A stretch of DNA of 64,000 nt, from assembly GCA_002049455.2 (NCBI GenBank), contig KV919017.1, forward strand, positions 52,280 to 116,279, written 5' to 3'. Positions within the stretch are counted from its first letter, which is position 1. Every line of letters begins with the position of its first letter. A program made the translations under genes and the position numbers. The stretch is from Porphyra umbilicalis (taxonomy: Eukaryota; Rhodophyta; Bangiophyceae; Bangiales; Bangiaceae). This document shows, in pieces, positions 1-64,000 of the stretch. The notes beneath the pieces are model-generated. The model did no database searches, was not told where the DNA came from, and worked only from the letters and a program-made list of their open reading frames with translations.

Positions 1-2676
1 CAGGTGGCCTGGCGCTATTCATGAGGCAATATGAAGCACACCCCTGTTCTACCATTGCGTGAGAACCGCCGCACCTCAGTGATTGCACGGCAAGAGGCGC
101 GGAAGTTGCGCGCCGCAGAAGAATGCAGCGGCGGTCGCCTATGAACAGCGCCAACCGCGACTAGCGCCGCTCTTTCCGTTTCCCCACCCAGGGGTCTGCA
201 ACAGACCCCTCTGTCCCGTTGCCCGAACAGGAGTACCAGCCATTCCCATCGTTATCTTCTCTTTCGACTGCCACTGGCAGAAAGTGTCACCTGTTGTCTG
301 TTTTCGTTTGACAGTGCATGTCGACCAGTGTGGCTCCGAATGGATTGTGGAAGGGCGTGGTTTGTTGTGGTGCTGGGTTGTTTTGTCAGGCAGAGAGCGG
401 TGTGCGAGCAGAGCGTGTGTCTGTTCTACGAAACGCAAGTCATGTATTTTTATCAAGCCTTCTAACGCGGGAACGAAGAGAGAGAGAAGATAGGTACGGA
501 CAAGGTCGCCGCTGCCGCTCCCAACCAGGTATACATGGTGGGGCCATGCGAAAGGAGCCCGCCTCCGCCTCCTTACGCCCACATCAGCCGTGCCGACCAG
601 ACGCACCGCGATGCAAGCGACAATCGGCGCGGCGGTGGCGACCGCCAGCAGCAGGACGGCGGCGCCCACATGGGAGGAGGAGAGCTGCTAACGGGGATGT
701 CGTCCACGGTAAGCGGCGGGGGTGCGCTCCGAATGCCGCCACTGCCGGCCACCGCGCTAGCCGCCATCGGGTCGCCTCCTGGCGGCGTGTTGCCACCGTC
801 ATCGTCGCCGACGCCGCCACCGCCACTGTCCAATCCCTCTCCGGCAGGGCGGCGGCAGTTACCACGTCTCCTCGAAGTCCTCCGCCTCGGACAGGAGGAG
901 TTCGTGTCGATGAAGGTCCTCCTCCGCGCCCGGCACGCGGACGGCGCCGCTCGCGGCCGCCGTCGGCAAAGGTAGCGCAGCCGATGCTGTCGTCGCCGCA
1001 CCCGCCGCCGCTCCCGTCGTACGTGGTCCACCTCCCGACGTCCCTGCCGCGGAGCGGTCCACCAGCTCGCTCGCGGCCGCGGAACCAGTTGTCACCCCCG
1101 TCGGGGCCCGAGACGCAGGCGTCCCCGCCGTGAACAAAACCGATGAAGCCCCCGCCGACGACGAAACCGCCAACGCCCCAGCCGAGGACGGTCCCGCTGG
1201 CGCCCCCTCCGTGGACATACCAGTTGGCTCCCTCGCTGCAGCCGCAGCCGCCGAAGAAAGAAGCTCTTGATGGAGGGGGGGAGTCTCAATGGGGGCGTGG
1301 CGAGCGTGGCACGGGGGAGACGCGCACATCACGACACCGAGCGACATGGAGCAGTATCAAGGTGCCGCTCAGCGGCCACCTCAGTCGAGGCGCTGGGGGG
1401 ACGGAGGGACAAATCATAGAGGGGAGGGGAAGCGGACGAGGCAAGCTCACGTTGGGAGTCGTCGGGACGGGAGCCACCAGGGCCACGACATGCGACCTCC
1501 TCATTGCAACTATCCATCGGGTCAGGGTGCCAGAACGATAGCTAAGTGCGGAGGGAAAAAAAGCGGAGCAAACACAGAGACGAGTGGCCTCGGAAGCAAC
1601 GAGTGGCGAACACGGCACTGCCGTCGGAGCAGCTCAGCGTGAACAAAGTCGCGTGGCAGGCAGGTCGCGTGGCGCGATACACAATGCTTGTCGCAGGGGA
1701 GGTCCGGCGCTTGGATCAATCGGAAGCCCCACTGTATCCCCGACTGGAACGAAAAGTACATTCATTCTGGGACATCCCTTGGGCCAGCCGTTCGGGATCG
1801 AGTGGCTGGGGATCGCGATCATAATTTTCCAGTAGTCGGCATCTCCGACGCTGCTGCCGCGACTGTCCCAGGCGTCCCTAGAAAAGCCATACAGAGCCTG
1901 TTCTGTGACCAGCCCCAGACAGAACGTGAAACGCACTGTTTTCTCTCTGTAAATCCCAGGCTCCCAGAGGTCGCTGCCTCAGCACCCCTGGAGAGGATCC
2001 TGATCGACAGAAAGGGCCTTTCTGGGCGCGTTCAATAGGTGTGGCGGAGCACTCGAAGGCACACGTTCAGCGTCCATGGCCTGATATCGGCCTCTCGCAA
2101 GGGCCCCTCCCGCCTTGTGCCCCCCCCCCGCCCTTTCGAGAGTGTCACAAGACGCGCTCTCACCTTGCTTTCTGGCAGCCAACAGCGTCCGCAACGGCTT
2201 TGATGCAGATCGGCGCATCCGCATTTCCACCGTCCGCCACCACCATGATGATGTATTCCCCGCCGAGCCCGCGTGGCCCTGCCGCTGACAACGCCGCACG
2301 CGCGCACGAGATCGCGCGCCGATGCGAGTGCGGGCGTGGCTCGCCATCTCGCTTGGGGTCCCCTAGGGTGGGGTCAGCTCTCGAGTCGGCGGCGGTGGCG
2401 GCCCAGGCCCGCCTGTCTTCTGTGTGGACCACTGACGGCACGCCGCCTGGGCTCATACGCAGGCCGTTGTTACCTGGGTTCCTAGGACCTGCAATTCTTG
2501 CGTGAATCAACGATTTTTGCACGACCCCTCTGCCCCTCGTTCACCCGCCATCGAGGAGGGCTGGCACTCACAGCGAAAGCAGCAGACAGTCTCAGTAAAG
2601 GTCCTGTCGGAAAGCAAGCGCGCCAACCATGGGGCGCGCAGCTCTTTGTCCCGCGGCGCGCCTGCCGGTTGCGATG
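1..2676. other. No confident gene
   Basis: GC-rich at 500-1350 and mixed elsewhere. Several overlapping open frames exist on both strands. The most protein-like is on the minus strand at 859-1347 (Ala/Ser/Gly-rich, ending in an acidic stretch), and another at 139-669 begins with a hydrophobic, signal-like N-terminus. They overlap in conflicting frames, have no recognisable domain and could be one eroded gene or chance. I assign no product. Confidence 0.4.
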
Positions 2677-3008
2677 GCGGGGGGTCAGCCGGCGGCGCCA
2701 GCGGGGGGTCAGCCGGCGGCGCCAGCGGGGGGTCAGCCGGCGGCGCCAGCGGGGGGTCAGCCGGCGGCGCCAGCGGGGGGTCAGCCGGCCGCGCCAGCGG
2801 GGGAGCAGCCGGCGGCGCCAGCGGGGGAGCAGCCGGCGGCGCCAGCGGGGGAGCAGCCGGCGGCGCCAGCGGGGGAGCAGCCGGCGGCGCCAGCGGAGGA
2901 GCAGCCGGCGGCGCCAGCGGGGGAGCAGCCGGCGGCGCCAGCGGGGGAGCAGCCGGCGGCGCCAGCGGGGGAGCAGCCGGCGGCGCCAGCGGGGGAGCAG
3001 CCGGCGGT
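2677..3008. repeat. 24-bp minisatellite, about 14 copies
   Basis: A near-perfect tandem array with a 24-bp unit built around gcgggggagcagccggcggc. The first five units carry GGGTCAG where the later ones carry GGAGCAG, so two variant blocks sit side by side. All frames are open because the period is a multiple of three. Plus-strand frames read repeats of Gly-Glu/Gln-Pro-Ala-Ala-Pro-Ala or Gly-Gly-Ser-Ala-Gly. That openness is not evidence of coding. Confidence 0.9.
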
Positions 3009-3053
3009 GACGGCGGGAGCACTGATGGCAGTGACGGAGGAGAGGCGGAGCGC

Positions 3054-3365
3054 GGTGCGGGTGAATGCACTGGTGGTGGGTCGGTTTCTTGTCCGCGTCG
3101 TCGTTGCTTTAGCAGAAGTGCAGGCGGTAGGTAGGCGGGCGGTAGTGACCGTGGCAGCTGGCCATCTCCGAGGCAGTAGTAGCAACTCCCCGGCTGTTCC
3201 GTGTGGTGACGGTGCGGGTGGACGCACTAGTGGTGGGTCGGTTTCTGGTCCGCGTCGTCGTTGCTTTGGCTGAAATGCCGGTGGTAGGTAGGCGGGCGGC
3301 AGTGACCGTGGCAGCTCGCCACCACCGAGGCAGCGTAACAACTCCCCGGCTGTTCCGGGTGGCGA
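3054..3365. repeat. 157-bp tandem duplication
   Basis: The segment at 3054-3210 is repeated at 3211-3365 with roughly 90 percent identity. Both start at ggtgcgggtg and end near cccggctgttcc. It lies directly downstream of the 24-bp array. No gene is assigned. Confidence 0.8.
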
Positions 3366-3762
3366 CCGCTGTCGTGAAGCAGGGCGGTCAGCGCTGGTAC
3401 TACCGTGCAGCCGACACGGGACTACTCTTTGATTGCTGCCCTAGCAGTACGAATATGATGCAGGGGACTTGTTTCCTTGGTGTTCCTTTCTTTAGTTTGT
3501 TGGCTGGTTGTTCTTTCTGTGGGTGACACCCGAGCATAGGCGGCGGCGCGGCCCCGCCTGTCGTGCAGGTAGACAGTGGTGCAAAGTGCTCTTCTCATTT
3601 CACATCGCCGCCGCGTCCTAGTTTCCCTTCTTTCGTCGCCCTGCGTCTTCTGGCTGATCGCCCACTTGGCGGGACGTTGGGGTCCTTTGGTATCATAGGC
3701 ACCTATGGCACGAGGCCACGCGTACGCGAAGTAAAGAAAGTCTGTTTCTTATACCATACTAC

Positions 3763-3770
3763 TATAAAAG
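3763..3770 (+). promoter_or_regulatory. Possible TATA box
   Basis: A clean TATAAAAG stands in a GC-rich setting and is followed by a pyrimidine-rich leader. The only plus-strand frame downstream begins near 3894 and looks like the shadow of the minus-strand ORF at 4032-4628. The motif may therefore serve an unseen transcript or be chance. Confidence 0.25.
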
Positions 3771-4031
3771 GCGGCGCTGCATCTGTCAACATCACCCAGT
3801 CCCCCTTTCGTCGACAACTCAGCCGTGCAGCATTGAAGACGCGCCTCCGGCACTGCCCGTCACACTGCACCCCCAATCACACTGCAGTGCTCAGTGACAC
3901 CAAGCGCCCCAACGCTCCCCGCATTTGGAGCTACACGGGCTCCGGAAGCGCACACCGCAGCAGTTCGGCCCAGTGAACAACCCACTACGCCAGTCCCGCC
4001 TTGCCGTCGCCACTTGACGTGCGTCCACGCG

Positions 4032-4628
4032 TCACTCGCGGACTTGCCCTCCCTCGTTACCCGATGCGCCGGGGGGGGGGCGAGCAGCCCCAGCAGCATG
4101 CGCGTCAATAATCGCCTGCGGGATGGGAAGAGCCCGGGGTGTGAAGTTGACGTCGTCAGCGACGCGAAAGATGGCGTTGGCCCATGTCAGGCTGCCGGCC
4201 GACGCCGTCGCCCGGGTCCTCGTCAAGCTCGCGGCTCCTGCCGCCGCCAACGCGACGACGGCTTCACTCTCGTGGAACGACCCCGACAAAGCGGTCGACA
4301 GGTTGCCATACGACTCTGCGGTCTTGTCCGCCATGCACGCGGCGTGGGTTGCGGCAGCAGCTGCCTTGAGGAAAGCGTCGATCGCCAGCAGCGCCGAGGC
4401 GGAGGCCTCCTCCGACGCTTGTTGCACAGAGATGTTAAAATTGGTGGGGGGACGTGGCAGCGTCAGGTAGGGGTAGGGCGGATTGACCGCCGCCGCAGGG
4501 GCAGCCGGCACCACACCAGGTGCGGGAGCGGTGACCGCGGTGGATGTTGGCGCGGTGGGAGGGGGAGTCCGCGGGGGGGTTGTCAGAGGGGCGGGGGCCA
4601 CGAGCACAGACACAGGGACGGGTGCCAT
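4032..4628 (-). CDS. Hypothetical protein, Pro/Ala-rich N-terminus
   Basis: A 198-residue frame from the ATG at 4628. The first 60 residues are proline, threonine and alanine rich. The remainder, from about residue 75, is an Ala-rich segment with regularly spaced charged residues that looks helical. The frame is open further upstream, but that part has mixed composition and I do not include it. No domain is recognised. It could be the terminal exon of a longer gene or part of an old transposon. I am unsure it is expressed. Confidence 0.3.
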   Translation of the reverse strand: MAPVPVSVLVAPAPLTTPPRTPPPTAPTSTAVTAPAPGVVPAAPAAAVNPPYPYLTLPRPPTNFNISVQQASEEASASALLAIDAFLKAAAAATHAACMADKTAESYGNLSTALSGSFHESEAVVALAAAGAASLTRTRATASAGSLTWANAIFRVADDVNFTPRALPIPQAIIDAHAAGAARPPPGASGNEGGQVRE

Positions 4629-4907
4629 GCGAGCGTGCAGCGGGGAATAGGGGCAAGAGCAGGGAAGCGGATGTCGACTTGGCAGGGAAGCGAATGTCGA
4701 CTTGGCAGTGAAGCGGGAGTCTGGAAAGGCAACCTGGCCGACGATGCGGGCAGGCACGCCGCCGACGCACCCGGGCACGCCAAGACTGCCTGACTGGCGA
4801 CAGATACAGGAGATGCAAAGACGCCAAATGCATCTACCTAGAGCATTTGTTTCCGTATCATCAGATTGCCCATCCAGTTTGTCCGAACCTCGTCGAGAAC
4901 ACGCCAT

Positions 4908-5665
4908 ATGGGCCCGTAACAGATCATGATTGATTCACAAAAACATGCTCATTACCGGATATGCAGGGCTACTTTGGACTTGTCGAGCCGTTCTTCCTGA
5001 TGCAAACCGTCACCATGGAATTCATTGTGCACGCTGTGCGCGCCCTTTTTGTGGAGCCGGAACCGTCTCCCGTTTCCCGTTGCGTGGCCAGCCAGGCGGC
5101 CAGGCGGCCTTCTCATTATCTGGCCAGAGCAGGCGGACATCATGAGAGGCCCGGGTGTCCTGCGGCCTGGCATCGGGGCAGCAAGCTCGTCACTGACCCC
5201 ACGGCACCGCGGATTGGGCTGCCACTGCCGCTCCTTGATTCACATGGGACAGAGTGTGTACCCTGTTGACTCCTGGAACTTCTCAAGCGACAGTCTTCGA
5301 GAAAGCCTTCCGCTCCGGCCCATCCCTCGCGCACTGTAACCGCTTTCTGTCATAGACCGCGGCGGCTGCAGCCGCACGTCGGACAACCCACGGACCAAGC
5401 CAACTGTTTAACTGTAAAATTAGACTACCCCAATGTACTTGACACGTACAGGTGTGCAATACTCATGACCTGGAGTTGCACATCTGTTGATTGACCGACA
5501 GTGAGAAAATCTGCAATCGTGACCTGTGAACCGTGAAATCGCGGGCTTGGCAGGGAGCTGCAGCCACGCCCGAAAGGACAGTGACGCAAAGTCGAGGGTA
5601 TGAGGAACACGACGCACAACAACACAAGGAGAGAGATATGCTCAACAAGATATATGTACCACACG
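4908..5665. other. Intergenic, nothing recognised
   Basis: Moderate GC with only short overlapping frames. It lies downstream of the minus-strand gene ending at 5666 and so may include its 3' untranslated region. Confidence 0.4.
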
Positions 5666-8600
5666 CTACGAAGCGAACGCGATATGCTCGCAGGACCACA
5701 CAACCTCGCTCCCAAGCAGGTCTGCCAGGCGCTTCGTTCTGCGCCGCCGACCGGGTAGAGCATACCGACTCTGTGAAGGATACTTGTACAATGCATCAGA
5801 CACGGCATGGACAGAAACAACAACAACATCAGGATCTACAGGAATGCCGTGAAAAACCTTTCTGCTCTTCACGAGCCTCGTCTTGGCCACCACCTTGCCG
5901 GCCGACGACAAAAGGTCGCACTCAGAGGAGTCGGGGCGACCAGCGACCGACACCGCCAACCGTACGACGGGCTCCGCCTCCCCCGCGTCGCCTTCCTCGT
6001 CGGCAGCGTTCTCGATGCGGCTCCGAAGCCGCTCGCTCAGGCGGCGCTGCCTCTTCGACGCGGGCGGCCTGTCAGCCGCGCCTACGGGCGCGCCCCGCGT
6101 GGTCGCGACACGTTTGCGACCCTTCCCCGGCGGGGATAATTCGCCGGCCGACATTGGGGAGTGTGCCAGGTGCTCCGTGACGACCGGTAAGCCCGTCGTT
6201 GGCGAGGAGAAGAACGACACGCTCCGGGTAATGTACCCACTCCGTCGCGTCGACGCCGTGGCCGTGGACGGTTCCCCGCTATCAGCCGCCTCGAGCGGGC
6301 GCGGCTCACATGCGCCGGTGGGACTGGGTGGCGGTGGCGTGTCCGTCAGGGGATGTTGTAAGAGGGCGGCCAATGGGGCGGATGCCTTGTCGACCGACGG
6401 GGACGGCGGCTTGGGCGCAGCGGCAGAGGCGACCGTCAGTGGGGGAGTTCGCGCCTTGAACGGGTTTTTCCTCCGGGCACGGCCGCTCATCGCCGCTGCC
6501 GCGGGTCCTTCCGAAGAGAGCTTGCCCGTCCGAGTCGGCGTCGACGTCGCGGAGGTGACCAAGGGAGCTGCCTCATCAGCAACCGTCGGCACTGGTGGAA
6601 CCGGCGTCACGTTCACGCCTGGTGTTGATGGCGGCGGTGCCATCCCCAGCGCCGCCGCAGCCACGGCTGTTAACGTGGCACAAGAAAAAGGCGCCGCCGG
6701 TGTCGTCCATGGAGCATCTTGCTCCAGCTGCCCCCGTGCGGACAGCGTCACGACCGGCGTGGACGATGGTAGAAGTGTAGTCAGCAGCGCGGAAGGTGGT
6801 TGAGGTGGAGCGGGCGGCGCAAACGGTGGTGCCGCTGCCTTGGCAGGAGCCGGCGGTGGTGCCGGTGCCTCGGAGGGAGACGACACTTGCGGCGGAGCCT
6901 GAGAGCTTGGCGGCGTTGATCGACGTGCTTGAGACGGACGCGAAGATGGCGATGGTGCCTCGGGCGCAGCGGAAAGTGAGCGTGCTTTCACCACAGCAGG
7001 CTGTTGCGGCGACGCCAGCCGTGTGGTCGGCGCCGACGCAGACGCTGACTGCGGCAGGGACGCAACCACCGACGCTCGGGGTGCGAGTGGTACAGCCGGC
7101 TGCACGGGTCGCGGGGGTGGTTTGGCCGCTGATGCTTGCTGCCGTGGCTGCACGACCGCCGACGCAGGCGTCGGGGGTGGTAGGGCCGCCAACGCGGGCG
7201 GCGGTGGTGGTGCGAGAGGTACAGCCGGCGGCACGAGTCGCGGGGGTGGTTTGGCCGCTGATGCTTGCTGCCGTGGCTGCACGATCGCCGACGCAGGCGT
7301 CGGCGGTGGTAGGGCCGCCAACGCGGGCGGCGGTGGTGGTGCGAGAGGTACAGCCGGCGGCACGGGCCGCGGGGGTGGTTTGGCCGCTGGTACTTGCTGC
7401 CGTGGCTGCACGACCGCGGACGCAGGCGTCGGTAGTGGTAGGGCCGCCAACGCGGGCGGCGTTGATGGTGCGACGCGAGCCGTTCTGGAAGTTCCTGGAG
7501 CCGCGGCCCGTGGTGAAGCAGCAGTTGCGGCTGACGCCGCTGAAGCAGCCCGCACCGGTTTGCGAGCAGGTGCCTTCCCGCGACCGCTCTCGGTGGATCT
7601 AAGAGCGTAAGGTGTTTCCTTACCGTCACCTCGCCCGGTTGGGGGGAGCTCAGACGTGGTTGCCTTGCTGGCGGCGCGGCCTGTGGCCGGGGGTGCCAGG
7701 GGTGGCAGAGGTGCAAGCAATGGGGGTGGGGGAATGCGAGTGAGGTGAGTAGGGGGGTTGGATCCTTTGAACACGTGGTCGCGCGGACGAATCGGAGTGT
7801 TGGAGAAGGTTGCATCTTCGGGCAACGGAACGACTTGGAGCGCAGCGAACGCCGATGCGGAGGGCGCCACCCGCGGTGCCGCTCGAAGCGCTCTTAAGGA
7901 TTCCAGGGAGGGCGCTTGTTGACGCCGACCGCCAACGAGCTCCTTGGGCTTGTGCTTGGATAGATAAACGTCAAACGCCACCCGCGCCGAGTCCTCCATC
8001 TGCAGCATCACAACGAGGTGTGCGAGGCGAATGTCTGTCGTGACCTTGTCCCTCGGGCAGAAGAAGCCCGGTAACGACACCGTCGTCGGTCGCGCGAACG
8101 CGTCCACGCGCGTGCGGTTGTCGGCCTTCTTCCGCATCTCGTACGAAAGCTGGATGCGCAGCGACCACACCTCCTTGTCCGCCTTGCGCGGCCACCACTC
8201 GAGCCTTGTTCTGGCCAGGGGCACGCTCAAACCAAGGGCATCCGCAATGGCATTGCCCAGCACGGGCATCAGGTTGCGCAGGTGCGTCTTCACGTTGCCC
8301 ATGTCGATGAGCTTTTTCACCCTCGCGAGGGTGTCCCGCGATGGCGCAATCTCCGCCGGCTGGCGCGCGACAATGGGCGCCTTGCTTTGCGTTGACCGCC
8401 AGGTACCGGGGCCACCGGCGCGTAATGAGGGCACCACTGCTCAGCGGAGAGCCTCCTCCTGCCCCCCCGCCGCCGTACTTGCTGCCCAGGAAGAGGTACG
8501 GGCGGCAGCCCCAGAAACAGCAGCGGAGGAAGACCCGTTGTTGTTGACAGCAGCCCGTCTGACGGCTTGGTCTCTAGCTCCTAGTCCGGCGGCACCGGGT

Positions 8601-9591
8601 GCGGCGGCAGTGGTCGCCGCAGGTGTGAGCGTGCCGTCGGTGAGAAAAGAAATGGGCATCCGGCCGGCTACAGCGGCACGGATGATGGCGTCGGCCAACT
8701 CGTCATCGTCGTCGCCCTCGTCGTCCGTGGCGTCGTCAACAACCGCAGCGGCAGCGGCCGCGGCGCGGGCCTCGGCGTCCTCCTCCCCAGGCCCATGGCC
8801 TTCGTCTGGCGTTGTTGGCAGAGCGGTGCTCGGCGAGGCTCGTTGGACCGCCGCGCCACTGTCGGACCTCACGAATGTCCCGTCCCGGATGTCGGACGCA
8901 CTTGTCGGGTCGTACATGCTCCTCCGTCGCTCCTCGCCACCCAAAGATCTTGCGCGTCTTGAGCCGCCCGCACTTACTTCCCCATCGTCCAACCCCCCAC
9001 GTGGGTCACTCGTTGCCGCGCGTCGACGCCGAGCGCCGTGGGAGCTCGGGAGTTCGAAGGCGGCGCCGGATAGCATTGCACTCCCCGACTCCACAAAGCG
9101 GTAAACCATGTGCAACACCCGCTTTGCGGAGCTCTTGAGCACTTGCTTGTCCTCAAACACCGGGAGCCAGAACACGTCGCCCTTGGTGTCATGGCCGGAA
9201 ACGTGCACGTGCCAGCTGAAGTTGGGGTAGTCTGCCGTCAACGCCTGGAGCAGGGTCATGATCTGGACGATGCGCCGGACGCCGGCCTGTGTGATGGGCC
9301 CCCGCCGGGTAGATCTGGCGTGCAGCTTGCAGGCCAGGTCCGCAGCCAAATTGGAAATGGAGGGGGGCTTGGTGGAGGCGGGTGGGTCCGTAGCGGGTCG
9401 GTCGGGGCCAGGTTGCGTGGGGTCGGTTCCGGCGTGGGCAGGAGTGGCGGCCGCCGGTCGGGCAGGGCAGGGAGTGGGGGCGGCTCTTCGGACAGGCGCG
9501 GGAGTGGCGGCGGCTGGCGAGACGGGGGTGGGTCGGGCGGAGGCCGGTCGAGCACTAGTGGTGGTGCGGGGTCGGCCGACGAGTTGGCCAT
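5666..9591 (-). CDS. Proline-rich protein of unknown function, probable transposon-associated gene (two or more exons)
   Basis: The downstream exon is a frame of about 920 codons ending at 5666. The upstream coding segment at 8500-9591 begins with a possible ATG at 9591. The 63-nt gap at 8437-8499 has a GTACCT donor and a CAG acceptor and joins the two in frame (phase 1), so I read it as an intron. The start is uncertain: the frame from 9591 must change within the C-rich stretch at about 9350-9590 to reach the clearly coding part. The protein has two globular-looking blocks (around 9000-9350 and 7930-8400), a long Pro/Ala linker with a 43-residue repeat, and a charged C-terminus with Arg/Lys clusters. 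No known domain is recognised. It shares strand and neighbourhood with the transposase at 13-16.7 kb, so it may be an accessory protein of the same or a related element. Confidence 0.4.
7085..7471. repeat. 129-bp tandem repeat, three copies, in frame
   Basis: Starts of tttggccgct at 7121, 7250 and 7379 give an exact 129-bp period. It encodes a 43-residue proline/alanine-rich repeat inside the minus-strand ORF. Preservation of the frame supports translation in that direction. Confidence 0.85.
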
Positions 9592-11248
9592 GATGAAGGG
9601 GGTCCGGTTCCAGCCCGATGTGGAGAACAGAGGGGGGGGATGGCCGCGGGGAGAACGAACCGAGCAGCAGCAGCAAGCTGCGTATGCACGGCAGGAAGGG
9701 GAGACCGGGCGGAGGCGGGTGTGGGGAAGCGGGTTGCGAAGCACGAGGAGGGTCAAACATACACCATACAACACACGATTGCACGCATGCGTGCAGCCGA
9801 CCAACAACCGTTGTGCACGCACTGTCCAGGGGCCATTGCTCCACAGGTACAAGTGCGTGGTGATCGGCAGAGGGCGGCCGGTCGGTCGCCGGGGCGGCGC
9901 CAGCGCGTGGGCTGCGGCGGTGCGGCGGGTGGCCCGCTCCCAGTGCCCCTGTTGCTGTCTACCGAGCCATGCCGACAGCGCGGCCTCGACCGCAGGATCT
10001 CGCTTGCACCGCGCCGGAACGCGCGCGCGCGCGCGCTGACAAGCAATCGCGCAAGCCTGGCGATTGGACGACGTGGCATGGCCTGAATATCGGGCCGGGG
10101 TCGAATCTGACCCCATTTGGTCCCATAGAATTGCTGGCGGCGGGTAGAGAATCAAGGATGACGCCAGCAAATGAATGGTCAAGGGCGAAGGGATCTGACG
10201 CCGGGTAGCCAATCAAAGCCGTGGGCAGCTGCCCGGCGGCAGCCGGACCAGCTGTGTACGGAGAAATGGTGGCCACCCGTTTTTGGCACGCCGTGGAGCA
10301 GAATTTGGCATGTCGAGGTCACAACTAGTGGGTACCAGAGATGGGACGCCGAGAGGATCAGGCCGGAATCGTGAGCCCCGACCGGGCCACAGAAGGAGCA
10401 GGTAGGGGGGGAATACTGGCACGTCATTGGTTGATACTATTGGCACGGCAAAAATGGCACGCCAAAGCGCGTGCCAAAGTACATCTGGAGGCCGTATGGG
10501 CGTCCAATGCCGCGTCTGAAGGCCACTGCACCTGCGAAGCCAGTGGATCCACTGAGTTCCTGGGCCTCAAAGTGTAGTGATGCACACATATACTTAGATA
10601 ACGGGACTTGCTCTCCGTTCAGAGGTGGCAGTCTGCATTCGTGTTCTCAGGGATCTGAGGGCGTATTAGTGTTGAAAGGGTCGCGATGACGCTAAAAGCG
10701 AATGGAGTTACGTGGCTGAGAAGGACTGTCCTGCCACAGGGGTCACTGGGCCCGGACGGCGCCTGCCCCCGTGCCCCCTCTACCGCCCCCAGTTGCGCGC
10801 GGTGACAGCGCGCAGCGACTTCCGGGGCTTGATGCGCCCACCATGACCCGCGGGTGATCCTGCCTGCGCGCCGTCTTCTGTTGCGGTGGCGCATCGGCGG
10901 TTGCTGACGCCATCTAGTGGCGCGGTTACAGGCGCCTCGTCGCGCGGCGATCAGTCCCACCCGCCCGCCCGTGCGCCGTGTCGGCCTTCCTGCCCACCGT
11001 GCGCAGGTGCTCTGCGCGGCGGAGTGACGGCCTCTCCCGTGGGCGCCGCGCGACGCCGGCGGGCCGCCGCCGCTGCGGTGGCGGCGGCGGCACCCCTTTC
11101 CCCGCCCCACATTCTCCCCACCACGGCAGCGTGGCTGTACGTACCCCCGTGCGCGCTCGCGGCTATGGAGCCGGCCGGCGTGCTCGGTGTCGATGCGTCG
11201 CCGAGCGCGCCACCGCCCTGAAGGCCAGGGTATTGCACGCACGTGCCT
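9592..11248. other. No confident gene
   Basis: Upstream region of the proline-rich ORF. It contains scattered short ggcacg/cgtgcc motifs (10280-10500) and an alternating CG run near 10020. No supported ORF or RNA gene. Confidence 0.4.
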
Positions 11249-11559
11249 GGAATTGATTGTTTCCAAGTTCGCACTTGAAATCGTTCCAAAAGACCAGCAC
11301 GCGGCAAGGTCGGTGTGATCTCATGAAGCAACGTCGGAAAGTTCTTTTCGGACGTTGCTTCGTGTGATCACATGTGATCACATGTGATCACATGTGATCA
11401 CACGAAGCAACGTCGGAAAACCACATGTGATCACATGTGATCACACGAAGCAACGTCGGAAAAGAACTTTCCGACGTTGCTTCATGAGATCACATCGACC
11501 TTGCCGCGTGCTGGTCTTGTGGAACGGTTTTAAGTGCGAATTTGGAAACAATCAATTCC
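11249..11559. repeat. 311-bp near-perfect palindrome (foldback element)
   Basis: The left arm from 11249 (ggaattgattgtttccaa) is the inverse of the right arm ending at 11559. Only a few mismatches occur along both arms, and the centre lies near 11404. The middle carries alternating GATCACATGT units and several copies of cgaagcaacgtcggaaa in both orientations. It has no coding capacity. This is the form of a foldback or hairpin-type non-autonomous transposon. I could not find a clean target-site duplication because the ends are themselves AATT palindromes. Confidence 0.85.
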
Positions 11560-13101
11560 AAATCGACTGGTGTGATGGACATTAGAGTCCGTCGGCTCCT
11601 GCTGGCTGCAGCCGAAAGCGACGCCACAGTAGAGTCGGGCCACATCCTCCCCCTTCGGCGGCGACGCCCCACGCCCCCCAGCCTTGTTCGAATGACCAGC
11701 TGGCCCCCTACGCTGCCCTGTGGCAGATGGCCGCCTCTCCGTCGCCGTTTCTGTACGACAGCACAAATTCGAGGATTCCTCAGTACGCCCGCAGCGCGAT
11801 ACGAGCGTACGCTGCGGGTATCATGGTGGGCCCAAGCTGCGCCGCCGAATGGAGTTCTTCCCCGGCTGTGCACAGCATGCTGCATGGACCATCCAGGGAG
11901 GCTATCCTGGTTCGGCGAACGTGGCGCCAAGGGTTCAATTTCAGGCTGTCTGGCTCGGCAACGAGGCGCCGGCAACGAGGGGAGGGCGACGAAGGCGTCG
12001 CCCTCATGGCATATGTTGAACCACGGTGTTTTACACCATTGGTGTGCGCCCGTGCTGAGCCCAGCAACCGAGCGCTCGAAGTCAGCCCTTTGACCGACAA
12101 TCACTTACGTTAAATTCATCGAAAAAATTCCGCCACACACTGTCACACGAAGGGACAACCCACTGCGACGTTTCTAAGCTGAGAGCTCGTCACACGAAGC
12201 GTCAAATGAACGAAGGAACTGTTAAGAAAGGGCCTCAGTCGGCTGCGACGGGAACAGGCGTGCAGGCGACGTGTCGGAACGGGATGCGCACATTGAAAAT
12301 ATTGGCTGTAATGTCATGATCCCGCGGTCCTCCCTTACTATTGGCTGTGGCGAATATCAAGGTCAATTCATAGCACAATCGAGACTAAGTGGTCCATTGT
12401 CTCGATTACGTACCACACTACTGGGGTGCGCAAAGGGTGTACTGAGGCGTACTGCGGCCTAGAATTTGTACCCAGAAAGTGAAATCAATGCTGGGGTGGC
12501 GCGGGCTCCACTGGCCTCTCACCAGCCCGTGGAAACGCAGGCTACAAGTGGGCGCCCTCAGTCCTGGTGTTGTCCCCGCCGACGGCGGTGGGATTCGGCG
12601 GGATTCTCCATCATGTAGCCTCGCCGGATCACTAATGTAGCCTCACCGGGTCGAGAGGAAACTTTCGTGCGTGAGACGATTCAATGCCTCGATGCAAGGC
12701 CTGGACAAGAGTGGTCACGGATCAACTCCGGCGGTTCATCGCTGGATTTCTGGAACGCTGCGCTGCGCTCTACGTGGCCCTCACTGAACCCCCAGTGATA
12801 CCCCAGGTCAGATCTCACCGTGACGACGACACCGGCTTGCCAGCCCGGTGCCAGTCGGACGCCTCCTCCGTCAATTCGATGCGCCCGGTGCCAGTCGGAC
12901 GCCTCCTCCGTCAAGTCGATGCGCCCCCCCCGCCCCCGCCTCCCCCCGCCCTGCCTCAGTGCCCTTGCCCATTTTTTTGCCCCCGCCCCGCCCCCGTCCC
13001 CCCCGCCCCGCCCCAGCTCATGCGGCAAAGCTGCTCAGCGCCCTTGCCTCTTTGTCGCGGTCCTGTCAATGCCCAAAAGCAACCGTCTTCACAGAAGCAC
13101 T
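11560..13101. other. Intergenic
   Basis: No supported gene. A short frame at 12271-12462 is not convincing. Contains the 40-bp duplication at 12844 and pyrimidine-rich sequence at 12920-13010. It lies 3' of the transposase gene. Confidence 0.4.
12844..12923. repeat. 40-bp tandem duplication
   Basis: Two adjacent copies beginning cccggtgccagtcggacg, at 12844 and 12884, nearly identical. Confidence 0.85.
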
Positions 13102-16100
13102 TTACACGCCCTCCGCCTCGTCCTCACTCTCCCCCTCGTCCTCCTGTGCCCACATACACTCTCTACTAACAAACGCATTCACAAAGAAGCGCGTCGCCCT
13201 CAGCTCCTCCTCCGTGCTCGGCACGTCAGTGGGCATCACCAACACACCGTGGCGCTCGCAGAGGTTCTCCCAGTCATACTCCACGGCTAACCATCCCACG
13301 ACGTCCTCTGCCTTGATCACGTCGAGGCACACCGCGCCACCCTCTGCGACGTCCCACTGCAGCCGCTCGCACCCGTACTTGGTCAGTACACACTCGGGCA
13401 TAGAGACGGCCTTGCCGGCTCGTTTCACGACCAGCCGCTGCCAGCCGCGTGCCCTGGTGTTCAGCACCACGACTGCCTGCCCGACCCGCAGTACACCGTC
13501 TTGTCCCCGGTACCTCAGCCAGTCATACGACGGCGTCCCGTGAAAGGACGGGGCGCACCGGACCGTGTACTGCACGCACCCGCGCCTGGGGGAGGAGGGG
13601 TCGCCGTAGTACAGGTTGTTACTGCTGCTGAAGGGCGTCGTCTCGTCACATTGCAGCGCCTCTTCCAGCACGTACAGGCCATGGCTCTGGTCGAGTTCTG
13701 CGCTGCGACGCAGCGCGGCCGCCAATCCGGCGATCCCGCGGCTCGCGGCCAGGTTTGCCAACGACCGCTTCTTGGAGTACCTCCGCCTCCTCTGCAGCCG
13801 CCTTCTTCGGCGGTTTGGTCGTGGTGCCGTCGAGTCGTATTGGTCCTCGTCGGTCCCCCCGCCGTCCCCCGCCCCCTCCCCGTCGTCCTCCTTATCAGTC
13901 TCGTCGTCTGCCAGTAGACGGGCAACAGCCTCGTTAATGATGAGCTGCTCCACAAACTGGCCCCTTTTGCGGTTGGTCAGCCTGTAGGCGGCCTTGACGT
14001 GCTTGTGCAGCGCCTCATTGTACGCGCTGTTGCCGTCGTGGCGGTTTCCTCGCAGGCGAAACTCGTCCAGCAGATGCACGGAGAAGCGGTGCAGCTTGGT
14101 TGTATGGCAGGGTCCAAGTAAGGGCTGGAACACGTCGACGACCCATGCGTGCGCCTTCTCGGCCAAGACGACTGCTTCGGAGTAAATAATCCCCCCCCTG
14201 TGCACTGCGCAGAAAAAAGAGAGTTGGTAACAGCCACCAGCTCACAGACAGCCCCCGTCAACGCCCGGTGCTCCTCCTCGTTACCTGGAGCCCCTGCCAC
14301 GCCGACAACACCAAACGGTAAAAAAGGCAGGGCACGTCGGTGTTCGCTGCCCGTCAGGGTGGCTTGGCGCGTTGCTTCAGTAACAAAATAGCTGTGGTAC
14401 CAAACTGGCAGTACAAAAAAAGTGACAGTACAGAGAGAGAGAAGGTACGTACTGACGAGTAAGAAACTGTATCAGTCACATTGGGAGCGCCACGCATGCA
14501 TCCTTCCCGCAGACACTCGCCCATCACGTCCAGGATACCACTCCGAGGTCGTCACGTACCCAGGGTGGATGTGTGGCACACGTAAGCGGCGCGACGCGTG
14601 CTTGAACCGCAGGTTCATGCCGCGCTCCGTGTTGGTGACCGTGTCCAACCGCGCCTGCTTGCCGTCGTTGGCGGCACTGCGGAGGTAGACGGGCACCTGG
14701 TTGGCAACTTTCCTATTGATGCCAGTATCCATGACCTGTGGCTCACAGTATACGCAGCGACACGATGCCAGCCAGCCATCAAGCCACGCACCCACCAGTT
14801 CCATACGATGTGGTAAGTTACTGAACGGTCGCAACGAGAAAAACTCCCACGGTGCTCTCTCTCTGGTGTAGCAAGCAGGCCAGCAAGCCAAAAATAAATA
14901 CGTACGTGGAGGCGGTCAAAGCCAGGCAAGCGATAGAGCATCCGGGGACCACTGCCGAGTCCAGCCCAGGCGGCCATCGCCGGAACCACGCTGTTCAAGC
15001 TGTGCTCCAGTTCCACCTCAGTCCGTCTCGCGGCCGCACCCCGAAAGTCACCCATGGTGGCATTGTCCAGTTGTGCCCCTACGGTCTCGTCCACATCCCT
15101 GCTAGGGGCCTTGCCACCTTCCGCGGAGCACGAGTCGGCCCGTCCAGCCATACAGCGAGTACATGAGAAGAGGCAGCCTGTAGCCTTAAGGCACATGACC
15201 GCCCTCTCCTCTGGTTGATCGCACACATACAGAAGAGGACGCGGTGACACGCGCATCTGTCCCCCGCCAGAAAGATCCAGCCACACACCCCGGTGACTGG
15301 CCAGCATAGACCGTCGGAACACGACGTGCAGGATGCGCTGCAGGAGCTCAGAGCGGACCTCGCTGCCCTTCCGCGTCTCCAGGAACTTGGCCTCCACCTG
15401 GGGTATGAACGCCAGCGTGACCCACCGCACCTGCTCAGTGTTGATATTGACAACCCGCATGCGCAGCGGGTACGCCGATACGGCGCCGCTGCTGCTGAGT
15501 ACGGTGGCGTCCGAGTAGAGATGCATCCCCAGTACGCGCGTGCCCCGCTGCATCGTGCCCTCAACGTGGGCGCGCTGCTCCCGGTACATCTCACCGTCCC
15601 AGGCCCCCCGGAGTAGAATCGATTGGGGGGTTCCGTCCGTACTTGCGGTGTCCATCCCGGACGACGGCGATGGCGGGTTCACCGCGGGGTTCTCTTCATC
15701 CTCTCCCCAGCACAGGTCCCCCAGCTCCACCGCCATAACCTCCTCCTGCACAACATCAATCGCGTCGCGAAAAAACACCGGGTACTGGCGACCGTCAATG
15801 TTCATGACGACCTTCTTCCAATCGAGGGGGGCGATGAGGGCACGCTTAAAGCGCCGCACTGCGGCCACGAACCGGTTGGCGCTCTTGAACGTGTCGGTGA
15901 ACGGCTTCTTACTTGCGCCAGTACCCGCCTCGAGCGTCTTGGTGTACCCGTAGAGCCGCCGCAGCTCTTTTTGGGACATGCCGCCGCCTGCACGAGAGGT
16001 GCAGGCAAACGTGAAGACAGGCCACAGGTCGTCCTGCAACCACGGAGAGCTCCTGTCCCCCGTGCCCTTGCCCTCATACGGCGAGAACGCCGTGGTGGCT

Positions 16101-16723
16101 CTCCTAGCGTCCCCAAAACGCTCATAAAAGTCAAACACATCCTTGCACAATTCTCTGTCTGGGTCACCACCCGTCGGACTCCCTCCTGGACCGGGTTCCC
16201 CCGCAGCCGCCCCACCGCCAGTCGCCCCCCCGCCACGCCTTGGCGCACTATCGGACCCCGACTCCTCGTCGTCCCCGACAGATCCATCCGGCTGGCTCGG
16301 TCCTCCGCGGCCCCGCCGAGAGCGTCTGTGCCTCCGTTGTTGATGGTTCTGCGCAACAGCACGGCGGGACCTCCTGGCGCTCTCCGACGGCGCCCCTCGC
16401 CGGGCGCGGCCCCTACGAGGCTGCGATGGCGGGGGGGCTGTCATCGTCCGGGCAAGCTCCAAAAAAACCTGTGACTCGAGCCCTAGCACGTGCTGAACAC
16501 CAGCATCTCTAGGGGCAGGGTTACTGCCAGCGACCTCCCCAGTACCAGGCACCTCCCCAGTACTGTCAATGGATTCATCGGACTCAATGCAAACAGTGCA
16601 GACGTGCCCGGCGGCAGGCTGCTCTGTAGGCTGCTGGGCTCCACGCATGCGACTCGCGTGCGAACGCTCGCCCAAAACCGAAGCGAGTGTACGACCGCAC
16701 CCGCGACGGCACGGAGTACCCAT
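13102..16723 (-). CDS. CACTA/Plavaka-like DNA transposase, interrupted
   Basis: The probable ATG at 16723 follows an open leader. Exon 1 runs to about 14905. It opens with a Cys-rich N-terminus, then an Arg-rich and acidic linker, then a long globular block. That block contains an LYSDATVLSSSG segment followed by a second block with paired cysteines (CLKATGCLFSCTRC), an order I associate with Plavaka/CACTA transposases. The 3' part (14375-13102) has a THKLHRF-like stretch (TTKLHRFSVHLLDEF) followed by YNEALHKHVKAAYRLTNRK, which matches the late module of that family in position and pattern. A middle exon lies at about 14890-14564. Donors at 14904 and about 14563 read GTACGT. An 8-G run near 14190 shifts the frame; one more G would make the last exon continuous from about 14375. 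Exact splice sites are approximate. No terminal inverted repeats were found. Confidence 0.6.
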
Positions 16724-17541
16724 CGCTACGCTACCACGCAAGCGAACGCAGGCCACAAGGGAGGAGCACCGTGAGCAGGGGAACGGAGGAGTGCAGGCTC
16801 CCGGCTGGAGGATCAATGCGGACGGTGGACGGGGGGCACGGTCACGGGGATCAGTCCATACCGACAGACGCGGAAGCGGGCACGAACGAATTCAATGTAC
16901 AATATTTGAAGTAACACCCCGAATTGAGGTAGCCCCCCCAGTCTTGTACGGAAACTCGTATCAGTCTGTGACCGGAGATACCACATCTCAAGATTTGTGG
17001 TCCTGAGCCGTCCGTTGCGGGCCTGGTTGGACCTTCATTTTTCGCACCGTGAGGGCTGTTGGCCGGTCAGTAGTCTTTCTCCGTACTTGCTTTGCATTGG
17101 GAATGGCTCCCAGCGATCCTGCACTGCCCGAGTGCTGACCAGCGACTGACAATCAGCTTCCAGTGGCGAGTACTGATTGGTGCTGCGACTGTGTTGGGCG
17201 TGCGGCGTCTCGCGGACGGGCCAAGTGGCCAAGTGGGTGTGGCGACGTTGGCGTGGCTAAGACGGCGGGCCAAGGTCGCCCTTCACACGAAGGCCTTCCC
17301 ACCACCGAGCCCCCCGCCCCGCCCCCCATCCCCCCCCCCCCCCTGCGCCCCCTCAACAACCATTCAGGTGAGGGCCTGGCGAGGTCCTGTCGACGGTACC
17401 GCGATTTTTTGAGGCCCCTCCCCACGACCCCATCGGCGCGCGACGGTCGACATCGTCGGTCGGTACCGCCTTGGTGGTGTGGCTGGCCTCTCCATCTCTG
17501 CCCTCTCCTCTTCCTCCCTCTGTCCCTGGCCGTGCGTTACG

Positions 17542-20500
17542 ATGCAGCGTGGTTCGTCTCTGGGCCGCTTGCTCGTTTCTATCGGCAAAGTAATCGAAGG
17601 GGAGGCCTTCGCTGCTGCTGCCGCCGCCGCCGCCGCCTCGCCTTCGGAGGGGCGTGCGGTGGGGACGCCCCACCCGCTGCGCAACGGCTCACAGGACGCT
17701 GCCGCAACCATCATCTCGGTTGCGGCTGAAGCGCTGGGCTTGGTGGCTCGCCCCCCTCCCCCCCCTCCCCCCCCCCTCCCCCGTCCGCTGCCCCGGATGC
17801 CCCCCTGGCTGCCCCATCGCCGCTTCCCGCCCTGCCGCTCACCGCTGCCACAACCAGGGGCGGTGACACCGCCACCGCCGCCAAGATCAACGTTCCGCCC
17901 AAAACGCCGTCAACGACGCCGCCGCCCGCCACCACCGTCGACGGGGGCGGCGAAACCGCCACCGCCACCAAGACCAACGTGCCGCCCAAGACGCCGGCAA
18001 CGACGCCGCCGCCCGCCACCACCGTCGACGGGGGCGGCGACACCGCCACCGCCACCAAGACCAACGTGCCGCCCAAGACGCCGGTAACGACGCCGCCGCC
18101 CGCCACCACCGTCGACGGGGGCGGCGAAACCGCCACCGCCACCAAGACCAACGTGCCGCCCAAGACGCCGGCAACGACGCCGCCGCCCGCCACCACCGTC
18201 GACGGGGGCGGTGACACCGCCACCGCCGTCGGCGGCGACGCCGCCGTCGAGACGAACGCGCATGCCAAGACGCCAGCCTCGAGCGTGTCGGCCTCGGACC
18301 CGGCCATGCCGACGCCAAAGAAGGCGTACTGCCCTTTTCTGTCTTGGACGTCCCATACTGCCTTTGGTCGCTTTCTACTGGCTTACTGTTTCTTACTGCC
18401 TTTGGTTGTTTCTTACTGCCCTTCGCGTCCAACTCGACAGACAATCCAAGCTCTCTTCCTTCTGGAAGAACCGAAAGTGGCCGGAGCCTGCTGGGGCGGC
18501 GTCGGACGATGACGCAGGGGACGATGCCAACGCGACCAAGAGCAAGTCTCGGAAGCGGCTGCGTGAGCGGGTGGTCGATGCGGCAGCGGCCAAGGCCGTG
18601 GAGGCCTTGGTGTGGAAGGTGGACGGCGTCGCCGTCGCGGTTGAGCCCCCGCCTTGGGGGGTCAGTCAAGACCCCCTCCTTGTGGCACACATCACTGCGC
18701 ACAACTCTTTCGTGACGGCAAATGCCTCGCAAAAGGTTGCCGTGGCCATGGGGGCGCTCACCCGATCCCTGGCGGGTACGACTTCCCCCCCGCCAAAGCG
18801 CCGGCGCCTGACCAAGTCGCCTCTTTTGGCAGCCACCCCTGTGACCCCCGCACCCGGAGCTCGTCGGGCGGTCGGTGCAGGCGATCGTACTGGGGCTCCT
18901 CGGGCGGACGCTACTGGCGCTACTGGCGTTGGTACTGGGGACGAGGATGGGTCTGGCCTTGACGGCGAGCCGTCTCCCATACTGGCCCAACTTCCAACTC
19001 CGGGAGACGGGGCACCACCGGGGGACGGGGACGGGGACGGGGAAGATGGGGATGCGGGGGGGGTGGTGGTCGTGGGGCCGGAGGTGGAGCTGGCGGAGGC
19101 GGCGGCGGTAGCGCGGGCCGCGCTCAAGAAGCCCCGCATCCAGGCGCTCCGGGTGGCTCTCACCCGCCGCATGCACCGCGGCATCATGTTTCCGGCTACC
19201 AATGACGACGTATTCCATTCGAAGGCCACCCTCGGCGCCTTCCTGACTACTGTGGTCAAGGAGGTCGCTGGGGTGAACGCGGCGGACGCGGAGCGGCTGC
19301 TAGGGAAGGTGAACTGGGACGTGCCGCGCGTTACTGGGGACAAGTCCCCTACCAAGAAGCTTCTCCGGTCTTGGCTCGGCAAGACGAGAAACAACATTCA
19401 CTTCAACCTTAAGACGGTCATCTTCCGAGCGTGGGCCGTCGGTAGTGGCTACTCAGAGATGGGGACGCCGCCCCCGCCCAACAGCATCAAGAACTATCTT
19501 ACCGGGCGCGGATACCTGCGCGGGGAAGCGGGGCGGCGCGGGGTCGTGGCGGCCGTCCTGGCCGCGATGGGACACTGCAACGTGCACCCGGACGAGAAGA
19601 CCTTCCCCGACGGCAAGACGGGCGACACCCTTATCTCTACCTGGCTGTCCACCTTGGCGTTTGTTCTCAGCAAAGTACGTTACTGGGACTGTGTTTGTTG
19701 TACTGTGGCTCGTGATCGTGTTTGCATACTCCGAGACGGGGACGGTGATTCAGTACGAGAGAGCAGGGGGACTGTGGGTGTGCCTGCCAAGGAGTGCCTA
19801 CTGACCAGTACTGCCTTGGTGTCACTTGTGTCGTTGTCCTGGTTCGTGTTGTGTTGTGTTGGTGGCCGCTGTCTTGGCGTCGCTGTCTTGGTGCGGAATG
19901 TGTGTACTGGCTGGCTGGTCTTTGCTGCTGTTTCTCCTTCCCCAGATTCGGGTATCACTCGAGGTCGACTACCTGGAGGCCATTGGTAAGGGCAAGGATT
20001 GTATTGCGCTACACGGCGGCAGGGCCAAGTCTGGGCGCAACGTGTGGGCCAAGGAGCTGCGGTACCTGAACGTCTGCGTCGACGAGGCCGGAGACTACTG
20101 GGCAAGGCTGTTCCAAACGAACCAAGACGAGGACAACCGCGCGACAATCCCGCAGCCCCCGCCGTACCCCACCAACGACGTCGCCCAGCTGGCCGGCGTC
20201 TTCGTGGACGACGCCAGGCTCCCCGAGGACAAGGACGTGACGGACGAGGAAATTAAGACCCTGCGGGAGATGGTCGACTCTTGGATCGTTAAGCGCAAGG
20301 AGGAGGCGGCGGCAGTGGTCGACCTGGATGCTGATGATGATGGAGAAGAGGGACTGGGGGGAGGAGACGGGGGCGGCGGAGGCGGAGCCGGGGGAGGTGG
20401 CGATGGGGGTGGGGATGGGGATGGGGGGGGCGGAGGCGAGGGAGGCGGGGGAGGCGGGGATGGGAACGGCGGGGGTGGGGGTGGGGGTGGCGACGCGGCG

Positions 20501-20881
20501 GACGGCCATCGCAAGCGCGGCAGCGGTACTGGCACCGGCGGCGACGCGGCGGCTGGCGGCGGCACGGCGGCACAACCCTGCCGTGTCCAGCACCCCGGCG
20601 GTGGTGCAGCAGGCGGCGGGGGGGGGGGTGGGGGGGAGGCTGCAGCGAGCGGCGACGCTGCCGGCGGCAGCGACGCATTGTCGTTGAAGACGGGGCGCCT
20701 GCCGTCGTGTCAGCGTCACCCGTTTGACCGCTCGGACGAGGAGGACGACGTCGTCCGGCGGCCACGCAAGCGGTTGTGGTCCCGGCGGCGCATTTCGGGG
20801 GCTCGGGGGGTGAACAACAGCATGGGTTCAGACTCTGAGTTTGCGCCCGATGACGTCGCGACGCCGAGCAACTCGTCTTAG
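17542..20881 (+). CDS. Three-exon protein of unknown function with 29-residue repeats and Gly/Asp-rich tail
   Basis: The ATG at 17542 has A at -3. After about 70 residues the frame changes once within the C-rich tract at 17750-17785, by a small indel or an unseen intron. It then runs through four 29-residue Pro/Thr/Gly repeats to 18325. The intron at 18326-18440 (GTACTG...ACAG, phase 2) and the intron at 19675-19945 (GTACGT...CCCAG, phase 0) both restore an open frame exactly, which strongly supports coding. Exon 2 encodes a basic, globular-looking region (about 19110-19674). Exon 3 continues it, then has an acidic segment, a long Gly/Asp low-complexity tail and a basic patch (RRPRKRLWSRRR) that could be nuclear targeting. 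No family is recognised. It lies divergent to the transposase and may be a second gene of the element or a host gene. Confidence 0.55.
17889..18236. repeat. 87-bp tandem repeat, four copies, in frame
   Basis: Unit starts at 17889, 17976, 18063 and 18150 give an exact 87-bp period. It encodes a 29-residue unit of the type PPKTPATTPPPATTVDGGG with alternating Asp/Glu. The array lies in exon 1 of the gene starting at 17542. Confidence 0.9.
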
Positions 20882-20959
20882 TCGTATGCTTGTGTCTTGT
20901 GTGTACTTGGTTTGGTTTGGTCTGCTCATTTTCTCTCTTCTCTGTTTTGCTTGGTGGTG

Positions 20960-21112
20960 GGCGGGTGGGGGGGGGGAGCGGGGGGCGCGGGAGGAGGAGC
21001 GCACTGGACTAGGAGCGCACTGTCCCGGTGGGGGGGAGCGGGGCGGGCACGGGGGGTGTGGGGAAGGAGCGTACTGCCCCCCTCCCCCCCCCCCCCCCCC
21101 CCCCCCCCCCAG
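20960..21112. repeat. G-rich and poly-C low-complexity tract
   Basis: G-rich sequence is followed by a long C run at about 21069-21110, just 3' of the three-exon gene. It is likely prone to length error. Confidence 0.8.
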
Positions 21113-21605
21113 GAGGCGCTGGAGCACCCTGTAAAATGCATCTTTCCGCCTGTAACGTATGCCGCCAGCTTGGAACTACGTGGCGCCGCAGAGGCCCCAT
21201 ACGACAGCTCTCGACAGTGTGATGCGTATAACGGTCGGTATGCACAACGTAGCGACCTGCTGATGGAATACGAATCCAGCCCAGGCACGCTCGCAATCGT
21301 GGCACCAAGGGGGGCCACGTGACTTGTCTCACCAGGTGCGGTGATGCCCCCAATTGGAGCTGTGAGGGGGGGGGGGGCGGCTCCCGGACATGTCGTTGAA
21401 CAGTGTCAGAACCGTGCTGGCCGCGTACTGTTGCTCTAAAATGCGAATATGCCATCTATACTGATAGTGTAGACACTGAGGAAAAGCGGGGTCGAATATG
21501 GCCCAGTACAGCCATTTCAGACGTACTGGCACCAATCTGAAAACCGCCCGGGTAAGTCCCCAAGTAGCGTGGTACGGAATCGCGACGATGATAGTTTGGG
21601 CAAAC

Positions 21606-24600
21606 TACGCCGCCGGCGGCGTGGCCAAAATTGGGAAAACCACCATATCATACTAGAAAACGGGTTCCCAGTGGCCATGTGCCGGCTACCAACGCACGGG
21701 CAGCCGACATCTCCCCCACGCCGCCAACAATCTGGACAACGCTGCCCCCCCGGCGTCGCACTCACGCACGCCACCGCCCCCAGCCCGGCACGCCGTTGTA
21801 CAAGAGGCGGCCGAGCGGCTCGGCCGACAGCCCCGCCCGGTACGCCGCCCGCGCCGGCGCCAGCAGTGCGTGCGCCACCGACGGGTGCAGCGCGTCCGTG
21901 TAGGTGCTGACGCGCACCCCGTCAACGACCACGTCCCCGTGCAGCGTGTGCGGATTGACCTTACCGACCGCCACCGCCGTGCCGACGGCCACCACAACCG
22001 ACACGCCCGTGCCCGTGCCCGGCGTGGCCAGCGCGTCACCAACGACCACGTCCCGCGCCGGCACCAACACGCCATTGGCGTAGACGAGGTGCCCCGGCGA
22101 CAGCAGCAAATCGCGCGTTGTCGACGCCGCCGCCGCCGCCCCGTCGCCGTGCGTCAGCCGCACGTACGCGTGGCGGCCGCCAGTCTGCCGGTGGGAGCAC
22201 CCAAAGACGTCGCTGTGGGCGCCCGCGCCGACGCGCACGGTCGAGCCAGCGGGGAGGGCGCCGAGCGCCGCCGTCGACCCGTCGGCGAGCTCGACCGTTG
22301 CCGCCGCGGGGAAGCACGAGGCGGACTCTTCGGGTGCCGGCAAGGCGCCCTCTTTCGTCCCGTATTGCGGGTTGAGGATCACGACACCGCCCCCAGTGGT
22401 GGTGTTTGGCGCCGGGACGGTGCCACCGGCGCTCACCTCCTCCCTCTCTGGCGCAGAGGCGTAGGCAATGTAGGTGCAGTCCAGCCCATTCGGGCCGAGC
22501 GCGTTGAGCACCCAGTCAAGGACGTCATGGTTGACAAAAATGCCGTTCAACTGCACGTCTTCCCCACACCGCCACACCACCTGGTCGAAGTCCAACATTC
22601 CATAGGCGCGCTCCGGGGGCTCCTGCCGATCCGACCAGAACACGCTCAGGGGGCCGTAAAATTGGCACGCGACGCCATCAAAGGAGAAGACGTCCGCTTC
22701 GACGGACGACTTGGCAATGTAGACGTCAGAATCATTAGAGTTGAGGTGGAGATTCATCATGTTCCTCCACCCCTTCAGGGGCGCGGTGACTTCCGCAACA
22801 AGAGGGCATATGGTAGGGGCGCCCTTCTTTAGGTGGTACCGGCCGACGAGGGCGGATTCGTGGTTGGCCATCGGCAGCGGGGGGCGAAAAATGTCATAAT
22901 CGGCGGCCACGGCGGTCGTTGTGATCACAACGGCAGATGCCGCCAGGGCGGCGAACGCCGACATCCGCGGGTGAGGGCGGCCCATCGTGGGCTCAGGAAG
23001 GGTAGAGTGCGCTTCAGGGGTGCCGACTGGATGGGGGGAGGGGTTGCTTGTCGAGAGGTGAAAAGTACAAGGTGGGGCGCTCGACCCACCACGCAGATGA
23101 TGGTCCTTGCGGTGGCGGCCTGCCCGATGACAACGCGGACGTGAAGGGGGACGTTGCTGCCGTGCCAGTCAGCGTACTGAGGGCGTCGGCTGGAACCTTT
23201 GGTCTCCCATTTTCAACCTCGGAAACCTTTGTGGGCCCCTCTGTGAGACGGGCTGTGAGAGACACTGGTGCCGCACGGCCTGGAACGCGGGTCCCGGGTC
23301 CAGGCGGTATCTTGGAGAAGAGGCCATGCGTGGGGGGCCCACGGCCAACCATCAAAGACTCTTTGCTATCGTGCCCCGGCAGGAGCGGCGACTGGCGCGG
23401 AGAGCTGACCTCAAGCCGCAGCCTGTCAGCCTGGGTGCTTTGGCCCTCACGCGGGGCGCACACCCAGCAGCGGTCGACACCGCTGTGACAGCGCCAGAAC
23501 CGCTGTGGGACCCAGACGTGCACCCATCGTGGATATTGAATTCGCATCTGTGGGCGCCACGTCGAATACTTACCGAGGGGTCGCTGGACGGCCGCCACTC
23601 ATTCATGGCTTGCCCGTCAGCAGCTTGGTACGTAGGGGATGACGAGCGTCGCCAACAAGACAGCGGGTACGTAGAGCCTTGTCGCGGTCTTGCACATGTC
23701 GCGCTGCGGTACAGCAGTGCACGCACCGGTGGGAAGTGGGAGCCGCGGAGCGTAAAGGGAGACACATCGTCTACTGCGGAGTGTTTCTCCATCGACATCC
23801 CATTGAGGCTTCGATGAGGCCATTGACCCATCGAAAAGCGTCTCGATGGGTGCTTTCCAGGTTCCCATCGAACCCATCGATTCGATGCGATTACAGCTGC
23901 AGAGCCCGCACCTCGACCCATCTGATTGGACGACCGCGATGACCTCACCTGTCGACCACAGAGTCTGTGCTTGTTCGATTTGCACTTCATTGGTACTTGG
24001 GGTTCAAGTCATCTCAGGAGACGATCGTTTCACCGTCGTATTTTGTGACCACGTCTTCTTCAGGAGGTCTGAGTCCGCGAGCAAATGACTTGGTCCCCAC
24101 AGGAAAGGAACATGGCCATGTCACCGCACGCTGAGCACCCCGAAGCACAGGCCAGAGGACTGAGAGTATGAAAAAAAACCATCGTGTGTGCAGTGAATAT
24201 GTCCAACGGCCGCTTCTCAGGGGAGTCTGTCATCCTGCCCCGCAAGCACAGGGCACCCGCTTCGTTCCACGCAACGGTGCCCAGACGTCGACGAAGTGAT
24301 GTCGACCTTCGCGGTTTCGAAGGAGGCGACGAGTTGAGATGTCACACAATACATGACAATCACTTCTTTTAATTAGTGGAAATGGATCCTCGATTCGATC
24401 GGTCGATGGCTCTACTTCCATTGCCGTGGTCCCATCGACTTTCCCATCGTTGTTCATCGAACACCAAGGCACACAGCCCTCAATAGAAGAAGCTCTGAAG
24501 AAGTCGATGTGTGTCACGCCTCTGCTGCGAGGCCGTCGACACACCGCCACGCACGCGCTGGGTGGGGTCAGCGGCAAGCCCCACTCAAATTGTGTCGTCA

Positions 24601-24644
24601 CGCCGGGGTGTTGCGCGCGTCTGCTGGACCGCCCTGCCTCTGAG
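21606..24644. repeat. Segmental duplication, copy 1 (3.04 kb)
   Basis: Direct repeat of 28425-31637. From 21648 onward the offset is a constant 6,993 bp with no indel. Before that point it is 6,819, and the 174-bp difference is the MITE inserted in copy 2. Flanking non-coding sequence differs by roughly 1 percent. The copy contains the Hint gene and about 1.65 kb upstream of it. The match ends at 24644, where the sequences diverge abruptly. Confidence 0.95.
21762..22985 (-). CDS. Secreted Hint-domain (Hedgehog/intein-type) protein, paralogue 1
   Basis: 407 residues, single exon. A start at 22985 or at Met8 (22964) would both give a signal peptide (hydrophobic residues about 9-27). Residues 28-180 form an extracellular domain I do not recognise. 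A short Gly/Thr/Pro linker follows. The Hint domain runs from Cys224 (SCFPAAATVELADG) to about residue 375. Cys224 is the expected autoprocessing nucleophile, the LLLSPGHLVYA motif supplies the conserved His, and PHTLHGDVVVDGV is the late Hint signature. In this family the Hint domain cleaves itself from the N-terminal domain; that activity is inferred here. Compared with paralogue 2, differences cluster at residues 82-163. Cys263 is Trp in the other copy. A role in cell-surface or secreted signalling is inference. Confidence 0.8.
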   Translation of the reverse strand: MGRPHPRMSAFAALAASAVVITTTAVAADYDIFRPPLPMANHESALVGRYHLKKGAPTICPLVAEVTAPLKGWRNMMNLHLNSNDSDVYIAKSSVEADVFSFDGVACQFYGPLSVFWSDRQEPPERAYGMLDFDQVVWRCGEDVQLNGIFVNHDVLDWVLNALGPNGLDCTYIAYASAPEREEVSAGGTVPAPNTTTGGGVVILNPQYGTKEGALPAPEESASCFPAAATVELADGSTAALGALPAGSTVRVGAGAHSDVFGCSHRQTGGRHAYVRLTHGDGAAAAASTTRDLLLSPGHLVYANGVLVPARDVVVGDALATPGTGTGVSVVVAVGTAVAVGKVNPHTLHGDVVVDGVRVSTYTDALHPSVAHALLAPARAAYRAGLSAEPLGRLLYNGVPGWGRWRA

Positions 24645-24725
24645 GCCCGTTCGCAGACTCGCATATCGCTGGTTCGCATAAACATCACGCCGCCCTGATT
24701 GGTCAATCACGGATACGGCGTTATA
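22986..24725. other. Upstream region of Hint gene, no gene assigned
   Basis: Short frames are present on both strands, but they are equally open in the duplicate copy and show no domain. At 23815-23895 and 24805-24900 the motif CGATGGG/CCCATCG is clustered. Confidence 0.4.
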
Positions 24726-25479
24726 TGGAGCGTGTCCCAAAAATGAGACATGCGCGTTTTCTGAAGGACTGACACATCGTCGGCCCGGCAGGAAATCACA
24801 TCGAGCATGCATCGGGCTGCATCGACCATCGAAACCGGCTTTCGATGGGCGTTTTTGGGCCCATCCGAGTCTCCATCTAAGTGCATCGCCCGATGGACAC
24901 ACAGCCGTTGACAGGAACCCATCAACACGTCCGTTACTGCCTCACGGTCTGCGCCGCGAGTCTTGACCGCCGTTACAGCTAGCATTAAGCACGGGCACTC
25001 TCGCGAATGATTGGTCCAGCTGCTATCCCCGTTGGATAAGGGACAGATCTTGCTCCGACAGGTATGCTGCTTACTGTGGAGGGGCACTGTAAATGTAATG
25101 CAACGGGAATGTGAGCAGCAGCGTGCGGCATCCACGACGTGCTTATCTGCTCAAGGACCGAGCGAGGCCGCAAGAGCGAACGGGCCTGACTTATGTGTCT
25201 GAGAATCGCTCGCGAGGAGATGGCCGCCAGCAAGGCGCGGTCTTATACTGTAGCGGGCTGTCCCTTCTCTGCTTGCGCGTCTTTGGCCCTGTCGGGCGGG
25301 CATGCTAGGGGGGGGCCCCGCCCCTGGGGCGCCGTGTCCCCCACCACCCAGACCGTCGCCACCCGAGCGGCCGCCGCCGCCCCCGTCGGTGGCGGTCGCG
25401 GTCGCGGGCGGGAGGAGCTTCCCCATCCCCCCCGGGCGGATGCGGCGGCGAGGTGCCCCGCCCCCCCCACCCCGTTACA

Positions 25480-25780
25480 CGCCGTCGCCGACCGCCTCGT
25501 CGTTGGCGTGAACGCGCGCCCTCAGCGCCGCCCTCCCGTCCGACGTGCCTGTGATCCGCGCGGCGCTGGCGCGGCCGATGTGCGACCCCTGCCGGGCGCC
25601 GGCGTGGCGACGCTACCGCTACACGTTCGCGGTGGGGGGGAGGGGGGGTGGGGGCGTTGGCGTGTTTGCCCGCCACCGTTTGTGGCACCTGTCCGGTCCG
25701 GCTGGCGGCAGCGGTGGCGCGTCCGCCCCCTCGTCGGGAGCCGCGCCGGCCCTCGTCTGTTGCTGCCGCCGTTGGTGACG
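25480..25780 (+). pseudogene. Degenerate TruA-like tRNA pseudouridine synthase fragment
   Basis: Reading + frames with one small shift near 25521 gives a segment with the order expected from TruA/PUS1-type enzymes: an NA...LSAALPSDVPVIRA stretch, then WRRYRYTFAVGG, then FARHRLWHL. The RxYRYxF motif and the following Arg-His...Trp-His pattern are the basis of the call. The catalytic RTDxGVHA motif is not found upstream, and the frame stops soon after. It would be a broken gene piece captured inside the TIR element. The match is by eye and may be wrong. Confidence 0.3.
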
Positions 25781-26594
25781 GGTTCGCAGGCCGTCTGCGC
25801 GGGGAGCGCACAGGGCGGGCGGAGGTCCCTCGACGGGCGGACCGATTCCGCAAAGGGGGCGCCACTCGGCGTCGCGGCGACGGTGGCCCGACCGCCGCCG
25901 CTGGATCGCCTGGCGCCCCGCCGCGGGCGTAGCTGGGGCGAGGAAGCGCGTGGGGGTGGTCGCGAACCACGGCGACAGAGCGGCCGGGGGAGCTGTCCGG
26001 CCCCGTGGCGGGGCGCCGGCAACGGTAGCGGGAGGGTGTGCCGGGGTCGCGTGCTGGCGTGCTGTCGGGGAATGCCCTGTGTTGGCCTAATTGCAATGAC
26101 GCTCCACGTCCATTACGTACCAAAATACGGTTCACCCTGGTCAAACAGTTATTGCGTTCAACGCAGTAATAGAACACTCACGCTATTGGACAAACCTCTT
26201 GCTGCGACCGTCACAAGCGACGAATCATGGGAGCGGAGATTCTGAGCCGGCTTCCTCGGCGTACAGTCATCGAGGGTCCATCGAAGATCCACCGAAAGGG
26301 CGCGTCGATGGGGTTCTCAAGGCCCCATCGTCGCAAATCGGGTGCCCTCGAACGAACGCTCTTTTTTGTCCGGTTCTCGTTCGGATTGCATCCGCCGGAC
26401 GAATTGACATTCGTTAGCCGCAGCGATCGGCAGTCGTCCGGTGAGACGAGCGGCCGAACGAAAGGCCTTTCGTCCGGACAAACGTTGGCGCCCAAAACGC
26501 AGCTTGGCTCCCTCCTGACAGTACTTCTTCGGGTGCTACAATTTCTCTATTAATGATGACGACTAAGACTGCTAAGCTAAGGACACCGGTCCTC

Positions 26595-26876
26595 TGCCTC
26601 TCCACCTTCCCCCTCCCCGCCGTCCCCCTCCCCGCCGTCCCCCTCCCCGCCGTCCCCTCCCCGCCGTCCCCCTCCCCGCCGTCCCCCTCCCCGCCGTCCC
26701 CCTCCCCGCCGTCCCCCCCCCCCCCCCCCCGCCGTCCCCCTCCCCGCCGTCCCCCTCCCCGCCGTCCCCCCCCGCCGTCCCCCTCCCCGCCGTCCCCCTC
26801 CCCGCCGTCCCCCTCCCCGCCGTCCCCCTCCCCGCCGTCCCCCTCCCCGCCGTCCCCCTCCCCGCCGTCCCCCACC
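26595..26876. repeat. 15-bp minisatellite, about 18 copies
   Basis: Tandem ccccctccccgccgt with a few length variants, including one C run of more than ten at about 26716. All frames are open (Pro/Ser on plus, Gly/Glu/Asp on minus), so the ORFs over it are not evidence of a gene. Confidence 0.9.
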
Positions 26877-28398
26877 CCACCTTGCCCCTCCCTCCCCACG
26901 CCTCAACTCTCCACAAATCCCTGCACCTGCCCCTTCTTGCTCACCTCCAGACCTCGTCCCTTCCGACCTCCCACCCCCCGCCCACCGCTGCCCCCCCCCA
27001 CCGACGCCGCTGTCCTCCTCCACGTCCACCGCTGTCGACGTCCACAGCCATTGCCGCTCCCCCGCGTCGTAAAACTTGCGCCTCCACAGTATCCTCCATC
27101 TCTTGTCCGCTGCTGCCGCCCCAGATACAGGAAGGCTCTTTCAGCAGCATGGCAACCAGAGTGCGTGAGTGTCGACCAGGGGGGGATGGCGGACATGGAA
27201 GAGTCAGCCAAGGCAAGGACTGCCCTGTCAGTAAGATGTGTCGGTTGCTCTCGTAGAGCTCGCCCCTCTCCTGTAGCTTCCACTCCAGACCGGCACACCT
27301 CTCCTTGCCCCGTCAAGACCGTACGACAGGCACGGTTGGGTGCCCATGTTTGAAAAATCAAACACCTAACGTCTTCACCAATACAATAGTTTGTCTGCGG
27401 TCGATTGCAGGACGCTCTCATGATGCTCCAGGAGCACCTTCTCATTCGGACTTGGAGTTGCACCAGCACTCGAGGCTTGACTTGTCTCATAGACTTGGTG
27501 ACCTTGCCGCCAGAGGGACTCTGATTGGCCATGTTTGTTGTTGTCAAGATCTGGGACTGTCATGGAAATCGACTTCGAGCCGGGCTGGCTGTGTGTATGC
27601 CTCTCACAGAGGCCTGGACAAGCACCTCTCTGACAGGTCGCTGTGGGCGGATTGTCACTCTGTTGGACGAAAACCGGGAAGAATCCGGCGTTCGTTCGCC
27701 GGACGAACACTCGAACAACAGCCGAACGACTTCGTGCCGTTCGGGTTCGTCCTGTACCGTTTGGGTTTCGTCAGGCGGCACAGGGTTTCCGACGATCGGA
27801 AGCCATCGAGAATCCTTGTCGATGGATGTTTCCTGCCTGGCCGACGATCACTGCACGGAGGCAGGCGGCGTGGGGTACGAGAAAATTCTCGACTGGCCTC
27901 CATGGAAAGAGCCTCTCCCGACGCGTGCTTGGCTGACAACTCCTTAATACCCGCCTGTGGGCCCTGTTCTGTGGACCTCTCAGATAGCCCCGATCTTGGA
28001 GCCAGTCTGTTTCAGGTTCTTGGGGTTAAAGGTTTGTAACGCCAAAGCTCATGTGCTAACTGGAGATTCGATGAGGGGTGTCCCAAATCGTGTTTTCCTC
28101 ACAGGGGGCTACATCAGGGTCTTTTTCACGTTTTTATTGGTAAGGTGGTGCCCTTTTCTTCGTGCACAAATTGTCAGCACATGCCTGCTCTAGTACATAT
28201 CTGTGCGATTGGGCCGCGTGATCGTCACTTGTCGAAGTTGCAATGAATCACACTTTCCCCCATGACACGTCCGGATGTGCCGCCTCTGCTAACACTGTCA
28301 GGGGCTGTTCTGGAAGCACAGTGGGACCGAGTGGGTCACATTACATTATCGGACCGTTGCAGAAGGCCAGTGGGCCGAGAAAAAAAGAAAAAACCGCC
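26877..28398. other. Interior of the 3.7-kb element, no gene
   Basis: Short frames only. Contains scattered TTCGTTCGG-type motifs at 27670-27790, also seen at 26340-26480 on the other side of the minisatellite. Confidence 0.4.
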
Positions 28399-28466
28399 AT
28401 GTCTCATTTTTGGGACACGCACCATACGCCGCCGGCGACGTGGCCAATATTGGGAAAATCACCATA

Positions 28467-28638
28467 TTGCTGTCTTCCCAATTTTGGCCGATGTGGTTAA
28501 AGTCAAGAAGGGGTCTGGGTCAACTGCCCATTGGTCAATCGACTTTATCCGGGTGAGTGGATGGCTGAGACGCTGTTTCACACTGTTGATCATCCCTCTT
28601 GACATCGACAGGATCGGCCAAAATTGGGAAGACAGCAA
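28467..28638. mobile_element. 172-bp Stowaway-like MITE with empty site in copy 1
   Basis: A perfect 26-bp terminal inverted repeat (TTGCTGTCTTCCCAATTTTG and on) flanked by TA at 28465-28466 and 28639-28640. Copy 1 of the duplication has the uninterrupted sequence accatatcatact at 21643-21655, which is the pre-insertion site. The insertion therefore happened after the duplication, or copy 1 kept the ancestral state. Confidence 0.92.
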
Positions 28639-28754
28639 TATCATACTAGAAAACAGGTTCCCAGTGGCCATGTGCCGGCTACCAACGCACGGGCAGCCGA
28701 CATCTCCCCCACGCCGCCAACAATCTGGACAACGCTGCCCCCCCGGCGTCGCAC

Positions 28755-29978
28755 TCACGCACGCCACCGCCCCCAGCCCGGCACGCCGTTGTACAAGAGG
28801 CGGCCGAGCGGCTCGGCCGACAGCCCCGCCCGGTACGCCGCCCGCGCCGGCGCCAGCAGTGCGTGCGCCACCGACGGGTGCAGCGCGTCCGTGTAGGTGC
28901 TGACGCGCACCCCGTCAACGACCACGTCCCCGTGCAGCGTGTGCGGATTGACCTTACCGACCGCCACCGCCGTGCCGACGGCCACCACAACCGACACGCC
29001 CGTGCCCGTGCCCGGCGTGGCCAGCGCGTCACCAACGACCACGTCCCGCGCCGGCACCAACACGCCATTGGCGTAGATGAGGTGCCCCGGCGACAGCAGC
29101 AAATCGCGCGTTGCCGACGCCGCCGCCGCCGCCCCGTCGCCGTGCGTCAGCCGCACGTACGCGTGGCGGCCGCCAGTCTGCCGGTGGGACCACCCAAAGA
29201 CGTCGCTGTGGGCGCCCGCGCCGACGCGCACGGTCGAGCCAGCGGGGAGGGCGCCGAGCGCCGCCGTCGACCCGTCGGCGAGCTCGACCGTTGCCGCCGC
29301 GGGGAAGCACGAGGCGGACTCTTCGGGTGCCGGCAAGGCGCCCTCTTTCGTCCCGTATTGCGGGTTGAGGATCACGACACCGCCCCCAGTGGTGGTGTTT
29401 GGCGCCGGGACGGTGCCACCGGCGCTCACCTCCTCCCTCTCTGGCGCAGAGGCGTAGGCAATGTAGGTGCAGTCCAGCCCATTCGGGCCGTTCGCGTAGA
29501 GCACCCAGTCAAGGACGTCATGGTCGACCAAAATGCCGTTCATCTGCACGTCTTCCCCACACCGCCACACCGCCTGGTCGAAGTCCATCATTCCATAGGT
29601 GCGCTCCGGGGGCTCCTGCCGATCCGTCCAGACCACGCTCAGGGGGCCGTAAGATTGGCACGCGACGCCATCAAAGGAGAAGACGCCCGCTTCGACGGAC
29701 GACGTGGCAACGTAGACGTCAGAAACATTAGAGATGAGGTGGAGATTCATCATGTTCCTCCACCCCTTCAGGGGCGCGGTGACTTCCGCAACAAGAGGGC
29801 ATATGGTAGGGGCGCCCTTCTTTAGGTGGTACCGGCCGACGAGGGCGGATTCGTGGTTGGCCATCGGCAGCGGGGGGCGAAAAATGTCATAATCGGCGGC
29901 CACGGCGGTCGTTGTGATCACAACGGCAGATGCCGCCAGGGCGGCGAACGCCGACATCCGCGGGTGAGGGCGGCCCAT
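28755..29978 (-). CDS. Secreted Hint-domain (Hedgehog/intein-type) protein, paralogue 2
   Basis: 407 residues with the same architecture as the gene at 21762-22985: signal peptide, unrecognised N-terminal domain, linker, then Hint domain starting at Cys224. Residues 1-81 and 164-262 are identical to paralogue 1. Residues 82-163 differ at 16 positions. In the Hint domain only residues 263 (Trp for Cys), 289 (Ala for Thr) and 301 (Ile for Val) differ. The gene is intact, with the nucleophilic Cys and the SPGHLIYA motif present. Its 3' flank carries the 172-bp MITE about 120 bp past the stop. Function is inferred as for paralogue 1. Confidence 0.8.
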   Translation of the reverse strand: MGRPHPRMSAFAALAASAVVITTTAVAADYDIFRPPLPMANHESALVGRYHLKKGAPTICPLVAEVTAPLKGWRNMMNLHLISNVSDVYVATSSVEAGVFSFDGVACQSYGPLSVVWTDRQEPPERTYGMMDFDQAVWRCGEDVQMNGILVDHDVLDWVLYANGPNGLDCTYIAYASAPEREEVSAGGTVPAPNTTTGGGVVILNPQYGTKEGALPAPEESASCFPAAATVELADGSTAALGALPAGSTVRVGAGAHSDVFGWSHRQTGGRHAYVRLTHGDGAAAAASATRDLLLSPGHLIYANGVLVPARDVVVGDALATPGTGTGVSVVVAVGTAVAVGKVNPHTLHGDVVVDGVRVSTYTDALHPSVAHALLAPARAAYRAGLSAEPLGRLLYNGVPGWGRWRA

Positions 29979-31637
29979 CGTGGGCTCAGGAAGGGTAGAG
30001 TGCGCTTCAGGGGTGCCGACTGGATGGGGGGAGGGGTTGCTTGTCGAGAGGTGAAAAGTACAAGGTGGGGCGCTCGACCCACCACGCAGATGATGGTCCT
30101 TGCGGTGGCGGCCTGCCCGATGACAACGCGGACGTGAAGGGGGACGTTGCTGCCGTGCCAGTCAGCGTGCTGAGGGCGTCGGCTGGAACCTTTGGTCTCC
30201 CATTTTCAACCTCGGAAACCTTTGTGGGCCCCTCTGTGAGACGGGCTGTGAGAGACACTGGTGCCGCACGGCCTGGAACGCGGGTCCCGGGTCCAGGCGG
30301 TATCTTGGAGAAGAGGCCATGCGTGGGGGGCCCACGGCCAACCATCAACGACTCTTTGCTATCGTGCCCCGGCAGGAGCGGCGACTGGCGCGGAGAGCTG
30401 ACCTCAAGCCGCAGCCTGTCAGCCTGGGTGCTTTGGCCCTCACGCTGGGCGCACACCCAGCAGCGGTCGACACCGCTGTGACAGCGCCAGAACCGCTGTG
30501 GGACCCAGACGTGCACCCATCGTGGATATTGAATTCGCATCTGTGGGCGCCACGTCGAATACTCACCGAGGGGTCGCCGGTCGGCCGCCACTCATCCATG
30601 GCTAGCCCGTCAGCAGCTTGGTACGTAGGGGATGACGAGCGTCGCCAACAAGACAGTGGGTACGTAGAGCCTTGTCGCGGTCTTGCACATGTCGCGCTGC
30701 GGTACAGCAGTGCACGCACCGGTGGGAAGTGGGAGCCGCGGAGCGTAAAGGGAGACACATCGTCTACTGCGGAGTGTTTCTCCATCGACATCCCATTGAG
30801 GCTTCGATGAGGCCATTGACCCATCGAAAAGCGTCTCGATGGGTGCTTTCCAGGTTCCCATCGAACCCATCGATTCGATGCGATTACAGCTGCAGAGCCC
30901 GCACCTCGACCCATCTGATTGGACGACCGCGATGACCTCACCTGTCGACCACAGAGTCTGTGCTTGTTCGATTTGCACTTCATTGGTACTTGGGGTTCAA
31001 GTCATCTCAGGAGACGATCGTTTCACCGTCGTATTTTGTGACCACGTCTTCTTCAGGAGGTCTGAGTCCGCGAGCAAATGACTTGGTCCCCACAGGAAAG
31101 GAACATGGCCATGTCACCGCACGCTGAGCACCCCGAAGCACAGGCCAGAGGACTGAGAGTATGAAAAAAAACCATCGTGTGTGCAGTGAATATGTCCAAC
31201 GGCCGCTTCTCAGGGGAGTCTGTCATCCTACCCCGCAAGCACAGGGCACCCGCTTCGTTCCACGCAACGGTGCCCAGACGTCGACGAAGTGATGTCGACC
31301 TTCGCGGTGTCGAAGGAGGCGACGAGATGAGATGTCACACAATACATGACAATCACTTCTTTTAATTAGTGGAAATGGATCCTCGATTCGATCGGTCGAT
31401 GGCTCTACTTCCATTGCCGTGGTCCCATCGACTTTCCCATCGTTGTTCATCGAACACCAAGACACACAGCCCTCGATAGAAGAAGCTCTGAAGAAGTCGA
31501 TGTGTGTCACGCCTCTGCTGCGAGGCCGTCGACACACCGCCACGCACGCGCTGGGTGGGGTCAGCGGGAAGCCCCACTCAAATTGTGTCGACACGCCGGG
31601 GTGTTGCGCGCGTCTGGTCGACCGCCCTGCCTCTGAG

Positions 31638-33128
31638 TCAGCGTAGCGCTGCCCCGTCATTGCTCTCCAGTGACGGGATGAGCGCTGCGTGCCCCAATGC
31701 AGAGGGGGCGGGGGAAGAGGCGCCTTGCGTGGTGGCGTTGGGATCGTCAGTTAGATGCCCATCGAACACCCGATCCGATGGGAACCGATGGCCCATCGAA
31801 CAGGGTGCCCGATTGGAAGTGATGGGCGCCCGATATTTATTGTGCTTCTCACAAAAACTGGACCTCGGTGCATCAGCTTCCGTTGCAAAATCACTGTTTC
31901 ATTGGCTCAGGGGGCGGTTCATGATGCTGAAGCGGATGTTGCGGATCCAGTTTTTGTGAGAAGCACAATAGGGATTCTTGCCCGATTGCATCGTGCCCCA
32001 TCGGGCACAATCGTCGGAGGTCACGAGACTTTCTCGACTGACAGCTCTTCTCTGACCAACCAAAAGCGTGGGATACTGGAGTTGCTGCAGGATGCTTGAG
32101 GGCCGTACTGATGTGTGGAAGCACCAAGTCGCCAATGCACAGAGAATTGGTTGACGACGGCGGGCTACGTACCAGCTTCGGAGAGGACACAGATACAGGA
32201 CGCGTGTCCTTTTCCCTGGTTCTTCCCATGCGTTCCCAGTTACCAGACAGAAAACGCGTCGATGGACGGTACCAGTCACGCGTCGCGCACTCCACGGGGA
32301 CGCAGGACAGATGCAGAACAACGTGCTCCTTCCTCGCAGCCCGGCAAGAGAACTAAAAGCAGAAAAGGAAGATGCAAGACCATACATAACAAGGACGGGG
32401 CCTCAAAGTACCAGTCATAAGGAGACGAAAAGAACAAGAGCACTATCGCCTCAGGTATCTTCCCGACGGACAGACAGCTCACCAGCCCAGACAATCCTCT
32501 CACCATCACTCATGCCAAAGGCCCGCTCATCGTACAGAGTAAGGAACTGATGTCAAGGGAGACTACAACGCTGTTCTCGGTACCGAAGGTTGTGACACAT
32601 GCGAAGACGGTTGCCGAAGAGATACGGAAGAGGCAGAGATGCCAAGAAAGAGCGAGACAATCGACACAGGAAGGACGGTGATGGATGATGACCATCTCTC
32701 AAGAAAAAGAGGGAAGGAGACAGGGCGGTTGGAAGGGTGCGGCATGCAATTAAAGAGGCAGCGTGAAAAAAAGTGAGATGACGGAAGCCAAACGCGTGGC
32801 ACGACGAAAGAGTGCTGGCCGACGACGAGACGGTAAGAATGGAACAGTGCGTGAACAAACGGATCTAGCGTACCTCGCACCCAACCGCCCCCAAAGAAAG
32901 TAAAGAACGGCCACAAACCTGCTACGTGCCCATGAAGGCCAATCGTGCAAGCGTACGTGTGAGCGGACTCATGTGGTGCGCGGGCGGGACCGTCGGGGGG
33001 GACTTTGGGGAAGGTGCACATGGCGGTGGCGCGTGGTCGGATCGCGCCGCGGCCCGATGAAGGCCGCGCAACCCGGCCCTCAGACTCGCCGTGATGCCAA
33101 GTCGTGCAGGACTGCGTCACCTCCCAGA
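31638..33128. other. No gene recognised
   Basis: Gene-poor, with lower GC from 32100 to 32950. Clusters of CCCATCG/CGATGGG occur at 31750-31835 and 31975-32015 on both sides of the MITE at 31840. Only short frames, none supported. Confidence 0.4.
31840..31968. mobile_element. 129-bp MITE, copy A, TA-flanked
   Basis: A 23-bp perfect terminal inverted repeat (TTGTGCTTCTCACAAAAACT...) flanked by TA at 31838-31839 and 31969-31970. About 97 percent identical (four differences) to the copy at 33391-33519. No coding capacity. Tc1/mariner-type (Stowaway-like) by its TA target. Confidence 0.9.
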
Positions 33129-33720
33129 TGGTCCTCGTACTTTCTCTTGTCCTCATGCAGAAACGTGGCGTGCTTTACATCTAGTCCCTTGCAGCACTAG
33201 CGTCCGTCGAGGAAAGAAACGGCTTGAACTCGGTCTAAATCACGAGAGCGGCCCCATCGGCGCCCCTGTTTGATGGGCGCCCGATGCGAGTCCGATGGGG
33301 GTCATCGGGCCCCATCGGGCCCCATCGAACAGCCGATCCGATGGGCTTTTGTGCCCGATGCGAGCCGATGCGGCCCGATGCACGATTCTATTGTGCTTCT
33401 CACAAAAACTGGACCTCGGTGCATCAGCTTCCGTTGCAAAATCACTGTTTCATTGGCTCAGTCGGCGGTTAATGATGCTGAAGCGAATGTTGCGGATCCA
33501 GTTTTTGTGAGAAGCACAATAGCGGAAGCTGACGATGGGGCCGGATGGGACCCGATGAGTCCCATCGCGCACCCACCGGTCGCCCACCGAACAGGGGTTC
33601 CGATGGGCGTTCTCACGAGCCCCGCCCGGAGTTCCGGGCCGAACAGCCGACAGCCGGGGCTCGTTATGCAAGGGTGCTGATGTAAAGCATGCCACGTGTG
33701 AAGACAAGGACTAGGACGAA
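33129..33720. repeat. Imperfect inverted repeat flanking a CGATGGG cluster and MITE copy B
   Basis: The core arms are acgtggcgtgctttacatc (33163-33181) and its inverse at 33679-33697, with one mismatch. Weaker pairing extends outward on both sides. The interior holds dense CGATG/CATCG motifs and the nested 129-bp MITE. It may be an older foldback or TIR element; the ends are not defined. Confidence 0.45.
33391..33519. mobile_element. 129-bp MITE, copy B, TA-flanked
   Basis: Same element as 31840-31968, with TA at 33389-33390 and 33520-33521. The flanks gattc-TA and TA-gcggaagctgacg resemble the uninterrupted sequence gattctaccggaagctgacg at 35510-35529, which looks like a related empty site. 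Confidence 0.9.
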
Positions 33721-35529
33721 GGCGAGTTATTATCAAACATGGTGTCTTTGGCTGCCAAATGCACTGGCCTGGGTTCGACGCCTTCAACAGACTCGTCGTC
33801 TGATCGCCGTGTGACCGTCTTGCCTCTCGCCTGCGATCCACATGGGCACCCTCACCACTTGCCCCGACCCCCTCGTCCCTCCCGCTCCCCTACCAGACCA
33901 CCGATGCGAGCGGCTCGCTGCTTACCACCGTCTCCACCGCCGCCACTGGCACGACGGTCATCAACCAAACAGCGGGGGGGGGGGGGGTGATGGGGGGGGT
34001 CCTCGGCACCCTCGTCCTCTTCGTGCACGTGTGGGGGGGGGGGGTGGGGCGGGGGGCAGTGTTGCCGCCGCCGCCGCCACCGTGGCGGTGGGGACGCCGC
34101 CGTGGCTGACGGAACCGACCCGACGCCGTCGGCCGCGTCGGCCGCGCGTTCCGCCTTGCGTCCGTGCGCGTGGCGGTGCTGTTGCGTTTTTTGCGTTTTT
34201 TTTGTTTTTTTTGCTTGTCGTCCCTTTGCCGTCTGATCCGGCGGCTGTACGACTTTTTTCCCGTTCGGCGCGCCCCCGCGCGCGCCGCTTGGCCGGGCGG
34301 CGGCGGTCGGTCGGGCGGCGGCGTGTCGCCGGCGCGGGGGGGATGCCGCGCCGTCTGCGACGCTGTCACGCGGGGGGGCGCCGCGGTCGGGTCGCCGCGG
34401 CAGGGGGTGCCGCCCGTGGGGGCTCCCCGCCGCTGCCACTGCCGCCGCCGCCGCCGCCACCGTTGGCGGTGGGTCCGTCGCGCGCCCGCCGGGGCTCAAG
34501 CCATGTTGCTTGCGGCCACCCCCACGCGCCAGTGGGATGGTACGTTGGAGCTGCGTGGGCGTTGGTCGGGGCTGGGGGGAAGGAAGGTGGCGACGGTCCT
34601 GTGTGGCGAGCGGCGACCCAGCTGCCTGCGGCACAGTGGTGGACGGGGACGTTTTCGACCGCACGAGCTGCGGTGCACGTCGTGCCGCCCTGCCACCACC
34701 ATGGCCGCGGCCATCTCCACCGGCTGCCGCACAGCTGGCGCTGCATCCACAGGGAGGCCTCTCTCATTTGTCCGACCGTCCGGCTACCCGCGCGCCGCAG
34801 CCGCTCGCTGCGGCGACCTTTGCTGCGCCGATGTCAGTGGCGCCGGGCAGGTCGCCGCGGACCGTGCCGGCGCCGGCTGTGCACTTGGGAGGGCGTCGCC
34901 CCCTGTGGCAGTGGGGTGTCATGGTCGACTGATTTTGGTAGCCGGTCCTCGGTGGGGGGGGGGCAAGGCAGAACGGGCGGGTCGTCTTCCTAGAGTTCTG
35001 TAGGGCTTGCGGTGGACCCGTCCCCACCGCCGGCGCACGGGAAGCGGCCGGCCGGCCGCCGCGACGAGCCCTGCACCCACTTCTCTCAGTACGCGTATTG
35101 CCCTGGTTCGCATATGCATCGCCATGGGCACTTTTTTCTCGTGCCAGACACCACGCGTACGTCATCAGAATCGTCCTAGCTGAGCAAGAAATGCATGGCG
35201 AAGAAAAAGAGAAACACGCCCAGGCGCGCGTGTTTCTTGGACAGGTGTCACCACCCGGTACACCCACTTGCAACTTGCCTGCATCATTCCCTTCCAAAAG
35301 GCTCCTGAGGCATGATGTGCATATTGGGATTCTGGTTGGTCGCAGAAGAGCTGTCAGCAGCCTTGGTCTCGTGACTCACGCCGATGGGTGCCCGATGAGG
35401 CCGATTTCCCCCGGGCATTGTCCCCATCGGGGCCCCATCAGTTCCAACCGGACACCCGATTCGATGGGCTTCGATGCCCACCGAACACCCCCTCCGATGG
35501 GGATTCTACCGGAAGCTGACGAAGCTGAC
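33721..35529. other. GC-rich block, no gene assigned
   Basis: Long frames on both strands at 33842-35003 arise from GC-rich, low-complexity sequence with G and T runs (33967-34050, 34185-34220). None has a recognisable domain or a clear codon pattern. A further CGATGGG cluster lies at 35380-35510, next to a segment (about 35330-35400) similar in inverted form to 31990-32075. Confidence 0.35.
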
Positions 35530-35606
35530 GCGTCGGCCACCATCCATGGCGCAGAACAATGAGCCAGCCTGGCTCATTGTTCTGCACCATGGATGGTGGC
35601 CAACGC
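35530..35606. repeat. 77-bp near-perfect palindrome
   Basis: gcgtcggccaccatccatgg on the left is mirrored on the right with three or four mismatches. The centre is gagccagcctggctc. No spacer to speak of, so it could extrude as a cruciform. It sits just after the CGATGGG cluster and the probable empty MITE site. Confidence 0.85.
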
Positions 35607-37519
35607 TGCTACGCACCCGTGACGCGTGGCAGGCGCGGGCGGGCGACGCCTGGCCTGGGGCCGCACGCGTCGTGAAGTCCGAGTACCCGTCGACGACCGA
35701 CAGTTTGTTGACGAAAATTACACACGCTTGAGCTGTTCGTAATTCTGGACCAACCAAGTTGGATTGTGTCCACTGGCCGGATCTGACCGAGGAAACGGTC
35801 CATTCCTCAACTCGTACCGTATCCATATATACCTGGGATACTTTTTCTACGGCCGAAGTGGCGGCCGTGGCGGGGTGGCGGGCGGCGCGCTTCGACGGTG
35901 GCGGCCTTAACAGCACGCCGCACAGCATCCAACCGAGTGCCTCCAGTCTGTACAGTACTCTCTGTCGGCGGATGACTCTGGCCCCGCTGGCCGCCGCCGA
36001 CGTGTCTCCGCCCTCCCCCATCCGCCCGCGACACGCCCGCTGACCGTCGTGGTGGGGGGCGTGCCCCGCGTCGCGGCGCGTCCCCCCACCCCCTCGCAGG
36101 TCGGCCGCCGCCACTCGCTCACCCGCCCACCTGTGCGACGCACGGCGGACGCGCGCGCGCGTGGCCACTGCCGCCGCTCGCGGCATGGCCGCCCGGCGGC
36201 GGATGGCCATGCCCCGCAGGACACGGTCGACGCCACGCACGTCGGACTGTGGTCGGTTCCCGTCTGCGGGTGACGACGGCCCGCCTCGGTCGCGAAGCAC
36301 CGCTGCCGGCCGGGGGCGCTGCATTGCAAGCCGCCGCGCGCGCCGCGCCGTGGGGTGATCCCGCCTTGCGCCGCGCTCCCCGCCGCCGCGGCCGCCGGCT
36401 GCGACGGCGCAAAGCCACTACCCCCGGCGACGCTGCCACCGCCGCGCCACCACCGCCGCTCTTTCGGCGGCAGCAGCCGCCACACAGCGTGCACGCTGCA
36501 CCCCGCCGGCAGTACGCGGGACCCCGCCGGCGGTACGTTGCACCCCGCCGTCGCTACGCTGCACTCTGCAGGGTGCGGTGGACGCGCTCCGCACGACGCG
36601 CACGGCGCGGCGCTCACGGGCGAGCGCCCGGCGGGTAGCGGGGCCGCCGCCGAGCGGGCGGTATCACGGTGGGTGGCGAAGCGGCTGACGGGCCCGCCAG
36701 ACCACCTCGCCAGCGCCTTTTTTTCACCAGTGGCGCGGGGGTGCCGACCGCTGCCGGCGCGGCGGCCCAAAAGGCGGGGGGTGCAACGGTTGCGGCGGCG
36801 GGCGTTGAGCGACACGCAGCCACTCCCCGCGCCCGCGTTCCCCCTTTTGGCGCGCCCCCGGTTGGGACGGCGCTCGGTCCACACCGTCGGGCAGCACGCA
36901 AGGTTGGTTGTGCCCCGCCGGCACCGCCGGCCTCGCATCCGCGTCCCGGGCGGTCGCAGCCGAGGCGGAGTGCAAAAAAACCACCCCCCCCCAAGAAAAA
37001 GCAGCCACGCGCGGGGGAGCCCGGTACACCGGTGCCCACTCGACGTGCGCGTCTGCAGCGGCTAGCGGTCGGCACCCTAGAAGCGCCTCCCCCCCCGCAC
37101 CAACCATATCCCCGCGGGCCGACGGGCACCCCGCCGTCGCAGGCGGTGCGGCGCCCCCAGCGGCGAGGCGCACGCCGACGCGCGTTCCCGACCGCCGGCC
37201 GCAAATGGAGTCCGCGGCGGTGCGCACAGCGTGTCGGCGGCGCTGCGCGCCCGATGGGCCGGCGGCGGCGGCGGGGCGGCGGTTGTCGCGGCGGCCGCCC
37301 GGATCGCTACGGGTGGCAACGTCGACAGCGGCCGCGGCGCGGCGGCTCGGCGGGCCAGACTCGCTGCAGTCGCGTAGCACCCGACCGGGGGGGTGCGGGT
37401 GGGGCATCCCACCCACACCAGACGGCCGCCCGCAGACGTGCGGCACGTCCGCGGCGGCGGACCCTTCCCCCCCCACGGGTGAGGCTTTGTACTCAAGCGC
37501 TGAGGACGCGATCGTCATA
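35607..37519. other. GC-rich region, no gene assigned
   Basis: Overlapping long frames on both strands at 35800-37500 with Arg/Pro/Ala-rich products and no domain. A 21-bp repeat (about three units) lies at 36490-36555. It may be an eroded gene, but nothing can be named. Confidence 0.35.
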
Positions 37520-40359
37520 TGGCGGCTGCTTCTCAATTTTGGCCGATGCGAACAAGAACAACAATGGCAGAAACAGCCTTCTCGGCCAATAGGCCTATTG
37601 CCCGAACGTGATCTGATTGGTGCACGTCACTCTTCTGGCGCCCTATAGGGGCGCTATCGTCCTCCTTTGTGTTTTCTGCATCTACAGCCGATCTTTCTCG
37701 CCCGATGCACATCAACCGATCCTTACCCGATTTCGATGCAGTCTCGGACGCGCATCGTATGTCTAATCCTGGCCATCGTTGCGATGCGACTTGACAGGCG
37801 ACCGGCGATGCGGAAATCGGAGGCCTCGCCTGAACTTGGAGGACGTGGGGGGGGCTTGAGGGCTCAATGAAGGCCTTCTTGTTTAAGTTTATTGCAAAAA
37901 CAAGGAGTTAGAAAGCCCCACACCGACGGTGCCTTGATTCTGCGTCTTCAGGAGGCCACGTTGCCTTCCGGCGGGCCGCTCGTGGCTCACTCACCCGACG
38001 AGGCTCTCTTCGGCGTGCGTGGCCCGCGGTTGACTTGACCGTGGGCTCGCTCCCCACCGGTGGGCACGGTGCACCGTGTGGGGTCCGTGACGTTGCGCCC
38101 CGCCTCCTTCCAGATGGTCGTTATCGTACACCTTGTCGTGCATGTGTGCTCGGTACGTGACTGTGCCTGCCTGGTGAGTGCTCTGCATGTTCCGGTGATT
38201 GAGTGTCCCTCGGACGTGATGGATCCGCCGGGGCATTTCCTTTTTTGACGTCGGCGTTTTCAACCGCTATTTGCCTGGGCGCACGATGTGCTTGGGCTTG
38301 GAACACGCACCATTACAATCGCTGTATCATACTGTGTTTGCTCTTGCTCTTGGGTTTTCCTTCCTTATGAAGTGGTGGCTGACAATCTTCTGTACTCTGT
38401 TCTGTTTATCTCGCTGCCACACAGGCGCATCCGTATGTTCTCCGAGGAGGTTGGGGGGGAGGAGTGCCAGCGGATCGGTGGCGTGGGAGACGTGGGCGTC
38501 GTTGGGGGTGGTGAGATCAGTGGCGGCAAGTGGGCTCTAGACGCGTCACACGCGCTCTGCTTGCTCTGTACTGACGTCAGTTCAAGTCGACTGTGCGCTC
38601 TATGTTGTGTTCCTCTCTCTTGCTGGCTGTATTGGTTTGCCCTCTTCATTAGCGAAGCTTCTAGTAGGGATCCATTCGCGTTCTCAACGCTCAGGCAGCC
38701 ACGTTGCATGAAATTGATGGCCCTGGTCTGTTTGATGGTCACCCTCTAGGCCATGTGATTGGATGATCCCATCTGTACGCCCAATCACGCGTATCCACGT
38801 TTCAGCATTCGATGGCCTACGATCGCTCTGGTCCAGAAGGATTACACATGCGAGCGATTACAGCTTCCTCCAAAAGCGTTTACAGATGCCTTCCTGGAAC
38901 CCCCACTGTACTCCACACAAGAGCCCCGAAATGGTCAGCAGCGCGCATCTTTGCGGCCATATCAGCACCGCGTCTCCGCCATCTTCCGTCGTCTCGCCAT
39001 CTCGCCCCTCCGTCGGGCCTTTCACAGCACCCCTCCATCGTCGTCACCGCACCACCGTGCTCTTTCTTGGACGCGCTCGCCACATCCGCCCCTTTCTTTG
39101 CCCCCGCGCGCCGCATCCGCCCATTTCTTTCCCCCCCCCCCTTCCCCCCTCCGCACACCATGCACGTTGCGCTGCACTCAGGTACGTTTTTTCTTCAATG
39201 TGTTCCTCGTCCTTCCCCGTCCCCCCCCCGAGCCCCAGCCGGGTTGTTTACTCTTCTGTTCTTCTTTTCTTGAGGCATCTGATCGCCTCTGCTGCCGACC
39301 TCCCCCTGCGTGTGGCGGCGCGCCGGGTGCTGCGCTTGTCTGCCTTGCTGACCATTTCTTTGTGCTGAGAATCATACGACAAAGATGAAGATACCAAATG
39401 AAGACCGACAATGGGGACGCTTTAACTGGAGAAGACAAAGGGACACAACAACAACTGGGAAAGAGGAAAGGGACCCAACGACGTCGTGGTCAGAAGAGTG
39501 AAGGAGCAGAACGAAAGGCCTCATTACAGTGCTGAAGCTCGGAATTCTATGGCAGCATCGAAAAGAGACGCTCCCCCGATGTACAACCATTATGCTGAAT
39601 ACTGCATCACATGATAAGTTAATTGCTCTGTCAGTCATCCCAACAATATTTGTAGAATGGGTGAAGCACTCGCTCGTGTGACGGGAAACACATTTGGCGC
39701 CTTAGGATAGAATCCTTATTGTTTGAGCAAACGTTATTTTGGAGTTGGACACACCGTTCGACTCAGCTCATCGAGATCTGTCCTGTGAGGCTATCTCCAA
39801 GTCAATCTGATCGAATGTCAAGAACTGGTGGATGCGCACTGGTGACTACTGGCTTTTTCCCGACCTGTGTGTCTGTGTTCTCACGAAAAGTGGAAGCTTC
39901 GCTACCTGGTCCCTGCCCTGGGGGACCAACTTGTCCCTTCTGTTCTGTTCCATGCACCTTCTCCACTTGCCGTACAGCGTCCGGAACCGGATCGCGTGCC
40001 GCATTCAATCAATAAAATCTCGAAGGGCACGTGTCTCAACTGCCTCGTCATGATTAAATCCCACTACTTGAGTTTAGCGCAATTGTATCGGTGGCCTGGA
40101 CTTATGTGATGTCCCAATCGGCCCGCATCTCCCCGATGTGCATCGCATCGTCGATCTCAAGTGTAGCGGAATCGATCTTCGATGCACTGTATGCCACATC
40201 GGTGCCAACATCGAAAATCGCAAATAGATGCACTCGGACCAAATCAGGACGATAGGGGCGCTATAGAGGCGCGCCCAGAAAAGTGACGTGCACCAATCAG
40301 ATCACGTTCGGGCCCGGTCCTGTTCCTGTTCGAGTCGGCCAAAACCCAGAACAGAGCCA
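37520..40359. mobile_element. 2.84-kb TIR element with TA target duplication
   Basis: The left end TGGCGGCTGCTTCTCAATTT at 37520 and the inverse at the right end are diverged, but share a TTTTGGCCGA core and a GAACA block further in. A perfect 32-bp inner inverted match lies at 37600-37631 and 40282-40313. TA flanks both ends (37518-37519, 40360-40361). Similarity continues inward for about 250 bp through CGATG-rich sequence. No transposase is visible; frames at 38288-38749 and 38763-39368 are weak. The TIR core resembles those of the MITEs at 28467 and 46395, suggesting one superfamily. Confidence 0.6.
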
Positions 40360-40689
40360 TATTTAGTGCTGGAGCAACGCCTGGCAACTCTCTGCTGGCG
40401 ACTGCGTCCAGAGTGCCGAGACCAGCGATGCACTTGGGTTTTGCTCACACGACCTGGGAGGACTGGGGGGCTATTTCTTGATCAATTGTGAAGACAACCT
40501 GTCTCCCAAAAGAAGCCCTGAAATAGGACTTGGTAGGAATTGGGAGACTGCGCGGTCGTCGACCGCGAAGCTTGGTAGATGTCAACGATCGCGAGGCCCG
40601 CGACGTCCTCGCCGCCCATCCGCTTCGCCGAGAGCGAGGGAAACGGACGTCCGCGACTGGACACGACGCCTTCGTCGTGAGCCCTAAAG

Positions 40690-40830
40690 TGTGTTGCGGC
40701 GCCGTTTCTTCTCATTCTCCTTTCCTACCGTCTCCCCTCGTCTTCCCCGCTCCCCCGCCGTTTCTCCCGTTCCACGCCATCCCTGCGCGTCGGTTCCACC
40801 CCCCCCCCGCCGTCCCCATTGCCCGTCATC
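40690..40830 (+). promoter_or_regulatory. Pyrimidine-rich leader of ribosomal protein P0
   Basis: Nearly unbroken C/T sequence precedes the P0 start codon. Ribosomal protein genes of many eukaryotes have pyrimidine-rich transcript starts, so this may mark the transcription start and growth-linked translational control. No TATA box is evident. The role is inference. Confidence 0.35.
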
Positions 40831-41778
40831 ATGGCCAAGATGGCGAAGAAGGAGGCCTATGCGGCCAAGCTGCTGCAGTACTTTGACGAGTATGACAAGA
40901 TGTTTGTTGTGCAGGCGGACAATGTCGGTTCCAACCAGCTGCAGCAGCTGCGCGCGCAGGTGCGCGAGAACACGGTGCTGCTGATGGGGAAGAACACCAT
41001 GATCCGTAGAGTGCTCCGCAACCACGGCCCTGAGAACCCGGACCTACTGACCGTCCTGCCCGTTGTGGTCGGCAACATTGGCATGGTCTTCACCAAGGGC
41101 GACCTGAAGGAGGTGCGCGACAAGATTGCCAGCAACAAGGTGCCCGCGGCGGCCAAGGCCGGCACCATTGCCCAGTGCGAGGTGTTTATCGAGCCTGGCC
41201 CGACCGGCATGGAGCCGACCATGACGTCTTTCTTCCAAGCTCTGAACATCCCGACCAAGATTAACCGCGGGCAGATTGAGATCCAGTCGCGGGTCAAGCT
41301 GCTGGACGAGGGCCAAAAGGTGGGCTCTTCCGAGGTGGCGCTGCTGCAGAAGCTCGGCATTCGCCCGTTCTCCTACGGGCTCAAGTTCCTGCACGTGTTT
41401 GAGAATGGCCAGATGTACTCGCCCAAGGTGCTTGACATCACCGACGACGACCTGCTCGCGCACGTCAAGAGCGGCCTCAACAACATTGCGGCCATCTCGC
41501 TCGCCACCAACTACCCGACTCAGCCGTCTGTGGCGCACTCGATGCGCAACGGGCTCAAGAACTTGGTGGCGGTGTCGCTCGCGACCGACTATGTCATCGA
41601 CGCAGCCAAGGAGCTCAAGGAGCTGCTGGACAACCCAGAGGCGTTGGCGGCGATGGCCGCGGCGGCCGCGTCGGGCGGCGGCGGCGGTGGTGACGATGCG
41701 AAGGAGGAGGCCCCGGCCGCGGCCGAGGAGGAGGAGGAATCGGAGGACGACGACATGGGCTTCGGGCTCTTCGATTAG
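40831..41778 (+). CDS. RPP0: 60S acidic ribosomal protein P0 (uL10)
   Basis: 315 residues, single exon. The ATG at 40831 has A at -3 and G at +4; an upstream in-frame ATG at 40819 has a poorer context. P0 anchors the P1/P2 stalk on the large ribosomal subunit and recruits translation factors. The N-terminal rRNA-binding domain (about residues 10-105) holds the ADNVGSNQLQQLR and LMGKNTMIRR motifs. The insertion domain follows (about 110-185), with FFQALNIPTKI. After an Ala/Gly hinge the protein ends in EEEEESEDDDMGFGLFD, the universal stalk tail that binds factors. Length matches the family. It is convergent with cystathionine gamma-synthase, 291 bp apart. Confidence 0.97.
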   Translation: MAKMAKKEAYAAKLLQYFDEYDKMFVVQADNVGSNQLQQLRAQVRENTVLLMGKNTMIRRVLRNHGPENPDLLTVLPVVVGNIGMVFTKGDLKEVRDKIASNKVPAAAKAGTIAQCEVFIEPGPTGMEPTMTSFFQALNIPTKINRGQIEIQSRVKLLDEGQKVGSSEVALLQKLGIRPFSYGLKFLHVFENGQMYSPKVLDITDDDLLAHVKSGLNNIAAISLATNYPTQPSVAHSMRNGLKNLVAVSLATDYVIDAAKELKELLDNPEALAAMAAAAASGGGGGGDDAKEEAPAAAEEEEESEDDDMGFGLFD

Positions 41779-41924
41779 GGCGGCGTCGACTCGGCTACGT
41801 GTCTGTCTCGGTAGGTGTCTTGCACGCGACAGCGTGCAGCGTACTGTTTTTTTCCCCGATGTGTGTCCCTGGGGCTTTTAGGGTGTGCGTGGAGGCCTAC
41901 TTAACAACACATCTTTCCTATTGC

Positions 41925-41962
41925 ACTCGCGTCTCCCTTGTGGGAGCGTGTCCCGCGCGAGT
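41925..41962. terminator. Inverted repeat between convergent genes
   Basis: ACTCGCG and CGCGAGT enclose a second stem CTCCC-ttgt-GGGAG. It lies midway between the stop codons of P0 and cystathionine gamma-synthase and could form a hairpin in either 3' UTR. The role is a guess. Confidence 0.25.
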
Positions 41963-42069
41963 AACACCATACCAAGACCCTGTCAGTAAGGGCGTGCGCC
42001 AGTGCGGCGGCAGCCGTACCAGACGTCTAGTTTACGGGGAGCAGATGAGCACGATGCCCACATGCCCGC

Positions 42070-43764
42070 TCAGGCAGCGTCCAGCGCTTGCAGCACGTCG
42101 TCGACAACATCCTTGGTGTCCTCAATGCCACAGGCAAACCGCACGAGCCCGTTGCAAATGCCCAGGCGCTGGCGCTCCCGCAGCGGCTGGTCAAAGTACC
42201 CCATGATGCACACTTGCTCGATGAGGCTCTCCGTGCCGCCCATGCTCGGGCCGATATACGGCAGGCGGAGGGCGTCGACAAAGCGGCCGGTCGCCTCAAA
42301 CGTCTCTTGCGACCATGGGTTGCCGTCGCCGACCAGCTCAAAGGAGAGCACCCCTCCAAAGCCACGGGGGAACTGCTGCATGGCAACCTCGTGATCGACG
42401 TGTGACTTGAGGGACGGGTGGTGGACCTTGGCGACCTCGGGGTGTGTCGAGAGGACGTCGGCCAACGCCTGCGCGTTGCGGTTGTGGGCTGCCATGCGCA
42501 GGGAGAGCGTCTTGAGGCCCCGCAGCAGGAGAAAGGCCGCGTGCGGGTCGAGGACGCCGCCGAGGACGCCGTGCAGCCGCCGCACCGGGTTGATGAGTGC
42601 CGACGAGCCAACGAGCGCGCCGCACAGCACGTCATTGTGGCCTGCAAGGTACTTGGTGCCCGAGTGCAAGACGAGGTCCGCTCCGTGGTCGATCGCCCGA
42701 AAGTTGTAGGCCGTCGCAAACGTTGTGTCAATGACCGACGTGACCCCATACTTGCGACACAGGCCCGTCACCGCGTCCGTGTCGAGCACGCGGATTAGCG
42801 GGTTGGTCGGCGTCTCGGAGAAGAACAGGGAGGCCCCCTCGCTCGCGAAAATAGCCTCGAGCCGTGCCGTATCCGCCGGGTCAACCACCGTCGTGCGGAC
42901 GCCCATCTTGGGCAGCACCGTCCCGACAAACTGGCGCGTCCGCCGGTAGCAGTCGGTGGTGACGACAATGTGCCCATTCTCCGGCACCAGCGCCAGGAGC
43001 ATCGTCGTCACGGCATTCATGCCCGACGACGAAACGAGCGCGTCTTCCCCGCCCTCGAGCGCCATGAGCTTCTCCTCCACCGCGCGCGCCGTCGGGTTGC
43101 CATAGCGCCCATATTCAAACGACTCGTACGTGCCCTGGTTGTACTCAATGCACTCGCGCGTGGAGCGAAAGGTAAAGGTGGAGCTCTGCACGATGGGCGT
43201 GGCAATCGCGTCGAGCGTCGCGCGCGCCTTTTTCCCGCCCTTGACGCGCTCCCCGCCGTGGACGGCGCGCGTCTGCATGCCGCCCTCCGCCACCGCCGCG
43301 GCGCGGAGCGTCGACGCGCCGTTGGGTTCGGCGCTCACCAGCGCCGCCAGGCCGGCGAGCTCCACCGTCTCCTGCGCGGCGGGCCCGACCGGCTTGCCGT
43401 CGCGGAGGTAGGCGGCGACGGTCGCTTCGGGGTCTGCCGCGCCGACGGGCTCGGATTGCACCTGGTCACCGCCGCTCGGCTGTGGGCTCTGCTGCACGGG
43501 GTTGACCGCCGTCGCCGAAGCAGACGCGCAGCGCAGGCCGCCGGCGGCCGGCAGGGGGAGGGCGGTGACAACATTGGCGGCGGCCGCCACCGCCGTGCCA
43601 ACGGCACGGACGCCAAGGAACGAGCTCGAGCGACGGGCCACGGCGAGAGTGGCGGGACGCACCGATGGTGGCGGCATGCCACGCGTCCACCCTTGATCAC
43701 TGCGCGCTGGGGTCCCCATGGGCAATACAAAGGTGGCGGCGCGGGACAACCCATGAAAGGCCAT
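42070..43764 (-). CDS. CGS1: Cystathionine gamma-synthase, plastid-targeted
   Basis: 564 residues from the ATG at 43764, which has an ideal GTCACCATGG context; a longer frame to 43827 is less likely. It joins cysteine to an activated homoserine ester to make cystathionine, the committed step of methionine synthesis. The first 80 or so residues are Ala/Ser/Arg-rich with few acids, as in a plastid transit peptide. The PLP-enzyme core starts near residue 160. YGRYGNPT (218-225) and SSGMNA (246-251) bind the cofactor phosphate region, Asp346 of DTTFA pairs with the pyridine nitrogen, and Lys371 in HSGTKYLAGH is the Schiff-base lysine. Plant enzymes use O-phosphohomoserine; the substrate here is not determinable. 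Cystathionine beta-lyase is the main alternative, but the HSGTKYLAGHNDVLCG type motif favours gamma-synthase. Confidence 0.9.
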   Translation of the reverse strand: MAFHGLSRAATFVLPMGTPARSDQGWTRGMPPPSVRPATLAVARRSSSFLGVRAVGTAVAAAANVVTALPLPAAGGLRCASASATAVNPVQQSPQPSGGDQVQSEPVGAADPEATVAAYLRDGKPVGPAAQETVELAGLAALVSAEPNGASTLRAAAVAEGGMQTRAVHGGERVKGGKKARATLDAIATPIVQSSTFTFRSTRECIEYNQGTYESFEYGRYGNPTARAVEEKLMALEGGEDALVSSSGMNAVTTMLLALVPENGHIVVTTDCYRRTRQFVGTVLPKMGVRTTVVDPADTARLEAIFASEGASLFFSETPTNPLIRVLDTDAVTGLCRKYGVTSVIDTTFATAYNFRAIDHGADLVLHSGTKYLAGHNDVLCGALVGSSALINPVRRLHGVLGGVLDPHAAFLLLRGLKTLSLRMAAHNRNAQALADVLSTHPEVAKVHHPSLKSHVDHEVAMQQFPRGFGGVLSFELVGDGNPWSQETFEATGRFVDALRLPYIGPSMGGTESLIEQVCIMGYFDQPLRERQRLGICNGLVRFACGIEDTKDVVDDVLQALDAA

Positions 43765-44188
43765 GGTGACGACGACGGGGGTGGCAGGATGCGACCAATG
43801 GGAGCACACCAGTAGGAAGGAGGGCAAACAAGGGAAATGTAGGGTGGAAGCACAGAGAAGGAGCTACGAGGTGGAGCAGGCGGGGGGGGAAACATGCGAC
43901 GGGGGGTAGGCTGAGGCGTGCGGCGAGGGAGCAGGTAGGGTGGCGGAAACAACAAATCATCCGACCGCGGCGGTCCGTTGAGCTCTCGGCGAGAGGCCAT
44001 AACAACGGAGCGCTCAGTCCCCGAGCGAGGCTCAGAATCCGAGATACAGCGATATTTTGCAGGGGTTCATACGGTCGAAGCGAGCATGGCAATTGCTTCA
44101 GTAGGAAGCACGGCATTAAGCCTTAGCAATTTTGAAGTTGTGCATGTATTTATTGGTTGTTGGAATGGTGTTTTGCGGCGGCTGCAAG

Positions 44189-44570
44189 TAGGGTTGCACA
44201 CGACGCCCCTATTTCGGGGGCGTCAGGGGCGCGCGACGGATAAGACGCCTTACTGACGCCCCATTAGGCAGCCAAAACGCCCTCACGAGGCCCCAAGTAG
44301 CACCCTCAATATTCGCAATATGGGCCAAGTGGCACCCATACTTTGCTTTCATAAGTCATTTTTGTGTCAAGACTGGGTGCCTGTCCCCAACCAAGGTGCA
44401 CAGCCGCCACCTGCTGAACTATGTAGACCCCCATGAACACTTTCTCTTCGCGACGCCTTGCTGACGCCCTTTTGAGTTGGGGCGTTAGGGGCGCACGACG
44501 CCCAAATGACGCCCTAGTGACGCCCTTAACGACGCCCTTAACGACGCCCCGGGCGTTCTGAGCAACCCTA
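44189..44570. mobile_element. 382-bp hAT-like MITE with exact 8-bp target duplication
   Basis: The ends TAGGGTTGCACACGACGCCC and the inverse of TAGGGTTGCTCAGAACGCCC match at 17 of 20 bases. The 8-bp sequence GCTGCAAG is present on both sides (44181-44188 and 44571-44578). Subterminal repeats of GACGCCC occur many times near both ends, as in hAT elements where transposase binds. There is no ORF. Confidence 0.92.
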
Positions 44571-44578
44571 GCTGCAAG

Positions 44579-45078
44579 CGCCTGGGCTGTCCTTCGTACT
44601 TGACGCAGGATGGAACAGAGAGCAGAATAGCTAGGCAAAGGCACCACAGTTTCTGGTCGTTACGGTGACATGGAGGGGTTCTAGAGCAGTGGCAGAGAGA
44701 ACAGTTTGCCGACGTAATCAGCTCGACGACCTGTAGAGTGAGGGATGGGGGTGATGGTGTGCCAGCAGGAGACATTGCTGCGGCAGTTCAGCTGGCGAGT
44801 ACACGCGGGGCTCAGGGGAGAGGGAACGAAACATACACATCAGGCACACCAGAAACACCGAGGGCAAACATCAAGTCGGACGTCCATCAACAAAGACGCA
44901 GACTGACGGACAAGCCTCCTCGAGTTGACTCTCCGACCCCGGGGGAATGCAAACGCACCACATCCAACCACAGGAGCAGATGCTACCGTTTGAACTCATG
45001 AGAAGAGAATCGGGAGGACGACGCATCGAGCGCTGATGTCATTGTGGGCTTTATGCCGATCATCATTGTGGGCTTTAT
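44579..45078. other. Intergenic
   Basis: No gene recognised. A direct repeat of atcattgtgggctttatg lies at about 45042 and 45063, just before the hairpin. Confidence 0.4.
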
Positions 45079-45122
45079 GTCATCGTGGCAAATGGATACA
45101 ATGCTCCATTTGCCACGATGAC
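45079..45122. repeat. Perfect 18-bp stem hairpin with 8-nt loop
   Basis: gtcatcgtggcaaatgga and its exact inverse surround tacaatgc. It sits about 130 bp past the stop of the dioxygenase-like gene, so it would lie in its 3' transcript. It could be an RNA element or a small foldback insertion. Confidence 0.85.
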
Positions 45123-45250
45123 CACACAGTCGATATGTACAGGGTCAAGCAGTCCGCAGACGCCCTGATGAGCAAGAGTGAAGTTACACACCCACCGCCC
45201 CGCCCCCCCGCCCCACCGTCCAACCGCAGGCCGTCCAGGGGGCGGCCGAC

Positions 45251-46180
45251 TCACACCGCCCGGAACGGCAACTCGGGCGGCCGCTGCAGCCAGTTGCTCT
45301 TGTCCCACACCACCCCCGGCTGCTCGTCAATGACGTGCATGCTGTACGCGTGGCGCGGCACGCCACTCGTATTCCGCCCGCTCTTGTGCAGCACCGCCCC
45401 GTGGAGGAGCACCAGCCCGCCGCGGGCGACCTCGAGGGGCACCCACCCCGGCGCGTCTGGGCCGCCCGCCCCCTCCGCCGCCGCGTCGGTGCCCTCAAAC
45501 GTCGTCCCGTCGCGGTCCGCGTTCAACACCATCTTGCGCGGCGCGCCGCCCCGGTGGCTGCCAGGCAGCGCCCACAAACACCCATTGCCGACGGCCGCGT
45601 CGTCGACCGCCCACCACAGCCCCGTCACCGTGTCGACGGGGGAGGTGTGGAGGAAGGTCGCGTCCCGGTGGGGGGGGACCGCCCCGCCGACGCGCGCGCC
45701 CTTGAAGATGTACATGGACTGCACGCCGACGGGGGTGGCCATGCCCACGCCGTCGGTGAGGAGGGAGCGCACCGCCGCCGAGTGGGAAAATGGCGCAAAG
45801 ACGGGGTGCGCGTCGTGGAGGGTGTGGCCAATTTTGTTGAGGGGGGGCTTCGGGAGGGGGGCCGACGCGTCGCCGTCGGGCGCCTTGCGGGCGGCCGCAG
45901 CGGCCGCCAGCTCGTCAGCCGACAGTTCCTCGGTGAAGCAGCGGGTCACCGCCGCGGAGCCGAGAAAGTAGGCGTCGGAGAACTTGCGTGCCGCCGCCGC
46001 GTCGGACGTGGTGAAGGCACACGCGCCGTCCACGGCCGGATCGTAGGCCGCCTCGATGGCACCCGCCGCGTCGCGGAGGGCGAGCATATCCGCATCGCTC
46101 GAAAAGTGGGGGAGGACGAGGAAGCCGTCGCGGTCAAAGGCCTCGCGCTGCGCGGGCGTCAGGGTGGTGCCCACTGGCAT
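45251..46180 (-). CDS. Phytanoyl-CoA dioxygenase (PHYHD1-like) family protein
   Basis: 309 residues, single exon. Fe(II)/2-oxoglutarate-dependent oxygenase of the PhyH fold. The start at 46180 gives the typical N-terminus, with FDRDGFLVLPHF at 15-26. The iron ligands are His171 and Asp173 in PPHRDATFLHT and His265 in LHGAVLHKSGRN. Arg276 in RHAYSMHV should bind the 2-oxoglutarate carboxylate. Length and motif spacing fit PHYHD1 (phytanoyl-CoA dioxygenase domain-containing protein 1) better than the peroxisomal phytanoyl-CoA hydroxylase, and I see no C-terminal SKL-type signal. The substrate is unknown. Confidence 0.85.
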   Translation of the reverse strand: MPVGTTLTPAQREAFDRDGFLVLPHFSSDADMLALRDAAGAIEAAYDPAVDGACAFTTSDAAAARKFSDAYFLGSAAVTRCFTEELSADELAAAAAARKAPDGDASAPLPKPPLNKIGHTLHDAHPVFAPFSHSAAVRSLLTDGVGMATPVGVQSMYIFKGARVGGAVPPHRDATFLHTSPVDTVTGLWWAVDDAAVGNGCLWALPGSHRGGAPRKMVLNADRDGTTFEGTDAAAEGAGGPDAPGWVPLEVARGGLVLLHGAVLHKSGRNTSGVPRHAYSMHVIDEQPGVVWDKSNWLQRPPELPFRAV

Positions 46181-46394
46181 GGCGGCGGCAGCGGCAGGGC
46201 CGGGGTCCCGCTCGGGCAGTCAAGGGAGAGTACCAAACGTCGTCACGGTTGTGTCGGCATCGGTGGAGCACACAAAAACTCGGGAGATGCTCCTGCCACG
46301 CACGGGCTGCAGCGGCAGCAACAGAGGCGTAGCTCAATCAGAGTGGAAGGAAAACTCAAGTGCTCGAAGCTGTTTGCTGAAAGTGACATCACTA

Positions 46395-46553
46395 TTGCAG
46401 TCTGCTCAATTTTGCCGGCCCGGGCCGGGACAGAACGCAATCAAGACAGACTCTCAGCCATCCACTCAGCCGGATACGTGCTGATGGCCAATAGGATTCC
46501 GTCCTGATTGCGTTCTGTCCCGGCTCAGACAGGCAAAATGCAGCAGACTGCAA
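46395..46553. mobile_element. 159-bp TA-flanked MITE with long TIRs
   Basis: The 49-bp terminal inverted repeats begin TTGCAGTCTGCTCAATTTTG (left) and TTGCAGTCTGCTGCATTTTG (right, inverted) and match at about 40 of 49 bases. TA lies at 46393-46394 and 46554-46555. The tip resembles the 172-bp MITE at 28467. It sits about 210 bp upstream of the dioxygenase start codon, so it may lie in that gene's promoter. Confidence 0.85.
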
Positions 46554-46555
46554 TA

Positions 46556-47385
46556 TTAGGCTACAGGAGTGATGCATCAGAATTTTGTCCGCAGTCTAAC
46601 TCACGGTCAATTGGAGCGAGAATTGAATATATCTGAACTGGCGCTTACGGCATAGAACGAGCTCACCATTGGTCAGAAAGTGTTGAAAAGCACTCCTAAG
46701 ACACGTTTTATTGGCTGCCGACGTTCAAGGAATCAGTTTTCTGAAATATTCTCAACACTTTATGCAACTCTTGAGGGTAGTCCTGTGAAATCTACGTCAA
46801 TTGATAGAGATACACAAAGAAAGGACCGGAACGGAGCTTTCTGTTGCGGGAGCAGGAGGACAATGTTCGAGGACTCGCAAAACTGTCGAACTTGAGCTCA
46901 GAGTAACGAAGCGTCGCATCTCGAAAAAATCTCGTATTCTCCCACCGACGACCGCGCTGGTTCCGCAGCCGACCCGGTTCCTGCCGTTTCCGCTCACTGG
47001 GCGTCGAGCTCGGGCTCACGACAGAGGGGTGTGGTGGTGCGCCCGCCGCAACCCGGGGCAACGCCGCGCTTCTCCGGTGCCGTGTCCCAGCCCCTTGTTT
47101 GACCGAGGCAGGGAGCGCCGTTCCGAGCGGCCGCTGCCACCGTCAACCGACGTGCGCTACGAGAGGGGCGGGTGTGAAAGAAAGCCAAAGAGTAAGGCTG
47201 CTGTGGGGAAAAAATAATAAATGCAAGGACAATCCCCCCAGACCCCACAGCACTTGTCCACGCAAAAAAGAACCTATGGGTTGCCGCATCGGGCGGGCAA
47301 GATGAGTTCCCCTTCAAAACCAGCACAGATGGTCACACCACTGTCGTAGATAGCCGCGGCCTGCCGCGCGCGGGGCATTCCCCGC
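46556..47385. other. Intergenic
   Basis: No gene recognised between the MITE and the 3' end of the PAP/fibrillin gene. Frames at 46797-47217 on both strands are unsupported. Confidence 0.4.
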
Positions 47386-48562
47386 TCACGAGGACCCCTT
47401 CCCCTCCCCCGACGGCGGCCGCCGACCGAGGCGCAGCCGCCCCCCCGCGGTCGGCGGCGGCAGCTGCCCCGTCAGCTGCGCGACCGCCCGGTCCATCACC
47501 CCCGCCGTCGAGGAGCCCGGGTCGGGCGCCGACGCGTCGCGCGCCCACACGTTGGCCACCCCCGCGTAGTCGCGCCCCTTGGCGCGCGTCACCAGCAGCG
47601 GCGTTTCCGCCGCGTTGGCGGTTAGGTGGGACACGTCCAGCCGCGTCGGGGGGGTCATAAACTCGGCGGGGAGCGCGCGGGAGAGGGCGTAGACGAGGCG
47701 CCCGACGGCGGGCGGCACCTTGGACGACCGCGACGGGGAGCGGTCGCGCTGCGGGCGGAGCTGGTGTTCCAAAAAGTGGAGGCGGAGGATCGGCGCCCGC
47801 CCCGCCGCGTGCACGACCGTGTAGCGGGAGAGGATGAGGAAGACGCCCGCGTACTCGACGCCCCCTTGCACGGCGGACCACTCGGCATAGTTGACGGCCA
47901 GCCGCTCGGGGGCGTAGAAGCGGGTGCCGACGCCCCGCAGGCGCACCGACGACGTCGGCGTGCCGAGGGAGGTGGAGGAGAAGAGGAGGCGCCACGGCCG
48001 CCCGCCGTCGAGGGCGGCGTGGAGGGCGCCTTCGGCGGCGGGGACGGGCGGGCCGACGGGGGTGGCGGGGGGGGGGGGGCGACCCCACCGGGCGGCGCAA
48101 ACGAGGGCGCGAGCGGCCGCGACGGCGCCGCCCCGCCCGCCACCACCGCCGCCACAGACGGCAGGGGCGCCCGCGGCGCCGCCTCGAGCGCCTCAATGAG
48201 CAAACACACCTTTTGCAATTGGCGCGGCAGGTTGATGAGGCGGAGGAGGATGCGCACCAGCTGCGCGCGCGTCGACGCGGCCGCGTCGAGGACGCCCTGG
48301 GTGGTTGCCGACGAGACGAGCGCGGCGTCGCCAAAGTCGGCGCTGCCAAACAGGTGCGCCGCCATGGTCGCCCCGGCGGCGGTGGGGGTGGGGGCGGCGG
48401 CGGGGGCGGGGGGGGGGAGGCGCGCGACCGCACCCGCCGCCCGCCCAGTGGGAGCACGGAAGGAGACAGGGCGGGGCGGAGGGCCGGCGAACCGCCCCGT
48501 TGCCGCGACGTGGCGGCGCGGGACGCGGTCGGCCGCAGCAGAGCCGCAGACACAAACGCCAT
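47386..48562 (-). CDS. Plastid lipid-associated protein (PAP/fibrillin family), frame broken at two G runs
   Basis: The ATG at 48562 has a strong context and opens an Ser/Arg/Ala-rich, transit-peptide-like N-terminus. The protein continues in a second frame after the 10-G run at 48408-48417: an Ala-rich helix, then STRAQLVRILLRLINLPRQ, as in fibrillin N-regions. It moves to a third frame after the 13-G run at 48067-48079: LDGGRPWRLLFSSTSLGTPTSS, then the VEYAGVF-type beta strands, ending at 47386. The GRPWRLLFSSTS segment is the hallmark of the PAP_fibrillin domain. These proteins coat plastoglobules and thylakoid-associated lipid in plastids. Both shifts sit in homopolymers, so I think the gene is intact and the runs are mis-sized, but a real pseudogene is possible. 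Confidence 0.65.
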
Positions 48563-49519
48563 GGCCGACGGGGGGGAGGGCGGCAGGCCGCCGAGCCACC
48601 GACGGGGTTGTCAGCTGGGGAAGCAGGGGCGGCGACGACAGACCAGTGGGCGACAGCGGCGCACAGTGGGGTGACGGGCAACCAGCAAGTGCTCTCAGCG
48701 TCAAGCAGTAGGGGAAGAGCGGATTGGGCTCGACTCCTCAGCTGGCTCGCCGAGTCGTGCGCGTCGCCCGGTACCGACAGAGGCGCGCGCCACACTCACC
48801 CACCCGAGGGGCCCTTAATAAGGATACCGCCCCACCCATCTTGGACAGCGCCGCAGACGGCCATCCCCCGCTGGCGGCGCAGGACTGGCAGCCGCCCCCC
48901 CCCCCCGCAGACGCCCCCGCCAACGGGCGGGGCGGGCGCGCGCGGCCGCCGGCCGCCCGGCAGCGTGTGCGCGGCGGACGCGTCCGCGGCGCGGCACGGC
49001 CGCCTGCAGCGCCCGCGCGGACGCACGAAAGCGCGCAGCGGGGCGGCGGCCAGCGCAGCGGCCGCAGGCCGCCAGCCGCCGAGTGGAAGCTGCACGAAGG
49101 CACCCGGTCGGGTGGTCGGTCGGCGGGCGAGCCGGATGGGGCCGTCGGACGCCGTTTTTTGACGGGTGCCAATGCAGCAACTGCCACTTTCAAGTGCACT
49201 TTCGCGGGGGCGATGTGGAGCGACGTCCTTGCCGAGCTTCCTTTTTTCGGGCTTGAACCACCCAGAAATGCAGATGGCATTGGAAACGATCGGGTGGCTT
49301 GCCATGATACAGGAGGAACTCACTGTGATTGGGCGACCCAGCAGCATGTGTAGGCCAACCAGTCCAAGAGTGACACGTTTTGTAAACATGGCGTGCGCAA
49401 CTGTTGGAAACGCCCTGGACCGTGCTGACGCCCGCCGCTCCCGCATTGCGAGCGGCCCCCCTCCCGCGTCGACGAGCACGTCTGCCCCCCCCCCCCCCCT
49501 CCCCCCCGACCCCGCCACG
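48563..49519. promoter_or_regulatory. Bidirectional intergenic region
   Basis: 957 bp between the divergent starts of the PAP/fibrillin (-) and EIPR1-like (+) genes. GC-rich with a C run at about 48896. It must hold both promoters. No TATA box seen. Long frames across it lack domains. Confidence 0.35.
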
Positions 49520-50509
49520 ATGGGCGTCCCCTACTTCCCCTCCCTCCGCCTCCCCACGCCCATCCGCGCGCGCGGCGCGTCCGCCGCGTACGGCATCCGG
49601 CGGTGCGGCCGCGCCCTGTGCGCCCCCGCCCCCGGCCTCTTCCTCGCCGCCACCGCCGACGCGCGGGCGGGGTGGGGGTCCCCCGCGGGCGGCGGCGGCG
49701 GCGGCGCCCCCCCCCCAACGCGCTCACGCTTCTAGCCGCCACGGGCGGCGCCGGTGGCGACGATGAGGAGGAGATGGCGCTGCGCGCCCTCGGCGCCCTC
49801 CCCCACCCCGCCGGCCAAGTGGCGGCCGCCGCCACGGCGCCCGCGGCGGCGGGGGAGCGCCTCACGCTCGTGACGGGGGTCGTCTCCCCGGCCGCCTCCG
49901 AGGTGGTCCTCTGGGGGGGGCCCCCGCTGCCGACCGCCTTGTCCCTCCCGCCCCCGCCGTCGTCGCCCGACGCCGCGTCGTCGGGGGGGGTGGCGGCCGC
50001 GGCGGCGGCGGCGGCGGCGGCGGGCGCCGCCGCCACCGCCGCCGGCGGCGGCGGCCGCGCCGTCAAGGCGGTCCCCGTGTACGCGGGGCTCTCCCCCGCC
50101 GAGTGTGTGTTGACGCCCCTCGGCCGCGCGGCGCCGCCGGGGGGGGGGTGCCCGTCGGCGTCGCCGCCCACCCGGCGCGGCCGGCGCTGCTCGCCGCCGC
50201 GGCGGGCGCGGCGGGCGTGTGGGCGGCGCCGCCGGGGGGGGGGACCTCCAGCGGCTGGCGCTCTACGCGGGGCTCCCCCGCCCCGGCGGTGGGGGTGGCA
50301 GCAACGGCGGGGGGGTGGCGGCGGTCGCGTGGGCGCCCGACCCCGCCGGCGGCGCGGAGCTGCTGCTCGTCGCGTCGGCCGGCGGCCTCGCCGCGTACGA
50401 CCTCCGCACCCCCGCCACGTCCGCGCCGGCGGTGCGGTACGGCGGCGGCGGCGGGCCGGGCGTCGCCCCCCAGCCGCCCATCACGGCCACGGCGGCGGCG
50501 GCGGCGGCG

Positions 50510-50541
<32 letters not shown>

Positions 50542-50925
50542 GGGGGGCCTCGTCGCCGCCGGCGGCGCCGACGGGGCGGTGGCCGCCTATGACGGCCGCG
50601 CCGGCGGCGTGGCGCTGTCGGTGCTCCCCGCCGCGCACGGCCACTGGGTGACGGCCCTGGCGGTCGGGCCGGTGGTCGCCGGCGGTGGCGGTCCGCCGCC
50701 GCTCCTCTCGGCGGGCACCGACGGGGTCGTGCAGGTGTGGCGCCTCGGCGCTGATGGGGGGGCGGGCACCCTCGCCACCCACCCGGTGCACGATGAGGCG
50801 GTGTATGGGGTGGCGTGGGCGCCCGTGGGGGGGGACGGGGGGCTCGGGGGGGGGGGGGGGGGGGGGTCTTTGCCTCCCTCAGCCACGACGGGCGCGTCGT
50901 TGCGCACGCGGCGGTGGGCGGGTGA
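49520..50925 (+). CDS. EIPR1/TSSC1-like WD40 protein, frame broken at G/C runs
   Basis: Starts MGVPYFPSLRL at 49520. The YGIRRCGRALCAPAPGLFLAAT segment corresponds to the N-terminus of TSSC1/EIPR1. Middle segments show WD-type strands (VAAVAWAPD, LVASAGGLAAYDLRT, GADGAVAAYDGRA, HGHWVTALAVGP, LLSAGTDGVVQVWRL). The end reads HDEAVYGVAWAPV, then VFASLSHDGRVV, the closing blade of that family. EIPR1 assists the EARP and GARP tethering complexes in endosome-to-Golgi and recycling traffic. The frame changes at runs 49707-49716 (C), 50139-50148, 50234-50243 and 50846-50866 (G), each a homopolymer. Gly/Ala insertions expand the loops. It is either an intact gene with mis-sized runs or a decayed copy; the preserved motifs between runs favour the former. 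Confidence 0.6.
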
Positions 50926-50942
50926 GGCGTGCCGTCACCCCG

Positions 50943-50975
<33 letters not shown>

Positions 50976-51970
50976 GCCGCCCGTGCCGCCCCGTCCCTGC
51001 GCTGTGGCGCTCGGGGGGCGGGGGGGGGGCGGACCCCCCCGTCACGGGCGGCACGTGGCGCTCCGCCGCCGCCGTCAGCGTCAGCGTCGGGCGGGCGGGC
51101 GGGCGGGCGGGCGGGCGGGCGGGCGGGCGGGCAGGCGGGAACCCCACGGCTCGCCGTTGCGGCGGCGGCCGCGGTGCGGCGGTCGGCGGTGGGGATGCGG
51201 GGCGCCGCCGGCGGGGCGCCCCGCGGCTCGCCGCGCCCGCCGGGGCGCGCGCGCGCGCGCGGCGGGTGGCGGGGGCGGCGCCACGGCCGATGCGGCGTGG
51301 CGGGTGCCCGTGGGGCCCCCCGAGGCGGGCGCGTGCCGCGGCACCCCCGCGCGCCGCCGGGGTGCAGCGCCCGACGCCGTGGGGGGGGATTCCTCGCTTG
51401 CGTCCTGGGAGCCCCGACGCGACGGGCGGCGAGGCGCCGTCCACGCCGCCCGGTCGTCGGCGCTTCCGCACACGTGTCGACGACGCGCCGGCGATGGCAT
51501 TGAACGGCACACGCGCCATTGAACGGCACACGCGCCGCGGGAGGGCCCAGTCGAGGTCTCGGGGGATGGCACGAAGCTGGCTCCTCATGGACATTGACTA
51601 CTCTATAGGGACACAAGAGGCTCCGCATCAAAAAGACAATGGCGCGCAAAGCAACAACGGGCGGGTCGCGCCGCTCATCACGCCCCACAAAAAAAAAAAA
51701 AAAGCAGACACTCCGACGGAAAAAAATGTCCAACATACAGAATACATCGCTTGCAGCGCGCCATCGCCCCCTCCAGCTCTGTTCACAACGCGGCCTCTCG
51801 CGCCGCCGTCAACCACACGCAACGTGGTCCGATGGCGGGCCCCATACGGGCGCTGACGCACTCCCTGCCCCACCCAAAAGACTGGTCGCCGCCGCCTCAA
51901 GGCGGCGGCAACCCACGCCTCCTCCCCCACTTGCCCCCCCACCCCCCCCCACAGCGGGTCGACCAAACGT
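50926..51970. other. GC-rich intergenic, no gene assigned
   Basis: Contains a G run of about 28 at 50944-50971, the GGGC repeat at 51088-51131 and an exact 23-bp direct repeat (cattgaacggcacacgcgc...) at about 51500. Long frames on both strands are compositional. Confidence 0.4.
51088..51131. repeat. (GGGC)n microsatellite
   Basis: About eleven uninterrupted gggc units. Confidence 0.9.
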
Positions 51971-53107
51971 CTAGGCCGCAATCGGCGTCGCGGTCGGCTT
52001 GCCTGCCAACCGCGCTGGTGTGGGCTCCTCCGACGGCACGCTCGGGAGGGTCTTGGACAGCCCCGGCGTCTCGGTCGGCACCGACGGTAGGTCGTCGGCG
52101 GTCAGCGTCGGGGTGGCCTCGGCCGTGGCCTCGGTGACACCCTCCACATCGGGCACGACGGTCGACGCCACGACCGTCACCTCCTCCGACTCGACGGCGG
52201 GGGGGGCGGCGACCTCGGGCGTCGGCGTCTCGGCAACCGCCTCCTCCGCCGCCGGCGCCGCAAGCGTGCCAATGTCAATCTCCAACACCCGCTCCTCCAG
52301 GGCGTTGGCGTAGCTCACCGCGTTGGCGTCATGCTCCGCGAGCAGCGAGGCCATCTTACCCTGTGCCAGCCAGAAGGACACAAAGGCGGCCTGCAACACG
52401 GGCGCACGCTTCGAGTAGAGAACCCGCAGCGTCTGGAGCGACGTCGCCAGAGACGACTCGTACTTGGTGCGCGCCTCCTCCTTCTTCTCGTGGTTCTTGG
52501 CCTTCTTGACAGGGCTGACCTCCGGGACGTCCGCCGTGTCGCCGCCGAAGCAGCCAAACTTCTTCTTGGGCATCTCCATCTTCTCCACCTTGGACGAGTA
52601 GCGGTCGCACTCCATCTTCGCCGTGTCCGTCTCCTTGCAGAGCTCCCACGCCTGGGCCACCTCGGCCAGGTAGGCGTTGACCACCTTCTCCTCCACGGTC
52701 AAGAAGGACGGGTTGCCCTCCTTACGCTGAAGGAACGCCTTGTACGCCGCAGTCGACGAGGCACTGGACTCCCCCGCAGTCTCGTGCACATCATCCTTGT
52801 CCGGGTAGCCGCTCAGGAAGGACTCCCCGAAGTCGCGCTGCGCCGAGAACACCTTGCGCCACGCGTCGCCAACCGCATCAATCGACACCGTGCACTTCTT
52901 CAGCGTGGCCTCCACCCGCTGCAGCTGCTGCTTCTTTTCCTGCAGCGCCCCGTCCGTCACCGTCGTCGAGTGGCGGCTGGTGGCCTGATACATGCGCTTC
53001 TTCACGAGGTGCATGGGGTGCTTCTTGGGAGCGGTCTCCTTCGTCTCCTTCGTGACCGTCACCTTCGTGGCCTCCCCGCTGCTCACCGACGCGTCCGAGC
53101 CCACCAT
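51971..53107 (-). CDS. BAR-domain protein (amphiphysin/Rvs-like)
   Basis: 378 residues, single exon, from the ATG at 53107. Residues about 28-270 are charged and helical with heptad-like spacing and fit a BAR domain: HLVKKRMYQATSRHS near the start resembles the helix 0/1 region of Rvs/amphiphysin proteins, followed by long coiled segments (LQEKKQQLQRVEATLKK, FGESFL, KNHEKKEEARTKYES, VLQAAFVSFWLAQ). BAR dimers bend membranes in endocytosis and trafficking. The tail from about residue 285 is disordered, rich in Glu, Val, Thr and Pro, with no SH3 domain. The frame is clean through lower-GC sequence, in contrast to its neighbours. Another curved-helix family (sorting nexin BAR) is possible, but no PX domain is present. 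Confidence 0.75.
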   Translation of the reverse strand: MVGSDASVSSGEATKVTVTKETKETAPKKHPMHLVKKRMYQATSRHSTTVTDGALQEKKQQLQRVEATLKKCTVSIDAVGDAWRKVFSAQRDFGESFLSGYPDKDDVHETAGESSASSTAAYKAFLQRKEGNPSFLTVEEKVVNAYLAEVAQAWELCKETDTAKMECDRYSSKVEKMEMPKKKFGCFGGDTADVPEVSPVKKAKNHEKKEEARTKYESSLATSLQTLRVLYSKRAPVLQAAFVSFWLAQGKMASLLAEHDANAVSYANALEERVLEIDIGTLAAPAAEEAVAETPTPEVAAPPAVESEEVTVVASTVVPDVEGVTEATAEATPTLTADDLPSVPTETPGLSKTLPSVPSEEPTPARLAGKPTATPIAA

Positions 53108-55524
53108 CGTGACGGCAACCACAGCGACGCACGTACGGGGGTGCTCGAGACGGAGGGGAGGGACGGAGGTGTGGAAGGGAGCAGCAAGGGGTACGAGACG
53201 ACTCGCTTCACACAACAAGGTGCGGGCGGTACGCGCGCTTGGAATCGGGGGAAGGAGGGGGGGTAGTGTTGTACGCACGTGCGTGCGGGAGCGGAGGCGG
53301 CCCGCGGTGTCGTGGGGAGCGAGGCCTACGTGCGCCACCCTTAAATGCCCCCCCCCCCACAGCAGCCGGTGGACGGGCACGCTCGCCCAGCGACGGGGGG
53401 GGGCTCGCCGGGCGCAAGTCGCGGCGCTGCCCCGCGCGCGCGCACGACCCACACACTGCTTGGTCGACCAAGCAGGACCGGTCTCGAGCCCATGGGTGCT
53501 GTGCGAGAGCGCTAGAGGGGGGGGGCCAGGCTTCAAGTGGCGCGCCGGCCGTGGCATGCGCGCGGGCTCCGCGGGATGTGTGCCGCCTGTGAACGGAACC
53601 CCGCCTTCGGAAGGCGCTCGCTGCAGTGCCGTTGGCGCCAGACGGCGTTTCGGGCTGGCCCGACTGCCGCCACCCAGGCGACTTAACAAGCGGTGCCGCA
53701 AAGGGGGTGTCTACGGCAGGCAAGGGTCTGGAAGCCGCAGTCATGACCAACTAGCGTAGTAGTGCGTCAGAATCTATACCAATCCGCGGCCGCACCCACT
53801 GCAAGCGCAAGGTTACAAGCAGCGTGCATTGGTGGCTGTCCGACGAGGCTCCCCAGGCCGCCCAGTCGAGGGGGGGGTGAGCCGCGACGACAGCAGGTGA
53901 CAGGCCCGCGCGCTCCAGACGCCACTAAGCCGACACCCAGCTCGAGGGCATACAGTTAGGCTTACAGATCTACCTCTCACGCACGTTCCAATGCCGCCCG
54001 CACGCAGACCATCGCCATCGTGTACTGCGCAAACCTGACCAATCACAAGGCGATACTACGCGTGTCGAGACGAAGGTTGGGTATGACTCGAAAAGTGAGC
54101 CAGACGAGGTGTCGCGCTCTCTAATTGCGCCAATGAGAACCTGCTCGAGTTCCCTAACTGCCTAATGATACCTTGGCCGCGGCAGTCACGACGTTGATCC
54201 TGCGGGAGAACTGTAAACGGGCCAGTGTGGCTTCGAAGTGGTACACTGGCCAAACAGTCCTTGGCAGTCACGCACGTCACGCAACACAAGCACCTCGGAT
54301 CGCTGTGGCCAGCCATAAACGCCATTGATTGGCCGTAGAGCGAGATCGATATCTCGGATGCGCCTTGAATCCAAGGCTCGCTGTACGCACGCTGCAGTTG
54401 GCATCCCCATGGCACCGCGCAGGCCCCTCCAGAGCTGGTTTCCAGCTCTGCAGACACCTCAAGACAAGCCGCACAGTGGGAGTTTGCTCACCACACCTCT
54501 TCTTCTCGGTGAGCAGAGAGGGCCATTGCGACAGCGGGTCGCTTTTCGTGGCGAGGCCACGTGTAATGCGCACGCGTCAGAAGTACGTAGGTGACTGCCG
54601 CCCGTCCTCGCTGCCCTCCTAACGCAAGGGGTCCAACGTAGCGCCGATCGTGGGCGCGGCGCCAATGCGCTCGTACGTTGCTACGACTGAGCACATCGCA
54701 TGTCGTTTTACCCTGATGTAGCGAGTCAGCCCGCCATGTGCGCTTGGCGAGCCATGTCGCGGTATGCAGGCGGTATGGTGTACTGTACTCCTGTCCGGAC
54801 ATGATGTCCAGACAGGATGATACTGACAGGCGAACCACCGGTTAAGCAGACGCACTGGGACAGTTGAGAGGCCTCAATGAGAATTAGGATTCTATCAAAG
54901 AACTCGGCCTGCAGATATCGGCTATTCCATGATATGAGTAGTTCACGTTCTGCGACAGCACACGTACAGTACGACAGCAATTGGCTGCTTTGGTGTCAGG
55001 TGTCGCGTTCGGTACCTGCGGTAGTAGTTATTGCGTAAGATTTGGGCCTGAGCAGGATGATACTCGCCGCCGTGACTTCAATCACTGGAAGAACAGACAA
55101 ACTCGCTGAGTGACCATAACATGGTAGATATTATCTGCCACAACGACAACGCAGGGACCTCTCGGTAGCAGAGGCCGAAGAAAGTGCGCCATAATTGTTT
55201 CGTCGAATATTATAAAGCCGACGCATGATTGTGCATCTCTGTCGGACATGGCCCCCTTTTCTTCAGCACAGCCCTCGGTCCCGATACCGGGACAGAAACC
55301 TGTCCCATCGCTGGTCAATTCATCCACGAAAAATGCTGTCATCGTTCGCCAAAGAAAGCCGCACAGCCATGTGCACTCACGATTCGTCGTCCACAGCACG
55401 CCGCGAGTGTTCACGCTGTACCAGCTGATCATCCGGTCCATACGTGGCAAGAATATTTTCGAAATTTGGCAGAGATTGGCGTTTTAGTGTGCTTTACTCT
55501 AATGTTCACCCTAATTCAGCCCAG
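53108..55524. other. Intergenic, no gene recognised
   Basis: Lower GC from 53750 onward. Includes the 29-bp palindrome at 54789. Short frames only. Confidence 0.45.
54789..54817. repeat. 29-bp palindrome
   Basis: tcctgtccggacat-g-atgtccagacagga, one mismatch. No gene nearby to tie it to. Confidence 0.75.
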
Positions 55525-56231
55525 TCATCGGCTGTACTGGTCATTGTGTGAGGGGCAGGAGCGGGGGTGGGTTTGCCTCCCCATCGGGACGGCCTGCGTG
55601 CCTGCGTCTGTGTCTGGGGCGCACTGGCGCTTGCCACGTGCCACGCCGGTGTTCGCGTGGGGGTCGACACGACGTGGGTGGGACGCGTAGATGAGGTGCC
55701 CCGCCGAGGCAGTGAGCGCTCCCCCCGACGCGGTGCGGAGGCGCACGGATGGGTACTGGCCGGCGGGCAGCCGGTGGGACCACCTAAACACGGGCGGCGT
55801 GCCGCCCGCCGCGTCGACGACGAGCGCGTCGCCAGTGTCCACCTCCCGCAACGCCACCGCCGTGCCGTCGGATCGTGTGACGGACGCGGAGCCCGGGAAG
55901 CACGTCGGGTTGATGGTCGTCTCCTTTTCCTCCTCGGGGGTGGGCTCCCCGCCGGCGCCGGGCTCCAGGGGCACCTCCCGGGGCGCCGGCATCGGCGCCA
56001 TGGGCGGCTGCATCGGTGGGAGCACTCCCCCCCCGTGGCCGGGCACCGGCAGCGGTGCCATCGGCTGCTGCACGGGCACGACCGGCTGCATGGGCGCCAT
56101 GGGTGGCTGCATCGGCAGCACCGCTGACGCGCCGAGGATGCCGACCGTCGCTGATGGTGGGGCGGCGTTCGTCCCAGCCGACCGGGTGCTTTTGACGCCA
56201 AAAAAAACTCCAAAAAATAACAGGAGAAAGC
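55525..56231 (-). pseudogene. Truncated Hint-domain protein with Pro/Met-rich linker
   Basis: Reading from about 56231, a hydrophobic stretch SFLLLFFGVFFGV (possible membrane or signal segment) comes first. A linker of repeated PMQPPMAPM units follows, then an acidic spacer and a Hint start: TCFPGSASVTRSDG with the Cys nucleophile, FRWSHRLPAGQYPSVRL, and ASAGHLIYA with the conserved His. The domain then stops matching at about 55690. The late Hint part (the PHTLxG signature seen in the two paralogues at 22 and 29 kb) is missing and the frame ends at 55525. No ATG is in a convincing place, so an upstream exon may exist; a ttcgctttag acceptor-like site lies just upstream at 56232. It is a decayed gene or a gene with an unseen 3' exon. 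Confidence 0.5.
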
Positions 56232-56234
56232 TTA

Positions 56235-57194
56235 CTAAAGCGAAAACACATTGGCATCAGAAATCGACACATCAATAGCCGTGCTTGGCACGACAATGGG
56301 ACGGTGCATCCCCAGGGAATCACACATAGCACAACACAAATTCAGAGGGAGACGCCTGGGCCCCATATCCGAGCCCTCAGCATGAGCAATGATGCCGCTG
56401 CTGTACAAAAAAAGCATGGTAAATGTCAGCAGAAAAACGGGAACAAAGGGCGCCGGACTGCGGGGCCCCATAACGACAGCCAGAGTGTCGCAATCTGTAA
56501 CCAGATACTGTGCAGCCGTCCGTCTTCGCTGGAGCAGGACGTAGGAACAGCCCCTGGTTGAAGAAAATGAACCAGCCTTGAGTTGCAGACGCTCCGGCTG
56601 CGGCGGGGCGTCTGCACCGCGCCACAGCAAGCCATCGACGACGCCGCCGTCGAATAGTGGGCGAAAACCGCCTCCCCGCCGACTTGCCCAACTGCCACTC
56701 GCGACCATTCCCTGCTGCTCCGTAACTCCCCTCGCCGTTGGTCCAATCAACCACCACCCGGCCAGCGTCGTCAGCCAATCGGCGTCGTCCGTGTTGATCC
56801 GTGACGCCGAAGTCAAGAGCTGCGGCACACGCGCGCGAAACCGCTGGAAAAGGGATGTACTTGTCGTGATCGGGAAGGTGAGCTTGAGAGGTCCGCACAT
56901 ATGGCGTGCCGAAAAAATCGACCTACAGACATTGTTAGGGCGAAGTCCGCTCTGACTGCGCCACAGTAAGTCGATCTGGAAGGCCTTGCCAGCAATGAAG
57001 TCCGGCGAACCAGCAGCGGAAAGGGCCACGAAGAAAGCCTCGTCAGCATACCGAATAGAGTGGTGCGTGGGGTAGGCCCGCCAGACGACAATGTCGGATC
57101 TTGACATACAACCCGACCTAATTACCACCGGCGTGAGCGTCACCGTTGTGGATATCAGCATATCGGTCGCCAGCGCCATGTCCAACCCGTCCAA
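56235..57194 (-). CDS. Hypothetical protein
   Basis: A 319-residue frame in a stretch of moderate GC, where long frames are less expected by chance. No domain recognised. It has a hydrophobic segment (VPVFLLTFTMLFLYSSG) near residue 260. It ends just upstream of the Hint fragment on the same strand, so part of it could be the missing 5' exon of that gene. The junction was not resolved. Confidence 0.35.
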   Translation of the reverse strand: MDGLDMALATDMLISTTVTLTPVVIRSGCMSRSDIVVWRAYPTHHSIRYADEAFFVALSAAGSPDFIAGKAFQIDLLWRSQSGLRPNNVCRSIFSARHMCGPLKLTFPITTSTSLFQRFRARVPQLLTSASRINTDDADWLTTLAGWWLIGPTARGVTEQQGMVASGSWASRRGGGFRPLFDGGVVDGLLWRGADAPPQPERLQLKAGSFSSTRGCSYVLLQRRRTAAQYLVTDCDTLAVVMGPRSPAPFVPVFLLTFTMLFLYSSGIIAHAEGSDMGPRRLPLNLCCAMCDSLGMHRPIVVPSTAIDVSISDANVFSL

Positions 57195-57497
57195 GTACTA
57201 CGTGTAAGTGGATGGCCAACCCTTGTTTAAACCCAGGAGCGTGATGAGTTGATGATATTTGATACCCAATTGCAGTACTTGCTTGCTTGCGACGAATGTA
57301 GTTGACGAGCTCTCGGGAGCAGGCCACACCATGTGGCCCCCGTCGGAGAGGACCTGTTGCGCCCACTCGCGACCGGCCTGGTTGACTGTCTGGCCGGATG
57401 CGGAAGCGGCCGCCAGAGCCTCCCGTTGAGGCCGCTGATTGGTCGACTGGCCCACCCCGGGCATCACGTGGCCAAGCGACGGTGGCGACGGCGGCGG

Positions 57498-60400
57498 CTA
57501 CACAGGCGGCGGCAGGCCGCCGCCGCCCGCCCCGCCGTCTGCGTTAACGTCGATGACGTCGTCTTTGCCGGGCGGCGTCTGCGGCGCGGGCGGCGGCGGC
57601 GGCGGGGGCGACAGCTCCCGCGGCGGCGACGGCCGCAGCGGCGGAAGCGACGGGGGCCGCAGCGGCAGCGGCGGCGGGGGCGACGGGGGCCGCTGCAGCG
57701 GCGGCGGCGGTGGCGACGGCTCCCGCGGCTGCGGCGGCCGCAGCGGCCGCGGTGGCGGCGGTCGCAGCGGCGGCGGCGACGGGGGCAGCAGCGGCTGCGG
57801 CGGCGGGGGCGACGGCTCCCGCGGCGGCGACGTCGGTGGCAGGTTGGGATAGGGAGGGGGACCGCCCCACCGCATCCTGTCGTCGTCCGACGACGGCGGT
57901 GAGTCCTGCACACCATCTTCTTCGCCTTCCCAAAACGACGAGGGTGGCGACGGCGACGGCGGCAGTGTCGGCGGCGGTGTCACGGGGGGGTGCGCCAGCC
58001 CTTCCGCCCACGCCCCGGACGGAGGCAGTGTCGCGGGGGGGCGCAGCGGCCCCGCCGCCCACGCCCCGGGTGGCGGCCCCGCCAACCACGCCCCAGGTGG
58101 CGGCAGTGTCGAGGGGGGGCGCGCCGGACCCGTCGCCCGCGCCACGGGTGGCGGCCATGCAGCCCACGCCCAGGGCGGCGGCCCCGTCTCCCATGCCCAG
58201 GGTGGCGGCCCCGCCTCCCACGCTCCGGGCGGCGGCCCCACCGCCCGGGGCGTGGGCCTCGGCGGTGTCGCGGCGGCAGGCGCCGATCGCCGCCGGGTCG
58301 TCGGTTGGGGGGAGCTCCCCGGCGACGAGGCGGACGGCCGCCTGTTGCGGTGGCTGGCGGCCCCCGCCATGATCTTGGTGGGGTCCTTGGCCCGCCCCGG
58401 GTTCTCCTTGGTCCGGGCGCGGGCCTTCTGAGCCCGCGCCCGGCCTTTCGCACGTCGCCGCGCCAGCCTTGCCGCTGCCGACGTCTGTGCGACGGGCTCG
58501 GGTGGCGGCGGCGGCGGCGGCGGCGGCGGCTGTGGCGGCGGCGGCGGGGGTGGCGACGGCGGTGGGGGCGGGGGCGGCAGCGGCGACGGCGGCGGTAGCG
58601 ACGGCTCCCGCGGCGGCGGCGTCGGTGGCAGGTCGGGATAGGGTGGGGCACCGCCCCACCACATCCTTTCGTCGTCCAATGACGGCGGCGGGTCCTGCAC
58701 GCCATCTTCATCGCCTTTCCGAGACGACGTGGGTGGCGACGGCGACGGCGGCAGATTCGGCGGCGGTGTTACGGGGGGGCGCGGCAGCCCCGCCGCCCAC
58801 GCCCCGGACGGCGGCAGTGTCAAGGGGGGGCGCGCCGGACCCGCCGCTCATGCCCCGGGCGGCGGCCCCGCCGCCCACGCCCCGGACGGCGGCAGTGTCG
58901 CGGGGGGGCGCAGCGGCCCCGCCGCCCACGCCCCGGGTGGCGGCCCCGCCAACCACGCCCCAGGTGGCGGCAGTGTCGAGGGGGGGCGCGCCGGACCCGT
59001 CGCCCGCGCCACGGGTGGCGGCCATGCAGCCCACGCCCAGGGCGGCGGCCCCGTCTCCCATGCCCAGGGTGGCGGCCCCGCCTCCCACGCTCCGGGCGGC
59101 GGCCCCACCGCCCGGGGCGTGGGCCTCGGCGGTGTCGCGGCGGCCGGCGCCGATCGCCGCCGGGTCGTCGGTTGGGGGGAGCTCCCCGGCGACGAGGCGG
59201 ACGGCCGCCTGTTGCGGTGGCTGGCGGCCCCCGCCATGATCTTGGTGGGGTCCTTGGCCCGCCCCGGGTTCTCCTTGGTCCGGGCGCGGGCCTTCTGAGC
59301 CCGCGCCCGGCCTTTCGCACGTCGCCGCGCCAGCCTTGCCGCTGCCGACGTCTGTGCGACGGGCTCGGGTGGCGGCGGCGGCGGCGGCGGCGGCGGCTGT
59401 GGCGGCGGCGGCGGGGGCGGCGACGGCTGTGGGGGCGGGGCGGCAGCGGCGACGGCGGCGGTAGCGACGGCTCCCGCGGCGGCGGCGTCGGTGGCAGGTC
59501 GGGATAGGGTGGGGCACCGCCCCACCACATCCTTTCGTCGTCCAATGACGGCGGCGGGTCCTGCACGCCATCTTCATCGCCTTTCCGAGACGACGTGGGT
59601 GGCGACGGCGACGGCGGCAGATTCGGCGGCGGTGTTACGGGGGGGCGCGGCAGCCCCGCCGCCCACGCCCCGGACGGCGGCAGTGTCAAGGGGGGGCGCG
59701 CCGGACCCGCCGCTCATGCCCCGGGCGGCGGCCCCGCCGCCCACGCCCCGGACGGAGGCAGTGTCGCGGGGGGGCGCAGCGGCCCCGCCGCCCACGCCCC
59801 GGGTGGCGGCCCCGCCAACCACGCCCCAGGTGGCGGCAGTGTCGAGGGGGGCGCGCCGGACCCGTCGCCCGCGCCACGGGTGGCGGCCATGCAGCCCACG
59901 CCCAGGGCGGCGGCCCCGTCTCCCATGCCCAGGGTGGCGGCCCCGCCTCCCACGCTCCGGGCGGCGGCCCCACCGCCCGGGGCGTGGGCCTCGGCGGTGT
60001 CGCGGCGGCCGGCGCCGATCGCCGCCGGGTCGTCGGTTGGGGGGAGCTCCCCGGCGACGAGGCGGACGGCCGCCTGTTGCGGTGGCTGGCGGCCCCCGCC
60101 ATGATCTTGGTGGGGTCCTTGGCCCGCCCCGGGTTCTCCTTGGTCCGGGCGCGGGCCTTCTGAGCCCGCGCCCGGCCTTTCGCACGTCGCCGCGCCAGCC
60201 TTGCCGCTGCCGACGTCTGTGCGACGGGCTCGGGTGGCGGCGGCGGCGGCGGCGGCGGCGGCTGTGGCGGCGGCGGCGGGGGCGGCGACGGCTGTGGGGG
60301 CGGGGGCGGCAGCGGCGACGGCGGCGGTAGCGACGGCTCCCGCGGCGGCGGCGTCGGTGGCAGGTCGGGATAGGGTGGGGCACCGCCCCACCACATCCTT

Positions 60401-61220
60401 TCGTCGTCCAATGACGGCGGCGGGTCCTGCACGCCATCTTCATCGCCTTTCCGAGACGACGTGGGTGGCGACGGCGACGGCGGCAGATTCGGCGGCGGTG
60501 TTACGGGGGGGCGCGGCAGCCCCGCCGCCCACGCCCCGGACGGCGGCAGTGTCAAGGGGGGGCGCGCCGGACCCGCCGCTCATGCCCCGGGCGGCGGCCC
60601 CGCCGCCCACGCCCCGGACGGCGGCAGTGTCGCGGGGGGGCGCAGCGGCCCCGCCGCCCACGCCCCGGGTGGCGGCCCCGCCAACCACGCCCCAGGTGGC
60701 GGCAGTGTCGAGGGGGGGCGCGCCGGACCCGTCGCCCGCGCCACGGGTGGCGGCCATGCAGCCCACGCCCAGGGCGGCGGCCCCGTCTCCCATGCCCAGG
60801 GTGGCGGCCCCGCCTCCCACGCTCCGGGCGGCGGCCCCACCGCCCGGGGCGTGGGCCTCGGCGGTGTCGCGGCGGCAGGCGCCGATCGCCGCCGGGTCGT
60901 CGGTTGGGGGGAGCTCCCCGGCGACGAGGCGGACGGCCGCCTGTTGCGGTGGCTGGCGGCCCCCGCCATGATCTTGGTGGGGTCCTTGGCCCGCCCCGGG
61001 TTCTCCTTGGTCCGGGCGCGGGCCTTCTGAGCCCGCGCCCGGCCTTTCGCACGTCGCCGCGCCAGCCTTGCCGCTGCCGACGTCTGTGCGACGGGCTCGG
61101 GTGGCGGCGGCGGCGGCGGCGGCTGTGGCGGCGGCGGCGGGGGCGGCGACGGCGGTGGGAGCGGGCGCGGCAGCTGCGACGGCGGTGGCGAGATGGCGGT
61201 GGCGGGCGGGGGCGGTGGTG
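57498..61220 (-). CDS. Giant proline-rich repeat protein (possible)
   Basis: The minus strand reads Pro-rich protein across four 866-bp units, each about 289 residues. Each unit has a GAWAAGPPP-type 9-residue sub-repeat block, an Arg/Lys/Ala-rich segment (RLARRRAKGRARAQKARAR), an acidic segment with DEDGVQDPPPSLDDERMWWGG, and a polyproline block. The acidic and tryptophan-containing segments are kept in every unit, including the diverged last one, which suggests selection on a protein. The frame changes between units, usually in C/G runs. The start is undefined because the upstream sequence is minisatellite. It may be a cell-wall or scaffold protein; that is a guess. Confidence 0.35.
57962..61200. 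repeat. 866-bp tandem repeat, four units
   Basis: The landmark gcagattcggcggcgg occurs at 58751, 59617 and 60483 (period exactly 866), with a diverged version at 57962, 789 bp before. Middle units are almost identical; the first is more diverged and shorter, and the last is shortened. Sub-repeats of 27 bp lie inside each unit. Confidence 0.93.
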
Positions 61221-61299
61221 ATGGCAGAAGGCGGTCGCTGGAGGTGACGGGCCGTGGCTGTGGTGCGGTCTTCGTCGGCGGTGGCGGCGGCGGCAGGCG

Positions 61300-62340
61300 G
61301 CGTTAATTTGCTCGCGTCGGGTGTGGCAGCGTGTCCACCGTGGCGTGGTGGGCGGGGGGCGGTGGCGCTGACGGGATTGGCGGTGGCGGGTGGCGCGCGG
61401 TGGTGGTAGCGGGCGGTGGCTGGCGGCGGGCGGCGGGGGGGTGGTAGTCGCTGGCGGGTGGCGGGCGGGGTCGGTGGCGGGCGGTGGCGGGTGGCGGGTG
61501 GCGGGCGGTGGCAGTGGCGGGCAGTGGCGGGCGGCAGGTGGGGGGGGGTGGCGGTCGCTGGCGCTGGCGGGTGGCTGGCGGGGGCGGTGGCGGGGGGGGT
61601 GGTGGTGGCGGGCGGGGGCGGTGGCGGGCGGTGGTGGGCGGCGGGCAGGCGGCGGCGGGGCGGTGACGGGCGGGGCGGTGGCGGGCGGCGGGCGGGGGCG
61701 GGGTGTTGGTCGCTGGCGGCTGGCGGGCGGGGGCGGTGGTGGGCGGTGCTGGGTGGCGGGTGGCGGCCGGTGGCGGTGGCGGCCGGTGGCGAACGGCAGG
61801 TGGGGGGGGGTGGCTGTCGCTGGCGCTGGCGGGTGGCTGGCGGGGGCGGTGGCGGGGGGGGTGGTGGTGGTGGGCGGGGGCGGTGACGGGCGGTGGTGGG
61901 CGGCGGGCAGGTGGCGGGCGGGGCGGTGATGGGCGGGGCGGTGACGAGCGGCGGGCGGTGATGGTGGCGGGCGGTGGCGGTGGTGGTGGAGGGGGGGGGG
62001 GTGGCACACGGCAGGTTGCTGGCGGTGACGGGACGTGGATATTAATTTTGGGGTGGGGGCGGGGGAAGGGGGGCGGTGGTGGCTGTCGCTGGCCGTGGCG
62101 GTCGCGGTCGCTGGCGGTGGCGGTGGCGGTGTGGGGGGGGGGGGTCTCGCGGTGGTCGCGGTCGCTGGCGGCGGCGGTAGTGGTGGGGGGGGGGGGTCTG
62201 GCGGTGGTCGCAGTCGCCGGCGGTGGCCGTGGTTGTGGGGGGGGGGGGGGCTGGCGGTGGTCGCGGTCGCCGGCGGTGGCGGTGGTGGTGGGGGGCGGTG
62301 GCGATGGTGGTGGGGGGGGGGGGGGGGTGGCACACGGCAG
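61300..62340. repeat. G-rich minisatellite block
   Basis: Irregular repeats of ggcggtggcgggtggcggg on the plus strand with several G runs over eight. Larger repeats are also visible, for example ggtggcggtcgctggcgctgg at about 61549 and a similar copy at 61808. All frames are open by composition; no gene. Confidence 0.85.
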
Positions 62341-63090
62341 GTTGCTGGCGGTGGTGGCGGCGAAAAGATATGAAATCTGACCATTGTCGGTGGCCTGTAC
62401 CTCTCCCTTTCGCTTGGGCAGTTCATGGCGTCCCGCACCCCTCTTTGTTGCGCCATGGATGGAGGTGGCGGCGTGGACGGATGGCTCGTTGGGTCGAAAG
62501 CGAAGCACGTCGCCGGTACGGCGGTGCAGCTCAGAGGGAGTGGCGGCGCGGTACCCGTGTCCAGCAGAGGGGTGCGGCAAGTTCTTAACGCGACCGTACA
62601 ACCGCAAGATAGTATGTGCCTCTTGTGGGGGGCGGGGAGAGGGGGAAGGGCAATCGGCCGGACTTCCGCGTGGCCACATCGACGACCGGAGTGGGGGGCG
62701 CGGGCGGGGCGGTCCTCCACCGGTGGTGATAGCTTGCAGAGATGACTGCATCTGCTGTGCTGTTTGCCGACACCCCATAAGTGCCGGGATCTGTTGTGGT
62801 TACTGACATGACACTGACACTGGGCGCGGGTGTGATGCACGTGGCTACTCGCATGGCTGCTGCCGGTTTTTGGTGCTGTCTCTTTATTGCCATGTTTCGT
62901 CCCCGGGCGGCGGCGGCGGCGTCGGGGTACACGGCGCGCGCTGCTCCGCGGCTTGGCCGGCTCGTGCGTACGCCGTAAACGGGAGCATCGCGCACCGACA
63001 TGACACTCTCGCCGGGGTCGGAGGCGACGGTGGCCTCGCGCCTGCGGGGTGTGACCGGGCTGATACTGCGGGCGTCACCGGGGCGATCCC
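62341..63090. other. No gene recognised
   Basis: Mixed composition with short frames only. Confidence 0.4.
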
Positions 63091-63445
63091 CGGGTGTTAC
63101 TCGGAATGTTACTCGGGGTGTTACCATGGTGTTACCAAGCTGTTACTGGGGTCGTTTCCGAAATGTCACCGGGGTGTTACTCGGGGTGTTACTCGGGGTG
63201 TTACTCGGGGTGTTACCGGGGTGTTACTCGGGGTGTTACTCGGGGTGTTACCGGGGGAATACCAAGCTGTTACTGAGGGTGTTAACGGGGTTTCACCGGG
63301 GTGTTACTCGGGGTGTAACTCGGGGTGTTACCGGGGTGTTACCAAGCTGTTACTGGGGGTGCTACCGGGGTGTTACTCAGGGTGTTACTCGAGGTGTTAC
63401 TCCGGATGTTACTCTGGGTGATAACGGGATGTTACTCGGGGTTGT
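63091..63445. repeat. 12-bp minisatellite (GGTGTTACTCGG / GGTGTTACCGGG)
   Basis: About 29 units, with two alternating variants and a recurring accaagctgttactgg interruption at about 63135, 63260 and 63340 that suggests a higher-order unit. Open frames read Gly-Val-Thr-Arg or Gly-Val-Leu-Leu. Confidence 0.9.
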
Positions 63446-63691
63446 GACAACACGCTCAGCCCACCCCACCCAGTTGGGGGGAGGGCGAGCCAAACCGTGT
63501 CGCCGGGTAGTCCTGTCGGGGAATACCCGCCCCGGAAGGAAACCCCGAAGAGCACACACGCACGGCGTCGACCGGGGGAAGGCGCCCCGAGCGACAAACA
63601 CGAGTTGTGTGACCGGAAGTTTACTTGCCCGCGTCGAAGGCCTCGAGGCGACACTCACGCCTCACCTTCTTATCCCATCCGTTCCCCTCGG

Positions 63692-63826
63692 ACCCTCGGA
63701 AATCCCTCCTCAGACACCCTCAAAGGACCCTCGGAAAACCCTCCCCAGACTCCCTCAAAGGACCCTCGGAAAACCCACCTCAGACACCCTCAAAGGACCC
63801 ACGGAAAGCCCTCTCCTCAGGGCCCA
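63692..63826. repeat. 35-bp tandem repeat, nearly four copies
   Basis: accctcgg starts at 63692, 63727 and 63762, and acccacgg at 63797: exact 35-bp period. Confidence 0.9.
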
Positions 63827-64000
63827 CTGGGCTCATAACCCGGAGGACGGCCGAAGCTTCGAATACCGCCTTGAGTAGAGGCGGGGGGAAGGGTGCTACG
63901 TGACACCCTCGCGGCGCCCCGGAGTCAGGAGCACAAAGTAACATAAGTCGATAATCCAAGTTGGGTTTACACAAAATTAGGCCCTTAAGTAGGGCCCGCT

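Follow-up and report, generated by a model that had tools for sequence, protein, structure and literature searches.

Recognition proteins caught in an evolutionary race, gamete-recognition proteins among them, are often rich in protein-changing mutations beside parts that remain conserved. The diatom Sig1 is mentioned as one such protein (PMC3879662). Hog proteins with diverse secreted N-termini are present in many eukaryotes, red algae included (Buerglin 2008, PMC2362128). In Cyanidiococcus, 8 of the 10 Hog genes are reported as mainly haploid-expressed, and non-hedgehog Hog proteins are described as lacking a known function (PMC13353863). The protein type is known. Our literature searches, with most subscription papers outside their scope, turned up nothing on positive selection limited to one domain of Hog proteins or acting on their N-terminal domains, which is weak evidence of absence.

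Here we analyse two Hog-type genes, A and B, in a 64,000-nucleotide stretch of the Porphyra umbilicalis genome (the window), together with a third paralogue, C, on another contig. The phycobilisome linker genes of the assembly point to a red alga as its probable source. The three paralogues carry a signature of selection limited to one domain, and the signature appears again in an unrelated pair of Hint genes of the same genome.

Three related Hint genes and their parts

Genes A and B lie in the two copies of a duplication, which are spaced 6993 bp and show 43 differences, gap-free over 3022 bp (Table 1). Both genes are intact, with 407 codons each and no indel between them. The initial annotation had placed two 407-residue genes in a duplication about 1% different in its non-coding sequence, and the measured value agrees (23 of 1798 positions, 1.28%). 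At the edge of the second copy, a 176-bp stretch (window 28465-28640) matches L009:273-448, in the sequence preceding copy C, at 90% identity and is possibly a repeat at the duplication breakpoint. A weak further Hint match occurs in the window at about 55672-55971 on the minus strand, within a 243-aa open frame (E = 3.6e-7 with B, E = 7.6e-8 with the database protein P0003).

Table 1 Features of the duplication and of the two Hint genes, in window coordinates
Feature	Position	Strand	Basis
Duplication copy 1, carries gene A	21623..24644	.	blastn of both stretches: 3022 bp, 43 mismatches, no gaps
Duplication copy 2, carries gene B	28616..31637	.	Same blastn comparison with copy 1
Gene A, 407 aa, Hog-type Hint protein	21762..22985	-	ORF; residues 220-382 match Pfam Hint PF01079 (E = 1.1e-13)
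Gene B, 407 aa, Hog-type Hint protein	28755..29978	-	ORF; Pfam Hint PF01079, E = 1.4e-14; near-identical P0001 in another sample
Gene A residues 1-28, presumed signal peptide	22902..22985	-	Hydrophobic stretch; low-confidence model places a helix at 9-21
Gene B residues 1-28, presumed signal peptide	29895..29978	-	As for gene A
Gene A N-terminal domain with linker as far as the Hint Cys (residues 29-223)	22317..22901	-	Four cysteines (60, 107, 140, 170) invariant in 7/7 aligned proteins
Gene B N-terminal domain with linker as far as the Hint Cys (residues 29-223)	29310..29894	-	As for gene A
Gene A codons 82-163, 17 nonsynonymous differences from B	22497..22742	-	Codon comparison of A and B
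Gene B codons 82-163, equivalent tract	29490..29735	-	Codon comparison of A and B
Gene A Hint part, Cys 224 to stop	21762..22316	-	Pfam, PDB sequence match; Cys 224 in 48/48 rows with a residue
Gene B Hint part, Cys 224 to stop	28755..29309	-	Pfam, PDB sequence match; Cys 224 conservation

Scores against PF01079 (51.7 bits for A and 54.6 for B) are over the curated cut-off of 29.7, which C, the database proteins P0001-P0004 and locus L018 also exceed. Pfam searches of A and B at E ≤ 1 returned Hint models only, with no N-terminal Hedge signalling domain; the N-terminal domain is without a Pfam match and was found in seven proteins only. With structure models of low confidence, calycin and AOC-like beta barrels are no more than candidate folds for this domain. 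A comparison with PDB sequences gave two hits at E ≤ 1, both of them hedgehog (6td6_B, E = 0.021; 6tyy_A, E = 0.14). In a 55-row alignment of this genome's Hint parts, which was not deduplicated, all 48 rows that have a residue at position 224 carry the catalytic Cys (the other 7 of 55 have a gap). His 265, which aligns with Asp 303 of fly hedgehog, stands in 53 of 53 rows with a residue, and His 299, in an SPGH motif presumed equivalent to TXXH, in 47 of 52, although the hedgehog alignment does not pair SPGH with TXXH. Asp 303 of hedgehog is the general base for sterol transfer, and the D303H variant is reported to stay active and to take more sterols (PMC9163320); the family-wide His at this position is a natural counterpart of laboratory D303H with its broader sterol range. 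By analogy, self-cleavage and perhaps transfer to an algal sterol are plausible, given the conserved Cys 224, His 265 at the position of Asp 303 and the activity of D303H hedgehog. Gene A departs from the family at Cys 263 (region of window 22195-22199), two residues before His 265; Phe or Trp occupies this position in 51 of 53 rows. Among the seven aligned proteins, the six besides A share W at 263 and A at 289, in contrast to C263 and T289 of copy A. Cys 263 may affect the Hint activity of A, and copy A may be weakening.

Four full-length relatives, P0001-P0004, were found in a protein database. P0001 lies nearest copy B, sharing 112 of the 113 residues of 51-163; like A and C it carries F150 and V301, and it also has K363. 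The metagenomic relatives P0002-P0004 share with A, B and C 36-49% identity in residues 51-163 and 89-94% in the Hint part. Cysteines 60, 107, 140 and 170 and the Hint Cys 224 are invariant in all seven aligned proteins.

Copy C (C4:685149-686372) is an intact ORF with 95% nucleotide identity to A and B. Across the 83.8 Mb and 665 contigs of the genome, searched with B, P0003 and P0004, the matches listed include the N-terminal domain in A, B and C with no fourth copy, and all others start at query residue 151 or later. Upstream, C has sequence in common with A and B (97.8% over 490 bp, plus other pieces), a similarity broken by an insertion of about 2.7 kb. The insertion (L009:1270-3928) contains stretches 93-96% identical to window 33533-33966 and 34504-34998, a few kb beyond B; these probably represent a shared mobile or repeated element, which is perhaps linked to the spread of these Hint genes.

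Differences between the duplicated genes

The two coding sequences differ at 20 bases, 20 nonsynonymous and none silent. As the initial annotation had counted, 17 of these fall in 16 codons between 82 and 163 (codon 163 has two) and every one is nonsynonymous; residues 1-81 and 164-262 are identical, with zero differences, and the Hint part has only three changes (from A to B, C263W, T289A and V301I). At the non-coding rate 3.1 differences would be expected in the 246 bp of the tract (Poisson P = 4e-8), a density five times that of non-coding sequence, and the other 978 coding bases hold 3, where 12.5 would be expected (P = 0.0015). When the 43 duplication differences were permuted 20,000 times, 17 never fell in a 246-bp window; taken by themselves, the non-coding differences show no significant clustering (P = 0.09 for 100-bp and 0.70 for 200-bp windows).

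How surprising the missing silent changes are depends on the null. The earlier expectation that about a quarter of the differences would be silent holds under simple nulls (22-28%), for which 17 of 17 nonsynonymous changes in the tract gives P = 0.003-0.013. Under a null that preserves the base type of every difference but moves it to other positions within the tract, only 2.7-3.1 of the 17 are expected to be silent, about 14 are expected to be nonsynonymous, and P rises to 0.03-0.04. The same conditioning gives P = 0.022-0.028 for residues 29-218 and P = 0.008-0.011 for the whole gene (20 of 20 nonsynonymous); by branch, residues 29-218 show 7 of 7 nonsynonymous on A (P = 0.065) and 8 of 8 on B (P = 0.25). 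The all-nonsynonymous count by itself is therefore moderate evidence, since P climbs to 0.03-0.04 once base types are kept, and the strong part of the A/B evidence is the local rate excess together with the domain contrast.

So abrupt a tract invites the idea of gene conversion, in which recombination between dispersed copies imported a patch of A or B from a diverged paralogue. The sharp edges, with zero differences in codons 1-81 and 164-262, fit this idea, as does the absence of silent A/B differences from about 326 silent sites, where the non-coding rate predicts about 4 (P about 0.015), a shortfall that could reflect partial homogenisation of the rest. Elsewhere in the genome, on contig C141, loci L022, L024 and L029 have silent divergence of 0.10-0.17 in the Hint half and 0.47-0.96 in the N-terminal part, as if their Hint halves had been homogenised by gene conversion. 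The donor is the difficulty. A third paralogue identical to one copy over exactly this segment, which the initial annotation had named as the mark of conversion, was sought and not found: C, the only other copy, matches A at some sites and B at others. With C as outgroup, the tract holds 7 A-derived, 8 B-derived and 2 three-way changes. The changes of the two branches are mixed along the tract (9 runs of 15, P = 0.70), a pattern not expected of a segment copied from C or into it, which rules C out as donor. The search found just three copies of the domain in the assembly and no donor among them. An older imported tract should also bring silent changes, and there are none in about 54 silent sites; a lost or unassembled donor would itself need the same nonsynonymous excess. 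We consider conversion of the tract unlikely.

Domain contrast across paralogues

Between C and A or B, codons 51-163 have 38-39 nonsynonymous and 4.2 silent differences (dN 0.16, dS 0.057) against 2-3 and 6 in Hint codons 219-407 (dN 0.005-0.0075, dS 0.037), with non-coding divergence at 2.5% (A/C) and 2.8% (B/C) over 1658 columns. Nonsynonymous divergence of codons 51-163 from C is thus about sixfold the non-coding value, and silent divergence is only mildly raised. The N-terminal part (29-218) and the Hint part differ accordingly by Fisher's test (P = 0.0013 for A/C and 0.0005 for B/C). With base types kept, nonsynonymous changes are in excess in residues 29-218 of A/C (P = 0.011-0.018), and not over A/C as a whole, where 48 of 62 changes are nonsynonymous and 45-46 would be expected (P = 0.27-0.32).

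A codon likelihood model of the three sequences (F3x4, custom script, shared branch lengths) gave omega 2.57 for residues 29-218 and 0.157 for 219-406, two omegas being preferred over one at P = 1e-14 and the N-terminal value exceeding 1 at P = 0.0015. Fitted alone, the parts gave omega 2.38 for 29-218 (P = 0.027), 3.17 for 51-163 (P = 0.011) and 0.16 for Hint (P = 0.005); a four-part fit, whose bounds were set after seeing the data, gave 3.9 for 51-163 (P = 1.7e-6). We note that these tests of A, B and C draw on one genome, few silent sites and domain bounds that are partly post hoc. The raised dN/dS that the initial annotation had named as support for selection on the secreted domain is borne out by the values of 2.57 and 0.157, and the contrast recurs against the third paralogue.

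If the copies were redundant, the N-terminal domain could instead be drifting without selection under relaxed constraint. Copy A's C263 and T289 are consistent with this, and so is the whole-gene omega of about 1 (1.10 in the A, B, C codon model, not different from 1, P = 0.75). Yet drift predicts omega 1 in the N-terminal domain, where 2.4-2.6 is seen (P = 0.0015 with shared branches, 0.027 alone), and it cannot surpass the non-coding rate sixfold; the Hint part, moreover, remains constrained between C and A/B (omega 0.16, P = 0.005) and the three ORFs are intact. Relaxed constraint is improbable on these values.

We scanned 53 distinct Hint-hit ORFs for other young pairs (loci L012-L061, n = 50, with L001-L011 excluded and some genes possibly in two pieces). 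One other very young pair was found, L018 on contig C41 and L019 on C327, which have only 1.87 kb in common and whose N-terminal part has no match to that of A, B and C at E ≤ 1e-6. In codons 60-289, 18 of 18 changes are nonsynonymous (P = 0.003 with base types kept, 0.002 when strand-symmetric), and the two changes in Hint are both silent (0 of 2 nonsynonymous). Over the whole ORF the count is 18 of 22 (P = 0.22-0.23), two of the silent changes preceding the presumed start Met 57. The linker, codons 253-283, accounts for ten of the 18 changes: at nine, L018 has A/T and L019 has G/C, and the tenth is G to C; without the linker, 8 of 8 are nonsynonymous (P = 0.10). In five older Hint paralogue comparisons N-terminal dN/dS is 0.33-0.50, and the nonsynonymous excess is therefore confined to young copies. 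Hint matches occur at 76 places genome-wide, some of them two pieces of one gene; contig C243 alone has at least 7 in 20 kb (about 31951-51816), with some N-terminal parts partly alike.

The linker of L018/L019, where 9 of 10 changes run from A/T to G/C and without which P is 0.10, raises the concern that mutation or GC-biased conversion spared G/C-rich third positions and struck first and second positions, mimicking selection. Third-position GC indeed reaches 77% in residues 29-218 and 92% in Hint, compared with a GC content of 60% in non-coding sequence. The excess nevertheless survives conditioning on base type in A/B (P = 0.022-0.028), A/C (0.011-0.018) and L018/L019 (0.002-0.003), and the directions of change are not those of such a bias: the A branch has 6 changes from G/C to A/T, 3 neutral and 0 from A/T to G/C, and the B branch 3 from A/T to G/C, 2 the reverse and 4 neutral. 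A bias should also strike the Hint half and the flanks, yet neither is accelerated. We give this artefact a low probability, although GC-biased conversion may have acted in the L018/L019 linker.

That the differences stem from faulty sequencing or assembly, or that A and B are alleles mistaken for separate copies, is highly improbable: B's L150 and I301 are missing from P0001, A and C, but P0001, from another data set, keeps 112 of 113 B residues in 51-163, random errors would include silent changes, and the surroundings of A, B and C differ outside the shared stretches, and L018 and L019 share just 1.87 kb. Antisense coding that spares third positions was likewise considered. A 320-aa antisense ORF exists, but the longest antisense open frame, 356 codons in A and B, shrinks to 275 in C, and 16 of the 17 tract changes are at sense positions 1 and 2, nine of them at position 1, the antisense third; the idea was set aside on these counts.

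A proposed role and its relation to known systems

We favour, with reasonable though incomplete confidence, an explanation in which purifying selection holds the Hint part and diversifying selection acts on the N-terminal domain, likeliest through a changing binding partner. Diversifying selection on the secreted domain, first proposed in the initial annotation, draws support from the third paralogue, the codon model, the L018/L019 pair and the metagenomic relatives. A, B and C are Hog-type proteins, in which a presumably secreted N-terminal domain with cysteines precedes a Hint module of the hedgehog type. If it acts as in hedgehog, the module would break the chain before Cys 224, free the N-terminal domain and perhaps join it to a sterol by an ester bond. 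Purifying selection holds the Hint half, and in the N-terminal domain, most strongly at residues about 51-163, amino-acid changes appear to have been fixed after duplication faster than neutral ones. The released domain would sit at the cell surface or wall and bind an ever-changing partner, a candidate being a mating partner, a self/non-self determinant or a microbe. Secretion, cleavage, lipidation, surface display, a recognition role and a changing partner are what we infer from the sequences, and the N-terminal domain may serve in recognition or as a ligand. Haploid-stage recognition fits both the diverse N-termini of Hog proteins and the haploid expression in Cyanidiococcus; defence or wall assembly fits too.

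More tentatively, and as a possibility that we would not call probable, the large Hint set as a whole could form a modular secreted recognition repertoire, in which a shared Hint tail, self-cleaving and possibly lipid-attaching, is kept by purifying selection and gene conversion while every new duplication lets positive selection diversify the exported heads. Such a repertoire would serve the haploid stage in mating, in telling self from non-self or in recognising microbes. Diversifying selection limited to one domain would mark the secreted half as an interaction domain, and the analysis names the genes and sites. It would also bear on the origin of hedgehog-like ligands, with a conserved processing tail and a head free to change.

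Among described systems, the proteins resemble non-Hedgehog Hog proteins, in which a presumed secreted N-terminus with conserved cysteines precedes Hint and N-termini are conserved within groups only (PMC2362128); they differ in that the N-terminal domain here is without a Pfam match, was found in only seven proteins and has selection shown by codon comparison. The Cyanidiophyceae Kelch/trefoil/Hint subtelomeric family offers a parallel as many-copy red algal Hint genes with varying partner domains, although its N-terminal domains differ (PMC9812998, PMC13353863). Animal Hedgehog shares the Hint module with its catalytic Cys, through a weak sequence match, whereas here no Hedge signalling domain was found and His 265 stands in place of Asp 303. 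The pattern of change resembles that of rapidly evolving recognition proteins, which are secreted or at the surface (presumed here) and carry an amino-acid excess beside a conserved part; unlike in gamete-recognition proteins, the carrier here is a Hint protein.
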